Position numbers and translations under genes: made by a program. Positions 1 through 64,000 of a DNA stretch of 64,000 nucleotides are shown piece by piece (the stretch's first letter is position 1; every line of letters starts with the position of its first letter). The notes below the pieces were generated by a model that had not been told where the DNA came from, searched no databases, and saw only the letters and a list, made by a program, of their open reading frames with translations. The stretch is from Artocarpus heterophyllus (Eukaryota > Streptophyta > Magnoliopsida > Rosales > Moraceae). The stretch lies in assembly GCA_025403435.1 (NCBI GenBank), contig CM046335.1, forward strand, positions 9,243,187 through 9,307,186, read 5' to 3'.

Positions 1-58
1 AAATTTTAATAGAATTAGGGCATAGGAAGGTACAAGAGCAACAGATGCATAACATTAC

Positions 59-3000
59 CTCTGAATAGTTATTGCCAGGAAATCCTCCTAATGCTGTGCT
101 TGGATCAAGCGGACCCTTAAATGCACTCAGACATGTATCGGCAGAAGTGTAATGCTGTACGCAAAAAGGTCAAAGAATCAAACTAATTATTAAACTAAGC
201 AAAAGTCGACCTTTATTTACATACATATATTTATTCTAAACTTCAATGAAACAAAACAAAACAATAATTAGCATGTATGCATAAATATCCTGCAGCAATC
301 AATAGGTTCAGATTATAAAATGGGGCAAAAGTTTTTCAAATTACAAATCAGATACAACAAAAAGTCAACTCAATTATACAAGATAAGCCTTGTTTAAGAA
401 AATAAATAAATGAGAAATCCTTGTATTGATAACCAATCAAGTACAATGGGGCTAAGAGGATAATGTGACCTCTTAAAAAAGAAAAAGAAAAACTGCTAAT
501 CAAGTATCTACCAATAACTGATAATAAAACAATACTAGTATGTGTTATACTCTACAATTTAAAGAGAGAACAGAAAAATTTAACGAGAAGAAAGATAAAC
601 TACAGAAACAATGTCCCATAAAAACAGGATCAACACTTTGGGTAAAATTTCCCATTGATACGTTGCATTTTTCTTTAAAAAAAAAAAACCAAAAAACAAA
701 ACAAAAAAAAACAAGAGGTAAGAAAGTAATATATTTATTATCAAGAGCATAGGAGACAAGTTTTGAACATCTGTTCCATGTAATGAATTCAAGCTTGCTT
801 CCCCATGAAAATGAATAAACACAAAATGAGCCAAAAGAGCGTCCAATAGTTTCAAAACAGCATTTATATAGCAAAAACAAGGCGGCTACACTAAGGCATA
901 CCTGAAAGCAATACTCAGCGTGTTCAACTCCTCCATACATGTCATAGTTTTCAGGGTCCATTTTAAAATACTATCCCAAGAGAAAAAAGGAACAAAAAAA
1001 TGGAATATGTCAATACTTAGGGGGGAAAAGGTAATATTATAGTCTGCGCCAAATTAATTATTTACGAGGGACACAATATAATTTCCAAATCAAGCAGCAC
1101 ATCGAGTAGAAAAGCTTTATCCATAAAAAGCATAGCCACGGCAAATCTTCATTCAAATTACACCACAAGAAATGAAAGAACAAGCAAGGAAACCTGCAGA
1201 ATACTTTGAGTGGCACAGTCCTCGCCGAAAGGCTTCAAGCAAATGTCAGTTAAAGATACCACCGAACCAGAATAATTTGCACGAATTCCATCAACCTATT
1301 AAATTTGAGCAAACAGAACAAACAGGGTATGAGAGAAGTCAGAAGAGGAAAATGGATGGGAGCAAAATCACATGATAACCCGGTTCAATAGGTAGCCAGC
1401 TCATTGAGAAGTAACCCAAGCACTTATACTACCTTCTGTTGTATGTCAAAGAGCAACTGAATATTATCCTCTGTTACAATACTTGGGCGCTTGCCCAGAT
1501 GTGGATCAGGAATCGTCGCTATTATGAGCTGAAAGAAAAGAAAAAACCGGGTAATTACCTCATAAGCTAACATGGATAGAACAGACAATGCCTGAGTGTA
1601 GAAATAATACCGTGACAAAACAAAATTCAACATCCATGTTCCGACAAAACGTGAAAAGGCCTTTATTAATAATAAAAAGAACCTTAAATTACTTGATTTG
1701 TATTTTGATTAACGGTAACACATATAAAGCATGTTTCCCATCAACTTGTAAACATAATTAGTTCTTCAACCAGCCAACAGAAACATTCAAACAACAATGC
1801 ATGTGGCAAACAAGTTCTCCGCCTTCCACGAAACAACATTCATATTAGCAGTTACCTATTGTTAAACACACAGGTCATAGGAAAAGGAAATAATGGTTAA
1901 AATATAATGCTAACACCTCTTCAATCCTGTAGAAGGGAGCAAGATGATTGTCAAAAAATTGTTTCTCTTCAGCTGCCCTACTTCCATGACCTACCCAAAG
2001 CTGCAATGATTAATATGTCAAACCCCCACAAAGATAAATAAGTGATTAACCAAGTAACAGCATTTCACAATGTTCAATTACAAAAATCGAGCCAGTACCA
2101 AGAAGTTTCTTTAAATTTTCAGTGTTACACAAACACAACTTCTATCGAAACCAAATTTCAGTATAAGACTAAACTTTCCAAACATCATATTTAGAATTTG
2201 ATTCAGTCAAAACATTCTTTTGTATCATAAAATTCAAATCGTACTTTTAACTTGACAGGAACCAAGGGAAGGAACCTCAAAAAAGCAAAGTTAGTTTGAA
2301 TAAGAAATTAAGAAGTTTAATTATAACATTTAAGATATGAGGATCCTTATACAATACAAACACACATTTGTTTCATTGCTTGAGTATGTAGTTAACATAA
2401 GCTTCTTTTTTATCTCATACAAGATACCACTGCTTCTTGTTATACTGTGAATGCCTCACCCTACCATATTATATATATATATAAATATATATTAATATAC
2501 TTCGGCATGTGGCAGATATTGTGAGCCAAATTCATAATAATAACTACGAGCCTTGCAAACAATTTTCTTTTAAACAATACCAGATAAATAATGGATGACA
2601 ATATAGTACCTTCTCTGGCCGTGTCTCCACCTCAAAACGAACTAGACCGATACAGAGTACAAGAACAATTGCTAACGAGGAACATAGGACAAGAGTGGGA
2701 TTTCTAGCAACCCAGGTTCCATAAATCCTAATAAAAACAAAATTATTTTAATTATTCAAGGGATGATGAATACAATCTGAGGTGTGGTAGAGTTGCGAAC
2801 CTGAAAAAACTTGACATGTATCCTTGAATAGTGGACAATTGGATCTTGTTTGTACCTTGAGTAACATTCACCTATGATTATCATAATAGGGTTAGGGCCT
2901 AAAAAGAGCTTAAAAAACTTCAAAAATGAACAGAAACACATATTCATAGTAGGAAAAGATGCAAACACATTTTGAGTCAGTTTGTCCCAACTTAGAATAA

Positions 3001-6000
3001 GATAATGCTACATTCAAAAACTCATAGGCCCAAATGCTTATCCTCTCAAAACTTCATCATGCTCCATGGAAATTATTTCCTTTCGCTCTTCAAAAAACAT
3101 AAAAATAAAAAAAAATCCTTTCTTGAGCGTGAATCATAGTAAACTGGTAAGCAAAAGAAACCAAAAAAAAAAAAAAAAAGGCACACACACAAACACCTAA
3201 CCAGTGTCAACGCTTGTAACTGAATATGGTACTGACGTTTTTTTAACGGTCCCTAATACCAATCTAAAGCAATTTACAAAGACATAGAAGCAAGTATATT
3301 ATGCATTCCATCTTTTCTTGATCTTTTCTTCATAGGGAAATGCAAATTACATGCTCCTAATTAAGATCCAAAGTTTTGACTACTAAATAAGCACAAGTGT
3401 TTCAAGAAAATTCACGTTGTATTATCAAATATTAAAGTTGTGATCTAAAGCACCTAAGCATCACAAAAACTTCATAATCAAAATTGTAAGCTAGACATCT
3501 GGAGAACAACAGACAAGACATAGAACTATGCATGGATAAGAGAAAATAAAAAGGGGTTTAAAGGATCAAAAAGAAAATACAGTGTATTCCCATGATGGAA
3601 GCATAGTCCATACCACTATAAGGTTGCAACAGCAAACATATGAAAATTATAAATATATCTGAATTAGAAGGCAACGCCATTGTTCGAAAAATACTAGCTA
3701 AAACTTACCAAATTATGTTGAATGTCATGGCCGAGCATGTCCCAAAGGTATAAAAATATCACATATATTATTAAACAACAAAAAACTCAAATGTACCACT
3801 GCAGTATGGCTTTCATTCTTTTGCATTCTGTCAGAGTCCATTTCATCATGAAGAACATTCAATAACGGTTCCATGCCAGATGAAGGTGTCCTCTCTCTTG
3901 ACCGATGAAACAAAGCCCACCCAAGGAATCCAGATACAAAAAGTATATACAGGATAGTTACCGACAGTTCAATGCATCTGACCTGCAAGAACCAACAAAC
4001 AACTAAAGTTATGAGAACCCATCAAAGGCCTTGAACACACACACCAATATCTATCATAGATAATTAAAACGATTCGCAACATCACTAAAAAAAAAGTACT
4101 GTAGGCTGGTACATGAACCAACGAAAGAGAACCAAAGATAATCAAAAAGACAGAACTTATCTATGTTCCATTAGCTCCTACCTTAAGAGATCCAATTCTG
4201 ATTGAACATGCCTCTTTTTTGGCCGGCGAAGGAGGTTCAGAACTAGAACAAGCAGGAGATAACGGGCAATCACCACAAGAACAACCGAGTGACGTGTCAG
4301 CACATGAATAAACAGACACATTCATCACCTCCATTCCAGATGACTTACGAACATTCGACTTAAAGTTGATAGAATAAGGTGAACCAGGAAAATCCGGGTC
4401 TGCTTTCGTACCAATAAATGCAAACCATTCTGTCAAAATGCAATGGGAAACAAAAACATTAGAATTTAAAAAGAAAATATTTTACCGAGTAGGAAAGACA
4501 TTCTACGCTTCAGACAGGATTTGACAAGCAAACAACCTCTAATTTACAGTAATACACAACCGCAACACAAATTGCTCCAATCAAATAAATAAATAGGAAC
4601 TAACTCTGCATTTCATCCAAGGTTTTAAAAGGCAAAAACGGGAACCGAGGCGTTTTGTCTAATTGACTCGAGACGTAAGCCTCGAGGCGGATTGAGGCGT
4701 AAGCCTCGAATGCAAAATAAAAAAATTCAAAAAGTTGAATAAAATTCATAAATATGCCATAAAACACACACTTAGTTCATCACAAAACCATAAGATACAA
4801 TAAGAAAGTGCATAAAACACATACAATATAATATGTATGCTACTGTTCTTCTAATATGGTTATAATTATATGGCTTTTATAACACATAAGATAACCATTT
4901 TTTTTTTGTTTGAGAAAATGAAATAACTATAGATCTAAATGAATAAAAATCACATTCTGCACTCTTTATATAACTTTCATTTTATATAACATTATAACTT
5001 TTGTATAACACCTACTTCTATAAAATTTACATTACTACAGTTGCTATAAGAGGGGAAAAAAGAAAAAAAAAACCCAACCTACGGTAGAAAATAAAAGAAA
5101 AAAGGGGAAAAAAAAACCTAAGGAGTGAGGGCTGAGGAGGTCAGAATCTGGAGGTGGCTGCTGTCGGTGGGTCGTCATTCTAGTCACTGCTCATAAGGCA
5201 GTGGGCTTGAAAGTTACAGGGGTTGATGATCAAGAAAGGGTCGATGATGAAGGAGGGGGCAGATGATGATGAAGTGTCGAAGAAGATGGTAGACTTAAGG
5301 TTTAAAAATCTATTTGCATATTTTTATCTGATTAAAGCCCGATTTTGATATTGGGTTGACTTTCTTTGAAAGGAAAAAAAAAAAAAGATTGGATTGAAAA
5401 CCGGCTCAAAATAGCCTTCAATTTGAGGCTCACGCCTCATAAGCCTTGAGGCAAAAACGCCTCAAGGCGCACGCCTCAATGAAAAAAGGCGTAAGCCTCG
5501 TTCAAGCCATTCAAGGCGTAAGCCTCGTTCAAGCCATTCAAGGCTTAAGCCTTGAAGCGCTAATCAAGCGCCTCAAACTGAGGCGAGCCTCAAGGCGTAC
5601 GCCTCGAACGCCTTTTTAAACCATGATTTCATCAATTTCAGTAAGCTACTTCGTAATCTTGTTATTCCCTGTTTTCTCTCAGACAATTTTAGTTACCTTC
5701 ACCCTAACTGCTGGACTAGATCTTAATCCTATAACTGTTCGATGGCGACCTTTTGTGATTATACAACAAAGGTTTTGTTTCAAATGTCTCCTGATCTAGA
5801 CAATACATCAGGAGGTGACAAGAACAAACAAACCCTACCACCAAAAAAAAGGCCATGATGCTAAGATGAGAAGTGATAAATTTTAATTGTTGCTTTTCAA
5901 TTTACTATTGTTTCTCTTGCTAGCGTGTTTTTCACACACGAAGTGAAATTGGGATTGCTTAAAAACCAAGAGACAAGTTTTAGATTTAAGTGACACAATA

Positions 6001-8856
6001 ACAAGTAAATTTCATGATGATAAATTTCCCACAGAACAGCAAGTTACCTTTAAAATTTTTAGCACCAGCACCGATAAATTCAATTGCCCGTGTGTTCATA
6101 GTCCCAAACTTTACATCCTTACAGGAGTCGTAAAGCCCTTCACCAAAACTATCACTTACATAATAGTCAATGGCATCTACAGTCAAATTTCCATTGACCT
6201 GAAATGAAATTGAACACAATAAATGATTAGTGAGGTGATTCATGTAACTCATGTAAGACTTGCTACCTTTGAAGCACGAAAAATAAAAAAAGAAGTTAAA
6301 TAAATGAGGTTATTTAACAAGCAGAATACGAAACAAATCATAGGAGAAACTGATTTGGTTTTGCGTCTCAATTGCGAACACACGTCTAATATTATAGGAA
6401 AACTGCTATAAGCTCTCTTGGGGAAAAAAATAACAAACAAACAATCAGTCAATTTTCAGCTCTACTGATACTTGTCGGACCCAAAAAAAGGTGGAAGTGG
6501 AACCAAGACCCATTGAAACCCAAGCAAGCACGAGTGTGAAATACAACCTTCTCAAAAAAAAAAAAAAAAAAAAAAACCAACAACAAAAAACAAACAAACA
6601 AACAATTTTCAGCACTATTGATAGTTGTGGACAAAAAAAAAAGGTGGAACCAAGACCCATGGAAACCCAAACAGGCACAACTGTCAAAAACAGCCTTAAA
6701 TCTCCGCCACACTAAAAGAAATGTATGAACTTGGGGTGTTCATAGATTGGTTTTGGATTTAGATCCCCTAATCCATATAATCCGATCCGTGAACACCCCT
6801 AGTATGAACCTTCATCAGCAGAATGTATTAAACATAAGTCAACGACAAAAAATCAAATGAAATATCTCACAGGATCACCACAGACAAAATAGCAGAAGAA
6901 CTAGTATGCCTGACCGTAGATGTAGAAGTCACATTGATAAATTTGCTCTGATTTGGAGAGCAAGAAAGTTCACAGAAAAGATTTAGGAAATTCCTCAAGC
7001 AAGCCGGACAGCCAACGAGAAATGGAATTGCCTGCAACAAATTGTACTCATTATAAGTTTGGCTATATACAAATGCACCAAGAACTGGGAAACATAGTAG
7101 CAGAAACGAATACAAACACAACTAGCATTACACCTTGTATAAATGCACAGCAGAGAATTCTTCCTCGAGAAAAGCAACAAACTAAAGTGGTTTACAAAAT
7201 AGATCAATTTGACAATAAATTTACAAAGGTTAAAAAGAAAAATCTATTCTAGAAAAATCTTACCAAAATCCTGGCATAAAAATGCATAGCATACCTTGTT
7301 CAACAAAATGTGCTGCTTTAACAATTAAAAAAAATACAAAATACAAAATACAAAATAGAAACTAAAATGTTTTGAATAGAAACGAAGATGTTTTAACAAA
7401 AGCAGCCAAAAATTTAGGCATAGAAAACAATGATATAAGATGATAAGTTGACTGAACTACTGATAAATGTAGAGATCACAAAACAAAGAAGGATTAAATT
7501 AGCATAGCCAAAACACAACATTAACTTTCAAGGTATAGATTAAGCCTTCAATAAGTGGGCAGACTAATGCAAAGAAAATATTAATGAACTGAAGGAAAGC
7601 AAACATACGACAACCTACCCCACAAAAGTCTCTAAACTTAGAAAAAGAAAAACAGACCCGGTAGTAAAATCTGCCTAGAAAAACTGATCACTTAAAGTTC
7701 CATACTACAAAACCTTTATAAGGACATGTCTATAGAAAAAAAAAATGGTAAATGCTATAACAATGTTGTAATCGAATGCATCACAACGAGTCCTTACTTG
7801 CTGAACTTGTGCCCGCAACGTGTCGAACTGGGCCTCCGTGCAACAAACATTCCCACTTATTGTCGGACACAAACTTTGAATTTTCGCAGAAAACAGCACA
7901 TCAGGCTACAGAGGATACAATGTGTTAAAGCACCACTCAATACACAGCAGTTAAGAAAAAATAATAATATTAATAATAATAACAATAAGGAGAGAGTAAG
8001 CTTAAATGTGCATATCACAATAACTAGCCATATATACACCTTAACTGAAGAGGAAGCGTAAGGGCAATTCAGAACTTTCCCATCATCACGTTCTCCACAT
8101 ATATCATACATTGCACAGTATTCTTCATTATGCTTTTCCCTAACAAGACTTCAGACGAAGAACCATATTAACGATTAACATCTTATGACGGAAGATAAAA
8201 GCAAACTCAGCAGCCACATGAGTCCTATAATAGTATTTTGAAATCATGAATATTCAAGTGCGACAAGCAAGAAAAACTCGGTTTCTTTATTAATTCATAT
8301 AACACAACCTGCAAAGTGCAGACTGTAATTCAAGGTGATGGCAGATGAAAAAAAAAATGAAAGAAAGAAGGAAAGAAAGAAATTCTAAACAATAAAAATT
8401 AAAAATTAGAAAAAAGTTCCATTTGCCCAATGCTTAGAAATTATACAAGTTTAAGTTCTGACTAAAGTGGCCTTACCCAAAAGCACTTGAATACCTCTTC
8501 TCTGCACTCAGTAAAGATGCGATCAAAATAACCTACACCATAACCATTAACAAGACGACAATAAGTATTTCTCTTCAAAAACATAAATCAAAAAATTCAA
8601 AAGAGCAACCCTCAACCACCAAACGATTCGGCTATGGTGATAAAATTTTGAAGCCAAATCTGAATTACGTCACTTAATCAAGTAATAAACCCATTCCAAA
8701 ATTACAATTCGAAAAAAGAGAAAAAAAAATTACAAGATGACACAAAAAAAAAAAACCATCAATTCGCTAAGGGTTAAAAGAAAGAATGAAAAAACAAGAC
8801 AGAATTATTACCAGTAAAAGAGAAATGGCGCGAAGGAAGCCCAAGAAGGAACCCAT
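59..8856 (-). CDS. NPC1: NPC1-type intracellular sterol transporter, N-terminal 534 codons (gene continues past base 1)
   Basis: Niemann-Pick C1 family protein, which moves sterols and sphingolipids across late-endosome or vacuole membranes. Fifteen coding exons on the minus strand join in frame with GT-AG introns: 8812-8856, 8495-8532, 8040-8139, 7798-7905, 6915-7031, 6048-6198, 4182-4429, 3797-3982, 2801-2844, 2610-2727, 1917-2000, 1433-1528, 1194-1295, 902-970, 59-154. The start gives a signal peptide (MGSFLGFLRAISLLL, then VILIASLLSA). Next comes the Cys-rich sterol-binding domain with YDICG, CPACLRNFLNLFCELSCSP, NVTS and GCSCGDCP. One membrane segment lies near residues 273-293 (exon 8) and a second near 358-377 (exon 10), followed by the luminal part (RPEK, LWVGHGSRAAEEKQFF, YGGVEHAEYCF). 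The sterol-sensing domain and C-terminal half lie outside the window; plant NPC1 proteins have about 1,280 residues. The donor after exon 5 (ACG|GTCAGG) is weak, but the join matches the family. No disabling change was seen. Confidence 0.93.
4618..5625. mobile_element. hAT-like non-autonomous transposon (MITE) in NPC1 intron 6
   Basis: The 1008-bp element lies between exons 6 and 7 of the NPC1 gene. It is flanked by an exact 8-bp duplication, ATTTCATC (4610-4617 and 5626-5633). Its ends are imperfect inverted repeats: CAAGGTTTTAAAAGGC on the left and the complement of GCCTTTTTAAACCATG on the right. Both subterminal regions (about 4650-4710 and 5424-5615) are full of copies of GAGGCGTAAGCCTC-like half-palindromes. 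These include two tandem 27-bp units at about 5489-5542. The middle is AT-rich with a short G-rich part near 5130-5290 and no meaningful ORF. An 8-bp duplication, CA-GG-type ends and clustered subterminal repeats are typical of hAT elements. The family name is unknown to me. Confidence 0.8.
6491..6715. repeat. Diverged direct repeat with A-rich runs in NPC1 intron 5
   Basis: Two copies of a segment containing CAGC-(T/A)CT-TGATA, a short A-run, then GGTGGAA(GTGGAA)CCAAGACCCATGGAAACCCAA lie at about 6455-6545 and 6608-6695. They are separated by a long poly-A run and a CAAA repeat (6557-6605). This is a local intronic duplication and not a gene, although it produces ORFs on both strands. Confidence 0.5.
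6731..6801. mobile_element. 71-bp hAT-like micro-MITE in NPC1 intron 5
   Basis: Inverted ends TTGGGGTGTTCA (left) and TAGGGGTGTTCA (complement of the right end) bound 71 bp. The element is flanked by the 8-bp direct repeat GTATGAAC (6723-6730 and 6802-6809). The interior has a second inverted pair around GGATTTAGATCC and GATCC. There is no coding capacity. Confidence 0.7.
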
Positions 8857-9241
8857 TTCACCTTGGGCAAAACAGAGCGATGGGAATTTTGGGATTGAGA
8901 ATGTCAGAAGCAGATTTGCGAAACAAAAAGACAGCGACCCAACCAAAAAGAAAAATCAAAAAGAAAAAGAAAAGGGGGAAAAGAAAGAGAAACGGGAAGG
9001 ATTTTAGATGCTTACTAGGAGTGGGTCGGGGTTACTTGTTCACGCAGAAATCGAGCCAAAGAGTCAAATACGATGGGCCATGATTTGATTTCCGCCGATT
9101 AGCTTAACGACATCCGCCGTTGTTAACCGTTGTCGTTTTCTCCTTTTCAGCAAATTACCGACAAAACGACAAATAACTCAGAACCACACGGAGATAGCGA
9201 CACCTCGACACTGACATCTAACGCCTAACGCCGTTAAAAAG

Positions 9242-9550
9242 TCAACACGGACCCACCTGCTCCGTAGTCCTTCTCCCTCCCTTGTGTCGTTTTCTCTCTT
9301 CATGTTTTTTTTTTTCGGAGGAAACGAACACGACTTCGCGCCATTGCCGTACAGTGGAGAAGCAGAATCGTGCAAGTTCGCGCCATTGTCGGTCGAAGAA
9401 AACTCTGAACAAAGGTTTTGAATGTCTCTTTCTTAGGGCTCCAGTTGTGACGCCATCGCCGATCAATTCATCGTCTGTGTCCATTTTGATTTCCGAGGAA
9501 ACAACCATCGTTGAACAGAATCGAGGAGAATCGCAGAGAAGGATCGTCAT
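9242..9550 (-). CDS. Unrecognised 102-codon ORF upstream of NPC1 (possible 5'-leader uORF or small gene)
   Basis: I do not recognise the product. The ORF starts 151 bp downstream (minus sense) of a TATA-like box at 9701-9708. It encodes a mixed, rather basic protein containing MDTDDELIGDGVTTGALRKR. It also has a short internal repeat, DRQWRELARFCFS followed by VRQWREVVFVSS, which corresponds to two copies of the bases around CGCGCCATTG at 9340-9400. It lies 386 bp upstream of the NPC1 start, so it could be part of a long NPC1 5' leader, a separate short transcript, or chance. The DNA is less AT-rich than the surroundings. Confidence 0.2.
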   Translation of the reverse strand: MTILLCDSPRFCSTMVVSSEIKMDTDDELIGDGVTTGALRKRHSKPLFRVFFDRQWRELARFCFSTVRQWREVVFVSSEKKKHEERKRHKGGRRTTEQVGPC

Positions 9551-9700
9551 TTCCCAACCTACGACTGTTGTGTTTCACTTGAAGGAAACTGAAAGCCCTA
9601 ACAGAAGTACAAACTCCTAGAAGAGAATCAGAGAGAGTAAATTGCTCTGCAAGAGCGTGCAGGTGAGGGGACGATGAAAGGTGGTAAGCTTTGCCGCCGG

Positions 9701-9708
9701 CTTTTATA
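9701..9708 (-). promoter_or_regulatory. Putative TATA box (TATAAAAG) for a minus-strand transcript
   Basis: On the minus strand this reads GTATAAAAGCC at the edge between the long AT-rich intergenic DNA (above 9780) and the GC-richer stretch leading to NPC1. It would place a start site near 9670, upstream of the 102-codon ORF and of the NPC1 start at 8856. No other good TATA box was seen closer to NPC1. Confidence 0.35.
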
Positions 9709-9769
9709 CACGGCTCGGACTACGGCGTCACATCTACGCTAACTCCAACGGCTCACTTGAAAATGTATT

Positions 9770-10940
9770 TTTTAGACGTTTTTCTTCCAAAAAAAAAGGA
9801 TAGCCTAATGTTTTTTTATTTCTGTTGAACTATTAAAAAATTATAGAATTTTTTAAAAATTAAAAAAATAGTTTTCTTAGTAATATATTGTTGATAAATA
9901 ACAATATATTCTGGATATGTTTGTTGATTAACATAAATACATTATTTATTAAGTATTGTTTATTAATAATAAATTGATTTATCATTTATATACAAATAAT
10001 TTATTATCAAAAATTGATAAATTATTTAATGAATAAACCCCCAAATTAGTAAATAATAAGCTACAAATCAACACACCATTAATATACTTTAATATATCAT
10101 TAATACATAAAAATGTCAATTTTCTTAATTTTTAAAAACTTCGGCTATTTATTTAGAAAAGATCATTTACTCACAAATTTTTTTTTATTGGAAGAGGTTT
10201 TCTTGACTGTTTTTCTTTAGGGTTTTTTGACGTTTTTCTTTTACATTTTTTTTTCTTCTAAGTACTTGAAAATGTTTTCAAGCGTGGTTCAAGGAATTTT
10301 TTAAGTTTTTCACGTCCAAAATTTTTTTTCTTTTTTTTTACTTTTTCTAAGTTATTATTTTTTTCTTAAAAAAAAGGAAAACAAACAAATAAATAAATAA
10401 TTTTTTAAGATACGACAAGATTTTAACCATTACAGTACATGTATTAAATTATTCAAAAATAGAATATTTTAACAAAACATTATTAAAAGAAACGACGATT
10501 GAAAAATATATTATATACAATAAAATATTTTTCAGCACCTAATAAAAAATTTATTATTTTATTTAAAATATATCTTCAAAGAAAAAAATATATCAGCGAA
10601 ATGTTTTCTTTTTCCTAATCGCTAAATAAAAATTGAGACAGTTCATTTCTAGCCAAATTCCAACCAGTATAAACAAAGTCAGCTCTTTAAATCCATCCCA
10701 TCTAATTCAATATATCATCCAATTTAATCCTTTTAAAATAAAAACAATTGGAATTGGATTGGACCAATCCGTTTTGATTGGATCTTTATATTAGGTTTTG
10801 AAATATGTCCCGTTCTTTTTCATATTATAATTGTTTTGAATCTTTTTGACATGACAACTATCACTAAATCAAATGGCGTGACGTAGGAGGGGTGGCGCTT
10901 GGTTTAGGCGGACATGAATTCTAAAAAGCCTCCAATTTAA
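9770..10940. other. AT-rich intergenic DNA without recognised genes
   Basis: Very AT-rich sequence with many T-runs and A-runs and short TTTATTAA-type repeats around 9880-10060. I see no ORF with family resemblance and no convincing transposon ends before the small MITE at 10944. Confidence 0.6.
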
Positions 10941-10943
10941 TTA

Positions 10944-11061
10944 GGCCCGTTTGTTTCGATACTCGAATCACGATTTGAATCATTTTGTTACAGTATTTTC
11001 TTTTATAAAAATTTAAATCTTTATTCAAATACTCTATTTAAATACTAGAACCAAACGAGCC
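10944..11061. mobile_element. PIF/Harbinger (Tourist)-like MITE, 118 bp
   Basis: Inverted ends GGCCCGTTTGTTTCGATACT (left) and GGCTCGTTTGGTTCTAGTAT (complement of the right end) enclose 118 bp. A TTA trinucleotide flanks both sides (10941-10943 and 11062-11064). The GGCC/TCGTTTG start and 3-bp TTA duplication are typical of Tourist-like MITEs. Confidence 0.6.
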
Positions 11062-11156
11062 TTAAACACCTAACAAACTTGAAACAAGGAAATACATACA
11101 TCTAGAGATATATTTTGTTGGTAGAAACATACTAGATGTATTTATTATGTGATGTT

Positions 11157-11582
11157 TGTAAAACATAAAACGATTTTAACATGCAAAACTATATACATAT
11201 TAAAATCGAAAAACGTAAACGGAAGCGTGTGAAAGATTTTGTACCTCCTGTCATTGCACTGTCTCTCTGGTGTACCGTGATTACCTGCACTTGAGAGCTT
11301 CCAAGTCCTCCAAAAAGCTCAATTGATGGTGTTGGTACTTTAGAGAGTTTTTGGACTTTGGGACCCAAGTTTTGTTCCACAAAAATCTGAACATGAAAAC
11401 TTTTTTTCTGGTTTTCTCTGCTGCTCTCATTTCCTCCCATCAAGGAAATAAATAGCAAGCATAAAAACAGTTACCCAGATTAATTTTAATGGGAAATGAA
11501 TGAGACCACTAATGCATAATTGTTACAAGAATAAATTGGTTTCAATGTTGAAACCTTTGAAATGCCAAATGTAACAGTTACA
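11157..11582 (-). repeat. Copia-1 3' LTR
   Basis: 426 bp, starting TGTAAAACAT and ending AACAGTTACA. It matches 17388-17813 almost base for base. The adjacent interior bases TTCTCCCACTTGG (11583-11595) are the complement of a polypurine tract (CCAAGTGGGAGAA), as expected beside a 3' LTR of a minus-strand element. Confidence 0.93.
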
Positions 11583-11889
11583 TTCTCCCACTTGGTCTCT
11601 ATATTTATCTTTATATCCATTAAACCCAAACTTTCAGGAAACAAATACATGAATCATGGCGATAATTTCTCTAAATTGTGAGTATTATCTTCCATATATT
11701 ACAATGTATTATTTCTCATACTTTATTCCTTATATGGTAACTTAACTTTATGAATAAACCCAATGTTTATTCTTGGTCCTACTATATGTGAATTTTTCTC
11801 TAATAACTTTATGCGCAAAACAAATATGAAAAATCATCACAACTGAATAAGAGTTTTATTAAGACTGTAAATTGTATGTACAAACAAAT

Positions 11890-12429
11890 TTACATTATGG
11901 AACCAAGTCCCATCTGTACAACATGATCCTTAAATGACTTCGATGGCATTCTTTTTGTCAGAGGATATGCGATCATCAATTCAGTGCTTATATGCTCAAT
12001 GACCACTTTATTTTCCTTAATTCGTTCCCTTATGGCTAAGTACTTAATATCGATATGTTTACTTCGACTGCCACTCTTATTATTCTTAGCCATAAAGACA
12101 GCAGCTGAATTGTCACAATATATCCTTAATGTCTTAGACACAAAATCTACAATTCTAAGGCCTGTCATGAAACTCTTCAACCATACACCATGCGAGGTAG
12201 CATCAAAACAAGAAATGAACTCTGCCTCCATCGTGGAAGTAGCAACCAACGTTTGCTTTCCACTCCTCCAAGATACAGCTCCTCTGGCTAGCATGAAAAT
12301 ATAACCTGAAGTTGATTTTCTCGAATCAACACAGCCAGCAAAGTCTGAATCGGAGTAGTCAATTCGTCTATACATAAGCATGTAATCCTTTGTACCTTGA
12401 AGGTACCTCATCACTTTCTTTGCAGCCCT
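11890..12429 (-). pseudogene. Copia-1 RNase H
   Basis: In frame with the RT after the amber codon. It shows the Copia RNase H motifs YSDSDFAGCVDSRKSTSGY, MEAEFISC, YCDNSAAV and SKHIDIKYLAIRERI. It ends a few hundred bases before the 3' LTR. The region 11596-11889 is the untranslated stretch before that LTR. Confidence 0.87.
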
Positions 12430-13485
12430 CTAGTGGTCAATGCTTGGGTTACTCTGATATCTTCCCAACATTCCCACAGCAAATGCAATGTCAGGTCTTG
12501 TGCAGACCTGAGCATACATAAGGCTTCCGACAGTTAAAGCATAAGGAATGTTGCTCATTTGAACTTTTTTGAAATCATTCCTTGGACATTGGTTCAAACT
12601 GAACTTATCACCCTTCACAATAGGTGCTACACTTGGTGAACAATCTTTCATCTGAAATCTATCTAAGACTTTATTGATATAGGTTTCCTGCGATAGTCCA
12701 AAAATACATCGAGATCTATCCCTATGGATCTTTATGCCAATGACATAAGATGCCTCACCCATATCCTTCATATCAAAGTTCTTAGAAAGGAATTGTTTCA
12801 CCTCATATAGAAACCCCTTATTATTGGTTGCAAGAAGGATATCATCCACATATAAAACAAGAAAACAAATCTTGCTCCCACTGACCTTCTGGTATATACA
12901 TTGATTCATGATGTTCTCTTCAAAACCAAATGAAGTGATGACATCGTGGAATTTCAAATACCATTGACGGGAAGCCTGTTTCAAACCATATATGGATTTC
13001 TTGAGTTTGCACACCAATTGCTCACCATCACTAGAGGAGAATCCTTCAGGTTGTTTCATATAAACCTCTTCCTCTAGATCACCATTGAGGAATGTCGTTT
13101 TCACATCCATCTGATGTAACTCAAAATCAAAATGAGCCACTAATGCCATGATTACACGAAGGGAGTCCTTTTTAGATACAGGAGAAAAAGTCTCAGTGTA
13201 ATCTATACCTTCCCTTTGAGTAAATCCTTTAACAACGAGTCTTGCCTTATGTCTCTCAATGTTGCCTAATGAGTCTTTCTTTGTCTTGAAGACCCATTTG
13301 CATCCAATGGCTTTTACACCATCAGGCAACTTGACAAGATCCCAGACTCCATTAGATGACATAGAGTTCATCTCATCTTTCATGCCATCATACCACAAGT
13401 TAGATTCTTTACAACTCATGGCTTGTGAAAACGTTTCTGGATCATTTTTGGCTCCTATATTGTAGTCAGACTCTTGTAGATACAC
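12430..13485 (-). pseudogene. Copia-1 reverse transcriptase
   Basis: Reads the Copia RT blocks in order: WVFKTKKDSLGNIERHKARL, VAKGFTQREGIDYTETFSPV (one V-K substitution), QMDVKTTFLNG, GLKQASRQWY, then the active-site box YVDDILLA. It continues to SLMYAQVCTRPDIAFAVGML. The same frame extends upstream of the first Met to near 13767 (linker with LRRSTRVRRSA). It ends at an in-frame amber codon (12430-12432) just where a Trp is normally found, and RNase H continues directly after it in the same frame. Confidence 0.9.
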
Positions 13486-13769
13486 AATATAATCACTAGG
13501 AATGGCTGATCGCCTTACTCTAGTAGATCTCCTTAATGTTGATTCAACATTTTCTCTTGAGGAGCATGTTGATCAACTGGCTGTTCAACAGTTTCTTGTA
13601 TCTGTTGTACAGCTGGATCTACTGCTTCTTGATTAGCAATTTGTGGAACTTGAATGACTGGCTGTTGTTCAACACACGTTTGAACTGTAGGCGTGTCGCA
13701 TATAACAATCACTCTATCATATGAAGTGGAAGCTTGAGCATCTGTATGATCTTTATCTAGAACGTTGTT

Positions 13770-14783
13770 CTAGGATCGATCGCTCCCACTGATCAAGTAA
13801 TTCTCAAGAGATTTCGCATTCCTTGATTCCACAAACCTAGTGGTATGTAATGGACAATAAAATCTATATCCCTTAGACCGTTCAGCATATCCAACGAAAT
13901 ACTCACTTATGGTCCTTGGGTCTAGTTTCTTTTCTTGTGGATTATAGACTCTCACTTCAGACGGGCATCCCCAAACGCGTATATGTCGCAAACTCGGTTT
14001 CCAACCTTTCCATAACTCGAACGGTGTCTTTGAGACAGCCTTAGTTGGAACTCGGTTTAATATATACACAGCCGTCTTGAGAGCTTCAGTCCACAAAGAC
14101 CTAAGAAGCTTAGAGCTGCTAAGCATGCTCCGCACCATATCCAACAATGTTCGGTTTCTTCTTTCTGCCACACCATTTTGATCTGGAGAACTGGGCATAG
14201 TATACTGGGCAACTATCCCATGTTCTTGAAGAAACTTCGCAAATGGACCAGGCGCTTGTCCATATTCGGTGTATCTACCATAGTATTCACCACCTCTATC
14301 AGATCTCACTATATTTATTTGCTTACCACATTGTTTCTCTACTTCTGCCTTAAACACCTTAAAGGCATCTATAGCTTCATTTTTGTTATGAAGCAAGTAG
14401 AGATACATATATCGTGAGTAATCATCAATAAAAGTAATGAAATACTTTTGACCATACGCATCTATATCTGGACTACAAATATCTATATGTATGATCTCTA
14501 ATATGTCTGAACTCCTCTTGGCACCTTTCTTTGACATATTGGTCTGCTTTCCATTTATGTAGTCCACACAAGTGTCAAAGTCAGTAAAATCTAGAGTACT
14601 AAGTACCCCATCATTCACTAGTCTCTTTATTCTCTCAATAGAGATATGACATAATCTACGGTGCCACAACATAGAGGAATCTTCGTTCATAACACATCTC
14701 TTAATGCCAGCATTATCTTGAACATGTATAGAAGTATAAGAAGCTTTATCTTGTAAATTAATTTTGAAAAGACCATTTGACAA
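13770..14783 (-). pseudogene. Copia-1 integrase
   Basis: Contains the pre-integrase zinc-binding region (LWHRRLCHIS, then DTCVDYINGK, where the second zinc-binding Cys appears to be Tyr). The catalytic core follows: HIDICSPD, VRSDRGGEYYG and SPDQNGVAERRNRTL. The C-terminal GYAERSKGYRFY segment is present. The frame ends in TAG (just below 13770), after which the sequence still reads as the integrase-RT linker. That stop is probably secondary. Confidence 0.88.
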
Positions 14784-15499
14784 TATACCATTTCCAATAA
14801 GTTTAGATCTATAAACAAACTAAATATAGTGTCTGAAAAATTCAAGGAAAATCCCAATGGTACAAGCCTTGAAACTGAAATTAAATTCCTAGAAAAACTA
14901 GGAATATAAAATGTCTTTTCTAATTTTAAAATAAAACCACTAGATAAAACTAAATTGCATGTTCCGACAGCCTCTACATGTGAGCGCATCTTGTTGCCTA
15001 AATAGATGCACTGCTCACTTCCCATTGGCTTCCTTAGGCCTTGCAATCCCTGCAAGGAATTAGTGACATGGATTGAAGAACCAGAATCAATCCACCATGT
15101 GTTATGTTCAACATCAACTATATTAGATTCATAACAAACAAGTGAGAATTGATTACCTTTTTTGTCAAGCCATCTCTGATATTTAGGACAATCCTTCTTT
15201 ATGTGCCCCTTCTTTTTACAAAAGAAGCACCTGGATTCCTTCTTGATATCAGCTTGAACAGGCAGTTTGCCTTTTCCCTTATTCTTGGCTTGGCCCTTGT
15301 TCTTCCTTTGAGTTGCCAGATGCACACTCTCTCTTGCTTCCATAACAAGCCTTCCTTCTTCCTGAACACACATGGTCATCGATTCTTTGATGGACCACTT
15401 ATCCTTATGTGTTATAGGATATCTTGAAAGGTCCATATTGATGTGGAAGAGTGTTGAGGATGTAGTGCACAAGGAAGGTTTCAGACATCTCAACCTCAA
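14687..15499 (-). pseudogene. Copia-1 gag zinc knuckle and protease region
   Basis: Real homology begins near 15430 with the end of gag. A zinc knuckle follows, CFFCKKKGHIKKDC (CX2CX4HX4C), then the aspartic protease active site in WWIDSGSSIHVTNS. A second frameshift near 14810 ends the frame with unrelated residues, and the true continuation is in the integrase frame. Confidence 0.85.
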
Positions 15500-15956
15500 C
15501 TGTCTTTAGCTGAGCCGCTATATCCCTCATTTGCATGATGTGCTCACGCACACCATGAATTCCAGTAAGCTTCATGGATGAAAATTTCATTATCAAGGTG
15601 CTAGCCAAGGCTTTGTCTGATGTAGCAAACTGCTCATCAATTGCCTTCATCAGAGCTCGCACTTTGTCATATTGCTCCAATGAACCACGTATGCCAACCG
15701 AGATTTTCGTCTTTATGAACATTATGCAGAGGCAATTAGATCGCTCCCACTTTTCATAACGGTCAACGTCATCTGGCTGGCTGGTCTCCGTAATGGCAGG
15801 TGGTTCATCTTTACGGATAGCCAAGTCAATGTCCATGACACCTAAATGAAGAAGAATTCTCTCCTTCCACACCTTATAGTTGTCTCCCTTAAGTTCGGGA
15901 ATGTCACACTGAAAATCAGAGTAACTCACAATTTGCATAGCTGCATAATAAAACAT
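15405..15956 (-). pseudogene. Copia-1 gag, N-terminal part
   Basis: This 183-codon frame contains the Copia gag domain (UBN2-like): ELKGDNYKVWKERILLHLG, then WERSN, then SMKLTG-REHIMQMRDIAAQL, ending with LPHQYGPFKISYNT. The reading then shifts into another frame near 15450, where the rest of gag continues. Gag would form the virus-like particle of the element. Confidence 0.85.
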
Positions 15957-17372
15957 ACATGCTTATGTTACTAAATTGAGGCTACAATACTTTATGACAT
16001 GTTTACCAATGTAAATCATGTATTAAAATATGAATCAAATGACATAAAAATTGCATGTGGGCTAAATTTTTAACTCAAACAGATTCATATATCCTTATGA
16101 TGACACTATCAAATTATATGCCCTTTTTCTTAATTCCTGTAGGTAAATTAAGAAAGATAATTTGATACATCATCCTAACTAATCATATTAAATATAATAA
16201 AAATTCATGTGGGATAAAATTTATCATATTACATATGATTAATCACAATTTAATGTCTTTTTACCATGTGTGATTTAAACATCTAATATAATTTTTGCAT
16301 AATCAAAGATGCTGTGGCTACTCTTTAATTATTCAAAAATTAAATACATATATCACAAGACATTTATTCTTAAATTTTTGCTCATAAATTGCATTTACCT
16401 TAAGCAATAAATAAATATGAACAAAGAACCATAATTATGTACTAATTTTCATTATGTATATATTAAAATTATACATTTAAAAATATAATTTAGTACATTG
16501 TTGCACAAAATTAAATGTACTAAATTATTTAGCTTAATATTGCATGCATAATTTTAAATCACAAATTATACATAATGAACACTATATGTACATAAATTTA
16601 CAAAATTATATCCACACAAATACTATATAATATTCATAACAAATTTCAAAAATTATGAATATTCAAAATTATGAATTTTTCATAAATTATTCCATAATAT
16701 GAAAAATTTCATAAAAATATTAAAATTGTGGATATTATAAAAATTTCATAAAATTATAAAAACTGAAAATTTTATGAAATTTTCCCAAAACTATCATTTT
16801 AAGAAATCTGGAGAAAATCAAATTTTTTTTTAATTTTTGGGGTTTTTTTTTTAATTTTATTTTATTCAAAAACGGCGTCGTTTCATGGAGGGTAAATGAC
16901 ACCCCCCCCCAGCCGTAAAGACACGTCGTTTACTAGGAATTCAGCCTGTCAACATACCAAACGACATGTCGTTTTGGTCATTATTGTCCAAAACGACTTG
17001 TCGTTTTTGGTAATAAAAACCAACCCTCAATGCATGAAACGACATGTCGTTTTTGGCTGACCCAAGCCAAACGACATGTCGTTTTACTCGTCTTCAACCT
17101 TGAATCCGGGTCTTCTTCATCCAAACGACCCGGTTTTGACCCGTTTCAGACCCGGCTGTAATTCTACCATCCGGACACCAATTTTGACGTTTCAAATTGC
17201 AAAATTCATAGAAATCTAATGTCTAAATGATTTCTAATCTTAGTTTCAATTAAGAAACGTTAAAAAACAAAACCCAAAAATAAAAAAAAAAATTCAACTC
17301 GTGGGTTCAAAACACGAATTTTTTTTTTTTTAAAACAAACTCCAGTTTGCACGCAAGACAGAGGTAGTTTAC
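15957..17372. other. Copia-1 untranslated leader with palindrome cluster
   Basis: No coding sequence. Most of it is very AT-rich. Near the primer-binding site, at 16959-16974, 17037-17052 and 17069-17084, are three exact copies of the palindrome AAACGACATGTCGTTT. A one-base variant lies at about 16991-17006 and a related AACGGCGTCGTTT at 16871-16883. A nine- or ten-base C run lies near 16902. Confidence 0.75.
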
Positions 17373-17385
17373 GGCTTTGATGCCA
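17373..17385 (-). other. Copia-1 primer-binding site (initiator Met tRNA type)
   Basis: On the minus strand, two bases after the 5' LTR, the sequence TGGCATCAAAGCC differs at two positions from the usual TGGTATCAGAGCC complement of initiator methionine tRNA. Confidence 0.75.
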
Positions 17386-17387
17386 AA

Positions 17388-17813
17388 TGTAAAACATAAA
17401 ACGATTCTAACATGCACAACTATATACATATTAAAATCAAAAAACGTAAACGGAAGCATGTGAAAGATTTTGTACCTCCTGCCATTGCACTGTATCTCTG
17501 GTGTACCGTGATTACCTGCACTTGAGAGCTTCCAAGTCCTCCAAAAAGCTCAATTGATGGTGTTGGTACTTTAGAGAATTTTTGGACTTGGGGACCCAAG
17601 TTTTGTTCCACAAAAATCTGAACGTGAAAACTTTTTTTCTGGTTTTCTCTGCTGCTCTCATTTCCTCCCATCAAGGAAATAAATAGCAAGCATAAAAACA
17701 GTTACCCAGATTAATTTTAATAGGAAATGAATGAGACCACTAATGCATAATTGTTACAAGAATAAATTGGTTTCAATGTTGAAACCTTTGAAATGCCAAA
17801 TGTAACAGTTACA
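17388..17813 (-). repeat. Copia-1 5' LTR
   Basis: 426 bp, same ends as the copy at 11157-11582. The target-site duplication ATGTT follows at 17814-17818. Confidence 0.93.
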
Positions 17814-17818
17814 ATGTT

Positions 17819-18449
17819 ACATATATACACGCCCATATATATACGAATAGGATGTGGTACATTTATTATGAAGGCAAAAAAGGGATCGGATCCAATTTGT
17901 TTTTTGTTGTTGTTGTTGTTATTAGGGACATAGATGTAAATGGCATTTTTAAATGTACTTTTAAAATAAGAGTGAATTAAATTATTGTACCCCTAGTTTT
18001 TATTATTTTTAAATTTATCTTTTTGTTTTTGTAAATTACAAAAGTATCCTTAAAATTTAAAAACTTATTTTAATTTCATCCCCATGAATAAAAAAAAATA
18101 GACAAAAAAATAAAACTACATTTAAATAGTTATGATAAATATTTTATACATTAAAAACATAAAAAATACTAAAAAAAAAGCATTAAATGTCAAAAAATAT
18201 TTTAAGTTTTATGACTTATAAATTTTAAAATGTATTTTTTAAAAAACTTTTCTTAAGAAGAAAAATATATTTCATTGACAAATTAGGTTTCATTAAGGGT
18301 ATTTTTATCTTATCTTTATTTTTTAATCAAAAATCTACAAGGGATAAAATTGAAATAATTTTTTCAAATTCAAATTATACATTTGTCGTTTCTAAAAACA
18401 GAATGACAAATTGATAAATAATGAAAACTATGAGGTAAAATTATATGAT
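17819..18449. other. Spacer between the two Copia elements
   Basis: AT-rich DNA with no ORF of interest and T/A runs. It separates two oppositely oriented Copia insertions by about 630 bp. I see no gene or transposon end here. Confidence 0.55.
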
Positions 18450-18454
18450 TAACC

Positions 18455-18909
18455 TGTTGGAATTAATTCCAATAATATGTGGGCTAATATATTAAATGTG
18501 TATTATTGCTATCAAATAAGATTAACCTAATAAAGTGATCTAATAAAGTGTAAAGATTTAGGTTTTAAAGCATCTCATAAAGTGTGGGTATAAAATTATG
18601 TGTAGAGACCTAAAGTATAATTTCTATTTTTATGATAGGCCAAAATAGAAATAAGGAAAAGTTAAAATATTATAAATGGTTGTGGTCCCTGAGTCAGAAC
18701 GTACGTGATATTTTCTGGCATCCCATCACTGGAAAAGACAGAGAGAAAACTTCTTCTCACAAACATCATACTTTTTTTACTCAGAAGATCAAGAACCAAA
18801 AATTCAATCGTTCTAATGGATTCAGGTATGCTTCCGCTATACTTTTTGATGAATTAACATAAGTCTTGGGATATAATGATGGTTTTTATTAGTAAAATTT
18901 GTTCCTATA
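18455..18909 (+). repeat. Copia-2 5' LTR
   Basis: Starts TGTTGGAATTAATTCC and ends TTGTTCCTATA (terminal CA changed to TA). A near-direct repeat of CTAATAAAGTG(AT) makes it 13 bp longer than the 3' copy. The short motif TGAGTCAGAACG(T)TACGTGA lies in its middle in both copies. Confidence 0.92.
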
Positions 18910-18911
18910 AG

Positions 18912-18924
18912 TGGCATCAGAGCC
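18912..18924 (+). other. Copia-2 primer-binding site (initiator Met tRNA type)
   Basis: TGGCATCAGAGCC starts three bases after the end of the 5' LTR. It differs by one base from the standard initiator-Met complement. The following 18925-20366 is untranslated leader, with a 21-base or longer A-run near 19340 and TGACC-rich repeats around 19830-19880. Confidence 0.8.
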
Positions 18925-20366
18925 TCTCATGTTAAATCATTGAGAAATATTTTCTCACAATTTTCGGTTGAAATATTACGTTGAAAACGATGATGATCAT
19001 TTACTTCATTGAATTCAGTTCTCATGTATGTATGTCTGTGCACGAGTTTTGAATTTGGTTGAATGTGTGTATATATATATTTTTTATGTTGAATATAGCA
19101 GTTTGTACCGAAAAGAGAAGAACAAAAAAAAAAAAAGTTTTTCAGTTTGTGAATTGGATATATGTGCGTATATATACAGATGATTGAGAATGCAACCATG
19201 TTTTAATGACCTTGTACCGGCACGCATGTCAGTAAGCATTAATGTGGCTGTCGGTCATAATTATTGACTTGCTGATTTCGTTATAGCTTTGATGCCTAAT
19301 TATTGAAAATTGGCATCAATGGATGCCGATTATTAAAAAAAAAAAAAAAAAAAAAAAAAGGCCAATCGGTGGCCGGCCTTTTGGTAAGGTTTCGTACATA
19401 TTCAAACTGATTGAAGAAACTTTTATTATTATTATTATTATATCAATGGCATGGCTGCCGAAAAGATTAATAAAAAAAAAAAAAATCTTCAATCAATCTT
19501 GAAACCGTTTAAAGAAATAAGGTTACGACTGTACTGGAAAAGTCATGCGACAGGCGGCCATTCAATTATTAATGGCTGCCAATTATATTAAATTGGCAAG
19601 GTCGTTTTGGTATACGGTGGGATTACACTGCTTTATTAAATCAGGTTTGTTTTAATTGGGCTTAAAGCTTGTCAAGCCCATTAGGTATGTTGAGGAGAGA
19701 TCAGGTCTGGGTCAATTTTAGGTTGATTTAAATATTGGATCAAACAATGGGTAATTGGGTTTGGGTAAAAAGCTGGATAGGGTAATCCGTCCGTACAATA
19801 CCCGACCCGCAGGGACCCATCTTAGGTTGACTTTAGGTTTAACTTTGACCATTGACCGTTGACTTAGACTTTGACCAAAAATATATATTTTATTTTTATT
19901 TTTATTTTTATTTTGGTCAATTTTTTGTGCAATTTTAAATTCAAATATTGGTATTTTATATGTAGTTTGAAATAAATTAATTGAAGCAACATGTCACCAA
20001 AGTGACATCTCTTGTGGAAATTAATTTATTTTAAAATATAAATAGTTGTGTCCATGTAACATCTTTGTGAATATTGACCGGCCCAAAGGAAGGTTAATAT
20101 TTGCAAAATTGCATGTGCACCTGTGGTAATAAACATGTGATGATTATTTGGTTTTACATGTGAGTAATAAATCGGCCCAAAGGAAGATTTATTGTTTGAC
20201 ATTAACTTATTATCAATGTTTGATTACTACACCAAGAGTACCACTTACAAGTTAATGTTTCTGTCCAAAGACTAAATATTAATGTTGTGCTAGGTATCTT
20301 GTGATGGGCCTTACCATTATTTGAATTTATTTTAAGTATGATTTGGAATTTATGTGAGCTTTTGTT

Positions 20367-21194
20367 TTGCTGTTTTGTTGTTTTGTTCTCTGTTCAGCTA
20401 CAAGTTCTGCTTATAATATTTCTGCTAGCATCGATTCAATTCCCATGCTTAATGGCACAAACTTCAAGGCATGGCAAGAGAACATTATGATTGTTCTCAG
20501 AGTCATGGATTTAGACCTTGCGCTGAGGGTTGAACGACCTCCTAACCTTACAGAAAACAGTTCCTTTGATGAAAAAAGGGATATGGAAAGGTGGGATCGT
20601 TCGAATCGCATGAGTCTAATGATCATGAAGCGTGCTATTCCAGAAACTTTTAGGGGCACTATGTCCGAAAAGGTTACTACAGCCAAAGATTTTCTTGAGG
20701 AAATTGAGAAAAGGTTTGTTAAGAACGAAAAGGCTGAAACAAGTACGCTTTTGGCAAACCTTATTTCAATGAGGTATAAAGGAAAAGAAAACATAAGGGA
20801 GTACATCATGGAGATGTCTCATCTTGCTTCAAAACTAAAGGCACTTAAGTTAGAGCTGTCTGAGGACTTACTTGTGCATTTAGTTTTGATATCTCTTCCT
20901 GCACAGTTCAGTCAATTTAAGGTGAGCTACAACTGTCAAAATGACAAATGGTCCCTTAATGAGCTCATCTCATATTGTGTGCAAGAAGAGGAAAAACTTA
21001 AGCAAGAGAAGACAGAGAGTGCTCATTTGGCTACAACCTCTAAGGACAAGAAAAAGAAAAGGAAGAAAGGCAAGGAAGCTGCAGGTGCGGCACCACAAAA
21101 GAAACAACAAAAAGGACAAGGTGATGAATTTGCTTGTTTCTTCTGTGGAGGTAAGGGACACAAGAAGAAGCAATGTACTAATTATCACGCATGA
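20367..21194 (+). pseudogene. Copia-2 gag
   Basis: Gag domain starting effectively at IPMLNGTNFKAWQENIMIVL, then WDRSNRMSL, REYIMEMSHLASKLKAL and LPAQFSQFKVSYN. A Lys-rich stretch and the zinc knuckle CFFCGGKGHKKKQC follow. The frame is cut by TGA at 21192-21194, after which the same frame continues into the protease. The stop sits where a Trp codon is likely. Confidence 0.88.
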
Positions 21195-21221
21195 CGTGCA
21201 AAGAAAGGTACCCTTCTCAAT

Positions 21222-21839
21222 TTGGTTTGTTCTGAGGTTAATTTAACTTCGATACCAAGACACACTTGGTGGATAGATTCTGGTGCTACTACTCACATAA
21301 GTGTGTCTATGCAGGGTTGCCTGAGTTGTCGAAAGCCAAGTGATGGTGAAAGATATATCTATGTGGGCGATGGCAAATCAGTGCAAGTTGAGGCAATAGG
21401 AATATTTAGGTTATTATTAAAGACTGGATTTTATTTGGATTTGAATGAGACTTATGTTGTACCGTCGTTTAGACGGAATTTGATTTCTGTATCTATATTG
21501 GACAAATTTGGTTATTCTTGTTCATTTGGAAATAGTGAATTTAGTCTTTTTCAGAATTCAAAACTTATTGGTTCTGGTTCTTTATCTGTTTATGATAACC
21601 TTTATTTACTTAATACGGTTGCCTCATTTAATGAAACCTTGCATATAAGTACACGTGGTGTAAAGCGAAAATTAACCAATCAGAATTTTGCTTCATTATG
21701 GCACAAGAGATTAGGTCACATCTCAAAGCAGAGAATAGAGAGACTTGTGTCAGACGGGATTCTTGATCCCCTTAATTTTACAGATTTTGAAATTTGTGTT
21801 AATTGCATAAAGGGAAAACAGACAAACATAAAGAGATGA
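21222..21839 (+). pseudogene. Copia-2 protease and pre-integrase region
   Basis: Aspartic protease site WWIDSGATTHIS, then the GAG-pre-integrase domain LWHKRLGHISKQRIERLV with CVNCIKGKQT (intact HHCC zinc site). It ends in TGA (21837-21839). The same frame reads on through HTDICGPFPTASWNG and FITFIDDYTRYGYLY, so this is a point mutation within integrase. Confidence 0.87.
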
Positions 21840-22563
21840 GGTGCCAACAGGGCTTCAGATGTCTTAGAACTAATTCATACAGATATTTGTGGGCCATTCC
21901 CTACAGCTTCTTGGAATGGTCAACAATATTTCATTACGTTCATAGACGATTACACACGATATGGCTACCTATATCTAATTCATGAGAAGTCCCAGTCACT
22001 GGATGTGTTCAAGAATTATAAGGCTGAAGTTGAGAATCAACTCAGCAGAAGGATTAAAAGCGTCAGATCTGACCGTTGTGGAGAATACTATGGTAGATAT
22101 GATGGTTCGGGTGAACAACGTCCATAAAAATTTTGCTAAGTTCCTAGAGGAGTGCGGTATCGTCCTACAGTACGCCATGCCGGGATCACCTAGCATGAAT
22201 GGTGTCGCTGAGAGGCGAAACAGAACACTTAAGGACATGGTGAGGAGTATGATTAGTCACTCTACCTTGCCAGAAATCTCTCTGGGGAGAAGCCTTAAAG
22301 ACTGCAGCTTACATACTCAACAGAGTTCCAACTAAAGCAACTGCCAAAACCCCTTATGAGCTTTGGACATGCAAGAAGCCTAGTTTGAAGCACTTGCACA
22401 TTTGGGGTTGTCCAGCTGAGGCAAGGCCTTATAGGCCAAATGAAAAGAAACTGGACTCCAGAACTGTCAGCTGCTATTTTGTTGGATACTCTGAGAGGTC
22501 AAGGGGTTACAAATTTTATGATCCCACGACTAAGTCGATTTTCGAGACGGGAACTGCTTGATT
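21840..22563 (+). pseudogene. Copia-2 integrase core, broken
   Basis: The core residues are present in pieces: the first Asp in HTDICGPF, the second in VRSDRCGEYYGRYDG, and the Glu in GVAERRNRTLKDMVRS. The frame is interrupted by TAA and a frameshift near 22125 and a second frameshift near 22275. The third frame carries [19 protein letters not shown] and [16 protein letters not shown] further TGA lies near 22559. Confidence 0.85.
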
Positions 22564-22597
22564 CTTTGAGGATGTCGAGTTTACGGGGGGAGATAAA

Positions 22598-23875
22598 GTG
22601 AAGGACTTTGTCTTTGAAGAGGAATACATTAATATTCCCACAGCTGCTATTGACATTGATCAGGTTTCTATCCCTGACATTATTCAAGAAGCAGATCCAA
22701 ATCAAGACAATGTCGAAGAACCTCCCATTCCAGAAATTGCTCTACCACCTCAAGAACCTATGCCATTAAGAAGATCCACTAGAGAAAGGAGAAGTGCGGT
22801 GCCAGATGATTACATTGTATTTCTCCAAGAACATGAGTTTAACATTGGTGTGGTGGAAGATGATTCAATCAACTTCCATCAAGCCATGAAAAGTTCTAAA
22901 TCTCAAGAGTGGATTAATGCCATGAATGAGGAGATAAAGTCCATGAAAGACAATGACGTTTGGGATCTTGTCATGTTGCCTGAAGGTGTGAAACCCATTG
23001 ATTGCAAATGGATATTTAAGACCAAGAGGGATTCAAAAGGCGATGTGGAGAGATATAAAGCTCGTCTTGTTGCAAAGGGTTTTACTCAAAAGGAAGGCAT
23101 TGACTATAAAGAGACTTTCTCTTCGGTTTCTTCGAAAGACTCTTTCAGGACTATAATGGCTTTGGTGGCACATTTTGATCTTGAGCTTCACCAGATGGAT
23201 GTAAAGATTGTGTTTCTCAATGGCGACATTGATGAGACAATTTATATGGTGCAACCAGAAAACTTTGAGTCAAAAGACTCAAAGAAGATGGTTTGCAAAT
23301 TAAAGAAATCCATCTATGGGCTTAAGCAGGCATCTCGTCAATGGTATTACAAATTTCATCAGGTTATTATCTCGTTCGGTTTTGAGATAAATATGGTTGA
23401 TGATTGTATATACCATAAGTTTAGTGGGAGTAAGTATATTTTCCTGGTTTTGTATGTCGATGACATATTGCTTGCCAGCAATGATATAGGCTTATTGCAC
23501 GAAACCAAGAGATTTCTATCAAAGAAATTTGAGATGAAGGATCTTGGTGATGCCTCTTTTGTATTAGGTATACAGATACACCGGGATCGCTCTCGGGGTA
23601 TACTTGGATTATCACAAAAGAGCTATATCGAGAAGATTCTTAAGAGATATAGCATGCAGGATTGTAAACCAGGTGATACCCCTATGGCTAAGGGAGACAA
23701 GTTTAGTCTCAATCGGTGCCCTAAGAATGATTTTGAGGTTAAGGAAATGCAGAAGATTCCTTATGCGTCGGCAGTAGGGAGTCTAATGTATGCTCAAGTT
23801 TGTACGCGTCCGGATATTGCGTACGTTACAGGGATGTTGGGCAGATACTTAAGTAATCCAAGGATAGATCATTAG
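22598..23875 (+). pseudogene. Copia-2 reverse transcriptase
   Basis: A long intact stretch containing the acidic linker, RRSTRERRSAVPDDYIVF, WIFKTKRDSKGDVERYKARL, VAKGFTQKEGIDYKETFS, QMDVKIVFLNG, GLKQASRQWY and the YVDDILLAS active site. It ends with VCTRPDIAYVTGMLGRYLSN. The TAG at 23873-23875 replaces the Trp codon of the (IDH)W(KAAKRVMRYL) segment. It is the same site that is mutated in Copia-1. Confidence 0.9.
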
Positions 23876-24373
23876 AAAGCAGCCAAACGAGTCATGCGGT
23901 ATTTACAAAGAACAAAAAATTACATGCTCACATATAGAAGATCAGATCAGTTGGAGATCATTGGGTATTCAGATTTTGATTTTGCTGGGTGCCAAGACAG
24001 TCGGAGATCCACATCAGGCTATATCTTCCTGCTTGCTGAAGGAGCTATTTCTTGGAAAAGTGCTAAGCAGACACTAATAGCTTATTCCACCATGGCAGCA
24101 GAATTTATAGCATGTTATGAGGCATCTAACCATGGGATATGGTTACGAAATTTTGTCACTGGGCTGCGAATTGTGGATGGAATTGAAAGACCACTTAAGA
24201 TATTTTGTGACAATAAGTCAGCAGTGCTATATTCCAATAACAACAAGAGCTCAACAAAGTCGAAGCATATAGACATTAAGTTCCTTGTTGTTAAAGAAAG
24301 AGTACAGAGTAGTCAGGTGTCTATAGAGCACATTGGGACAAACTCTATGGTTGCGGATCCGCTTACGAAATGA
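23876..24373 (+). pseudogene. Copia-2 RNase H
   Basis: Continues the RT frame after the amber codon. It shows KAAKRVMRYLQRTKNYMLTY, YSDFDFAGCQDSRRSTSGY, MAAEFIACYEA, FCDNKSAVLY and SKHIDIKFLVVKERV. It ends with VADPLTK followed by a TGA where an Arg is usual. The untranslated stretch 24374-24830 leads to the polypurine tract. Confidence 0.88.
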
Positions 24374-24844
24374 GTACCACCTAAGGTCTTTCATGAGCAC
24401 ACTGCTCAAATGGGTGTTGTATTTCTTGAGGATATGTCATTTTAGTGGGAGTTTGCATTTTAGATACTTTCTTGTTGTAGACACATTTTATGGTTATTTT
24501 CTGCAGAAATAAAGTTTATAGTTTATTTTCACTCTGTATATGTTTGATTTGATCTCACTAAAAAATAAGGTTGGACCAATAGGAAATAGGCATGTTAAGA
24601 TCACATTGCATGAAATTTCCTTGCTACACATCCATACTTGATCTATGTCGTTCATTATATTAGTATATATGACCATTGATGAGTTTAGTTACGTAGAATG
24701 TAACGAAAACCGCTTTGATCCTATATTAATATGATTGATGGACCGGATTAATTGGAGATGCTTTTAGTAATGATAGCACAATTCATGAGCTCATAAGGTA
24801 TAATTTACATTTATAAAGTTTCATATATAGCCCAAGTGGGAGAT

Positions 24845-25291
24845 TGTTGGAATTAATTCCAATAATATGTGGGCTAATATATTAAATAAATGTGTATTAT
24901 TGCTATCAAATAAGATTAACCTAATAAAGTGTAAAGATTTGGGTTTTAAAGCATCTCATAAAGTGTGGGTATAAAATTATATGTAGAGACTTAAAGTATA
25001 ATTTCTATTTTTATGATGGGCCAAAATAGAAATAAGGAAAAGTTAAAATATTATAAATGGTTGTGGTTCATGAGTCAGAACGTTACGTGATATTTTCTGG
25101 CATCCCATCACTGGAAAAGACAGAGAGAAAACTTCTTCTCACAGACATCATACTTTCTTGACTTAGAAGATCAAGAACCAAAAATTCAATCGTTCTAATG
25201 GATTCAGGTATGCTTCCGCTATACTTCTTGATGAATTAACACGAGTCTTGGGATATAATGATGGTTTTCATTAGTAAAATTTGTTCCTACA
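24845..25291 (+). repeat. Copia-2 3' LTR
   Basis: Starts TGTTGGAATTAATTCC and ends TTGTTCCTACA. It is preceded at 24831-24844 by the polypurine tract CCCAAGTGGGAGAT, the form typical of this Copia lineage. Confidence 0.92.
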
Positions 25292-25340
25292 TAACCCTTT
25301 TAACATAAATTACTATAACTTTTTAAAATTAGGCAAATAG

Positions 25341-25435
25341 TTGTTTATCAGTGTTAAACTTGAGTTTATCGAGTGTAACACTAATAAACTCAAAGAGTTT
25401 ATCTGTTAAACTCAATTTATCACTGATTACAGTCA
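25341..25435. repeat. Nested inverted repeat (hairpin-forming) in intergenic DNA
   Basis: The segment is made of alternating GTTTATC, AGTGTTA and AAACTCAA units in both orientations. It contains a perfect TTGAGTTTAT / ATAAACTCAA pair with a 14-base loop and an outer TTTATCAGTG / CACTGATTA pair. It would fold into a long hairpin. No clear terminal duplication was found. The rest of 25297-25937 shows no gene. Confidence 0.45.
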
Positions 25436-25937
25436 TTTATTTTAAAGAGGCCATAACAAAGGCCATCCAACATAATTTTCCTTATTTTTATTTACATCTA
25501 ATCTAATTCTACTGATGTCGGTTAGCCACCAAAATATATTGGATCGGTTGATCGAATCCAATGAACACTCTACAAGTTATCTGTGAAAAAAAAAAAAAAA
25601 AGAACCCTATTTAAAGTAACATGTAGAATCAATCAAAAAATCTATTTTGTATATGCTAGTATATTATACTTACGTTCACCATGTTCTCTTCTCCATTTTC
25701 ATTGAATCGGATAGCAAAGCATAACATTAACCATTTCCCGTTCTGTTATGATAAACAAACAATTGGCAACCTTTTCAAAATATTTTACAACAATCACAAG
25801 AAAATTTCCAATGTTTTGTTTGTTACATTGGTCTTATAATCTAATGCTAGTATACAATAATAATTGGAGGGTGGAAACCCAGTACTTAAGCCATTTTCAG
25901 TCACTCTGATGGATTATCCTTCCATTACTTCTTTCTG

Positions 25938-28171
25938 TCAGTACTCACTCACACCCAAATCAATCCTTTTGTCCATCTTCATACAGTTATGCAAAAACTC
26001 AACCATAAAGCGGATGTCTCTGGAATGTGAATGCAAGTAATCTCCAGCGACAAATATACAAGTAGTGTCACCAACATGCACTAAGCTGTAACCAGCACCA
26101 ACCGTCACTCTCTTTCCTTAACTAACGTTCCCTAATTCGCAGCATCAGCCAGAACCCACCTGCAGCATACACACTCAATGCCAGTAAATAGCCAGTCGAG
26201 TTCAAAGGCTCCAACTTGAGCACACGAGAGGCAGCTTCAAAACCGAGCTTGCTGTTGCTGTAGCTTATACAAGCACTCAAGAGTGCACCCCAGGCATTTG
26301 CTCCAGTCTCTAACCCTTGGGGCATTTTCTTTATGAAGTCCATTGCAGTGTTGAGCTTTCCTCCTGGACTCAACATGTCTACTACGCAGGAATGATTTTC
26401 CAGTCTAGGCTCAACCCCATGATATCGAGTCATCGAGTTGCAGAAGGAGAAGACCCCCTTCAAGTTAGAAGGAGAAGACCCTCTGCAGGCAGATAACACA
26501 GATAGAGTAATCACAGCATTTGGCTTCAGACCATGCCGTTTCATTTTAGCATGCAAAGCCAAGGCTTCTTGTGCAAGACTATTTGTTCCATATGCAGATA
26601 TCATGGTATTCCACGAGACTATGGTTTTCTCAAGAATTTGGTCAAAGGCCCTTCTACAGGCTTCTATCGCCCCGCATTTTGAATACATGTCGATGATTGC
26701 TATTCCAACTGCAACTTCTGCAGCCAATCCCCATCTCATAGCAATGGCATGTGCCCACTTTGACCTCTTCAATTCAGCTAAAACCGAGCACGCCTTGAGA
26801 AGATTTGTGATGGTAACTGCATTAGCTTCTCTGGTGCATGTTGCATCTCTTTAAAGACGGCAATTGCATCATCCGGCCTGCTGCTGTGGGTGAACCCTGC
26901 AATCATAGTGCTCCATGAAACCACGTCCCTTCTCTTGAGCCCGTTAAAAAGTTTCTGCACGTGCTCAAGAAGACTGCACTTTGCATAAGCATCCATTAGA
27001 GAGTTCACTGCCATTTCATTTGATTCGTATCCCCTCCAGATCATTACACTATGGACTGATTTGCATGACAATGGTTCCACAAAATGCTTACACGTTTGAA
27101 GAATATTTACAAGCGATATCTCGTCTGCTCCAATTCCATCCTTCCCCATACGATAAAACAATGATAGAGCCTCCAAATACTTCTCATTGAGGACGAATCT
27201 GGATATTATGGAGTTCCATCATACATATTCCTTCAAGGCATCTCCTTGAAAACTTTAAAAGCAGAATCAGCATCACTGCACTTGGAATACATATCGATTA
27301 AAGAGTTCCCAACAAACGGATCATAATTGAAACCTCTATGTATCACCAACCCATGGACCAATGTCCCCATTGTGGCATCCCCTAAACAAGCACACGCCTT
27401 CAAAACACCAACCATAGTGACTCCATCTGGTTCAGTTCCGACCTCAGAAGACATTTTGAGAAACTCCTGCAAACCAACTTGAGATTTCCCTTCATGCACG
27501 TAACCCCCAATCATCACACTCCAAAAGATGACATCTCTGCCCATCATTTCATCGAACAACTTCCGAGTGCTACCCATGTCGCTGTCCACGTACATGCTCA
27601 ACGACAAGTTTTGAACCGAACGCAGAGCCAAAAACCTGCCGCGGATAACATAACCATGCAATGTTTGTTCCCCTTTCTTTGCTCCAAGAGTACGACATGC
27701 CTGCATAATAAGCACCAAGGTAGAATTATTAGGTTTGAACCCCACAAGCCTAGCCTTTTTAAGCCACCATAATTCCTCCCCTAAATCACCCTGATCAAGA
27801 TACCCATAAGCCATGATGTTCCAAGAAACTGAATCTCTCCTCCTCAAACAACTAAAAACACCCAATGCATCATCAAAGCATCCATATATAGAGTGAAAGT
27901 CCACGGTGGAGTTACTGATGGAAGTGTGTGATTCAAATCCCATTTTGATCAAGCACCCATGTATTGATTTTCCATAGCTGGAGACATTGGAACATGCTTT
28001 TAGAGTAGAAGGTTACGCTGTAGGGTCCACTACTTGAACTCCAGCCCTTTGCATTTCATGAAAATGGTAGGGAACTTCTTGCCATTTCCCACTACTCCGC
28101 AAGTCTTTGAGCCTCAAGTTCCAAGTAAAGAGCTTTTGGCTCAATTGCATTGAGATGGTCGGTAGGCGCAT
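25938..28171 (-). pseudogene. Pentatricopeptide repeat (PPR) gene of At2g17210 type, decayed
   Basis: Intronless PPR gene of the PLS/E subclass, which normally encodes an organelle RNA-binding protein for editing or processing. Homology runs from an ATG at 28171 (MRLPTISMQL, LFTWNLRLKDLRSSGKWQE) to a natural-looking stop at 25938-25940. PPR signatures include CGCFDDALGVFSCLRRRDSV, SWNIMAYGY, IDMYSKC (twice), RRDVVSWSTMIAGF and IVSWNTMISAYG, then an E-type tail with GYLLALSVYAAGG and GYSLVHVGDT. It is broken by an in-frame TAA at 28013-28015, a TGA plus frameshift near 27230, and frameshifts near 26820 and 26130. Most of the protein is still readable, so the loss is not ancient. The At2g17210 assignment is from memory of the N-terminus. 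Confidence 0.85.
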
Positions 28172-28651
28172 CTGTGGAGATGCATATGGTACGGAGACTT
28201 CTTTAATTGCGTAAAGCTCTTGAAGAAGTGCATGAGAAATTTGACGACGTTAACGCCTAGAAATCAGTTCTAGTAGCACATGTAGTGGAATAATGGCTTG
28301 CCGAAATGCATTAGATTTCAAAGATTGGGAATTACCAAGTTACAAGATCTTCTGAATTTAATTTCACTATTTGTTTAACTCCGTAGTTCATCCCAATGCC
28401 TTCAGGCTCAGACGCTCGAAAAAGCGGGAATCGGAAGACTTCAAGAGCAACTATATGTGTTTTTTGGTAGTCAATTTGTCAAAAGGTACAAACTCATTAT
28501 AGCATCAAAGAAAAAAAAAAGTAAAAAAAGAGCAGACAACGGAAGCAATGAGTTTATTTTTTTTTCTTCTAATATTTTCTTTCTTTGGGTAACAAGTTTA
28601 CAAGGGGGTGTGTGTCACACGTGTCAGAAGGGGAAGGGAGGGAGACAAAAA
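28172..28651. other. Intergenic region and probable GAUT3 3' untranslated region
   Basis: Between the PPR pseudogene start and the GAUT3 stop. It contains short A/T runs and no supported gene. The part nearest 28652 is likely the GAUT3 3' untranslated region, which would end somewhere in the A/T-rich segment 28500-28600. Confidence 0.45.
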
Positions 28652-31600
28652 TCATTCATTGACGTTACACTTTTGAAGGTAAGGGCTATCGAACATAACG
28701 TATTTAGACCAGTATGACTTGTACTTGGAAATGGCAAGATCCAACCATGGTTTGTAGTTTCCATTGTAATGGATGACAGCTGCATTCTCCATCTCCGTTT
28801 GGTTGAGTGCTGGGTCATAGCCAAGTCCCAAGACATGCCAGCCACGATCAAGCGGATGGGTAAGATTGTAAAACGTAATCAGTCCGGGCGGCAAACTGCC
28901 AAGTTTCCAAAGAGTTCTGTCTTCATTCTGCCACAAGCAACAAAGTTTTCGCATCAGTCCCAAATTAAGTAACAAAAACCAAAACAACACTTTATCAAGA
29001 AACTGAACCAAAGAATAGTAGAAATATCTGGTAGCAGTTTGATGTTTTGTTTTTTGTTTTTAAAATTGAAAAGAATGTTAGAGATGCACTTAAATCAACC
29101 GTCATCCGTCCTCCACTTAGCTTTTTGTTTATGAAAACAATGAAAAAGAAATGTTGTTACAAAAAGCCAAATGAAATCTATGCCACAAGAAAACATAGAA
29201 ACTTGTGCTCCTGTGATGGGGACAAAACCCTCAGTAAAATAAAAACCACAAGCAACAAAGAGTTCATTTAAAACAAGACATGTGGGCAATAATAGAAGCA
29301 AAAGACTCGAGAAAGTCACCGCATCTTGCCAACGATGATAAATTCCAGTAATATTTTGCTTCTTCCACTCCTTCAAGTCAAAGATATTCATGCCATATGC
29401 CCAACCGCAGGCATTTGGATCAAAGTTTGCCGAGATCAAAGGATTTGAGAAGTTGAGATACTTATCAAACCTATGGAAGCTCTCCTTACAAGTCTCTACG
29501 GCACCATTCACCATTCCTTGCAGATTGACAGACCAAAGAGGAGTCAAATCCTTTTGCACTACTATATCATCGTCCAAAAACAAGATTTTGTCCAACTTTG
29601 GAAAAACTTCAGGGAGATAAAATCTAAGATGATTTAACATGGACAAATATTTAGGATTTCTATACTTGAGATTGTCAGACCCCAGAGAGAGCGAAGAAGG
29701 ATGATGTGCCTGGAAATAATATTCTTTGAGCTGGGCAGATTCCAGCTGGCGAAGGACAGAACAGTAAGAGGAATTCAGCCACTTAAAGTCATCAATGTTT
29801 TCAACTTGGATGGTTGCTCCTGCGGGAGGGTTGGCTATGAACCACATTTTCATGGCAGCAACATTCAGTTTATCAGTGACAATATGGAAAACATGTTTCT
29901 CAGGCTCCTTCGCATGCAGTATGGTGGAATTGACAACAACTGATGTTGCTAGGACGTTATCTGAAAAGATAGCATAATGGTATAGAGAAGGATCTTCAAG
30001 CTTTTCTTTGTTATCATCCTTTCTGCTCTGATATCCCATAAGGAAAAAGTCTGTTGCGAGCAGCAGAGGAAGGCAATGTAATGGTTTTGGAACTGTTTTT
30101 GCAGCAAGTTGAATCAAGAATGCACTCTTCTTCTTTTGTGCATTTACATTCTCTTCAGTTAACTGAAGCATGGCTCTAAATTTCTTTGTCATTATAGAGC
30201 AGTCATATAATTTGTCCTTTGCCATAGAAAGAATGTGCCCCATTGCTTTTGCTTGCTCAAGTGCCCTGAAAATGTAGGAAACAGAGAAAAATTCTGCATA
30301 AAAGCGAAGGAAAGAACATATGACTTGTTATAAAGACAGAAAATACCTTGGCTGAAGCTCAATATCAGAATTTGCTTCTCCAATAGCACGCTCGCTTTTT
30401 TTGGACTGTGTCAAGAGAGAATCAAAAAGACTACGTTCATTCTTGGACTTGGCAATGTTTGCATACGCTTTTGCCATTATGATCTGGTCTCGCATAAGTT
30501 TCAAAGTGGAATCAGAGTTAGGGTTATCATAGTCTCTCCTCCATATGCTGTATTTTCCCTTAACAGTGGTGTCGAGATTTTTAGAGCGTTCAATTGCTGC
30601 TTCTACCATCTGGTTGTCAGCTTCTTTATCTTGGCTTAGTAGTTCTGCCGTTAGAAGAATTCTCCTTTCTTGTCGCATCTTCTGGGGAACAAGGAATAAA
30701 TTACACTTAATATCCACCACACCAAAAACATATTTTCACAGGGAAAATTAAGCACTACACAGTTCACCTTCCGCTTAAGCTTCACAGGACTCATTGATAA
30801 GAAATTAGGATATTGGATTCCATCTTCTACAGATTGATTCTCATCTTTTTCCTTGAATTCCAAAGATGAGTTCTTCCCTATCTGAATATAAGAAAGAGTC
30901 GAGGAAAATCTTCAGTCAATGTCTGTACACAGAAATAATAACTAGCATAACGATGTCAGTTCCCACAGACAAAACAAACAGAAATATCAGGGCTTGTGAG
31001 GATATATTATGCTTTTTCTTATATATACACACGGTTTACATAACTATGAAAGGATTCAGTTTATCCAAAATTTTTCCTTTTCAGCTCGTCTGAGAAATAC
31101 CTGCAAGCTCTTTGGCTGGACATGGTTCACATCGACAGGGTTTTCCAAGACCCAAGAAGCAGACAGGTCTTTCATTTTCACCCTCCTAAGCTTAACAGCA
31201 CCAGTAGTGTCCGTGTATGTCACTGAAATGTCAATATCCTATATCAAACGAAATAAAATAAGCATTGCTGCTAGATATATGTCCTGCATATAATAAATCC
31301 TCCAAACATGAAATACCATTTGATCTGAAACCGCACCAAGTCCAGTAAAACAAGAAGCATCTTCTTCCTGTGAAACAGCAATGACCCCGCAAACTAAATT
31401 CATGCAGTCATCGTTTCGACAAACAAGAAAAAAATGCACGCATGTGAATTGGTTATAATATACATGTGCACCTTCATGTGGGTGTCTCTCCGTATGTAAT
31501 GTTCATACAAAAGTATAAATATATATGCACGAATATGCATTCATCACTTTAGTCATTATTTTACAGGAAACCTCATTAATTCTGTTTAGCCATTCCCGCT

Positions 31601-32555
31601 TCAAATAGAGTCATATGTTCAGCTGAAATATAAGAGCATGCTATTTTCTACTCAAAAACCGTTGCATCAATTCCAACAATCTTTAAGATTTATTAAGATT
31701 CGAACTCAAACATCATTCATGTGCATATGACATTAAAGGCTAGCTTGTTTCCACAGCTCTTTCTTTTCTAATTAGCATCAAGTAGAAATTGCACACATAT
31801 CACAATCTTTGAAGTAAAATCAAATTTTCTTCAAGAAATTAAAAAACAAAAGGAAGATTCAAACCTTTCCTCCCTGGCATTGCTCACATTCAAACAATGG
31901 TCGATATCCAGTGACATCTCTCTGGCTGGAAAATAAATCAATAAGAAAATTCTCCATAAATAATGATCTAAACACAAATCAGTTTTCAAGAACATCTTGA
32001 AATTATACGAGTGCGTACATTGCCGAAGAATCTGAAACATCAGCTCTAACAACGGCAACAAGCAAAACAACCTGCACAGATAATCAAATTAAGAAAAAAA
32101 ACGTAATCAAATCATTTGAAATGGGAATCGAAATCAGTAGACGAAGTGGTTTACGCAATAAAACAACATTATCAATGACTAATCCGCTAAGGCAAGTTCC
32201 AAGTGACAGAAATCAACATTCAAATGTAAGATCAGTGATTCGTAATTAAAATAAATAGAGAGAAACAAGAGCCGAACAGTCCTAGTCAGCGTAACAGAGT
32301 TTGATCTAAGGGATTCACACCGATCCGCCATAGAACACCCTAGAAAAACTCAATCAGAGAGAGAGAACACCGCGAATGGACGATGAGTCGTGACTGTGAT
32401 TCCGAGCAAGAAAGCTGACGGGTTCGAAGTTGGAAGTAGGATCGATCAAACGGAAACGAAGAGAAGATGAGAAGAAATCTACTCGAGATTGGAAATCGGA
32501 TAATTACCAGTGAAACGCAGAGGAGTGCCGGAGAATCGAAGGTCCGAGACGCCAT
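28652..32555 (-). CDS. GAUT3: Probable galacturonosyltransferase 3 (GT8 family, 673 aa, nine exons)
   Basis: Golgi glycosyltransferase of the GAUT clade that builds homogalacturonan (pectin) from UDP-galacturonate. Exons: 32508-32555, 32019-32071, 31865-31925, 31317-31367, 31101-31238, 30768-30881, 30347-30681, 29320-30265, 28652-28927. All join in frame with GT-AG introns, and 673 aa is close to the roughly 680 aa of Arabidopsis GAUT3. The start MASRTFDSPALL leads into a hydrophobic segment (about residues 10-26), a signal peptide or anchor. A Cys-containing stretch follows (FECEQCQGGKEEDASC), then a coiled stem with RRDYDNPNSDSTLKLMRDQ and KAYANIAKSKN. The GT8 domain has FSDNVLATSVVVNST, the DxD metal site in LFLDDDIVVQ (Asp 498-500), ACGWAYGMNIFDL and IHYNGNYKPW (near 635-643). 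The stem resembles GAUT3 more than GAUT1/4/5/6. No damage was seen. Confidence 0.93.
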
Positions 32556-34519
32556 TGGAAGAGCCTTTCGTCGTCGAAACTGTAGAGAGTCTCATTCAGA
32601 GGCGCAGCGCTTTTGTTTCAGTGGAAACGAAAAGGGGTTGTTCCCGTGGGATTACGGTTAGCATTGGCCCGCCTTCTTCCTTCTTCCTTCTGCTGCTTCT
32701 CCCAGGGCGCGATGCAATTCTTTTTTTTTTTTTTTTTTTTTTTTAAACACGCCAAGAAGCTCGCGGCTCCGGCTTCCGGGTATGAGAAACGACAGTCGTT
32801 ATTTTGGAGATAGGCAGAAAAATTGCTTAGGTACAACGACATGTCGTTGTAGGATCAACACATTTTCTCTACCAGTATAAAAAAAATTCGTAACCCTTAA
32901 AAAATATTTTTGGGTGTGAAAAAAATTCATGAAATTTTTCAAAAAAAATTCGGCAATCGGAAAAAAAAGATTCGAATAGGATCATTTTTTTTTGTTTTCA
33001 ATCTACTTATAATATAGTTTTAATTTTATAGTTATTTTTATAAGTAAGATTATCAAAATACATTTAATTTTAAAATTATTGGCCAGTTTTATATTAAAAT
33101 TCTAACAAAATGTCTGTTTTGGTTAACAATGCATAGGAATGGATGTTACATTTCAAAATTTAAAAGGCCAAGTGTTTCAATAGCTATAATTTAAGAGGAA
33201 TTTTATAATTAATCCATACTATTATCATCATCGAAGATTTTCTCTTTTAGAATTTATCATCAAAAATATTGAATATTTGTTTTATTATTTATATAAATGA
33301 TTTTTTTGAATCAAATACCCGGACATAAACGGTAATACTTTTTTAAACAACAGGACAATTTTTTTAAGGTAATAAAGCACTTGAGTTTCATTATTTTTTT
33401 GGGATGATTTTTCTACTATTTCTAGGATCTTGCTACTCTAAGACTAGTAGCTCGTCTAAAAATACCACTTTAGTCCACTTCATTACCGTATAAATTACCT
33501 CTGTTATAGTGTTTTTTTTTTTTCATAAAATTTAAATTGATGTAGCATTGAAAGTTTGAACCGGCTCAAATTAACAATTCAAAATGTGACTCACTTTATC
33601 TTATTTTCCATTAAGAAATGCACACCGTTTCACAAAAGTGGAATTGAAATACAACATAAGATCTTCAATAGTTCACCCGTCAACATGCCTTTTTTTGCAA
33701 TACAGAACGAAACCATTATTTGCTCAAGACCTTCAATAGTTTTTCTTTTTTTCTTTTTTCTTTTTTTTTCTTCTTTGTCTTTTATTTATTTATTTATTCT
33801 TTTGAAAAAGACATTCGATGACACGTCTCGGATTGAAAAAGGTAATGGACAAAGAAAAACTCATCCCCCCACTGCTACCAACTACGAAAACACGACTTTC
33901 CAATCTTGTGTTGAGAGCGTCTTCAATGTCAACAAACTGCGATTATCCATAGATAATTTCAATACCGAATAAGCTTTTTTATTATTATTATTTTTGAACC
34001 TCTTTATATTAGATAATAAAATTGACACCTTTTTTTTATAACAACGGAAATGAAATGCCACCATTTTCAAGCAAGGCTCAAATGTAACTTCAACCCACAA
34101 CCTATGGTTGAAATAGAGAGATTTACAACCAACTAGTCTACCCTCACTCGTCAAGATCTACACATTTAAATAACAGCAAAGAAAGAAGTATCACAATTGT
34201 GTGATCATAATTTACACCACACAAAAACAAAAAACCATTAAAACCATTACTGGTCTGTCCGTCCGTCAACAGATTGTAGAACAACTTTATCAGAGACATT
34301 CAAGTAATTACAGTTTCACTGATTAACATACCATGTTTAGTACAGGAGAAAATTACAATAAGAACAAACTAATAATCTCTTCCAACTCCAAAAGAGCACA
34401 TAAGTGAAGAAATGGGACTATTTTTTGAAGAGATTTATAAGAGCAAAATGCTTACTAAAAGCAGCTACATGTTATATGGCAAAAAGACCTGCATTTGCTG
34501 ACAACCGATCCCATTAAGA
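32556..34519. other. GAUT3 upstream region and intergenic DNA
   Basis: Next to the GAUT3 start is a GC-richer stretch (32556-32710), probably the 5' leader and core promoter, followed by a 24-base T run (32720-32743). The 20-bp palindrome at 32832-32851 and the shorter AACGACAGTCGTT near 32788-32800 follow. The rest (32880-34519) is AT-rich with T-runs and is likely to include the kinase 3' untranslated region near 34400-34519. No gene was recognised. Confidence 0.5.
32832..32851. repeat. Perfect 20-bp palindrome upstream of GAUT3
   Basis: TACAACGACATGTCGTTGTA is its own reverse complement. It lies about 280 bp upstream of the GAUT3 start codon and shares the ACGACATGTCGT core with the cluster in the Copia-1 leader. 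Confidence 0.8.
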
Positions 34520-37387
34520 TTACCTAGCTCTTGGTGCGTGTTGGTGGGCTCGACCTTCATCAACCCTCGGGTGAAGCGGGGAGCGATTGTGCAAATTCTG
34601 CTGATGGCTCTGTCGATGCACAGCCGTGGGGCGAGTGGTACGACTCCTCGGCTCCCTGGGCTTTTCCTCACAAGCTTCAATCTGCTCCAATGTATCGACA
34701 ACCTCTTTCATAGACGGCCGATGCTTGTGTTCAGGTTCTATGCATTTTAGAGCAAGGTGAGCTATATGGAATGCAGCTTTAGACGGATATTTCCCTTCCA
34801 ACCGAGAGTCCATAATGTTTTTCAACTTCCTTTTATCTGACAAGTACGGTTTAATCCAATCAACCAGATTATGTCTCCCACTTGGTCGATTCATATCAAG
34901 CACTCGCAAGCCTGTTAGAATCTCAACCAAGACAATACCAAATCCATAAACATCGCTCTTTACATACAAATGCCCTGTCCAAACAGCACATAACAAACAA
35001 ATATCAGGACCTTTAGCCCGGCCAAGTTAGCCTGTAACAGAACAAAATTTGCAGTTAAACTGTGATTACCAGTGGCAACATATTCAGGGGCGGCATAACC
35101 ATAAGTGCCCATTACTCGAGTGGTCAGATGTGATTGACTAGCTGAAGGACCCATTTTGGCCAAGCCAAAGTCAGAAATCTTGGCGGTGTAAGACTGCACA
35201 TATAAGTAGTAAAAGTTAGATTATGAAGCGTAAAACACAATATCACTACTTTAAACATCTCCGTAGCTGATTAGACCAGAAAATTTACCCCATCAAGTAG
35301 TATATTTGAAGCTTTAAAATCTCTATAAATAACTTGCTTTTCTGATGTGTGCAAGAATGCCAGGCCTCGAGCTGCTCCGATTGAAATTTTAAGCCTCAAG
35401 TCCCACGAAAGCGGCTGAACAACAGAGCCCCCTGTAGAACCCAAAAACTTCAATATATGAGTAACCGAAACTTGTCTTAATTTATTCAAAGTAGGGATAT
35501 AGACAAATCCTTGCATGCAGGGATGGTAATATTGAAACTCAGTAGTGTTTGTTTTGTCCCTTACTTCCAAATAGATGGTTCTCCAAGCTGCCCTTGTGCA
35601 TGAATTCGTATATGAGCAACAGTTCTTTATCTTCCCAACAGTATCCCAACAGCTTAACAAGGTTGGGATGAGAAAGCCGACCTAAGAAATTCACTTCCGA
35701 CTACAACAAGAAATAAATAAGAAATTAGCACATAATCCACAGAATAATGCATACTTTAATGCTCCAAACATCAAAATGCTTACAAATATTGGTAAAAACT
35801 GGAGGGAAAAGATATTGACAGAGAAAATGATGTTCATTGATGAGTTTATCAATGGAACTTAAGTCCTGAATATAAAATCGATTTAATACATTACATGATT
35901 ATAGCTTGCAAAATCATCTTTGTAATAATGCATTGCAAATGTTTTTAATAACTATAAAATCCCATGTGAAGTTACTGAAGAATGCTAACTGAAAAACCAA
36001 CTACCACTCTGCACTTTGGATGAAGCAGCAAGTTGGGCAACTAAATGCCAATTCTAACAAACGTTTAACTAAATCAGGGCTTCCTTTTGAAGACAAAATT
36101 AACTAGAGAGAGAGAGAAAGCATTTCCCCATTACATAAGAGAGACATAATTCAAAAATAAGTGCGATGTTCTATGTTTTTACCTTGCTAAGACCATGACC
36201 TAAACAAAAAGTTAAAACTCATTTTTAGTCCCCCAACCATAGGCCAAAATTCAAACCACATTTTTGTCCCTAACGTTTAAAATATCCTAGAACAATTGCC
36301 TAATCTACCAAACTGTTCAAAATTAGTACTTTTGTCCATCTGACTGCAAAAATCGCAACAGAAGAATACACGATTTTCTTCTTAACAGTGAATTAACATT
36401 TAAAATTACAAAATTAACTCTTAATACCGGTTGTTACATGCCCTTTTTCATCAAGATTTTAACATTAGAATAGACAAACGACTAATTGGAGACGATCAAA
36501 AATTTTTAAAGTCGTGAATCAAAACAGGATTTGAACGGGGACTAGAAATGGCATTAACCCAAAAATAAAGAAGTCTGATATAGAAGACTAGACATAACAA
36601 GTGCAACTGAATGTCTATGAGAGAAATTCAAAGACAGTTAAACTTTTTTATCTCCTCCTTCGAAGGCTCAATTACCTGCCATTCCTCAAATCCTTGCAAG
36701 CTCTCGGAATTCAACTTCTTGACGGCGATAACCGTGCTGCTTCCGCTTTTCCCAGGACCCTTGTCATCAAGCCATCCCTTACAGACTTTTCCAAAACCTC
36801 CCTCACCAAGCACAGTATCGGCTCTAAAGTTTTTGGTGGCAGCCTTCAACTCAGCAAAAGAGAAAATCCTCAAGTTTGGGGTTGGTAGGATCTGCCCATT
36901 TGGGTAATGCTCGTCATAGCTCGCCACAGAGAACCGACTGTTCCCAGATAAGTTGCTTCCCGAGGATATCGTATTACTTGTCGTCTGGGATATCCCTGTT
37001 ATAAATAAAATAACCCACAATTGAAATGAAAAAACTCACTCAAAAACAGTTTCTTTTTTTTTTTTCTTTGTTAATCTTTATCAAGTTCAGAAATTCATGA
37101 AATTCCCACCGTGTGAAGATCAACAAAAAATAAACCATTTCTATAATCTAACCAATCCCATAAACTATGTTAGCAAGTTTCAACTTTCAAGATACAGAAT
37201 TTTGAAAATGAATGCCCAAAAAAGCTGATAACAAGCATGCAATTCAACTAGTAACAGATGAGAAAGCTGATGTAAAAAGGTTGATAAACAAGAAACAAAA
37301 AAAAAAATCAGGTTTACCATTGCTGAGATAACCGGTAGTACTTGGTGTGGTCGGGTTATCAGCTGGAGAACCCCAGCAATTCCCCAT
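34520..37387 (-). CDS. Receptor-like cytoplasmic kinase, RLCK-VII, Kin3/PIX13 (At2g17220) type, 415 aa
   Basis: Membrane-anchored serine/threonine kinase of the PBS1-like group, which relays signals from surface receptors. Six exons: 37318-37387, 36676-36995, 35565-35700, 35289-35431, 35070-35193, 34520-34974, all joining in frame with GT-AG introns. MGNCWGSP carries an N-myristoylation Gly2 and palmitoylation Cys4. The kinase domain has LGEGGFGKV (86-94), the ATP lysine in VIAVKK (Lys116), the catalytic loop IYRDFKASN (Asp213, with Tyr before Arg as usual in this subfamily), DFGLAK (Asp231), GYAAPEY (258-261) and [16 protein letters not shown]. The tail is rich in Arg, His, Gln and Pro. The length matches the Arabidopsis relative (about 414 aa). 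All catalytic residues are present and I see no disabling change. Confidence 0.93.
36190..36560. repeat. Possible dispersed repeat in kinase intron 2
   Basis: The bases CTCATTTTTAGTCCCCCAACCATAGG, TTTTTGTCCCTAACG and TTTGAACGGGGACTAG are of a kind I associate with widely dispersed plant repeats. I could not define ends or a duplication. Introns 1 and 3-5 hold nothing else notable. Confidence 0.25.
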
Positions 37388-37637
37388 CTTTATCTCTCTC
37401 TCCTTTTTCTCTCTCTTCCCTCTTCCTCTTTCTCTCTCTTGTTGGATCTCACACAAACAGAGAAAGAGAAAAAAAGAACAGTCTTTTCACTATCCAGGTT
37501 CCAAAAGAAGGAATAGCGAAAGCAAGGACCTATTTCTTCTCTCCCTGTTGAAAAGTTGAAAAGAAGATGAGATGATGAAGATAAATGCTCTGGTTTGATT
37601 GTTTCAGCAGAACAAAAATAATACTATAATGGGAAGT

Positions 37638-37647
<10 letters not shown>

Positions 37648-37669
<22 letters not shown>

Positions 37670-37670
37670 C
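37648..37670. repeat. CT microsatellite upstream of the kinase gene
   Basis: About 11 CT units on the plus strand (GA on the coding strand), some 260 bp upstream of the kinase start. The 5' leader at 37385-37450 is also CT-rich on the plus strand. GA-rich leaders are common in plant core promoters, so this may be part of the kinase promoter. Confidence 0.7.
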
Positions 37671-37799
37671 CTCTTCCCTGATATTAAATTTTCCTTGACT
37701 TTGCGTTCCTCCATAACTCCCATTATCCAAGCAAAGCTACAGGCTTTGGCGTCTCTTTTTTTTTTTTCTTTATTTTCGGAGGAAATACGTTTTTTTTTT

Positions 37800-40740
37800 T
37801 AATAAATTGCTCTATTAATCTTTATTGTTTTACAAAAGACTTTAATCTCATAATATTTTTTTTATCAAATTAACCCCGTCCTTTTATTTTACTTGCTGAA
37901 AGATCAAATTGAGTCACCTCTGTCAAATTTTGTATCACCTCAGAGGCATGTGGTCTTAAATTTTATATATTAGGTTTATTCAAAAATTATACCTTTAATT
38001 TTAGATTCCATTAAATTTATACTTCTAAAAATTTAATTTAATATATAAATTTATACCTTATTTCAATCAATAATTAATTTTAATATTTAAAATGACTAAA
38101 TTATCTTTAAGTAAAATAAAGAAAAATCAAAACTTTCAAAAAATACAAAGAAAACAAAAATAGAAACACATAAAATACGTATTTTGAGGATATTTTATAC
38201 ATTTTTAAGTAAAAAACGTTAGTATAAAGTTTCTTTAAATTTGTAAAGTTTTTTATTTATCAATTTAAGGGTATTTTGGTAATTTTATATGTCAAAATTG
38301 AATATTAATTGAGAGAAAATGTAAGTTTATGTATTAAATTAAATCTAAATAAATAAATTTGATAACACCTAAAATCAATAGTATAGGTTTTGAATTAACT
38401 TAAAATAAAAGTAAAAAAAAGATAAATATCTTCTTCTTTTTTAATTTTCCAAAACTTTTAAGCCAATTGGAATAAGCAATTTAGAAATATACAAAGCTTT
38501 TGGGCTTGAGATGAATAGCATGCCCTAAAAGACCAAGTCTTGAGGTGGACAAAACAGACGAAGTTTGGAGCTTTATTTCGCGGGTAAATGTGTTACTAGC
38601 TTAGCTGGCTCTGGCCGGAAATTTAATAAATAAATTAAACAAGTCAACAGCCGTGGCGTAGGGGCAGTGAGTCAAACTCAAAGGCGTGGAAAATTCATTC
38701 AATTCAAAAAGGAAGGCAGAAAGAAAGAGAGAGAGAAAATTTTGCATGTACTATTTGGATTGGAGGACAAATCCAAAAGCTCCATCTTTGGGTGGACCAA
38801 AATTATCTTATATATATGATTTAATGCTAAAAAAAAATGGTAGGCGTTGAAATTTGTGTCCTAGTTTTAATTTTCTTTCTTCTTATTTTGTTGGTTGTTC
38901 TTTGTTTTGTCAGGCTTAACTAGATTAAGGATCACCTCATTATTAGTCTTTGCAAGTGACAAAAAAAAAAGGGTGTTAAATGTAGTACTTAATTGGGTTT
39001 TATAAGTTGGTTGAAACCAACTAGTTTCGATTTATTGTAATGTAAAACTTTTACTAATTATAATAAAAAGTTATTATAGTTTTAAATTAAATTTTTTAAT
39101 TTTAATCGATTTATTAAACGTCTGTATATTGTTTGAGGATTAGGAAAACATGAACTTTGGTCGCAAAGTTCTTGTATAATGGTTGAAACTTGAGAGTAGT
39201 ATTATAATAGCAACCTCTGTTTATTTCAAAGCCACTTCAGAAGAAGATTATTTGTTGTTATTGAACGCCTTTAGTTGCTTTTTGAGATATTTTATTGTTT
39301 ATGTTAGCTCATTTTCCAATTCACAGGTTGATAATTTTTGGCAAATTAAGAATAAAATCAATTAGTTTAAACTAATGTAAAGGTTGTTACAGCGTAAAAG
39401 TTCTCACATGTTACAGTTTTTAAACCAATTTTGACACTTAAACTGGCTTGTCAAACACTTTATATATCTTTTACATAATTATTTTTATTTTTGAAAATGT
39501 AATTAATAAAATCTGATATGATACTGTATACTTAGTTGTTGGCTCTTTCTCTCATTAATTGAAGCATTGAAAATGGTACGAAACATAAAATGCCAAAGAG
39601 GATAATAATAATTAAAAATAAAAAAACTTCAACTATCAATGAACAACCACGAAAAGAAACGACGATAATTGAAGGCGAAGAGCGTGAGTTGGGCCAAAGT
39701 TAATAAACAAGTTCCAAGTTAATGTTTGAACTTGGAATTTGGTGAGTTAAGAATGATACGCATAGGCACTTTTTAAATTCAATGAAATAAGAAATTAATA
39801 AACAATATGTACTAAAAAAAACACTGATTTTTTTTTTTTTGGCAAGTAATGTCTTCCAAATGTTGACATTAGGAATTCGGTGTTCATAACTACTAAATAT
39901 ATAAGTTCGAGATTTTTATTGTAAGAGTTTAAAAAAAATACACTATCTTCAATTGTCAAATATGTATTTAAAATTGTTTGTTCTGCTATATTGTTGTTAT
40001 AAACATGCAGGATACGAAAATTGTGGTAAATATAAATTTTTAAAACTAATTGTAGTAAAAATCTTGTTTTTAAAAAAAATTGTAGTAAATAATAAATTTA
40101 TTGTATAAATAATTTATTTACCTTTTTATTTACAATGTTAATAATTCTTATTTATACAGTTTATAGATTTAAGGTGCAAATAATTTTATGTACTTCCTGT
40201 TTACCATGTTTACCATGTAAATAACTTAATACATCATAAATCTATTATTTACTATAAATATTTTAAAAACCTACTATTTGTTTCTAAAAATTTCACAAAA
40301 TATGTTATTTTTCTTTCTCCCTTATCAATTTGAGGTTGGCCCAATGGAAAAAAAAAATGTAGAAATGATGAGATACTTTTGGAAGGAATTTCTTCCAAAT
40401 GTTGACATTTAAAATTGGGTAATTCAGAATTTTAGGCCACATCTTGGTCTTCATCATATAATGGAAAACGTAGATTGATTGAGTAAAGATTATCTCCTAA
40501 CCTTTTTTTCTCAAAATTTTAATCTGCAGTAGAATTCACTATTTCATCTCTTTTTTTTTTTACAGAAATTTTTGGAAAGCAATCCTCACTTACTTATTTA
40601 CATGAGATTTTGTATATGATTTTTAACGCCTTTATTTATCTTATCATGATTATGGATGGTGACATGTGACCAAGCTCCGCCATGAAATGGAAACTAAACT
40701 AAATATGGTATGAAATACACAATATTTTGTTCATATAGTA
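37800..40740. other. AT-rich intergenic DNA
   Basis: Long AT-rich stretch with no recognised ORF. A segment near 39370-39460 (GTTACAGCGTAAAAG, CTCACATGTTACAG, TGTCAAACAC) shares short motifs with the MITE-like element at 40752. That suggests an older relative of it. No other feature could be supported. Confidence 0.5.
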
Positions 40741-40751
40741 AACTTCTACAG

Positions 40752-40897
40752 GGTGTTTGGCAGTGGTGGGAACTGAGCTCAGTTATGAACAGTGTAAAGC
40801 TCTCACATGCTACAGTAACAATTAAAAAAAAATATACTACGGTATAAAACTCTCACATGCTAGAGTAAAAGTGGTTTCCACCACCCTTCCAAACACC
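40752..40897. mobile_element. MITE-like element with GGTGTTTGG ends
   Basis: Inverted ends GGTGTTTGGCAGTGGTGG (left) and GGTGTTTGGAAGGGTGG (complement of the right end) enclose 146 bp. The interior contains a repeated AAA(G/A)CTCTCACATGCTA(C/G)AGTAA motif. I could not find a clean target-site duplication, so the family is uncertain. Confidence 0.5.
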
Positions 40898-40926
40898 TTA
40901 TACTTTTAAGCATTTAAATTTATACC

Positions 40927-40954
<28 letters not shown>
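40927..40954. repeat. (AT)14 microsatellite
   Basis: A run of 28 alternating A and T bases followed by GCGCGTCTGTG. It lies just outside the large nested retrotransposon. Confidence 0.85.
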
Positions 40955-40960
<6 letters not shown>

Positions 40961-41203
40961 CTGTGTATTTAAACATATACTACTAGATAATTGGAAGTGG
41001 AACCAGTAATGGAGGAGAGCACCCTTCCAAAAAAAAAAATTTTTTAAAAAAAGAAAAAGGAATGAGAACGGAAGAAAGCAGCGACGAGTCTAACAAATTA
41101 CGCGTGATTGAAGAAGATTTGTAGGCCAATTGCCTAAATGATCACTACATTACAAAAAATAGATGATTGTGACTTTGAATGCTCGCTGTTTTCATATAGA
41201 AGA

Positions 41204-41736
41204 TGTTGGAATTTCTTCCTCAACCACCCTCCGATTATAGATCCAAAAAAGAGCAACGGAGAATAAAGAACACAGAACACCAAGAAATTTGTTACTGAGG
41301 TTCGGTCAAATTTAAGCCTACGTCCCCATAAACTCTTCTCAAGGAATTTAATCTATTCTCAGTTAGAATATCCAGAGATTACATCCTCATACTCTCACCC
41401 ATAGAGTTTTCTTGAGAAACAAATAATAAGAATACCTAGAGAAGTATCCCTTTTCTCTCTCTCTCTAACTCTCTTACACTTGCTTTTCTCTCTTTATTTT
41501 GTTTTCACACGAGAACCAACTGAACTACTGAGTACAAAGAGTAAGACATATATACATGTCTAATTACAACTGTAACCAAAGAAAACAAGACACATCAACA
41601 ATACTAACTCATAACGGAAATGACACCGTGTGTCTTCGATGCTTGTAAAACGAAATGTCGTTTTGCTTTTCTTGCTCAGTAGACAAAACAAATTTCTGGA
41701 TAAGAATTTTGACATATATGAGCTGAAATTCCAACA
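41204..41736 (-). repeat. Copia-3 3' LTR
   Basis: Starts TGTTGGAATTTCTTCC and ends AATTCCAACA. It is followed by the complement of a polypurine tract (CTGAGGTGGAGAT on the minus strand). Confidence 0.9.
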
Positions 41737-41974
41737 ATCTCCACCTCAGTTCATACATGTTTCTTGAGAACAGATTAAACTTCCTTAGAGCATCACAGCT
41801 CAAATTACTGCTTCAATCACCCATAGTCAATACCCAATAAGTCCAAACAATGATTGAACTTATTGAGTGTAACCGCTTTAGTTCCCTTATCAGTTGGATT
41901 TTCTTATGTGGAAATCTTCTCCACTTTAATCAGTCCTTAAGTGACCTTTTCCCTTATGAAATGATATTTGACTT

Positions 41975-42349
41975 TCACGTGTTTTGTTTTATCGTGAAAC
42001 ACTGGATTTCGTATAAGTGCAAAGCACTTTGACTGTCTGTATAAATTGTAGCAACACCTTCAAAAATTTGCAGCTCCTTTAACAGCCCTTGAATCCACAG
42101 TCCCTCTTTGATAGCTTCAGTGGCAGCCATGTACTCTACCTCTGTGGTAGATAATGCAACAACAAATTGAAGCTGAGATTTCCAACTAACACAATTTCTA
42201 CATATCAGAAAGAAGTATGTTGTGGTAGACCTTCTGCTATCTCTGTCACCAGCATAGTCAGAATCTAAATAACCCTCCACACTAACGTGATCCGAATGTC
42301 TAGCATAAAGTAGCCCCAGAACGGTGGTCCTAGAAATATAATTGATCAA
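41975..42349 (-). pseudogene. Copia-3 RNase H
   Basis: Contains GLLYARHSDHVSVEGYLDSD, YAGDRDSRRSTTTYFFL, STTEVEYMAATEAIKEGLW and IYTDSQSALHL. It ends early; the remaining C-terminal part (to 41737) is damaged. Confidence 0.85.
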
Positions 42350-42739
42350 CTACTTCATACAGACCAATGGATCTTTCCTAAATTTGACATAAATCTGCTT
42401 AAAGAACTAATAGCATGTGCTAGATCAGGTCTAGTACTCACCATAGAATACATTATAGATCCCACAGCACTCGAATAAGAAAATTTAGACATGTGGGATT
42501 TATCTTCTTTGCTCACAGGACATTGCATCTTTGAAAGTTGGTATTGATTAGTCAGGGGGAGAACTTCTCTACTATCTTCTCCAAATACTTTTGTTGACTC
42601 AAGAAAATAGTGTGAGCTTCCCTATTTCTCTTGATATTTACTTCCAAAATCTTACCAGCTGCACCTAAATCCTTCATATCAAATTTTGCCGGAAGCATCT
42701 CCTTCATCTTATCGATGTTCTATTTTTTTTTTTTTTTTT

Positions 42740-43411
42740 GCTTAAAAGAAGCATATCATCAACATATAATAAAAGATACTCTACCTCTTCTTTATTGTTT
42801 TCTTTATGATACAGATTCATAAGAGCTTCTACTAAAACCTTGATCAATTATGAAGGAATCAAAGTGTTTGTTCCACTGCCTTGGAGACTGCTTAAGGCCA
42901 TATAAAGATCTCTTCATAAGACAAACTATATCCTTACCTTTATGCACCTTAAAACCCTCAAGCTGCTCCATGAATATTTCTTCATCTAATTCACCATGCA
43001 AAAATGTTGTTTTAACATCCATTTGCTCAATTTCTAAGTTAAACTGAGCTGCCAAAGAAAATATTATTCTAATTGTCTTATACTTGATCACAGGTGAGAA
43101 GATTTAAGTGAAGTTCACTCATTCCACTATGTAGACCCCTTAGCTACTATTCTAGCTTTATACTTCACTGGTTCACCTCCCACAGCACCGTCCTTAATTT
43201 TGTAGATCCACTTACAATCAACTGTTGATTTCTGCTTAGGTCTTTTAATAACTATCCATGTGTTTTTTCTATAAAGAGAGGTCATTTCCTTTTTCATGGT
43301 AGCCACCCACTGTTTTGCATCTTTGCAGCTTACTACCTCCTTATAACTATTAGGCTCTTTCTTATTCAGGTTCATTACAGTGATAAAAGCATAAGCTAGC
43401 ATATCTATCAA
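42740..43411 (-). pseudogene. Copia-3 reverse transcriptase, broken
   Basis: Two frames carry KQWVATMKKEMTSLYRKNTW and CKWIYKIKDG-KYKARIVAKG (43411-43127), then EQMDVKTTFLHGELDEEIFM and GLKQSPRQWNKHFDSF (43091-42804). The active-site box LLLYVDDMLLLS can be read near 42775-42745. A T-run at 42723-42740 interrupts the sequence after it. Upstream, to 43633, an acidic linker (DDAGQSLQDVVDTVENG) is readable. Confidence 0.85.
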
Positions 43412-43633
43412 AGCAAAAAAACCATATCTCTGAGTGGGCTTAACAATCTTTTTCTGACGATCTCTAGCAAGTTGATAGTCAGTTAAATTATCCTATAGTT
43501 GCTCTTGATCAGGCTTCCCCACTCCAATACTTCCTTGTTGAAGTGTTTCATTACTGCCATTTTCAACAGTATCAACTACATCTTGTAAAGACTGCCCTGC
43601 ATCATCTAAAGTTGAATCCTCATGTAATGGCTT

Positions 43634-45635
43634 TGTCACAACCCGCCTCTTCGGGCTGTGATAAAACTCATTCTATCTTACTTTAGGGCAAAAAATTAGA
43701 ATTTTTTTTTTTGTTAATACTTTACATATACTGATCTAATAACTTTTGAAATACAAATATATACTTGTATTTACATAATCACATTTTCATTGCAATATAG
43801 TTTATCAAACATTACTTTTAAAATATCTTAAAACACAATACAGCGGAAAACATACTGCGGCGGAATCTATACCCAGTCTGCACACATCATTCGTCCGCCA
43901 GCTCATCATTACGATTTATTCTGACCTTCTTGTCGGAATACCTACAGCATGAAAAACTTAATGAGCTAACGCCTAGTAAGTCCCATAAATCCCACATGGA
44001 CATTCAAATAAATGCATGAATCATTTATGCTTTCTTATAAACTTTTATTATCTTCATCATTTCTTATCTTTACTAGGGCCCAAGTGTTCGTAACATTGTG
44101 TAATTTCATTTAGGTCTACATAACACCGTGACCATACTATATCCTTTAAACTGCCCTTGATTCAGGAGTCGGTACGACACTTTTCCTAATTTTTGGTGAC
44201 ATATTTACTAGTCCATTTATTATGGTTGACATACCATGTATGATGTGATATTCACATGTTATCCATAGCACATAAATTCGCTTGCATAACATAGTACACA
44301 CAAGTTCTTACTTTATATACACATAGGTATTCATTATTATACACACAGATACATAACATTCAATACACATAGGTATTCATTGTTGTATACACAGGTACGT
44401 AATATACTGTACATATCGATACATAACATGTTATACACTCAGATATTTTAATCGTATACTCACAGGTATCCATACATGACTATACCCCTAGGTATTCATA
44501 TCATGGCAAACATGCAAGTTTACACCGTAATATACACTCAATTGTACATATACATATATCCTAAACCTACATTTTCATACTGTAGGTGGGAAGGGTACTT
44601 ACTTGTGCTTGTGTACCGAAAAATCGACTTCGGTCTCCTTTCTCCTAAGCTTCTAGGATCTTGTTGGCCAATTACAAAACTATTAGCCAATTCTACTACG
44701 TTTCGTTACAAAACGTTCGTTACTTAACTAATCGAGTTGCATAACCGTATACAACTCTGAAACCATTGGTTTCTTTATTTCTACCTTACTCTACCCTATC
44801 GTTACTTATGAAGGGCGGATATCTTCTAAATCATCTTTTTATCTCATTGAAAACATTTCTGAGCTATTCGGGCTATTCGGGCAGAAATGACAATTTTGCC
44901 CTCCGTGAACCTACTGACTTACCCTAGCTCGATTTCGTTATTTTAATAAAAATAGCCCCATATTAACTTTAAAGTAATGCTCTAGTGGCTCGTATCTCTT
45001 TATTTCACACTTATGCCCCTTTTTAATAAAACTTGATAATTCAGCCCCTAAACTGAAAATTTTTTACAATTCACCCCTGGGCTAAAATTGTCCTTTTTAT
45101 CCTAAAATTTCTATTTTTCTCAAGGATCATTTTTGTTCAAAGTACCATATTCAAAATTTTTTTAGAAATGACATTTTTGCCCCTTTTACAAAAATTTCAC
45201 AATTTCGTAAATTCTTTGAAAAATTAAAATTTCACAAACGATTGAGCTTTTTGACGAACCGCTTGCTTGACCTAACAGTTTCATCGAGATCTACAACTTT
45301 CATGTTTTAACTTTTCCCAAAATCTCACTATACAGGGGTGTTTTTGGCCATTTTTCAATTATGCTGAGAGAAATCTTTTTCTTTTAATTTAGTCCCTACG
45401 GCATTTTTATAAAAATCCGTTTCAAAATTGCAGATCTATCCCTGTAGAGACCATTCTATACCTTATTCAAATCATTCTCATGCTCAAATATCATTTTTGC
45501 AAAGTTTAACATCAAAATTACAAAAATAATACTTTTTGTAAAAATTATACAGTATTTTTCATTAAACTGTACTTTGTCTTAATATAATCCTTAACTTAAT
45601 GCATTTTTAATGCATTAAAAATCTCGGGTGTTACA
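43634..45635 (-). repeat. Left LTR of the chimeric gypsy element (3' LTR, 2.0 kb)
   Basis: Starts TGTCACAACCCGCCTCTTCG and ends AAAAATCTCGGGTGTTACA. It contains a cluster of short tandem repeats (CACATAGGTATTCATTNTTNTA and relatives) at about 44320-44530. It has no significant ORF. Confidence 0.7.
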
Positions 45636-46705
45636 ATCTACCCTCCTTATAAATTTTCGTCCTCGAAAATTAAAACTTTCTTGGGTAGTTCATCTTCCTT
45701 ATTCTATTTTCCGTTCTTAACTTGCTTCCTTGATCATTACTTTTTCATTAATACTGAGCCTTCATCTTGAAACTTCAACAATTTTCTTCATATTACTGAC
45801 ATATTTCTTTAAATTGTACACCATATTTCTGCTGCGCAACTCTGATCTTTCAACATTTGAGCGCAGTTTCCATTCATTTAAAGGTTAAACATTCTACCAT
45901 TTGACGCTATTCTTGAAAATAAGGTTCATTTCCATTCAATTTGCATCATATCTATCAAAAGATTAAGTTCATCTGACCACAAATTCATAATCTTTGGTTC
46001 TATATCCATCCTAGATTGTCATTTTGCCTTAATTTTCAGCTTCCATCCTCCAATCTATGAGGTTTTTGCTGCCAAATTGGGCATCGTTGTCTTGATCGTA
46101 TTTCCCATTCGAGCAGTTACGAGCTCATTCGCATGTCTCAGCTCAGCTAAGGAGTACTTAAGCTCGATAAAATAACATAATTAGTCATCTAACGTCTAGT
46201 TGCTCTTAGGCACTCTCATTCCATAGAGCACTGAAAATCACTTTAGACCTTCAATATTTCGTTATCTTGATCCATTTTTTGTCGTTATACGTGTAGCCAA
46301 TACAGAATAACTCCAACAGAGTAAGATTTGCTCATATGGAAACACCATTGTGCGCCGAAACATCATAATGTGTAACAAGCTCATCTTTTTGATTTTAAGC
46401 CGTCGGCCATCTATTGACCATCATTGACCACGTTTTGTCATCATTGACTTGACATCGCTAATAGACGACGACTACTGTTGACGTACGAGGACATTCTAGC
46501 ATATATCATCACGTTCATCCTTTGACCCTTACCTTCTCGTTGCTCTTCTAGGTGTGCCAATATCAAAGGCTACGCCTAACATAAACACGTATTCGTTAAA
46601 TTCTAACTTTTCTTCCTACTTAACTTAACTTATTTACTTGAACTATGGTGTAACGGACATATGACAGCGCGAGATGGGATGGCAGGATACCACTCTGATA
46701 CCACC
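45636..46705 (-). other. Interior of the chimeric gypsy element, non-coding
   Basis: About 1.07 kb between polypurine tract and primer-binding site. It holds CT-rich untranslated sequence and no gag or pol similarity that I can see. Confidence 0.6.
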
Positions 46706-49700
46706 TGTGACGACCCGCCTTTTCAGGCAGTCACTTTACTTACTTAAACATCGTTACGTTACGTAAATAGTAATCTTACTTACTTAGTAAGAAAAATACT
46801 GAAATAATTTTTTTTCTTTAAACGTTCTTTAAAACTGATGCGACCTCTGTCACATTTAAAGTTGAGACCTCGCTCAACACTTGCTCTTAAAATCATTTCA
46901 AATCGTTTCTTAAAACTTAATAAGAAACATTTATTAAATCATAGCTTAAAACTTTACTTTATAATTACATAAAACAGTTCGTAAACCGTATCTTAAAACT
47001 TTGAATACAATTCTTAGAACTCTGATTTTCTTAAAACTTTGAAAACATTATATTAAATAGTGGAAAACCTTTTCTTTGCATAGCGGAAACAAACAATGAT
47101 GGTTTCCATACCCAAATCTTCGCATCTGTCCTCCGCAGCACCCAGCTCTTCTAACGGGTCCTACCGGTCACCCATAAATTACCTACAACATGAAGAAGCT
47201 TTTAATGAACTTTCGCTCAGTAAGTTCAAACATAAACTCACAATTCATTTAATCATGCTTTAAAACTTTTCTCATAAAAACCTTCATCTTGAAACATTTT
47301 ACACAAACATTTTCTATAAACATTTCTGAAAACGTTTTTCATAAACGTTTTCTATAAAACATTTCTGAAAACGTTTTGCATAAACGTTTTTCGTAAAACA
47401 TTTCTTGAACGTTTTTCTTAAAACGTCGTTCATAAACCTTTTATTGAAAACATGAAAATGTTTTTCATAAATATTTATCATAAAACATCTCTCTGAATGT
47501 TTTCCATAACATAGCATATAAATATTTCATAAAAAGGCATTCAAGCAACGTCAGAATGCATGACTCCATTTATGCTCAATTATTAACTTCAATTATGAGC
47601 ATTTTAATAACATTCTTTTCTTACTTTAACTTTCTATCTTCGTTCCTTAACTTTTCTTATCTTTCTTTAACTTTCTCTCCTTATTCCTTTTCTTACCTTC
47701 ATTTTCCTTACTTTACATTAGTGTTCATACCAACTCATTAATCATGAGATCATAAACATGATGCTTCCCTTGTGGAAGACTTGAAACCATCAAACATTGA
47801 GGTCTTGTACCTCACATTTAGGAGGTCAAACTTTAATTTTCCTTTCATTACCTCATAACAAAGAGGTTGGTACGACACTTTCTTTTTATCTTTACATTAC
47901 ATTCTTATTAACTTTAGTGAGCATTTCAAATGCAATCACCTCATATGTAAACACACTTGCAATTCATAGCTTGTACTATAAAACCTATTGCATAACAAAC
48001 GCAACATATTGCATAACAAATGCATCATAAAACGCAAACATATTTTGCAAATCATAACTTGTACTCTGAAATTTATTGCATCACAAATGTAACTTATTGT
48101 ATCACAACGCATCATATAACACAATCATATTTTACAAATCATAACTTTTATTCTAAAACTTATTGCACAACAAATGAATTTATTGCATAACCAATGCATC
48201 ATATAACTTATAACTTAAATTATAAAACATTATGCATTGTCATAATGCAAAACAAACTTTAAATACTTTGAAAATCATAACTTGAACTTTTAAAAATATT
48301 ATGCATATCAATACGCAAATAGACTTTAAACATAACAATTGCAAATTCATTGCAAATCTTTTTTTCTTGAACTTTAAAACTTTTTGCATAATAAATGCAA
48401 ACATAATTTAAAAAAAAAACTTGCATAATAATTGCAAACTCATTTGCAAATTATATAAATAAGCATTTAAAAACTATCTACTTCATGCTGTAAGCGAGAT
48501 TTGAACTTACCCGAACTATGCTCTAGCATTCTCTATTCCGTTCCTTTTCCTTCTATTAGTTGGCTTCCATGTCCTGATCATACGACAGTCGACTCATTAA
48601 TTAACTTTCTTTTTATCAATCTACTTGATTGATAATAAAACGTAAACATTAACCATTTTTTCCTTTTAACTTGACTAGTATACTTTCGTTTACCATTGTC
48701 TTTACTTAACCTTATAAACCATCGGTTTACATGTCCTTCACTTAGCTTTGTAACCCACCGGGGTTACTTTTCCTCTTAACCTCGTAACCCATTAGTTTAC
48801 CTTTCGTTTACTTAAACATCCCTTATAAAATCTATGGTCTCACATGACGGTTACGTTACTTAACGTATTACGGAACATTTTCCGTCTAAGAACGTTATAC
48901 AAAATCGGAGTGTTCGACTCCATTCTAGCTGTTTCCTTGATAATAATGATTTTACCCTTAACGGGTTTTTCGTAAACCTTGTAACTTTATAAAATCCATT
49001 CTCACATAAAACAGTGTAACAATCACTGGTCATGCATTTCATAAATTTTTATGAAAGCATCTAAAACAATTTATTTTAAAACGGTTCATACTGTTGGCGA
49101 GATTCTTACTTACTTGGACTCCAAGCTAAGCAGGTCTAGTTGTACCTCGTTGTATCTATAGCATGCCAAGCATCCTCTGCAGTGCTCCTCGAGCGACCAT
49201 GAATGGCTAGGAATGCTTCCTGGAGATCATACATTGCTAGAAATGTCATTTTGGACTCCGTTACTGTAGTTTGAATCGCCTCGATCTGCGTACAATCGGT
49301 ACCGAATGATTTTTACCGGAGTGGAATTAGCTCAAACGGAGGTCACTATCACGTTCAGAGCATCAAAACGAGTCGAAAGGCAATCTCGGATCTTCGATCA
49401 GAGGTCCAGATCACAAAATTCTAAAGTCATCGTTGACCGGCGTCAATTGGGGTCCGTTGGCAGCTGGCTCGGACCTACCCCCCCTCCTAAATTGACCCTT
49501 TTGAGTCCAATGGCGGTGTCAATTTTGCCTAATTCTGCCTCTAACATAGCAGGTCGGAGCTCGACATTGATGGCAAAAATGGAGGCTCCAATGATGGCTT
49601 TTCTGGCTATGGAAACCCAAAATTGGCTGAGGGCTTTTGCTACCCATCCTCCTATGAGCATTTCCCCTCATCCAATTTGAAGAAACGAGGCTGGGAAGGG

Positions 49701-50432
49701 CAAAAACGGAGGCTCCTGCAGCAGTTGACGGCGACGTTGGCCGTTCTCCGACGAAACGAGCATCTTCGGTGTAATTGATTGAGAGGTTTTATTCCCCTTG
49801 ATCCTCTGAATCCATTGGGAGGGGCGGTGTCGGCCACCTCCTCCGACAAGGTGGAGTTCCATCGTGGCGTGGTGGTGCACGGCGGCGGTAGGCGGGCGGA
49901 GCAATCCGACCGTTGTTGAGCTGCCACCAAGGGTGAGATTTGTTCCTCTCATCACGGTGGTTGTGTAGGAACAAGAATCACGTCGATCGGACGTCGAACA
50001 GCAAAGATATCTTGCCAGAAAGTCTGGGTTCCTCCGCCACTTTGGGCGACGCGTGTGGCTTCCTCCGACGGCTTTTTGGGCGGCACGGCACCTCGTTAGA
50101 CTCAGCTAGTCAAGAGCTTTCCATTGGCACGGGAGATGTCAAAAACGGACACCGGAATCTTGAACGAGATTTAAGGAGAGAGAGAGAAAATCTATAGAGA
50201 GAAAGTAGAGAGAGAGTCGAATTTTTTCTTCTGATTTTTCCTCTTTTTTTCTTTTTTTTTTTGCACTTTTATAAAAGAAATTGTGGTCCACACAATCCAA
50301 TTATTATACTACATGGCTCTAACACTGTATAATTTTCATGTTATTATACAGTATTTTTTATTAAACTATACTTTGTCTTAATAATCCTTAACTTAATGCA
50401 TTTTTAATGCATTAAAAATCTCGAGTGTTACA
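46706..50432 (-). repeat. Right LTR-like region of the chimeric gypsy element (3.7 kb)
   Basis: Starts TGTGACGACCCGCC and ends with the same last 100 bases or so as the left LTR (ATGCATTTTTAATGCATTAAAAATCTCG(A)GTGTTACA). It is much longer than the left LTR. It includes minisatellite-like arrays: ACATTTCTGAAAACGTTTTT-type units at 47300-47520, and CATAACTTGTACT / TTGCATAACAAATGCA-type units at about 47950-48450. The segment 49100-50220 is GC-richer and contains several overlapping ORFs with no recognised similarity. Confidence 0.55.
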
Positions 50433-50618
50433 ACCATCACAGGAAGGCTCCACCTAGTTGTTATCAACTAAGAGTTGGCTTTCTAGTGTACCTGCAATGT
50501 TAGTACTAGAAAAATCCTTTCTTGCAACATTGTCAGCATCAATTAAACAAGGAAAAATATTTTCATTAAAGATGACATATCTACTTACAATGGTTTTAAA
50601 ACCCTTTCCATCTTTAAT
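50433..50618 (-). pseudogene. Copia-3 pol fragment stranded between the two gypsy inserts
   Basis: This 186-bp piece reads on the minus strand as the integrase-RT linker: DGKGFKTIVSRYVIFNENIF, PCLIDADNVARKDFSSTNIA, LESQLLIDNN. It follows the KGYRLWI segment that ends at the other side of the young gypsy element. It confirms that the two inserts hit one Copia copy. Confidence 0.8.
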
Positions 50619-52593
50619 TGTGACACCCGTTATTCTCCTAACGGGTATTGAGGTAATTAAATTAATTTTTAATGTATAAAAAAAAATTGCTTCATTTAAA
50701 TTTATTTTATAATATTTATTTTTATCTATTTTTAAATTTTTTAAAATTCTCCTATATTTATTTAGTATGATTACTAAAAAGCCTTAGAACTTCTAATAAA
50801 TCTCAAAAATGTCATATTGGCATTATGTGTGTTAAAGTCTTTAGATGAGACATAAGGATATCTTTTCCAACTACTCTTGACCCTCATTTTCTTTATTTCC
50901 TCCGTGACATGCTTCAACATGTCTCCTCTATAATTGTTTCTATCACTTCTCTTCAAAGACTTCATCTTTTCTTCCTTTCTCTTCCACGGTTCCCACACTC
51001 TTCTTCTCATTTCTTTGCTAAAGCAAAATACTTAGAGAACTTCTTCAAGGCAGCCATAAAAATCAGCCACCATCACCTCCATTTGAGCAAGAATTTCAGT
51101 CATACCGAAGTAAAGGAACCTGTTTTGAAGCCATTTCAAGCTTCCAACTAACCATAATCCGAGGTTAGAATCTTATGAACAAATTTAGTCTTTCATTTAT
51201 AAATTTTCTTTTATACTAAAGGATTATTCAAATTTGCGTTCTTAAACCTAAGTATATGTTTGTTGCTATTTTGGAGCATATGTATGAAGTCTAAGTGTAT
51301 ATGCCCTAGACAGAAAATTTATATTGTTAAACTTTATAATACCTCTATGGGCAGTGGTTATTTCTTGAAATTCTAAGATTAAATTAAAATAAATTTTATG
51401 AATGTAGTTGTATGTTGTGCTTTAGTTTTAATTGTCCTTATGCACGCCTTAGGATCAAGGGAGTATGGAGCTAACGTTAACTGATTCCAGGATTAAAAGA
51501 TTGTTGATAAGCTTGAAAGGTAGGGATTCTATTACTCATCTTTTGTGAGGTTTTTATAGAATTAAAATTGATTGTTTTGCCGCAATATATATATATATCT
51601 ATGTTGAACTGATATTATATGATTATCACATATGAAACTATGACATGGACTCGTCTTGTATTGTACGGCGAGGAACATAATGAATTGACACATGTTATAA
51701 ATTGAGAAGCATGGTTAGGAAAACTAACTCTATTGATAATGATTCAATATAGAGAAATTGTGAGACATGAAGAGGGCGACGGTTACGTCCTTGGGCATGA
51801 ATACCCTAAAAGGTAAAATAGGGGGAAGGCGATGACGCTTCCTTGGGTTGAAAGTCCCAGAACACACTGTACAGGAATCGATTTGGTGAGGACTCGGGGC
51901 TTGATGTCCCCTCACCGGAACACCCTTGGAATGTTTATAGGGTGATCAAGTGCGCCCATTTGGGTTTCGATGAGTTGAGTGATACTCAATTTAACATGGA
52001 TACCTAGGAACAATGATGATTGGTAATATTTGTATAAATGTGTAATTATGACACTTGGTAATGATTAACTACGGTATCCATAAGATGTGATCATAATAAA
52101 CCTCATAATCTGGAATATGATGTGACTTACTAACCATGCAGATTTTAATGTGGTAATGATAAAAACCTAAAGGTGAGTAATGGCTTTCTCTACTGAGCAT
52201 AGTGTTGCTCATTCCCTTATGTTTATATCTTTTCAGGACTCACTAAGTGTGAGGTGGCTACGAGAAATATAGTTGAGGAAGTGATGTAACTATATTACAT
52301 TGGGACTGCTCAATTGTAAAGAATGTTCTTCATGATAATGTAAGCATCAATTGTTACTTTCTGTGACTGTATTACAATGTGTTGAGGGTTAAAATGATGA
52401 TGACAACAATTTATATTATTAAATTTAAGGTGCTACATTAAAACTGTGGTTTATTTGTCGTTTATATTTTTATTTTTGAGTTGAGAGTTTTCATTTAAGT
52501 CCCGGGCAAATTTTATTTTTAAGGTTTTACTTTTACTATTTATTTTTATTTTATCTCATTAAAAACTGTTAACCCCCATATAGGGGCGTTACA
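50619..52593 (+). repeat. 5' LTR of the LOG-carrying gypsy element
   Basis: 1975 bp. It starts TGTGACACCCGTTATTCTCC, including the palindrome-like ACCCGTTATTCTCCTAACGGGT, and ends CCCCCATATAGGGGCGTTACA with a terminal hairpin. An (AT)n run lies near 51584-51597. It has no meaningful ORF. Confidence 0.93.
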
Positions 52594-52600
52594 GAATTTT

Positions 52601-52613
52601 TGGTATCAGAGCC
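52601..52613 (+). other. Primer-binding site of the LOG-carrying element
   Basis: TGGTATCAGAGCC, an exact complement of the plant initiator Met tRNA 3' end, seven bases after the LTR. The following 52614-53800 is untranslated leader without a convincing ORF. Confidence 0.9.
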
Positions 52614-53833
52614 TAGGTTCGGTTAACCTAGGGAGTGTAGCACCACTTTAAAAAATATATTTTTGAGATGGTTTTGAAGCTGAATTTTCATTGTCATCAT
52701 CAAAATGAACCTTCACATTGATTTATACAGTCTAGAAGGATGTAACATGGAAAGGCCATAGAATGAAAATATTAATAGTTATATGAGTACAATAATTATA
52801 TAGAAGGAAAGTATTAATAGTTATGAGGGAATGATAATTATATGGAATGAGTTTATAAGTAGATTGCTTATGAGAGATTCGTATAATATTTGGATCTATA
52901 AGCATATTTAATTCGTATAAACGATGAGAAATTCGTATAGATACGAGGATTTAAAAGCCTTTTGTCTCGTGAAAAACAATAAGAAATATAAGGCTTGATT
53001 TATTGATTTTAAAGTTTGACATAGATATGCCAAATTTTTCGTAATTGATTCAAACCTAAGTAATGATTATGTGTGGATTCGATGGAGCACATAAGTGTCA
53101 ATAACTTTTCTTGAAAGTTCTATTTATTTGAGGAATATGATATAAGTTGGGAATCATGGTATTGAATCTTGAGAGAGATAAATGTTAGACTTTTGGTCTG
53201 TTGAGACTGTGTAAAGTCTAGAATGCATGAATCTCAAAATTGGAATATTTCGTTACGTACATTGTATTTAAGTGTATCAGTGAATCTTTTGGTTACCTAA
53301 GGTTTTGTTATATGAGGAAATTATATATTGTATAAGTAGAATTGTGGGGATTGTAGATGTTCTTAAGTAGTAACATCAAGTGTCTTTGTTCGTTGATATG
53401 GTCTATGTTGGAAGACGTAAATCGTATTGATTTCAAGGTTAGTCACATTCTAAACCCTTGGTAGCAATGATGATGAATCCATTGATAGATGTTGAGTATT
53501 AGGAATAACATATGGGTGTATGCATTGTTCAATAAGGTTTTGATTAAAACAAAATTATTTGAGTTGCTGGAAGATTGTGTTGTTATGAAATGATTTTAAA
53601 TATCATTCAGGAAGATCCTTGTTGTCGTTAAATTAGATTTGTTGTTTATAGTTAACTTTTTCTATAGTGGACTTTGAATTGGGTTTAAGATTTATACAAA
53701 TTGGTTTTCAATTTTATGTTTGTTATTTAACTCGTTCCAAATGTGTTAAGGCCCGAAACAACCTGACCATTTTCAACTAAGAACATTTGGGCCTAGTTCA
53801 AATCTTAAATCAGTTTGATTCACACTGTCTCTC

Positions 53834-54008
53834 CCACGTGGTCTCTATACGTGTCATATACAGTGGTTTAATTATTGTTTACATATACGTTTACTGTGCG
53901 TATGACCTTATTTCTCCGAGTTCACTTTTTCTCTCTTAATTTGTTATTTTTTCTCTAAATCGCAAATCCTCTTCTTTTTCATTAAAAATTCTTCTTTTCC
54001 TATAAAAG
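53834..54008 (+). promoter_or_regulatory. Internal promoter-like region: G-box and TATA box upstream of the cargo ORF
   Basis: CCACGTGG (G-box, 53834-53841) is followed 160 bp later by TATAAAAG (54001-54008), then a CT-rich leader and the ATG at 54082. That spacing suits a polymerase II promoter with a start near 54033. It lies inside the retrotransposon, separate from the LTR promoter, so it was probably acquired with the cargo. Confidence 0.5.
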
Positions 54009-54081
54009 AAGAAGGAATTCTAGGATTCTGCAATTTACTATCTTAATTTTTCATTTCTATTTACTCTTCTTTCATCTCATC

Positions 54082-54603
54082 ATGGACCCAAAGTACCAAC
54101 ACCTGAGAAAGTATTTCCCATCACTCTCCCAAAAGATTCTCAGAAAGAAATACAAGGCTAGAATTACTCGGTTGTGGATTCTTATGCGTTTTGGTATCCC
54201 TTGTGATGTGAGAATGTTGATAGAGGGGAAAATCCGTCCGAGTGACTTTAGTCAAGATGTCGGTTTACCAGGAACGGGTACCAGTCGTAGTGCAATGAAA
54301 AGAAGAGCTCGTGCCATCGTGGTCACTTGTAACAAATGTGGAAGACAAAATTGTAACGGTAAATGTACTTCACCTGGTTATATGTCTACGAATAGAGAGG
54401 ATAAAATAAGGTTTTGTAGGGATGGACTTTCAAAGGAGAACTTGGATAGCATCCATCCTCCTCTCCACTGTCACCCTAGTGGATATGTTCATGGAGCTAT
54501 TTTTAAACTCTGGCCTAAATTTTATACAGAAAGACAACGCCTCAGGAATATGGTATTTCTAGATCCTGTTTGCCAAGCCATAAGAAAACTGGATGGGGAA
54601 TAA
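54082..54603 (+). CDS. Cys-cluster basic protein of 173 aa, cargo ORF of the gypsy element; possibly of RNA-virus origin
   Basis: Intact intronless ORF of unknown function. It is strongly basic, with an N-terminal region KYKARITRLWILMRFGIP, an Arg/Lys cluster at 73-77 (KRRAR), and directly after it a CX2CX4CX3C cluster (Cys83, 86, 91, 95). The segment after it (KIRFCRDGLS) and the aromatic C-terminal part contain no further recognised domain. A basic run immediately before a short Cys cluster is the layout of the small nucleic-acid-binding proteins of plant flexuous RNA viruses (Betaflexiviridae). I infer a possible endogenised origin, but the match is short and a host zinc-finger or degenerate gag origin is possible. 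The likely role, if any, is RNA or DNA binding. A promoter-like region lies just upstream and the LOG homologue 643 bp downstream. Confidence 0.6.
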   Translation: MDPKYQHLRKYFPSLSQKILRKKYKARITRLWILMRFGIPCDVRMLIEGKIRPSDFSQDVGLPGTGTSRSAMKRRARAIVVTCNKCGRQNCNGKCTSPGYMSTNREDKIRFCRDGLSKENLDSIHPPLHCHPSGYVHGAIFKLWPKFYTERQRLRNMVFLDPVCQAIRKLDGE

Positions 54604-55246
54604 GTCATCGCTCTATAAAGGTTATTTAGTCTTTACTTATTTGAAGCAGTTTTAGCTGATGTTCAACAGTTTGTGTTTTTCTTTTACTCAGAATATTTGC
54701 TTTTGTGTTTGAAATAATTGTGATTATTAGATTGATACAGTAAGTGTTAATATCTTATTTAATTTATGATTTTCTTAAATATATATATAATAAAATATAT
54801 TATCTTATCAGACACGTTACATACGGTACAGTAATATGTTTGAATTTTGAAAAGCTTATCCAGATATTTCAAGATTTGTGTCTCAAATTTCAAAAGTTCT
54901 ACAGTATTTGTTGTTTATATTAAATTTCTAGACTTGGTGTATATTTGTCAAAAAGTCTACAGTTGTGTCATGAGGGTCTTCTGTCGAATTGTTCTCAATT
55001 GTCAAAAGTTATACAATTAGAGTCTAATCTTTTTCAAAAAGTGAATCAGATTTTCTGTAAACTATCAATCACCTTATCTTACTTTCTTATCCGCACAAGA
55101 TTTTGTTTAAATCTTTGGATTACCTTTTCATTACCTACTCGTCTATCTCTTTAGCCCTTTTTGTATATTTCTCATCTTTAAAATCTCATGTAGAACCCGA
55201 AGTCTAAGTGGAGCAGACATTAAGCAACCACTTTTATAAACCAAAT
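54604..55246 (+). other. Spacer between the two cargo ORFs
   Basis: 643 bp, AT-rich, with a TATATATATAATAAAATATAT stretch near 54780-54800 that could serve as a TATA region for the LOG homologue. The segment 54945-55154 contains an ORF of 69 codons with no recognised similarity. No polyadenylation signal could be fixed. Confidence 0.4.
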
Positions 55247-55897
55247 ATGTCTACCTCCCAGTCCACGAAGAAAATAAAGAATGTCTGTGTCTTTTGTGGT
55301 TCCAGCCTTGGAAAAGATAAAGCTTATTTAGAAGCTGCAAATCACTTAGGGCAAGTCCTAGCACACAAGAAGATTAACATAATCTATGGGGGTGGTAGTA
55401 TAAAAATGATGGTAAATATGGCACTAGCAGCTAGGTCTAGCGACGCTACTGATGTAAGAATTTGGCCTCATATTCCAGTTGAAGGAAACCTTTGTAAGGA
55501 AGCCATAGGTAAGGGAGAAGGAGTCAGGAGTATCCCTAAAAATTTTAAAGACATAATCTATAATTCTGATGCTTTTATAGCATTACCTGGTGGTCTAGGT
55601 ACTCTTGAGGAAATATTTATAGTTGCTTGTGGGCAATTGTTGGGCTTTTATTCCAAACCTTTGGGACTGTTGAACGTAAAGGGTTTTTATGACGGTCTTT
55701 TGAAATTTCTAGATTACGCTGTGGAAGAAAACATCACTACAGAATCGGAGAGACAAATCTTTGTCACTGCTTCAACAGCTGAGGAATTGATAGATAAAAT
55801 GCAAATCATACATCCAGAATCCGACACTGCAACATCCAAGCTTGAATGGGAAAGGGAAAGCCGGGAGCGGCCAATTGATTTGAATCTCCATCTGTAA
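55247..55897 (+). CDS. LOG-family phosphoribohydrolase homologue (216 aa), intronless cargo ORF
   Basis: LOG enzymes release free cytokinin bases from cytokinin riboside 5'-monophosphates in the cytosol. The first ATG is at 55247 (MSTSQSTKK). Family motifs: VCVFCGSSLGKDKAYLEAA (13-31), IIYGGGS (45-51), DAFIALPGGLGTLEEIF (108-124, with the PGGxGTxxE signature and Glu121/122), KPLGLLNVKGFYDGLL (137-152) and a C-terminal TSKLEWE. The length is normal. Host LOG genes have several introns; this one has none, which suggests capture through RNA. Two family positions look abnormal: the GLMG after YGGGS is KMMV, and the usually conserved Arg-Lys (MHxRKxxM) is SIPKNFKD at 95-102. The substrate-binding site may therefore be altered or dead. 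Confidence 0.82.
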   Translation: MSTSQSTKKIKNVCVFCGSSLGKDKAYLEAANHLGQVLAHKKINIIYGGGSIKMMVNMALAARSSDATDVRIWPHIPVEGNLCKEAIGKGEGVRSIPKNFKDIIYNSDAFIALPGGLGTLEEIFIVACGQLLGFYSKPLGLLNVKGFYDGLLKFLDYAVEENITTESERQIFVTASTAEELIDKMQIIHPESDTATSKLEWERESRERPIDLNLHL

Positions 55898-56852
55898 TCT
55901 TTTTGTTTTATCTTTGGCATGTAGGCATGTGTGTCCGTATTTCGTGTGTTACGAATAACCGTTTGCCTTGTATTCTGTGTTTCTTGTGGTACGTCGTTGT
56001 TCAATCTTTTAGATTCATTGAGCCTAATGCCGGGATGACTGGATACGGAGTACTTGATGCTCTCGAAACGCATCCTTCTTAAGGTCCGATCTTTTGTTTA
56101 TCGATGTTTTTGTATCCTATAAGCATGCATGATATGGATAGCTGGTATACGGAGTGCCTTGTACTCTCGAAACGTATCCGTATTATGTTTGTAATGTGTA
56201 ATATTCTGTTAATATTATGTGGAAGTACCAGAGTCAGTTATGGGAATATTCCATATGAAATATGAGTATATTATTTGGGTTGAATGTTTGTGTCATGAGG
56301 ATAGCTGTTTAATGAAAAATATGTCGGGTATGTTTGCAACTCTGAGATTCCGTTTAATATCTCTATGAGTAAGTTTAATGTATAGTTTTGAATAAAAGTG
56401 TTTGTGATATATGTTTTATGATTATGTTCTAGTTTATTAGTTGAGGTATGAAATCAAATATATTTGACTTTTCCTTACTCAAAAAGGAAAAGGAACTTAA
56501 AGATGAAGTATATAAAATTTCTCTGGCAATCTCCTTAAATGTGATTGTAAATCACAGTCCATGGACAATGAAGGACTGGAATCATGATATGGTCAATATG
56601 TATGCCTGATCAGATTCTTAGACTATTATACGGTGTTACAAGTTGAAACTTGTCAGAAATACTCTCATTGAGGGATTTAGGAGTAAGATTTATTATGCAA
56701 GTAAATAAGTGGAGATACGATGACTTAAATTTGGAGGACAAACAACATTAACGGTTTAGACTCGGAATTGGAATCATAATGGAATTAAAATTTTTACTAG
56801 TATTGCTAGAATTGAAATTTCGAGGACGAAATTTCTTTAAGGGGGGTAGAGC
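55898..56852 (+). other. 3' untranslated interior of the LOG-carrying element
   Basis: Contains two copies of a diverged repeat, GG(A/T)ATACGGAGT-CTTG-CTCTCGAAACG(C/T)ATCC, at 56041-56075 and 56145-56179. The gypsy-type 3' terminal sequence (ATTTCGAGGACGAAATTTC, 56816-56834) and the polypurine tract follow. No pol remnant is recognisable apart from that terminal stretch. Confidence 0.6.
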
Positions 56853-58827
56853 TGTGACACCCGTTATTCTCCTAACGGGTATTGAGGTAATTAAATTAAT
56901 TTTTAATGTATAAAAAAAAATTGCTTCATTTAAATTTATTTTATAATATTTATTTTTATCTATTTTTAAATTTTTTAAAATTCTCCTATATTTATTTAGT
57001 ATGATTACTAAAAAGCCTTAGAACTTCTAATAAATCTCAAAAATGTCATATTGGCATTATGTGTGTTAAAGTCTTTAGATGAGACATAAGGATATCTTTT
57101 CCAACTACTCTTGACCCTCATTTTCTTTATTTCCTCCGTGACATGCTTCAACATGTCTCCTCTATAATTGTTTCTATCACTTCTCTTCAAAGACTTCATC
57201 TTTTCTTCCTTTCTCTTCCACGGTTCCCACACTCTTCTTCTCATTTCTTTGCTAAAGCAAAATACTTAGAGAACTTCTTCAAGGCAGCCATAAAAATCAG
57301 CCACCATCACCTCCATTTGAGCAAGAATTTCAGTCATACCGAAGTAAAGGAACCTGTTTTGAAGCCATTTCAAGCTTCCAACTAACCATAATCCGAGGTT
57401 AGAATCTTATGAACAAATTTAGTCTTTCATTTATAAATTTTCTTTTATACTAAAGGATTATTCAAATTTGCGTTCTTAAACCTAAGTATATGTTTGTTGC
57501 TATTTTGGAGCATATGTATGAAGTCTAAGTGTATATGCCCTAGACAGAAAATTTATATTGTTAAACTTTATAATACCTCTATGGGCAGTGGTTATTTCTT
57601 GAAATTCTAAGATTAAATTAAAATAAATTTTATGAATGTAGTTGTATGTTGTGCTTTAGTTTTAATTGTCCTTATGCACGCCTTAGGATCAAGGGAGTAT
57701 GGAGCTAACGTTAACTGATTCCAGGATTAAAAGATTGTTGATAAGCTTGAAAGGTAGGGATTCTATTACTCATCTTTTGTGAGGTTTTTATAGAATTAAA
57801 ATTGATTGTTTTGCCGCAATATATATATATATCTATGTTGAACTGATATTATATGATTATCACATATGAAACTATGACATGGACTCGTCTTGTATTGTAC
57901 GGCGAGGAACATAATGAATTGACACATGTTATAAATTGAGAAGCATGGTTAGGAAAACTAACTCTATTGATAATGATTCAATATAGAGAAATTGTGAGAC
58001 ATGAAGAGGGCGACGGTTACGTCCTTGGGCATGAATACCCTAAAAGGTAAAATAGGGGGAAGGCGATGACGCTTCCTTGGGTTGAAAGTCCCAGAACACA
58101 CTGTACAGGAATCGATTTGGTGAGGACTCGGGGCTTGATGTCCCCTCACCGGAACACCCTTGGAATGTTTATAGGGTGATCAAGTGCGCCCATTTGGGTT
58201 TCGATGAGTTGAGTGATACTCAATTTAACATGGATACCTAGGAACAATGATGATTGGTAATATTTGTATAAATGTGTAATTATGACACTTGGTAATGATT
58301 AACTACGGTATCCATAAGATGTGATCATAATAAACCTCATAATCTGGAATATGATGTGACTTACTAACCATGCAGATTTTAATGTGGTAATGATAAAAAC
58401 CTAAAGGTGAGTAATGGCTTTCTCTACTGAGCATAGTGTTGCTCATTCCCTTATGTTTATATCTTTTCAGGACTCACTAAGTGTGAGGTGGCTACGAGAA
58501 ATATAGTTGAGGAAGTGATGTAACTATATTACATTGGGACTGCTCAATTGTAAAGAATGTTCTTCATGATAATGTAAGCATCAATTGTTACTTTCTGTGA
58601 CTGTATTACAATGTGTTGAGGGTTAAAATGATGATGACAACAATTTATATTATTAAATTTAAGGTGCTACATTAAAACTGTGGTTTATTTGTCGTTTATA
58701 TTTTTATTTTTGAGTTGAGAGTTTTCATTTAAGTCCCGGGCAAATTTTATTTTTAAGGTTTTACTTTTACTATTTATTTTTATTTTATCTCATTAAAAAC
58801 TGTTAACCCCCATATAGGGGCGTTACA
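56853..58827 (+). repeat. 3' LTR of the LOG-carrying gypsy element
   Basis: 1975 bp, same length and, in all stretches compared, same sequence as the 5' LTR. It is preceded by the purine tract AAGGGGGGTAGAGC (56839-56852). Confidence 0.93.
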
Positions 58828-58856
58828 TTAATCCACAATCTATATCCTTTAGTACA

Positions 58857-59873
58857 TTAAGGGTAACCTAAGAAAACACATTTAATAGATCTAGGGTCTA
58901 ATTTTCCCTCAGATTGATGAGCATAAGCTACACACCTAAAAGGCCTTAGGTGACTTAGATCATGAGGTTTTTCTATCCATTTTTCCCCAGGAGTCTTAAA
59001 GTCAATAGCACTAGAAGGGCTTCTATTAACCAAATAAGTAGTAGTCATAACTACTTCTCCCCAAAAACTTTTAGGTAAACCAGCCCCAAGCAACATACAT
59101 CTAGATTTATTCATTAGGGTTCTATTCATACGCTCAACAACCCCATTTTGTTGTGGGGTTTTCCTCATAGTCCTATGCCTTTGGATTCCATTTTCTTTAC
59201 AATAATTGTTAAAGAGTTCATTACAGAACTCTAGACCACTTTTAGTTCTAAGGGTTTTTAATTTCTTTTCTGCCATATTTTCTATAAGGACTCTCCACTA
59301 TCTAAACCTATTAATGGCATCATTTTTATTTTTAAGCAAGTAGCCCCAGACTTTTCTAGAAAAATCATCAATAATAGACAGAAAATAAGAGTTTCCTCCA
59401 TGTCTTGATACCCTTTCTAGACCCCACAAATTAGAGTGTACATACTCCAATATGGCCTTGGACTCATGCTTTGCAGCCTTGAACTTTAGCTTATGTTGCT
59501 TTCCAGGAATGCAATACTCACAAAAATCTACCTTATTGATCTTCCCTTTGCCAAGCAACTTTTGTTCTTACATAACTTGCATTGCCTTGTCACTTATATG
59601 ACCAAGCCTTCGATGCCATAACACTGCTTAAGTGTCTTCAGGTGCCGTTACCACAGTTGTTTTCTCAGTGAGTGTTTTTGCTGCCATATGATATAAACCA
59701 TCCTTTTTCAAGCCTTTCATTACCACTAAAGAGCTCTTTAGGACCTTTATTTTTCCACCTTCAGTTTTGATGAGATAACCAGCATCATCAAGCATTCCAA
59801 GGGAAACCAGATTCCTTGTGAGATTAGGAACATATCTCACATTCTTGAGATGCCTGATTATACAGTCAAACAT
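58857..59873 (-). pseudogene. Copia-3 integrase region, broken
   Basis: Pieces in several frames: VRYVPNLTRNLVSLGMLDDA (59873-59628), FCEYCIPGKQHKLKF with FLSIIDDFSRKVWGYLLKNK (59558-59298), then LRTKSGLEFCNELFNNYC, TPQQNGVVERMNRTLM and FLGYP (59276-58857). The first catalytic Asp appears changed to Asn (VHSNLWG). The segment 58833-58856 continues as KGYRLWI up to the gypsy insertion. Confidence 0.87.
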
Positions 59874-60013
59874 TTGAAGCTTACGATTCCAATTCCTTCC
59901 ACGGTGTAGGTATGATTGTCCCCCATCATTACCTTTCCTCCAATTACTGATTTGAAATCAAAGAGCCAATCCTTGTTGTAAGTCTTATGGTATGTACAAC
60001 CTGAATCCAATAT

Positions 60014-60979
60014 CTAGTCTTGCTTATTATAATTAGTGGACAAAACAAGAACCTCTCCACTATCATATCCATCACCAAGATTTGCCATATCATAGACTTC
60101 ACTATTTGAGCCATTCTTGTCTTTGTTCTTCTTCAACCAAGAATAACATTCCTTTTTGATATGCCTAATTTTCCCACAGAAATAACACTTTCTTGAACTG
60201 TTTGGTGTTCTAGAACTTGGCCTTCCTCTACTCTTGCTAAGACCTCTAAACCTTTGATTTCCACTGCGTTGATTACTCATGCCCCTAGCAAGGTAGTTTT
60301 TCCCATTTTGATGACCCCTGTTTCTCATTTTTTTAATTTTAGATCCCTTGATCTTAAAGCAGACAGAACCTCTTCAAGTGTGATAGACTACCATACTTGA
60401 TTGCTGCTTTTACTCCTTGCATAAGTCAGGTAGGGAATTAAGAAGAATTATAGCCTGATTTTCATCACCGAGTGACTCGTTCTCACCAAAGTTGCCCAAT
60501 TCTATATTCATACGAAGGAATTCATCTAAGTTTTGTTCTAGTCCTTTTGTTGTGTTCATCTTGAAACCAAACAGATGTTTTGTCAAGAACATTTTGTTTG
60601 TTAAGGATTTTTTCTAAAATAGCTCATCTAATTTATTCTAGATTTTCGCAAGAGTATCCTTCTTATCAACTAACGGAATAATAGAATCGAATAGATGAAA
60701 TATTATAGTTCCTATAGCAGTTTCGAGTAGCTCTTGCCATTGATCGGCAAATAAGTTTTATGGAAAATTGATTGGGTCATCTAATGCTTTTAGAAGCTTT
60801 TGTTGGGCAAGAAGCCCCTTGATTTTCCTCCTCCAAATCTGAAAGTCTCCAGTGTCGTCAAAATTCTCAATGTCAATCTTCATGTTAGACATGTTTTTCA
60901 AGAAAGAATTGACTGAATTTGCTTCTTGATTCCTTAAACTTGTTCTTGATTCTTCCTTTTCAAAATCATCTGAATCCAA
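60014..60979 (-). pseudogene. Copia-3 gag, broken
   Basis: Frames 60979-60758, 60592-60410 and 60328-60014 carry FQIWRRKIKGLLAQQKLLKA, a middle gag helix region (LNSLPD), and an Arg/Gly/Ser-rich stretch followed by a zinc knuckle CYFCGKIRHIKKEC (CX2CX4HX4C). Stop codons and frameshifts separate them. The leader between gag and the LTR (60980-61094) is short. Confidence 0.82.
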
Positions 60980-61109
60980 CAGTATGTCTTCAAAATCTTA
61001 GAAATCCCCTGGGCTAGTTACAAGCCTTAAGTCCTTGATCTCCTCTAGATTCTGATCAAGATTCTTCAATTGAAGTTAATTGCCTCGTAGAACCGAGCTC
61101 TGATGCCAC

Positions 61110-61642
61110 TGTTGGAATTTCTTCCTCAATCACCCTTCGATTATACACATGAGATCAAAAAAAGAACAACAAAGAATGAGAACACTAAACAGCAAGAAAT
61201 TTGTTCTCGAGGTTCGGCCAAATTTAAGCCTACGTCCTCGTGAACTCCCCTCAAGGAATTCAATCTATTCTCGGTTAGAATATATCCAAAGATGACACTC
61301 TCAGACTCCCACCAACAGAGTTTTCTTAAAAAATAAACAGCAAGAATACCCAAAGAAATATCCTCTTTCTCTCTCTAACTCTCTTACACTTGTTTTTCTC
61401 TCTCTATTTTGTTTTTCACACGAGAACCAACTGAACTATTGAGTACACAGAGTAATAGATGTATACATGTCTAATTACAATTGTAACAAAAGAAAACAAG
61501 ACACATCAACAATACTAACTCGTAAAACAACACCGTGTATCTTCAATGCTTACCAAACGAATTGTCGTTCTGCTTTTTCTTGCTTAATAGACAAAGCAAA
61601 TTTGGATAAGAATTTCAACATATATGAGCTAAAATTTCAACA
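61110..61642 (-). repeat. Copia-3 5' LTR
   Basis: Starts TGTTGGAATTTCTTCC and ends AATTTCAACA, 533 bp like its partner. The initiator-Met-type primer-binding site lies beside it on the minus strand (61095-61108, TGGCATCAGAGCTC). Confidence 0.9.
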
Positions 61643-61647
61643 GAAGA

Positions 61648-63870
61648 ATATTCATATTTATATTTGTATTCATGCATGGAGTATACAGAATAATTTCAGT
61701 ATATTACAAGTGTTAATAAATGACATTTTTAAGTTAAAAAAAAGATTTGTAAGGGTAAAAATGAGTTTGTAAAATAAAAAATTAGTAAACCTTATGTTGA
61801 TAAAATTAGTATTAATTAAAAACGTACATTATTTGAGACTTTATCAGAGTAAATTTGACAAATCTTACATTTATTAAGTTAGCCATAGAGTAAATTCGAG
61901 TAAATCCTGATTTATGAAAATCGAACAAGTGATAATCCGATTTACCAAATTCGGTCTTGGGGTTTTTGGCTAAGTTTCAAATTTATTAATTTTGGTCGTC
62001 AAGATTTTCAACCTAAGTTTCAAACTCTGCAAATTTTATTGTTAGGGTTTTTTTTATGCTAACATATTTAGTAATATTATTCAAGAAATTCAAAAATCAA
62101 ATTGAAGATGGTGCTACAAGTTTTTATCTTGAAGATTTTGGTTAGAGAAGGATTCAAATTGAAGATAGGGACAAGCATTGAAGAGAAAATTAGTTCAAGT
62201 GATATCCGAGTTTAAACTTTGAAAAGGATTTGATTTTGGCTCTTTAGAAAGAAGGGATTACGATTTGCTTTAAAGAAGATTTATTGAAGATATTTTTGGA
62301 GTCTAAATTCATAAAATCACAGCAAAAAAGTCCAGGTTCAATTCAAAAAATTGGATCATGCCTTATCAGATAATGTCACATATAAGTGTTACAACACTAA
62401 AATACGACACGAATTTTAAACACCCTATCCGAGATGTGATCAAGATATGCAAGCAGCTCTACAAAAGTGGAGATGTGATCAAGATACTGGAAGCAGTTCT
62501 ATAGATGCCTCGCTTCTTCGTAAAGGTATTTTGCACGTCTAGAGAGCTTTTTTTTTTTGCAGAAGTATAAGTTGAAGTCTTCAGATATTAGAGATAAGTG
62601 GTGGTCGTTGAATAGATCCATCTAAGTGTTACAATACAAAGACGACAAAAGAAAGAGGTAGGTTTAACAATTGAACCACCATAAATTGCCCGTGTTCTTC
62701 TATTTACTAATTGCTTTTGGTGACTTTGAATAAATGGAATTTAATTAAAGCTGATAAAACAGGATCTTTCATTTATGATCGGATAAATCTGTAATTTTTG
62801 AATTCACCGCGATTTAAAACCCTCCCAAATAACATTTTCTAAAAAACTCCCAAATTTGCTTACGTTAGAATCCTTTTTTCTAGATGTAAAAAAGGTTTAG
62901 GAGGAAAAAAAAAAAAAAACATGTATTGGCATTCAACCATGATGAATATTCGTATAGAATATTGGGCAGCTGCCAAATCACTTTATTACAAGTTTCTCAT
63001 TTTCTTGCCTAACAGCCATATTAAAATATGGTCCGGAATTCCAATTTTCAAATGCTTGACCTTCAAGGCCAACCATTTTAAGACGCCTACTTCGACCGTA
63101 ATTGCCCTCAATAACAAGGACGTTTCTTTGAGATTGATGAGAAAGGGACCCAAAGGTTGACCTTCAATGGTAGACCCTCTTTACTCGGATCCTATGAATT
63201 TTTTGACGCGTTTAATACAAAAAGAGCGTGGATTCCCAGGAAAAAACGTGGCAGAACTTGTTTTGTTATAGCAAACAATCAATGGTGAACCGTGTGGGAT
63301 GAGGCTGATTCCTTAAACATTAGCTTTAGGCCCTCCGAAGCCGACATGTTTACATTACCTTTCACAAGTCTGAACCATTGATTTAAATTGAAAATATTGT
63401 TGCTGACTTAAAGTTTTGAGAAGAAAACTGCGGTTTAAAGGTAACACACAATCTCAAAATTCCGTATTCAAACTTTTTTGCGGTCAATGCATAAAATAAA
63501 ATCTAAACCCTCAAAGACGGTCTAATTAAGTCTCGTGCATCTAAATTTATTTGGAATATGAAACCGACCAGCTTGCAATATTAAAACATATATTTTTACT
63601 TTTGACCAAAGGTATGACGATGGAGTCTAAGATCCTTTGGTTAAAAGTGATGACTCATATGTATCTCAAGAAATCACCATACGGTCAATAGACAATTGAA
63701 TGTAAGGCATATTATGCATTTCTTAAGAATACAAAAAGGATTTTCTAACGCAGAGAAGCATCTTACCTCATCAGGAAACAATTATTTTGATCATAATTTA
63801 TAATGTTACAAATAAGAACTTATCACTTATGAACCTAAAATTAGAACACATTAATCTGTACAAGATGAAC
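61648..63870. other. Intergenic DNA right of the nested retrotransposon
   Basis: AT-rich, with repeated short segments such as GAGATGTGATCAAGATA(TGC/CTGG)AAGCAG at about 62430-62500. No ORF has recognisable similarity. Two short runs of A or T (62546-62557, 62908-62921) are the only other notable features. Confidence 0.5.
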
Positions 63871-63954
63871 CTACTCTTTTACAACACAGTTAGGTGTGGT
63901 TCCACGCGGCTCCAAACACAGAGACCATTTTCTACTCTCTATTGGTCTCATCAC
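63871..63954 (-). CDS. Possible terminal exon of a minus-strand gene lying beyond the right edge
   Basis: On the minus strand an acceptor-like TTGCTCCAG (63955-63963) precedes 27 open codons (VMRPIESRKWSLCLEPRGT and a short tail) ending in TAG at 63871-63873. The composition looks coding and the sequence leaves AT-rich DNA here. I do not recognise the protein. It could be chance. Confidence 0.2.
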   Translation of the reverse strand: MMRPIESRKWSLCLEPRGTTPNCVVKE

Positions 63955-64000
63955 CTGGAGCAACAAATCACAAACCCACCGGTCTATATGGTTAACTTAA

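Follow-up and report, generated by a model that had tools for sequence, protein, structure and literature searches.

Which functions can replace gag and pol inside an LTR retrotransposon, and do such passenger genes serve the element or merely travel with it? The question is raised by a complete LTR element (positions 50619-58827) carrying two intronless ORFs in a 4259-bp interior, found in the window, i.e. the whole stretch of 64,000 nucleotides of Artocarpus heterophyllus DNA analysed here. Recomputation confirmed the structure described in a first-pass annotation (LTRs, TTAAT duplication, primer-binding site, polypurine tract, 4.26-kb interior and two intronless ORFs). The element has the direct LTRs with TG...CA ends, primer-binding site, polypurine tract and 5-bp target-site duplication of an LTR retrotransposon, arranged as follows:

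50614..50618, no strand: left target-site duplication TTAAT, the same TTAAT being present at the right end
50619..52593, + strand: 5' LTR, 1975 bp, TG...CA ends, identical to the 3' LTR
52594..56852, + strand: interior, 4259 bp between the LTRs
52594..54081, + strand: non-coding leader, 1488 nt
52601..52613, + strand: primer-binding site TGGTATCAGAGCC, 7 nt past the 5' LTR
54082..54603, + strand: ORF1, 173 aa, predicted protein of the carlavirus/vitivirus nucleic-acid-binding type, with a basic KRRA stretch and C-x2-C-x4-C-x3-C
54604..55246, + strand: spacer, well conserved (1.17% divergence between copies)
55247..55897, + strand: LOG-fold ORF, 216 aa, PGGxGTxxE retained, IPKNF in place of MHxRK
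55898..56852, + strand: non-coding tail, containing the polypurine tract
56839-56846, + strand: polypurine tract AAGGGGGG, just before the 3' LTR
56853..58827, + strand: 3' LTR, 1975 bp
58828..58832, no strand: right target-site duplication TTAAT, matching the left copy

The two LTRs show no mismatch (1975/1975 positions identical). The primer-binding site, TGGTATCAGAGCC, which we take to be of the initiator-tRNA-Met type, lies in a 24-nt context that is constant in 14 of 15 copies, L043 deviating just past the site. The first 150 nt of the leader diverge less than any other 150-nt bin of the interior (0.57% pairwise) and may constitute a packaging region. Both reading frames are uninterrupted, and that of LOG extends open upstream to 55208. 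When the flanks were joined as an empty site, the longest open run across the join was 62 aa; the copia copy at that site is degenerate. A putative internal promoter for ORF1 (TATAAAA, approximately 80 nt upstream) occurred in no more than 4 of the 15 copies and was dropped.

Fifteen LTR pairs (including that of the window) with a spacing of approximately 6.2 kb occurred among the best 40 of 1,096 LTR match candidates, which argues against a chance arrangement. At least 14 further complete copies carry the same interior, and matching target-site duplications are clean in 13 of these 14 (in the remaining one, one end reads N), as expected of copies dispersed by retrotransposition. According to the first-pass annotation, a unique copy whose relatives bear ordinary gag-pol would have spoken against its reading; all 14 complete loci found share the interior instead. 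Four additional single-LTR loci match the interior in part, while L014, L015 and L030 are solo LTRs. The element had been judged very young, and the other LTR pairs bear this out: differences within a pair range from 0 to 4 substitutions, with a total of 13 over the 15 pairs (about 28.9 kb of LTR sequence compared). A genome search detected at least 150 open LOG loci and at least 150 open ORF1 loci. The family is best explained as a recently active, many-copy, non-autonomous LTR retrotransposon.

A stop-to-stop frame scan of the 4259-bp interior detected no long gag or pol frame, in agreement with the original description: the longest other frame on the + strand comprises 76 aa, and the longest other frame lying wholly inside the interior (127 aa, - strand) is partly opposite LOG. 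The Pfam scan, which covered ORF1, LOG and an 80-aa frame in the LTR, found no gag in either ORF, i.e. not the gag ORF typical of TR-GAGs; worn gag or pol remnants may be present elsewhere in the interior. A search for an autonomous partner sharing the LTR had also been proposed. In an integrase family search of the genome, the best 150 of 14,859 candidates were scored, and 1.2-kb pieces from the region where the 3' LTR is expected were taken from three families that encode integrase, one member per family (open frames of 1570, 1522 and 1578 aa). These pieces, the third of which covers just the final portion of its LTR, showed no similarity to the LTR of the element and matched the element over short, mostly AT-rich stretches only (best E 1.6e-5). 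One guessed LTR-junction pattern yielded 10 chance-like sites (reversed control, 0), in none of which did PPT and LTR of a different family meet cleanly. No autonomous gag-pol partner with a matching LTR was therefore found among the families sampled.

The protein encoded by ORF1 had been annotated as a zinc cluster. The four-Cys motif is indeed present, but the protein is better described as a plant-virus-type nucleic-acid-binding protein: judged by its relatives, it is probably a distant relative of the carlavirus/vitivirus nucleic-acid-binding proteins, within a large plant family. This family comprises 849 proteins, conserved in Populus, Acer, Xanthoceras, Hibiscus, Rhamnella and Orobanche. 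Eight of ten tested relatives exceed the Pfam cut-off for Viral_NABP or Carla_C4 (P0232 and P0242 are below it), and among 15 aligned members 12 match Carla_C4 and 11 match Viral_NABP at E<=0.01, while ORF1 of the window falls under both cut-offs (16.3 vs 23 bits and 13.1 vs 20.9 bits). Its structure model is weak (pLDDT 64) and gave 11 weak matches to a viral fold library, none at E<=0.001; by sequence, the best E values against PDB were 0.19 (single) and 0.24 (profile). A vitivirus RNA-binding protein ranked second among the viral fold matches (E 1.3) and a grapevine-virus silencing suppressor ninth (E 7.9), which we do not take as proof. Three scans of viral contigs for relatives of ORF1 kin (A1, P0007) and LOG kin (P0020) retrieved none. 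Judged by titles and the beginnings of abstracts, no paper in the literature searched recognisably described LTR elements with a protein of carlavirus type.

The second ORF matches PF03641 (E 9e-22) and, by both sequence and fold, the structure 2a33; its modelled fold is that of AtLOG3 (Foldseek E 9e-19). The catalytic site, defined by the Arg of MHxRK and the Glu of PGGxGTxxE, is incomplete, as Asn replaces the Arg in all 34 copies read. Arg99 of CgLOG is catalytic, and changes of key residues to alanine nearly abolish activity (PMC4979012), so cytokinin activation by this LOG-fold protein appears unlikely, and the idea of an element spreading a hormone-metabolism gene loses its support. Key residues are an imperfect guide to activity, since LOG proteins sharing them are reported to differ in activity (PMC11593424). 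The element is not alone in having lost the Arg, which is also absent from some relatives, e.g. P0056, P0100, P0103 and P0113.

All 15 LTR-sampled copies have an open LOG, with no frame break, and 14 of the 15 an open ORF1, as foreseen for a multicopy family with open cargo. From non-coding rates, approximately 4.8 stops and frame breaks would be expected in LOG over these 15 copies (none seen) and approximately 4.2 in ORF1 (one seen). Low LOG divergence is itself no proof of selection, because that of the non-coding spacer is also low. Shared variants of LOG (34 copies) comprise 10 synonymous and 9 nonsynonymous changes (p=0.026 vs random) and those of ORF1 (14 copies) 9 and 5 (p=0.006); the corresponding singletons number 14:32, as random, and 10:14 (p=0.12). 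The contrast between shared variants and singletons is not significant in either LOG or ORF1 (Fisher p 0.16 and 0.31). Pairwise pN/pS amounts to 0.36 for LOG (34 copies) and 0.21 for ORF1 (14 copies). The exact LOG protein of the window occurs in none of the 19 complete ORF1-sampled copies and in 2 of the 14 LTR-sampled copies. These sequence comparisons show some purifying selection on both ORFs, modest for LOG; the earlier suggestion of selected cargo thus holds at shared variants, but not at singletons. As both ORFs look preserved by selection, the two passenger proteins probably help the element.

We consider it fairly probable that this recently active non-autonomous family is mobilised in trans, encodes a virus-type ORF1 protein and a LOG pseudoenzyme, and descends from source lineages under selection. 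Gag-pol proteins of another LTR element would package, reverse-transcribe and integrate its RNA. The ORF1 product, a putative virus-type basic zinc-finger nucleic-acid-binding protein, would aid this RNA, most likely by counteracting host RNA silencing or possibly as an RNA chaperone, while the LOG-fold protein may bind nucleotides or a partner protein instead of activating cytokinins. Inserted copies would drift near-neutrally, selection on the two proteins keeping open those lineages that generate copies.

It is unlikely that LOG and another gene were passive cargo, captured once, copied in a burst and intact merely through youth. The nearly identical LTR pairs are compatible with such a history, as are the neutral appearance of the singletons and their lack of a significant difference from shared variants, a stop in 1 of 19 complete ORF1-sampled LOG copies, and the balance over all LOG variants (24:40 in 34 copies, p=0.09); yet the interiors are 1.3-2.3% apart and star-like with LOG unbroken in all 15 LTR-sampled copies, nonsynonymous change is depleted among shared variants of both ORFs, and ORF1 kin are conserved across six plant genera. 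We give little credence to a functional LOG enzyme that would activate cytokinins (or cleave other nucleotides) and stimulate cell division at sites of element activity: the fold is kept, PGGxGTxxE is present in 33 of 34 copies and eight relatives picked for comparison retain the Arg, but in the element the Arg and the equivalents of CgLOG Met96, His97, Lys100 and Trp129 are altered, and the ORF sits on a long branch (1.39). Equally improbable is a two-part system, in which a dedicated gag-pol sister with similar termini depends on the proteins of the element, so that spread needs both. Conservation of both ORFs in the absence of gag-pol would suit it, as would the position of the least divergent bin directly after the 5' LTR, but no LTR-sharing gag-pol element appeared among the families and junction sites examined.

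Beyond trans-mobilisation of a selected family, a wider reading is tentative and rather doubtful: a eudicot-wide LTR lineage may have replaced gag-pol by a two-gene module, made up of a silencing suppressor of plant RNA-virus type and a pseudoenzyme with the LOG fold. It would then spread as a parasite of other retroelements, provide anti-silencing proteins of its own, and be evidence that retroelements and positive-strand RNA viruses have exchanged genes. The family offers a ready system in which to test transposon borrowing of viral counter-defence genes.

LOG domains in LTR elements are already known, while for LOG together with a virus-type protein and without gag-pol no report was found in the literature searched. 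Citrus LTR elements with a YgdH/LOG domain have been described, as have Populus ones when the filter was relaxed (PMC9289625, citing Steinbauerova 2011). As described there, these elements have pol, since the screen began from reverse transcriptase, whereas the window element combines absence of pol with a virus-type ORF1 and a rewritten LOG pocket. Orchid elements with an accessory ORF for an AlkB-type domain protein, for which RNA binding and in vitro activity were shown, are likewise comparable, but these are 25-kb Ty3/gypsy elements found via reverse transcriptase, with one accessory gene of demonstrated activity (PMC9289625). The carlavirus/vitivirus cysteine-rich proteins share a basic stretch and four-Cys motif with ORF1, whose relatives match Viral_NABP/Carla_C4; unlike them, the ORF1 family is encoded in plant DNA, is often multicopy and has extra conserved N- and C-terminal parts. 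The proposed accessory role also recalls VANC, the anti-silencing protein of VANDAL elements, which are, however, plant DNA transposons. LARDs and TRIMs have no coding capacity, TR-GAGs encode gag, and non-autonomous LTR elements are usually viewed as silent passengers. The window family resembles these three types in its intact LTRs, PBS, PPT, lack of pol and young copies, but unlike them it encodes two other conserved proteins. Such a multicopy family, with two accessory proteins kept and no gag-pol, suggests competition via host-directed functions.

The LTR retrotransposon located at window positions 50619-58827 is a complete and genuine element. Its two LTRs (1975 bp each) do not differ from one another, the sequence TTAAT is found at either end, and a PBS and a polypurine tract are present, which bears out the first-pass annotation of a complete young element. 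The interior (52594-56852) contains two open reading frames (ORFs):

54082-54603, ORF1 (173 aa), a putative distant relative of carlavirus/vitivirus nucleic-acid-binding proteins
55247-55897, LOG-family ORF (216 aa)

Apart from these, no plus-strand frame in the interior exceeds 76 aa from stop to stop, although the short interior pieces may hold worn-out gag/pol remnants. By eye, short inverted repeats were also seen in both LTR ends (50626-50645 and 52574-52586), i.e. CCCGTTA...TAACGGG and CCCCATATAGGGG.

The neighbourhood of the element contains the following features:

11157-17813, Ty1/copia element (LTR-like repeats 97.7%; integrase and RVT_2 by Pfam)
18455-25289, Ty1/copia element in the opposite orientation (LTR-like repeats 93.0%; integrase and RVT_2 by Pfam)
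27236-27952, minus strand, PPR protein gene piece
29098-30243, minus strand, glycosyltransferase family 8 gene piece
34523-34996, minus strand, protein kinase fragment
58857-59558, minus strand, degenerate copia integrase/SH3 coding sequence

The two Ty1/copia elements adjoin, with opposed orientations. The degenerate copia remnant comes to within about 25 bp of the LTR element's right end, where it stops, and its SH3 profile is broken at position 42 of 73; the element was therefore probably inserted within a copia copy.

The assembly (985 Mb, 334 contigs), whose genes and repeats suggest a flowering plant, was searched with the LTR, and the best 40 of 1,096 candidates were scored. These comprised 15 LTR pairs with a spacing of about 6.2 kb (the window's among them) and 10 single matches. 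All 14 other pairs enclose the same interior (5 lack about 30 nt of the leader), and 13 have matching target site duplications, one end of the remaining copy reading N. LOG is open in 15/15 of these copies and ORF1 in 14/15 (frameshifted in locus L040), so that the earlier suggestion of a multicopy family with open cargo holds. Seven of the single matches have a locus: three are solo LTRs (L014, L015 and L030) and four partly match the interior. At L024:3824-4395, an inverted LTR fragment of 91% identity adjoins a young copy and perhaps represents an older generation of the family.

The LTRs of the 14 other pairs differ by 0 (seven pairs), 1 (five) or 4 (two) substitutions, one pair being compared over 1333 bp only. 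With the window, this gives 13 substitutions over about 28.9 kb, which, taking 1.3e-8 substitutions per site and year, corresponds to a mean insertion age near 17,000 years; the sample consists of the LTR matches closest to the window and therefore under-represents older or divergent members. Divergence between copies is star-like (interior 1.3-2.3%, 3' LTR 0.3-1.9%), which suggests activity from many source lineages instead of a single one. Because the element lacks pol, it would be mobilised in trans. No autonomous partner sharing its LTRs, for which a search had been proposed, was found among the integrase matches and junction-pattern sites examined. Among the matches of an integrase H2C2 search (best 150 of 14,859), open frames of 1570, 1522/1523 and 1578 aa recur in many copies; the 1.2-kb downstream pieces from one member of each of these three families showed only short, mostly AT-rich similarity to the window LTR, and the 10 sites with the LTR junction pattern were chance-like.

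In protein searches of the genome, the best 150 of 6,117 LOG candidates were all open and matched the window protein exactly across its 216 aa, and the best 150 of 5,818 ORF1 candidates were all open and 98-100% identical (142 share one score, all in contigs C1-C9). Being best matches, these loci set a lower bound on copy number and give no estimate of constraint. Constraint was therefore assessed in the 15 LTR-picked copies and in LOG stretches adjoining 20 of the 150 ORF1 matches, a choice independent of LOG; L052 ran off its stretch, leaving 19. One of these 19 (L065) has a stop in LOG, and the exact window LOG protein occurs in none of them and in 2/14 LTR-sampled copies. Pairwise pN/pS was 0.419 (n=15), 0.319 (n=19) and 0.360 (n=34) for LOG, and 0.214 (n=14) for ORF1. 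With each variant counted once, synonymous and nonsynonymous changes number 24 and 40 in LOG (p=0.09 vs random) and 19 and 19 in ORF1 (p=0.004). Shared variants are short of nonsynonymous change in both (synonymous:nonsynonymous 10:9, p=0.026 for LOG; 9:5, p=0.006 for ORF1). Singletons show no significant depletion (14:32 and 10:14, respectively), and the contrast between shared and singleton variants is not significant (Fisher p 0.16 for LOG, 0.31 for ORF1). Variable sites by codon position number 9/7/22 in ORF1 and only 9/9/13 in LOG. Gap intervals number 20 in the non-coding interior (17 not multiples of three), one in ORF1 and none in LOG. Mean pairwise divergence is 2.3% in the leader, 1.7% in ORF1, 1.2% in the spacer, 0.9% in LOG and 2.1% in the tail. 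The spacer (54604-55246; 1.17%) is about as conserved as the ORFs, compared with 2.1-2.3% in leader and tail, so low divergence by itself proves nothing. The proposal that the cargo may be under selection thus gains from the depletion in shared variants: the case that copies drift after insertion while source lineages stay constrained is strong for ORF1 and moderate for LOG. This is a real family, young, multicopy and non-autonomous, carrying two conserved accessory genes.

The assignment of the second ORF to the LOG family and fold is secure. In the characterised enzyme CgLOG, Arg99 and Glu122 are proposed to carry out catalysis, the prenyl site is lined by Met96, His97, Lys100, Glu125 and Trp129, and alanine at key residues, Ser19 excepted, nearly abolished activity (PMC4979012). 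The window protein has IPKNF in place of MHxRK and has lost the Trp; Arg is replaced by Asn in 34/34 copies, while PGGxGTxxE is kept in 33/34. Arg is present in 8/8 relatives picked for comparison and in most of a broader list, being absent in some (e.g. P0056, P0100, P0103 and P0113). In a tree, a long branch (1.39) leads to the window protein, and the only nearest relative with support is P0015, its own near-copy. These replacements weaken the idea of a spreading hormone-metabolism gene and point to a pseudoenzyme; LOGs sharing key residues differ in activity (PMC11593424), so such residues predict function imperfectly.

Of the two genes, the virus-type one is the greater surprise. Window ORF1 alone falls under the Pfam cut-offs (Viral_NABP 16.3 vs 23 bits, Carla_C4 13.1 vs 20.9), and the connection is made through its relatives: of 15 aligned members, Carla_C4 matches 12 and Viral_NABP 11 (E<=0.01), and 8/10 further hand-picked relatives score above one cut-off or both, in matches spanning as many as some 90 residues. 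Across the 15 rows, the basic stretch and the C-x2-C-x4-C-x3-C motif vary hardly or not at all. A profile search (E<=0.01) gave 849 proteins, of which the 120 listed carry the Carla_C4 label; the hosts named are Xanthoceras, Populus, Acer, Hibiscus, Rhamnella and Orobanche, and several of the listed relatives have tens to hundreds of near-identical members. The predicted fold (a weak model) had no significant match among viral folds. As a profile-level match over a short, basic zinc-binding stretch, the likeness falls short of proving common descent and is compatible with transfer in either direction. Cysteine-rich proteins of plant viruses can have roles in suppressing silencing or in virulence. 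In the literature searched, no title or abstract start was recognisable as reporting a protein of carlavirus type within LTR elements.

Relatives of both proteins are present in Populus and in Xanthoceras, where one and the same contig of 21,981,555 bases is given for P0016 and P0143; for both P0067 (LOG kin) and P0147 (ORF1 kin), the longest contig has 8,723 bases. This co-occurrence, as distinct from adjacency, suggests without proving that the pair moves together in other plants. Accessory domains in LTR elements have precedents: PMC9289625 describes YgdH/LOG domains in Citrus elements, and in Populus with a looser filter (citing Steinbauerova 2011), as well as gypsy elements of orchids with an AlkB domain that is active. 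That screen used reverse transcriptase as its marker and a pol-less element would escape it; the elements described there were found through reverse transcriptase, whereas the element in the window carries its LOG homologue without pol.
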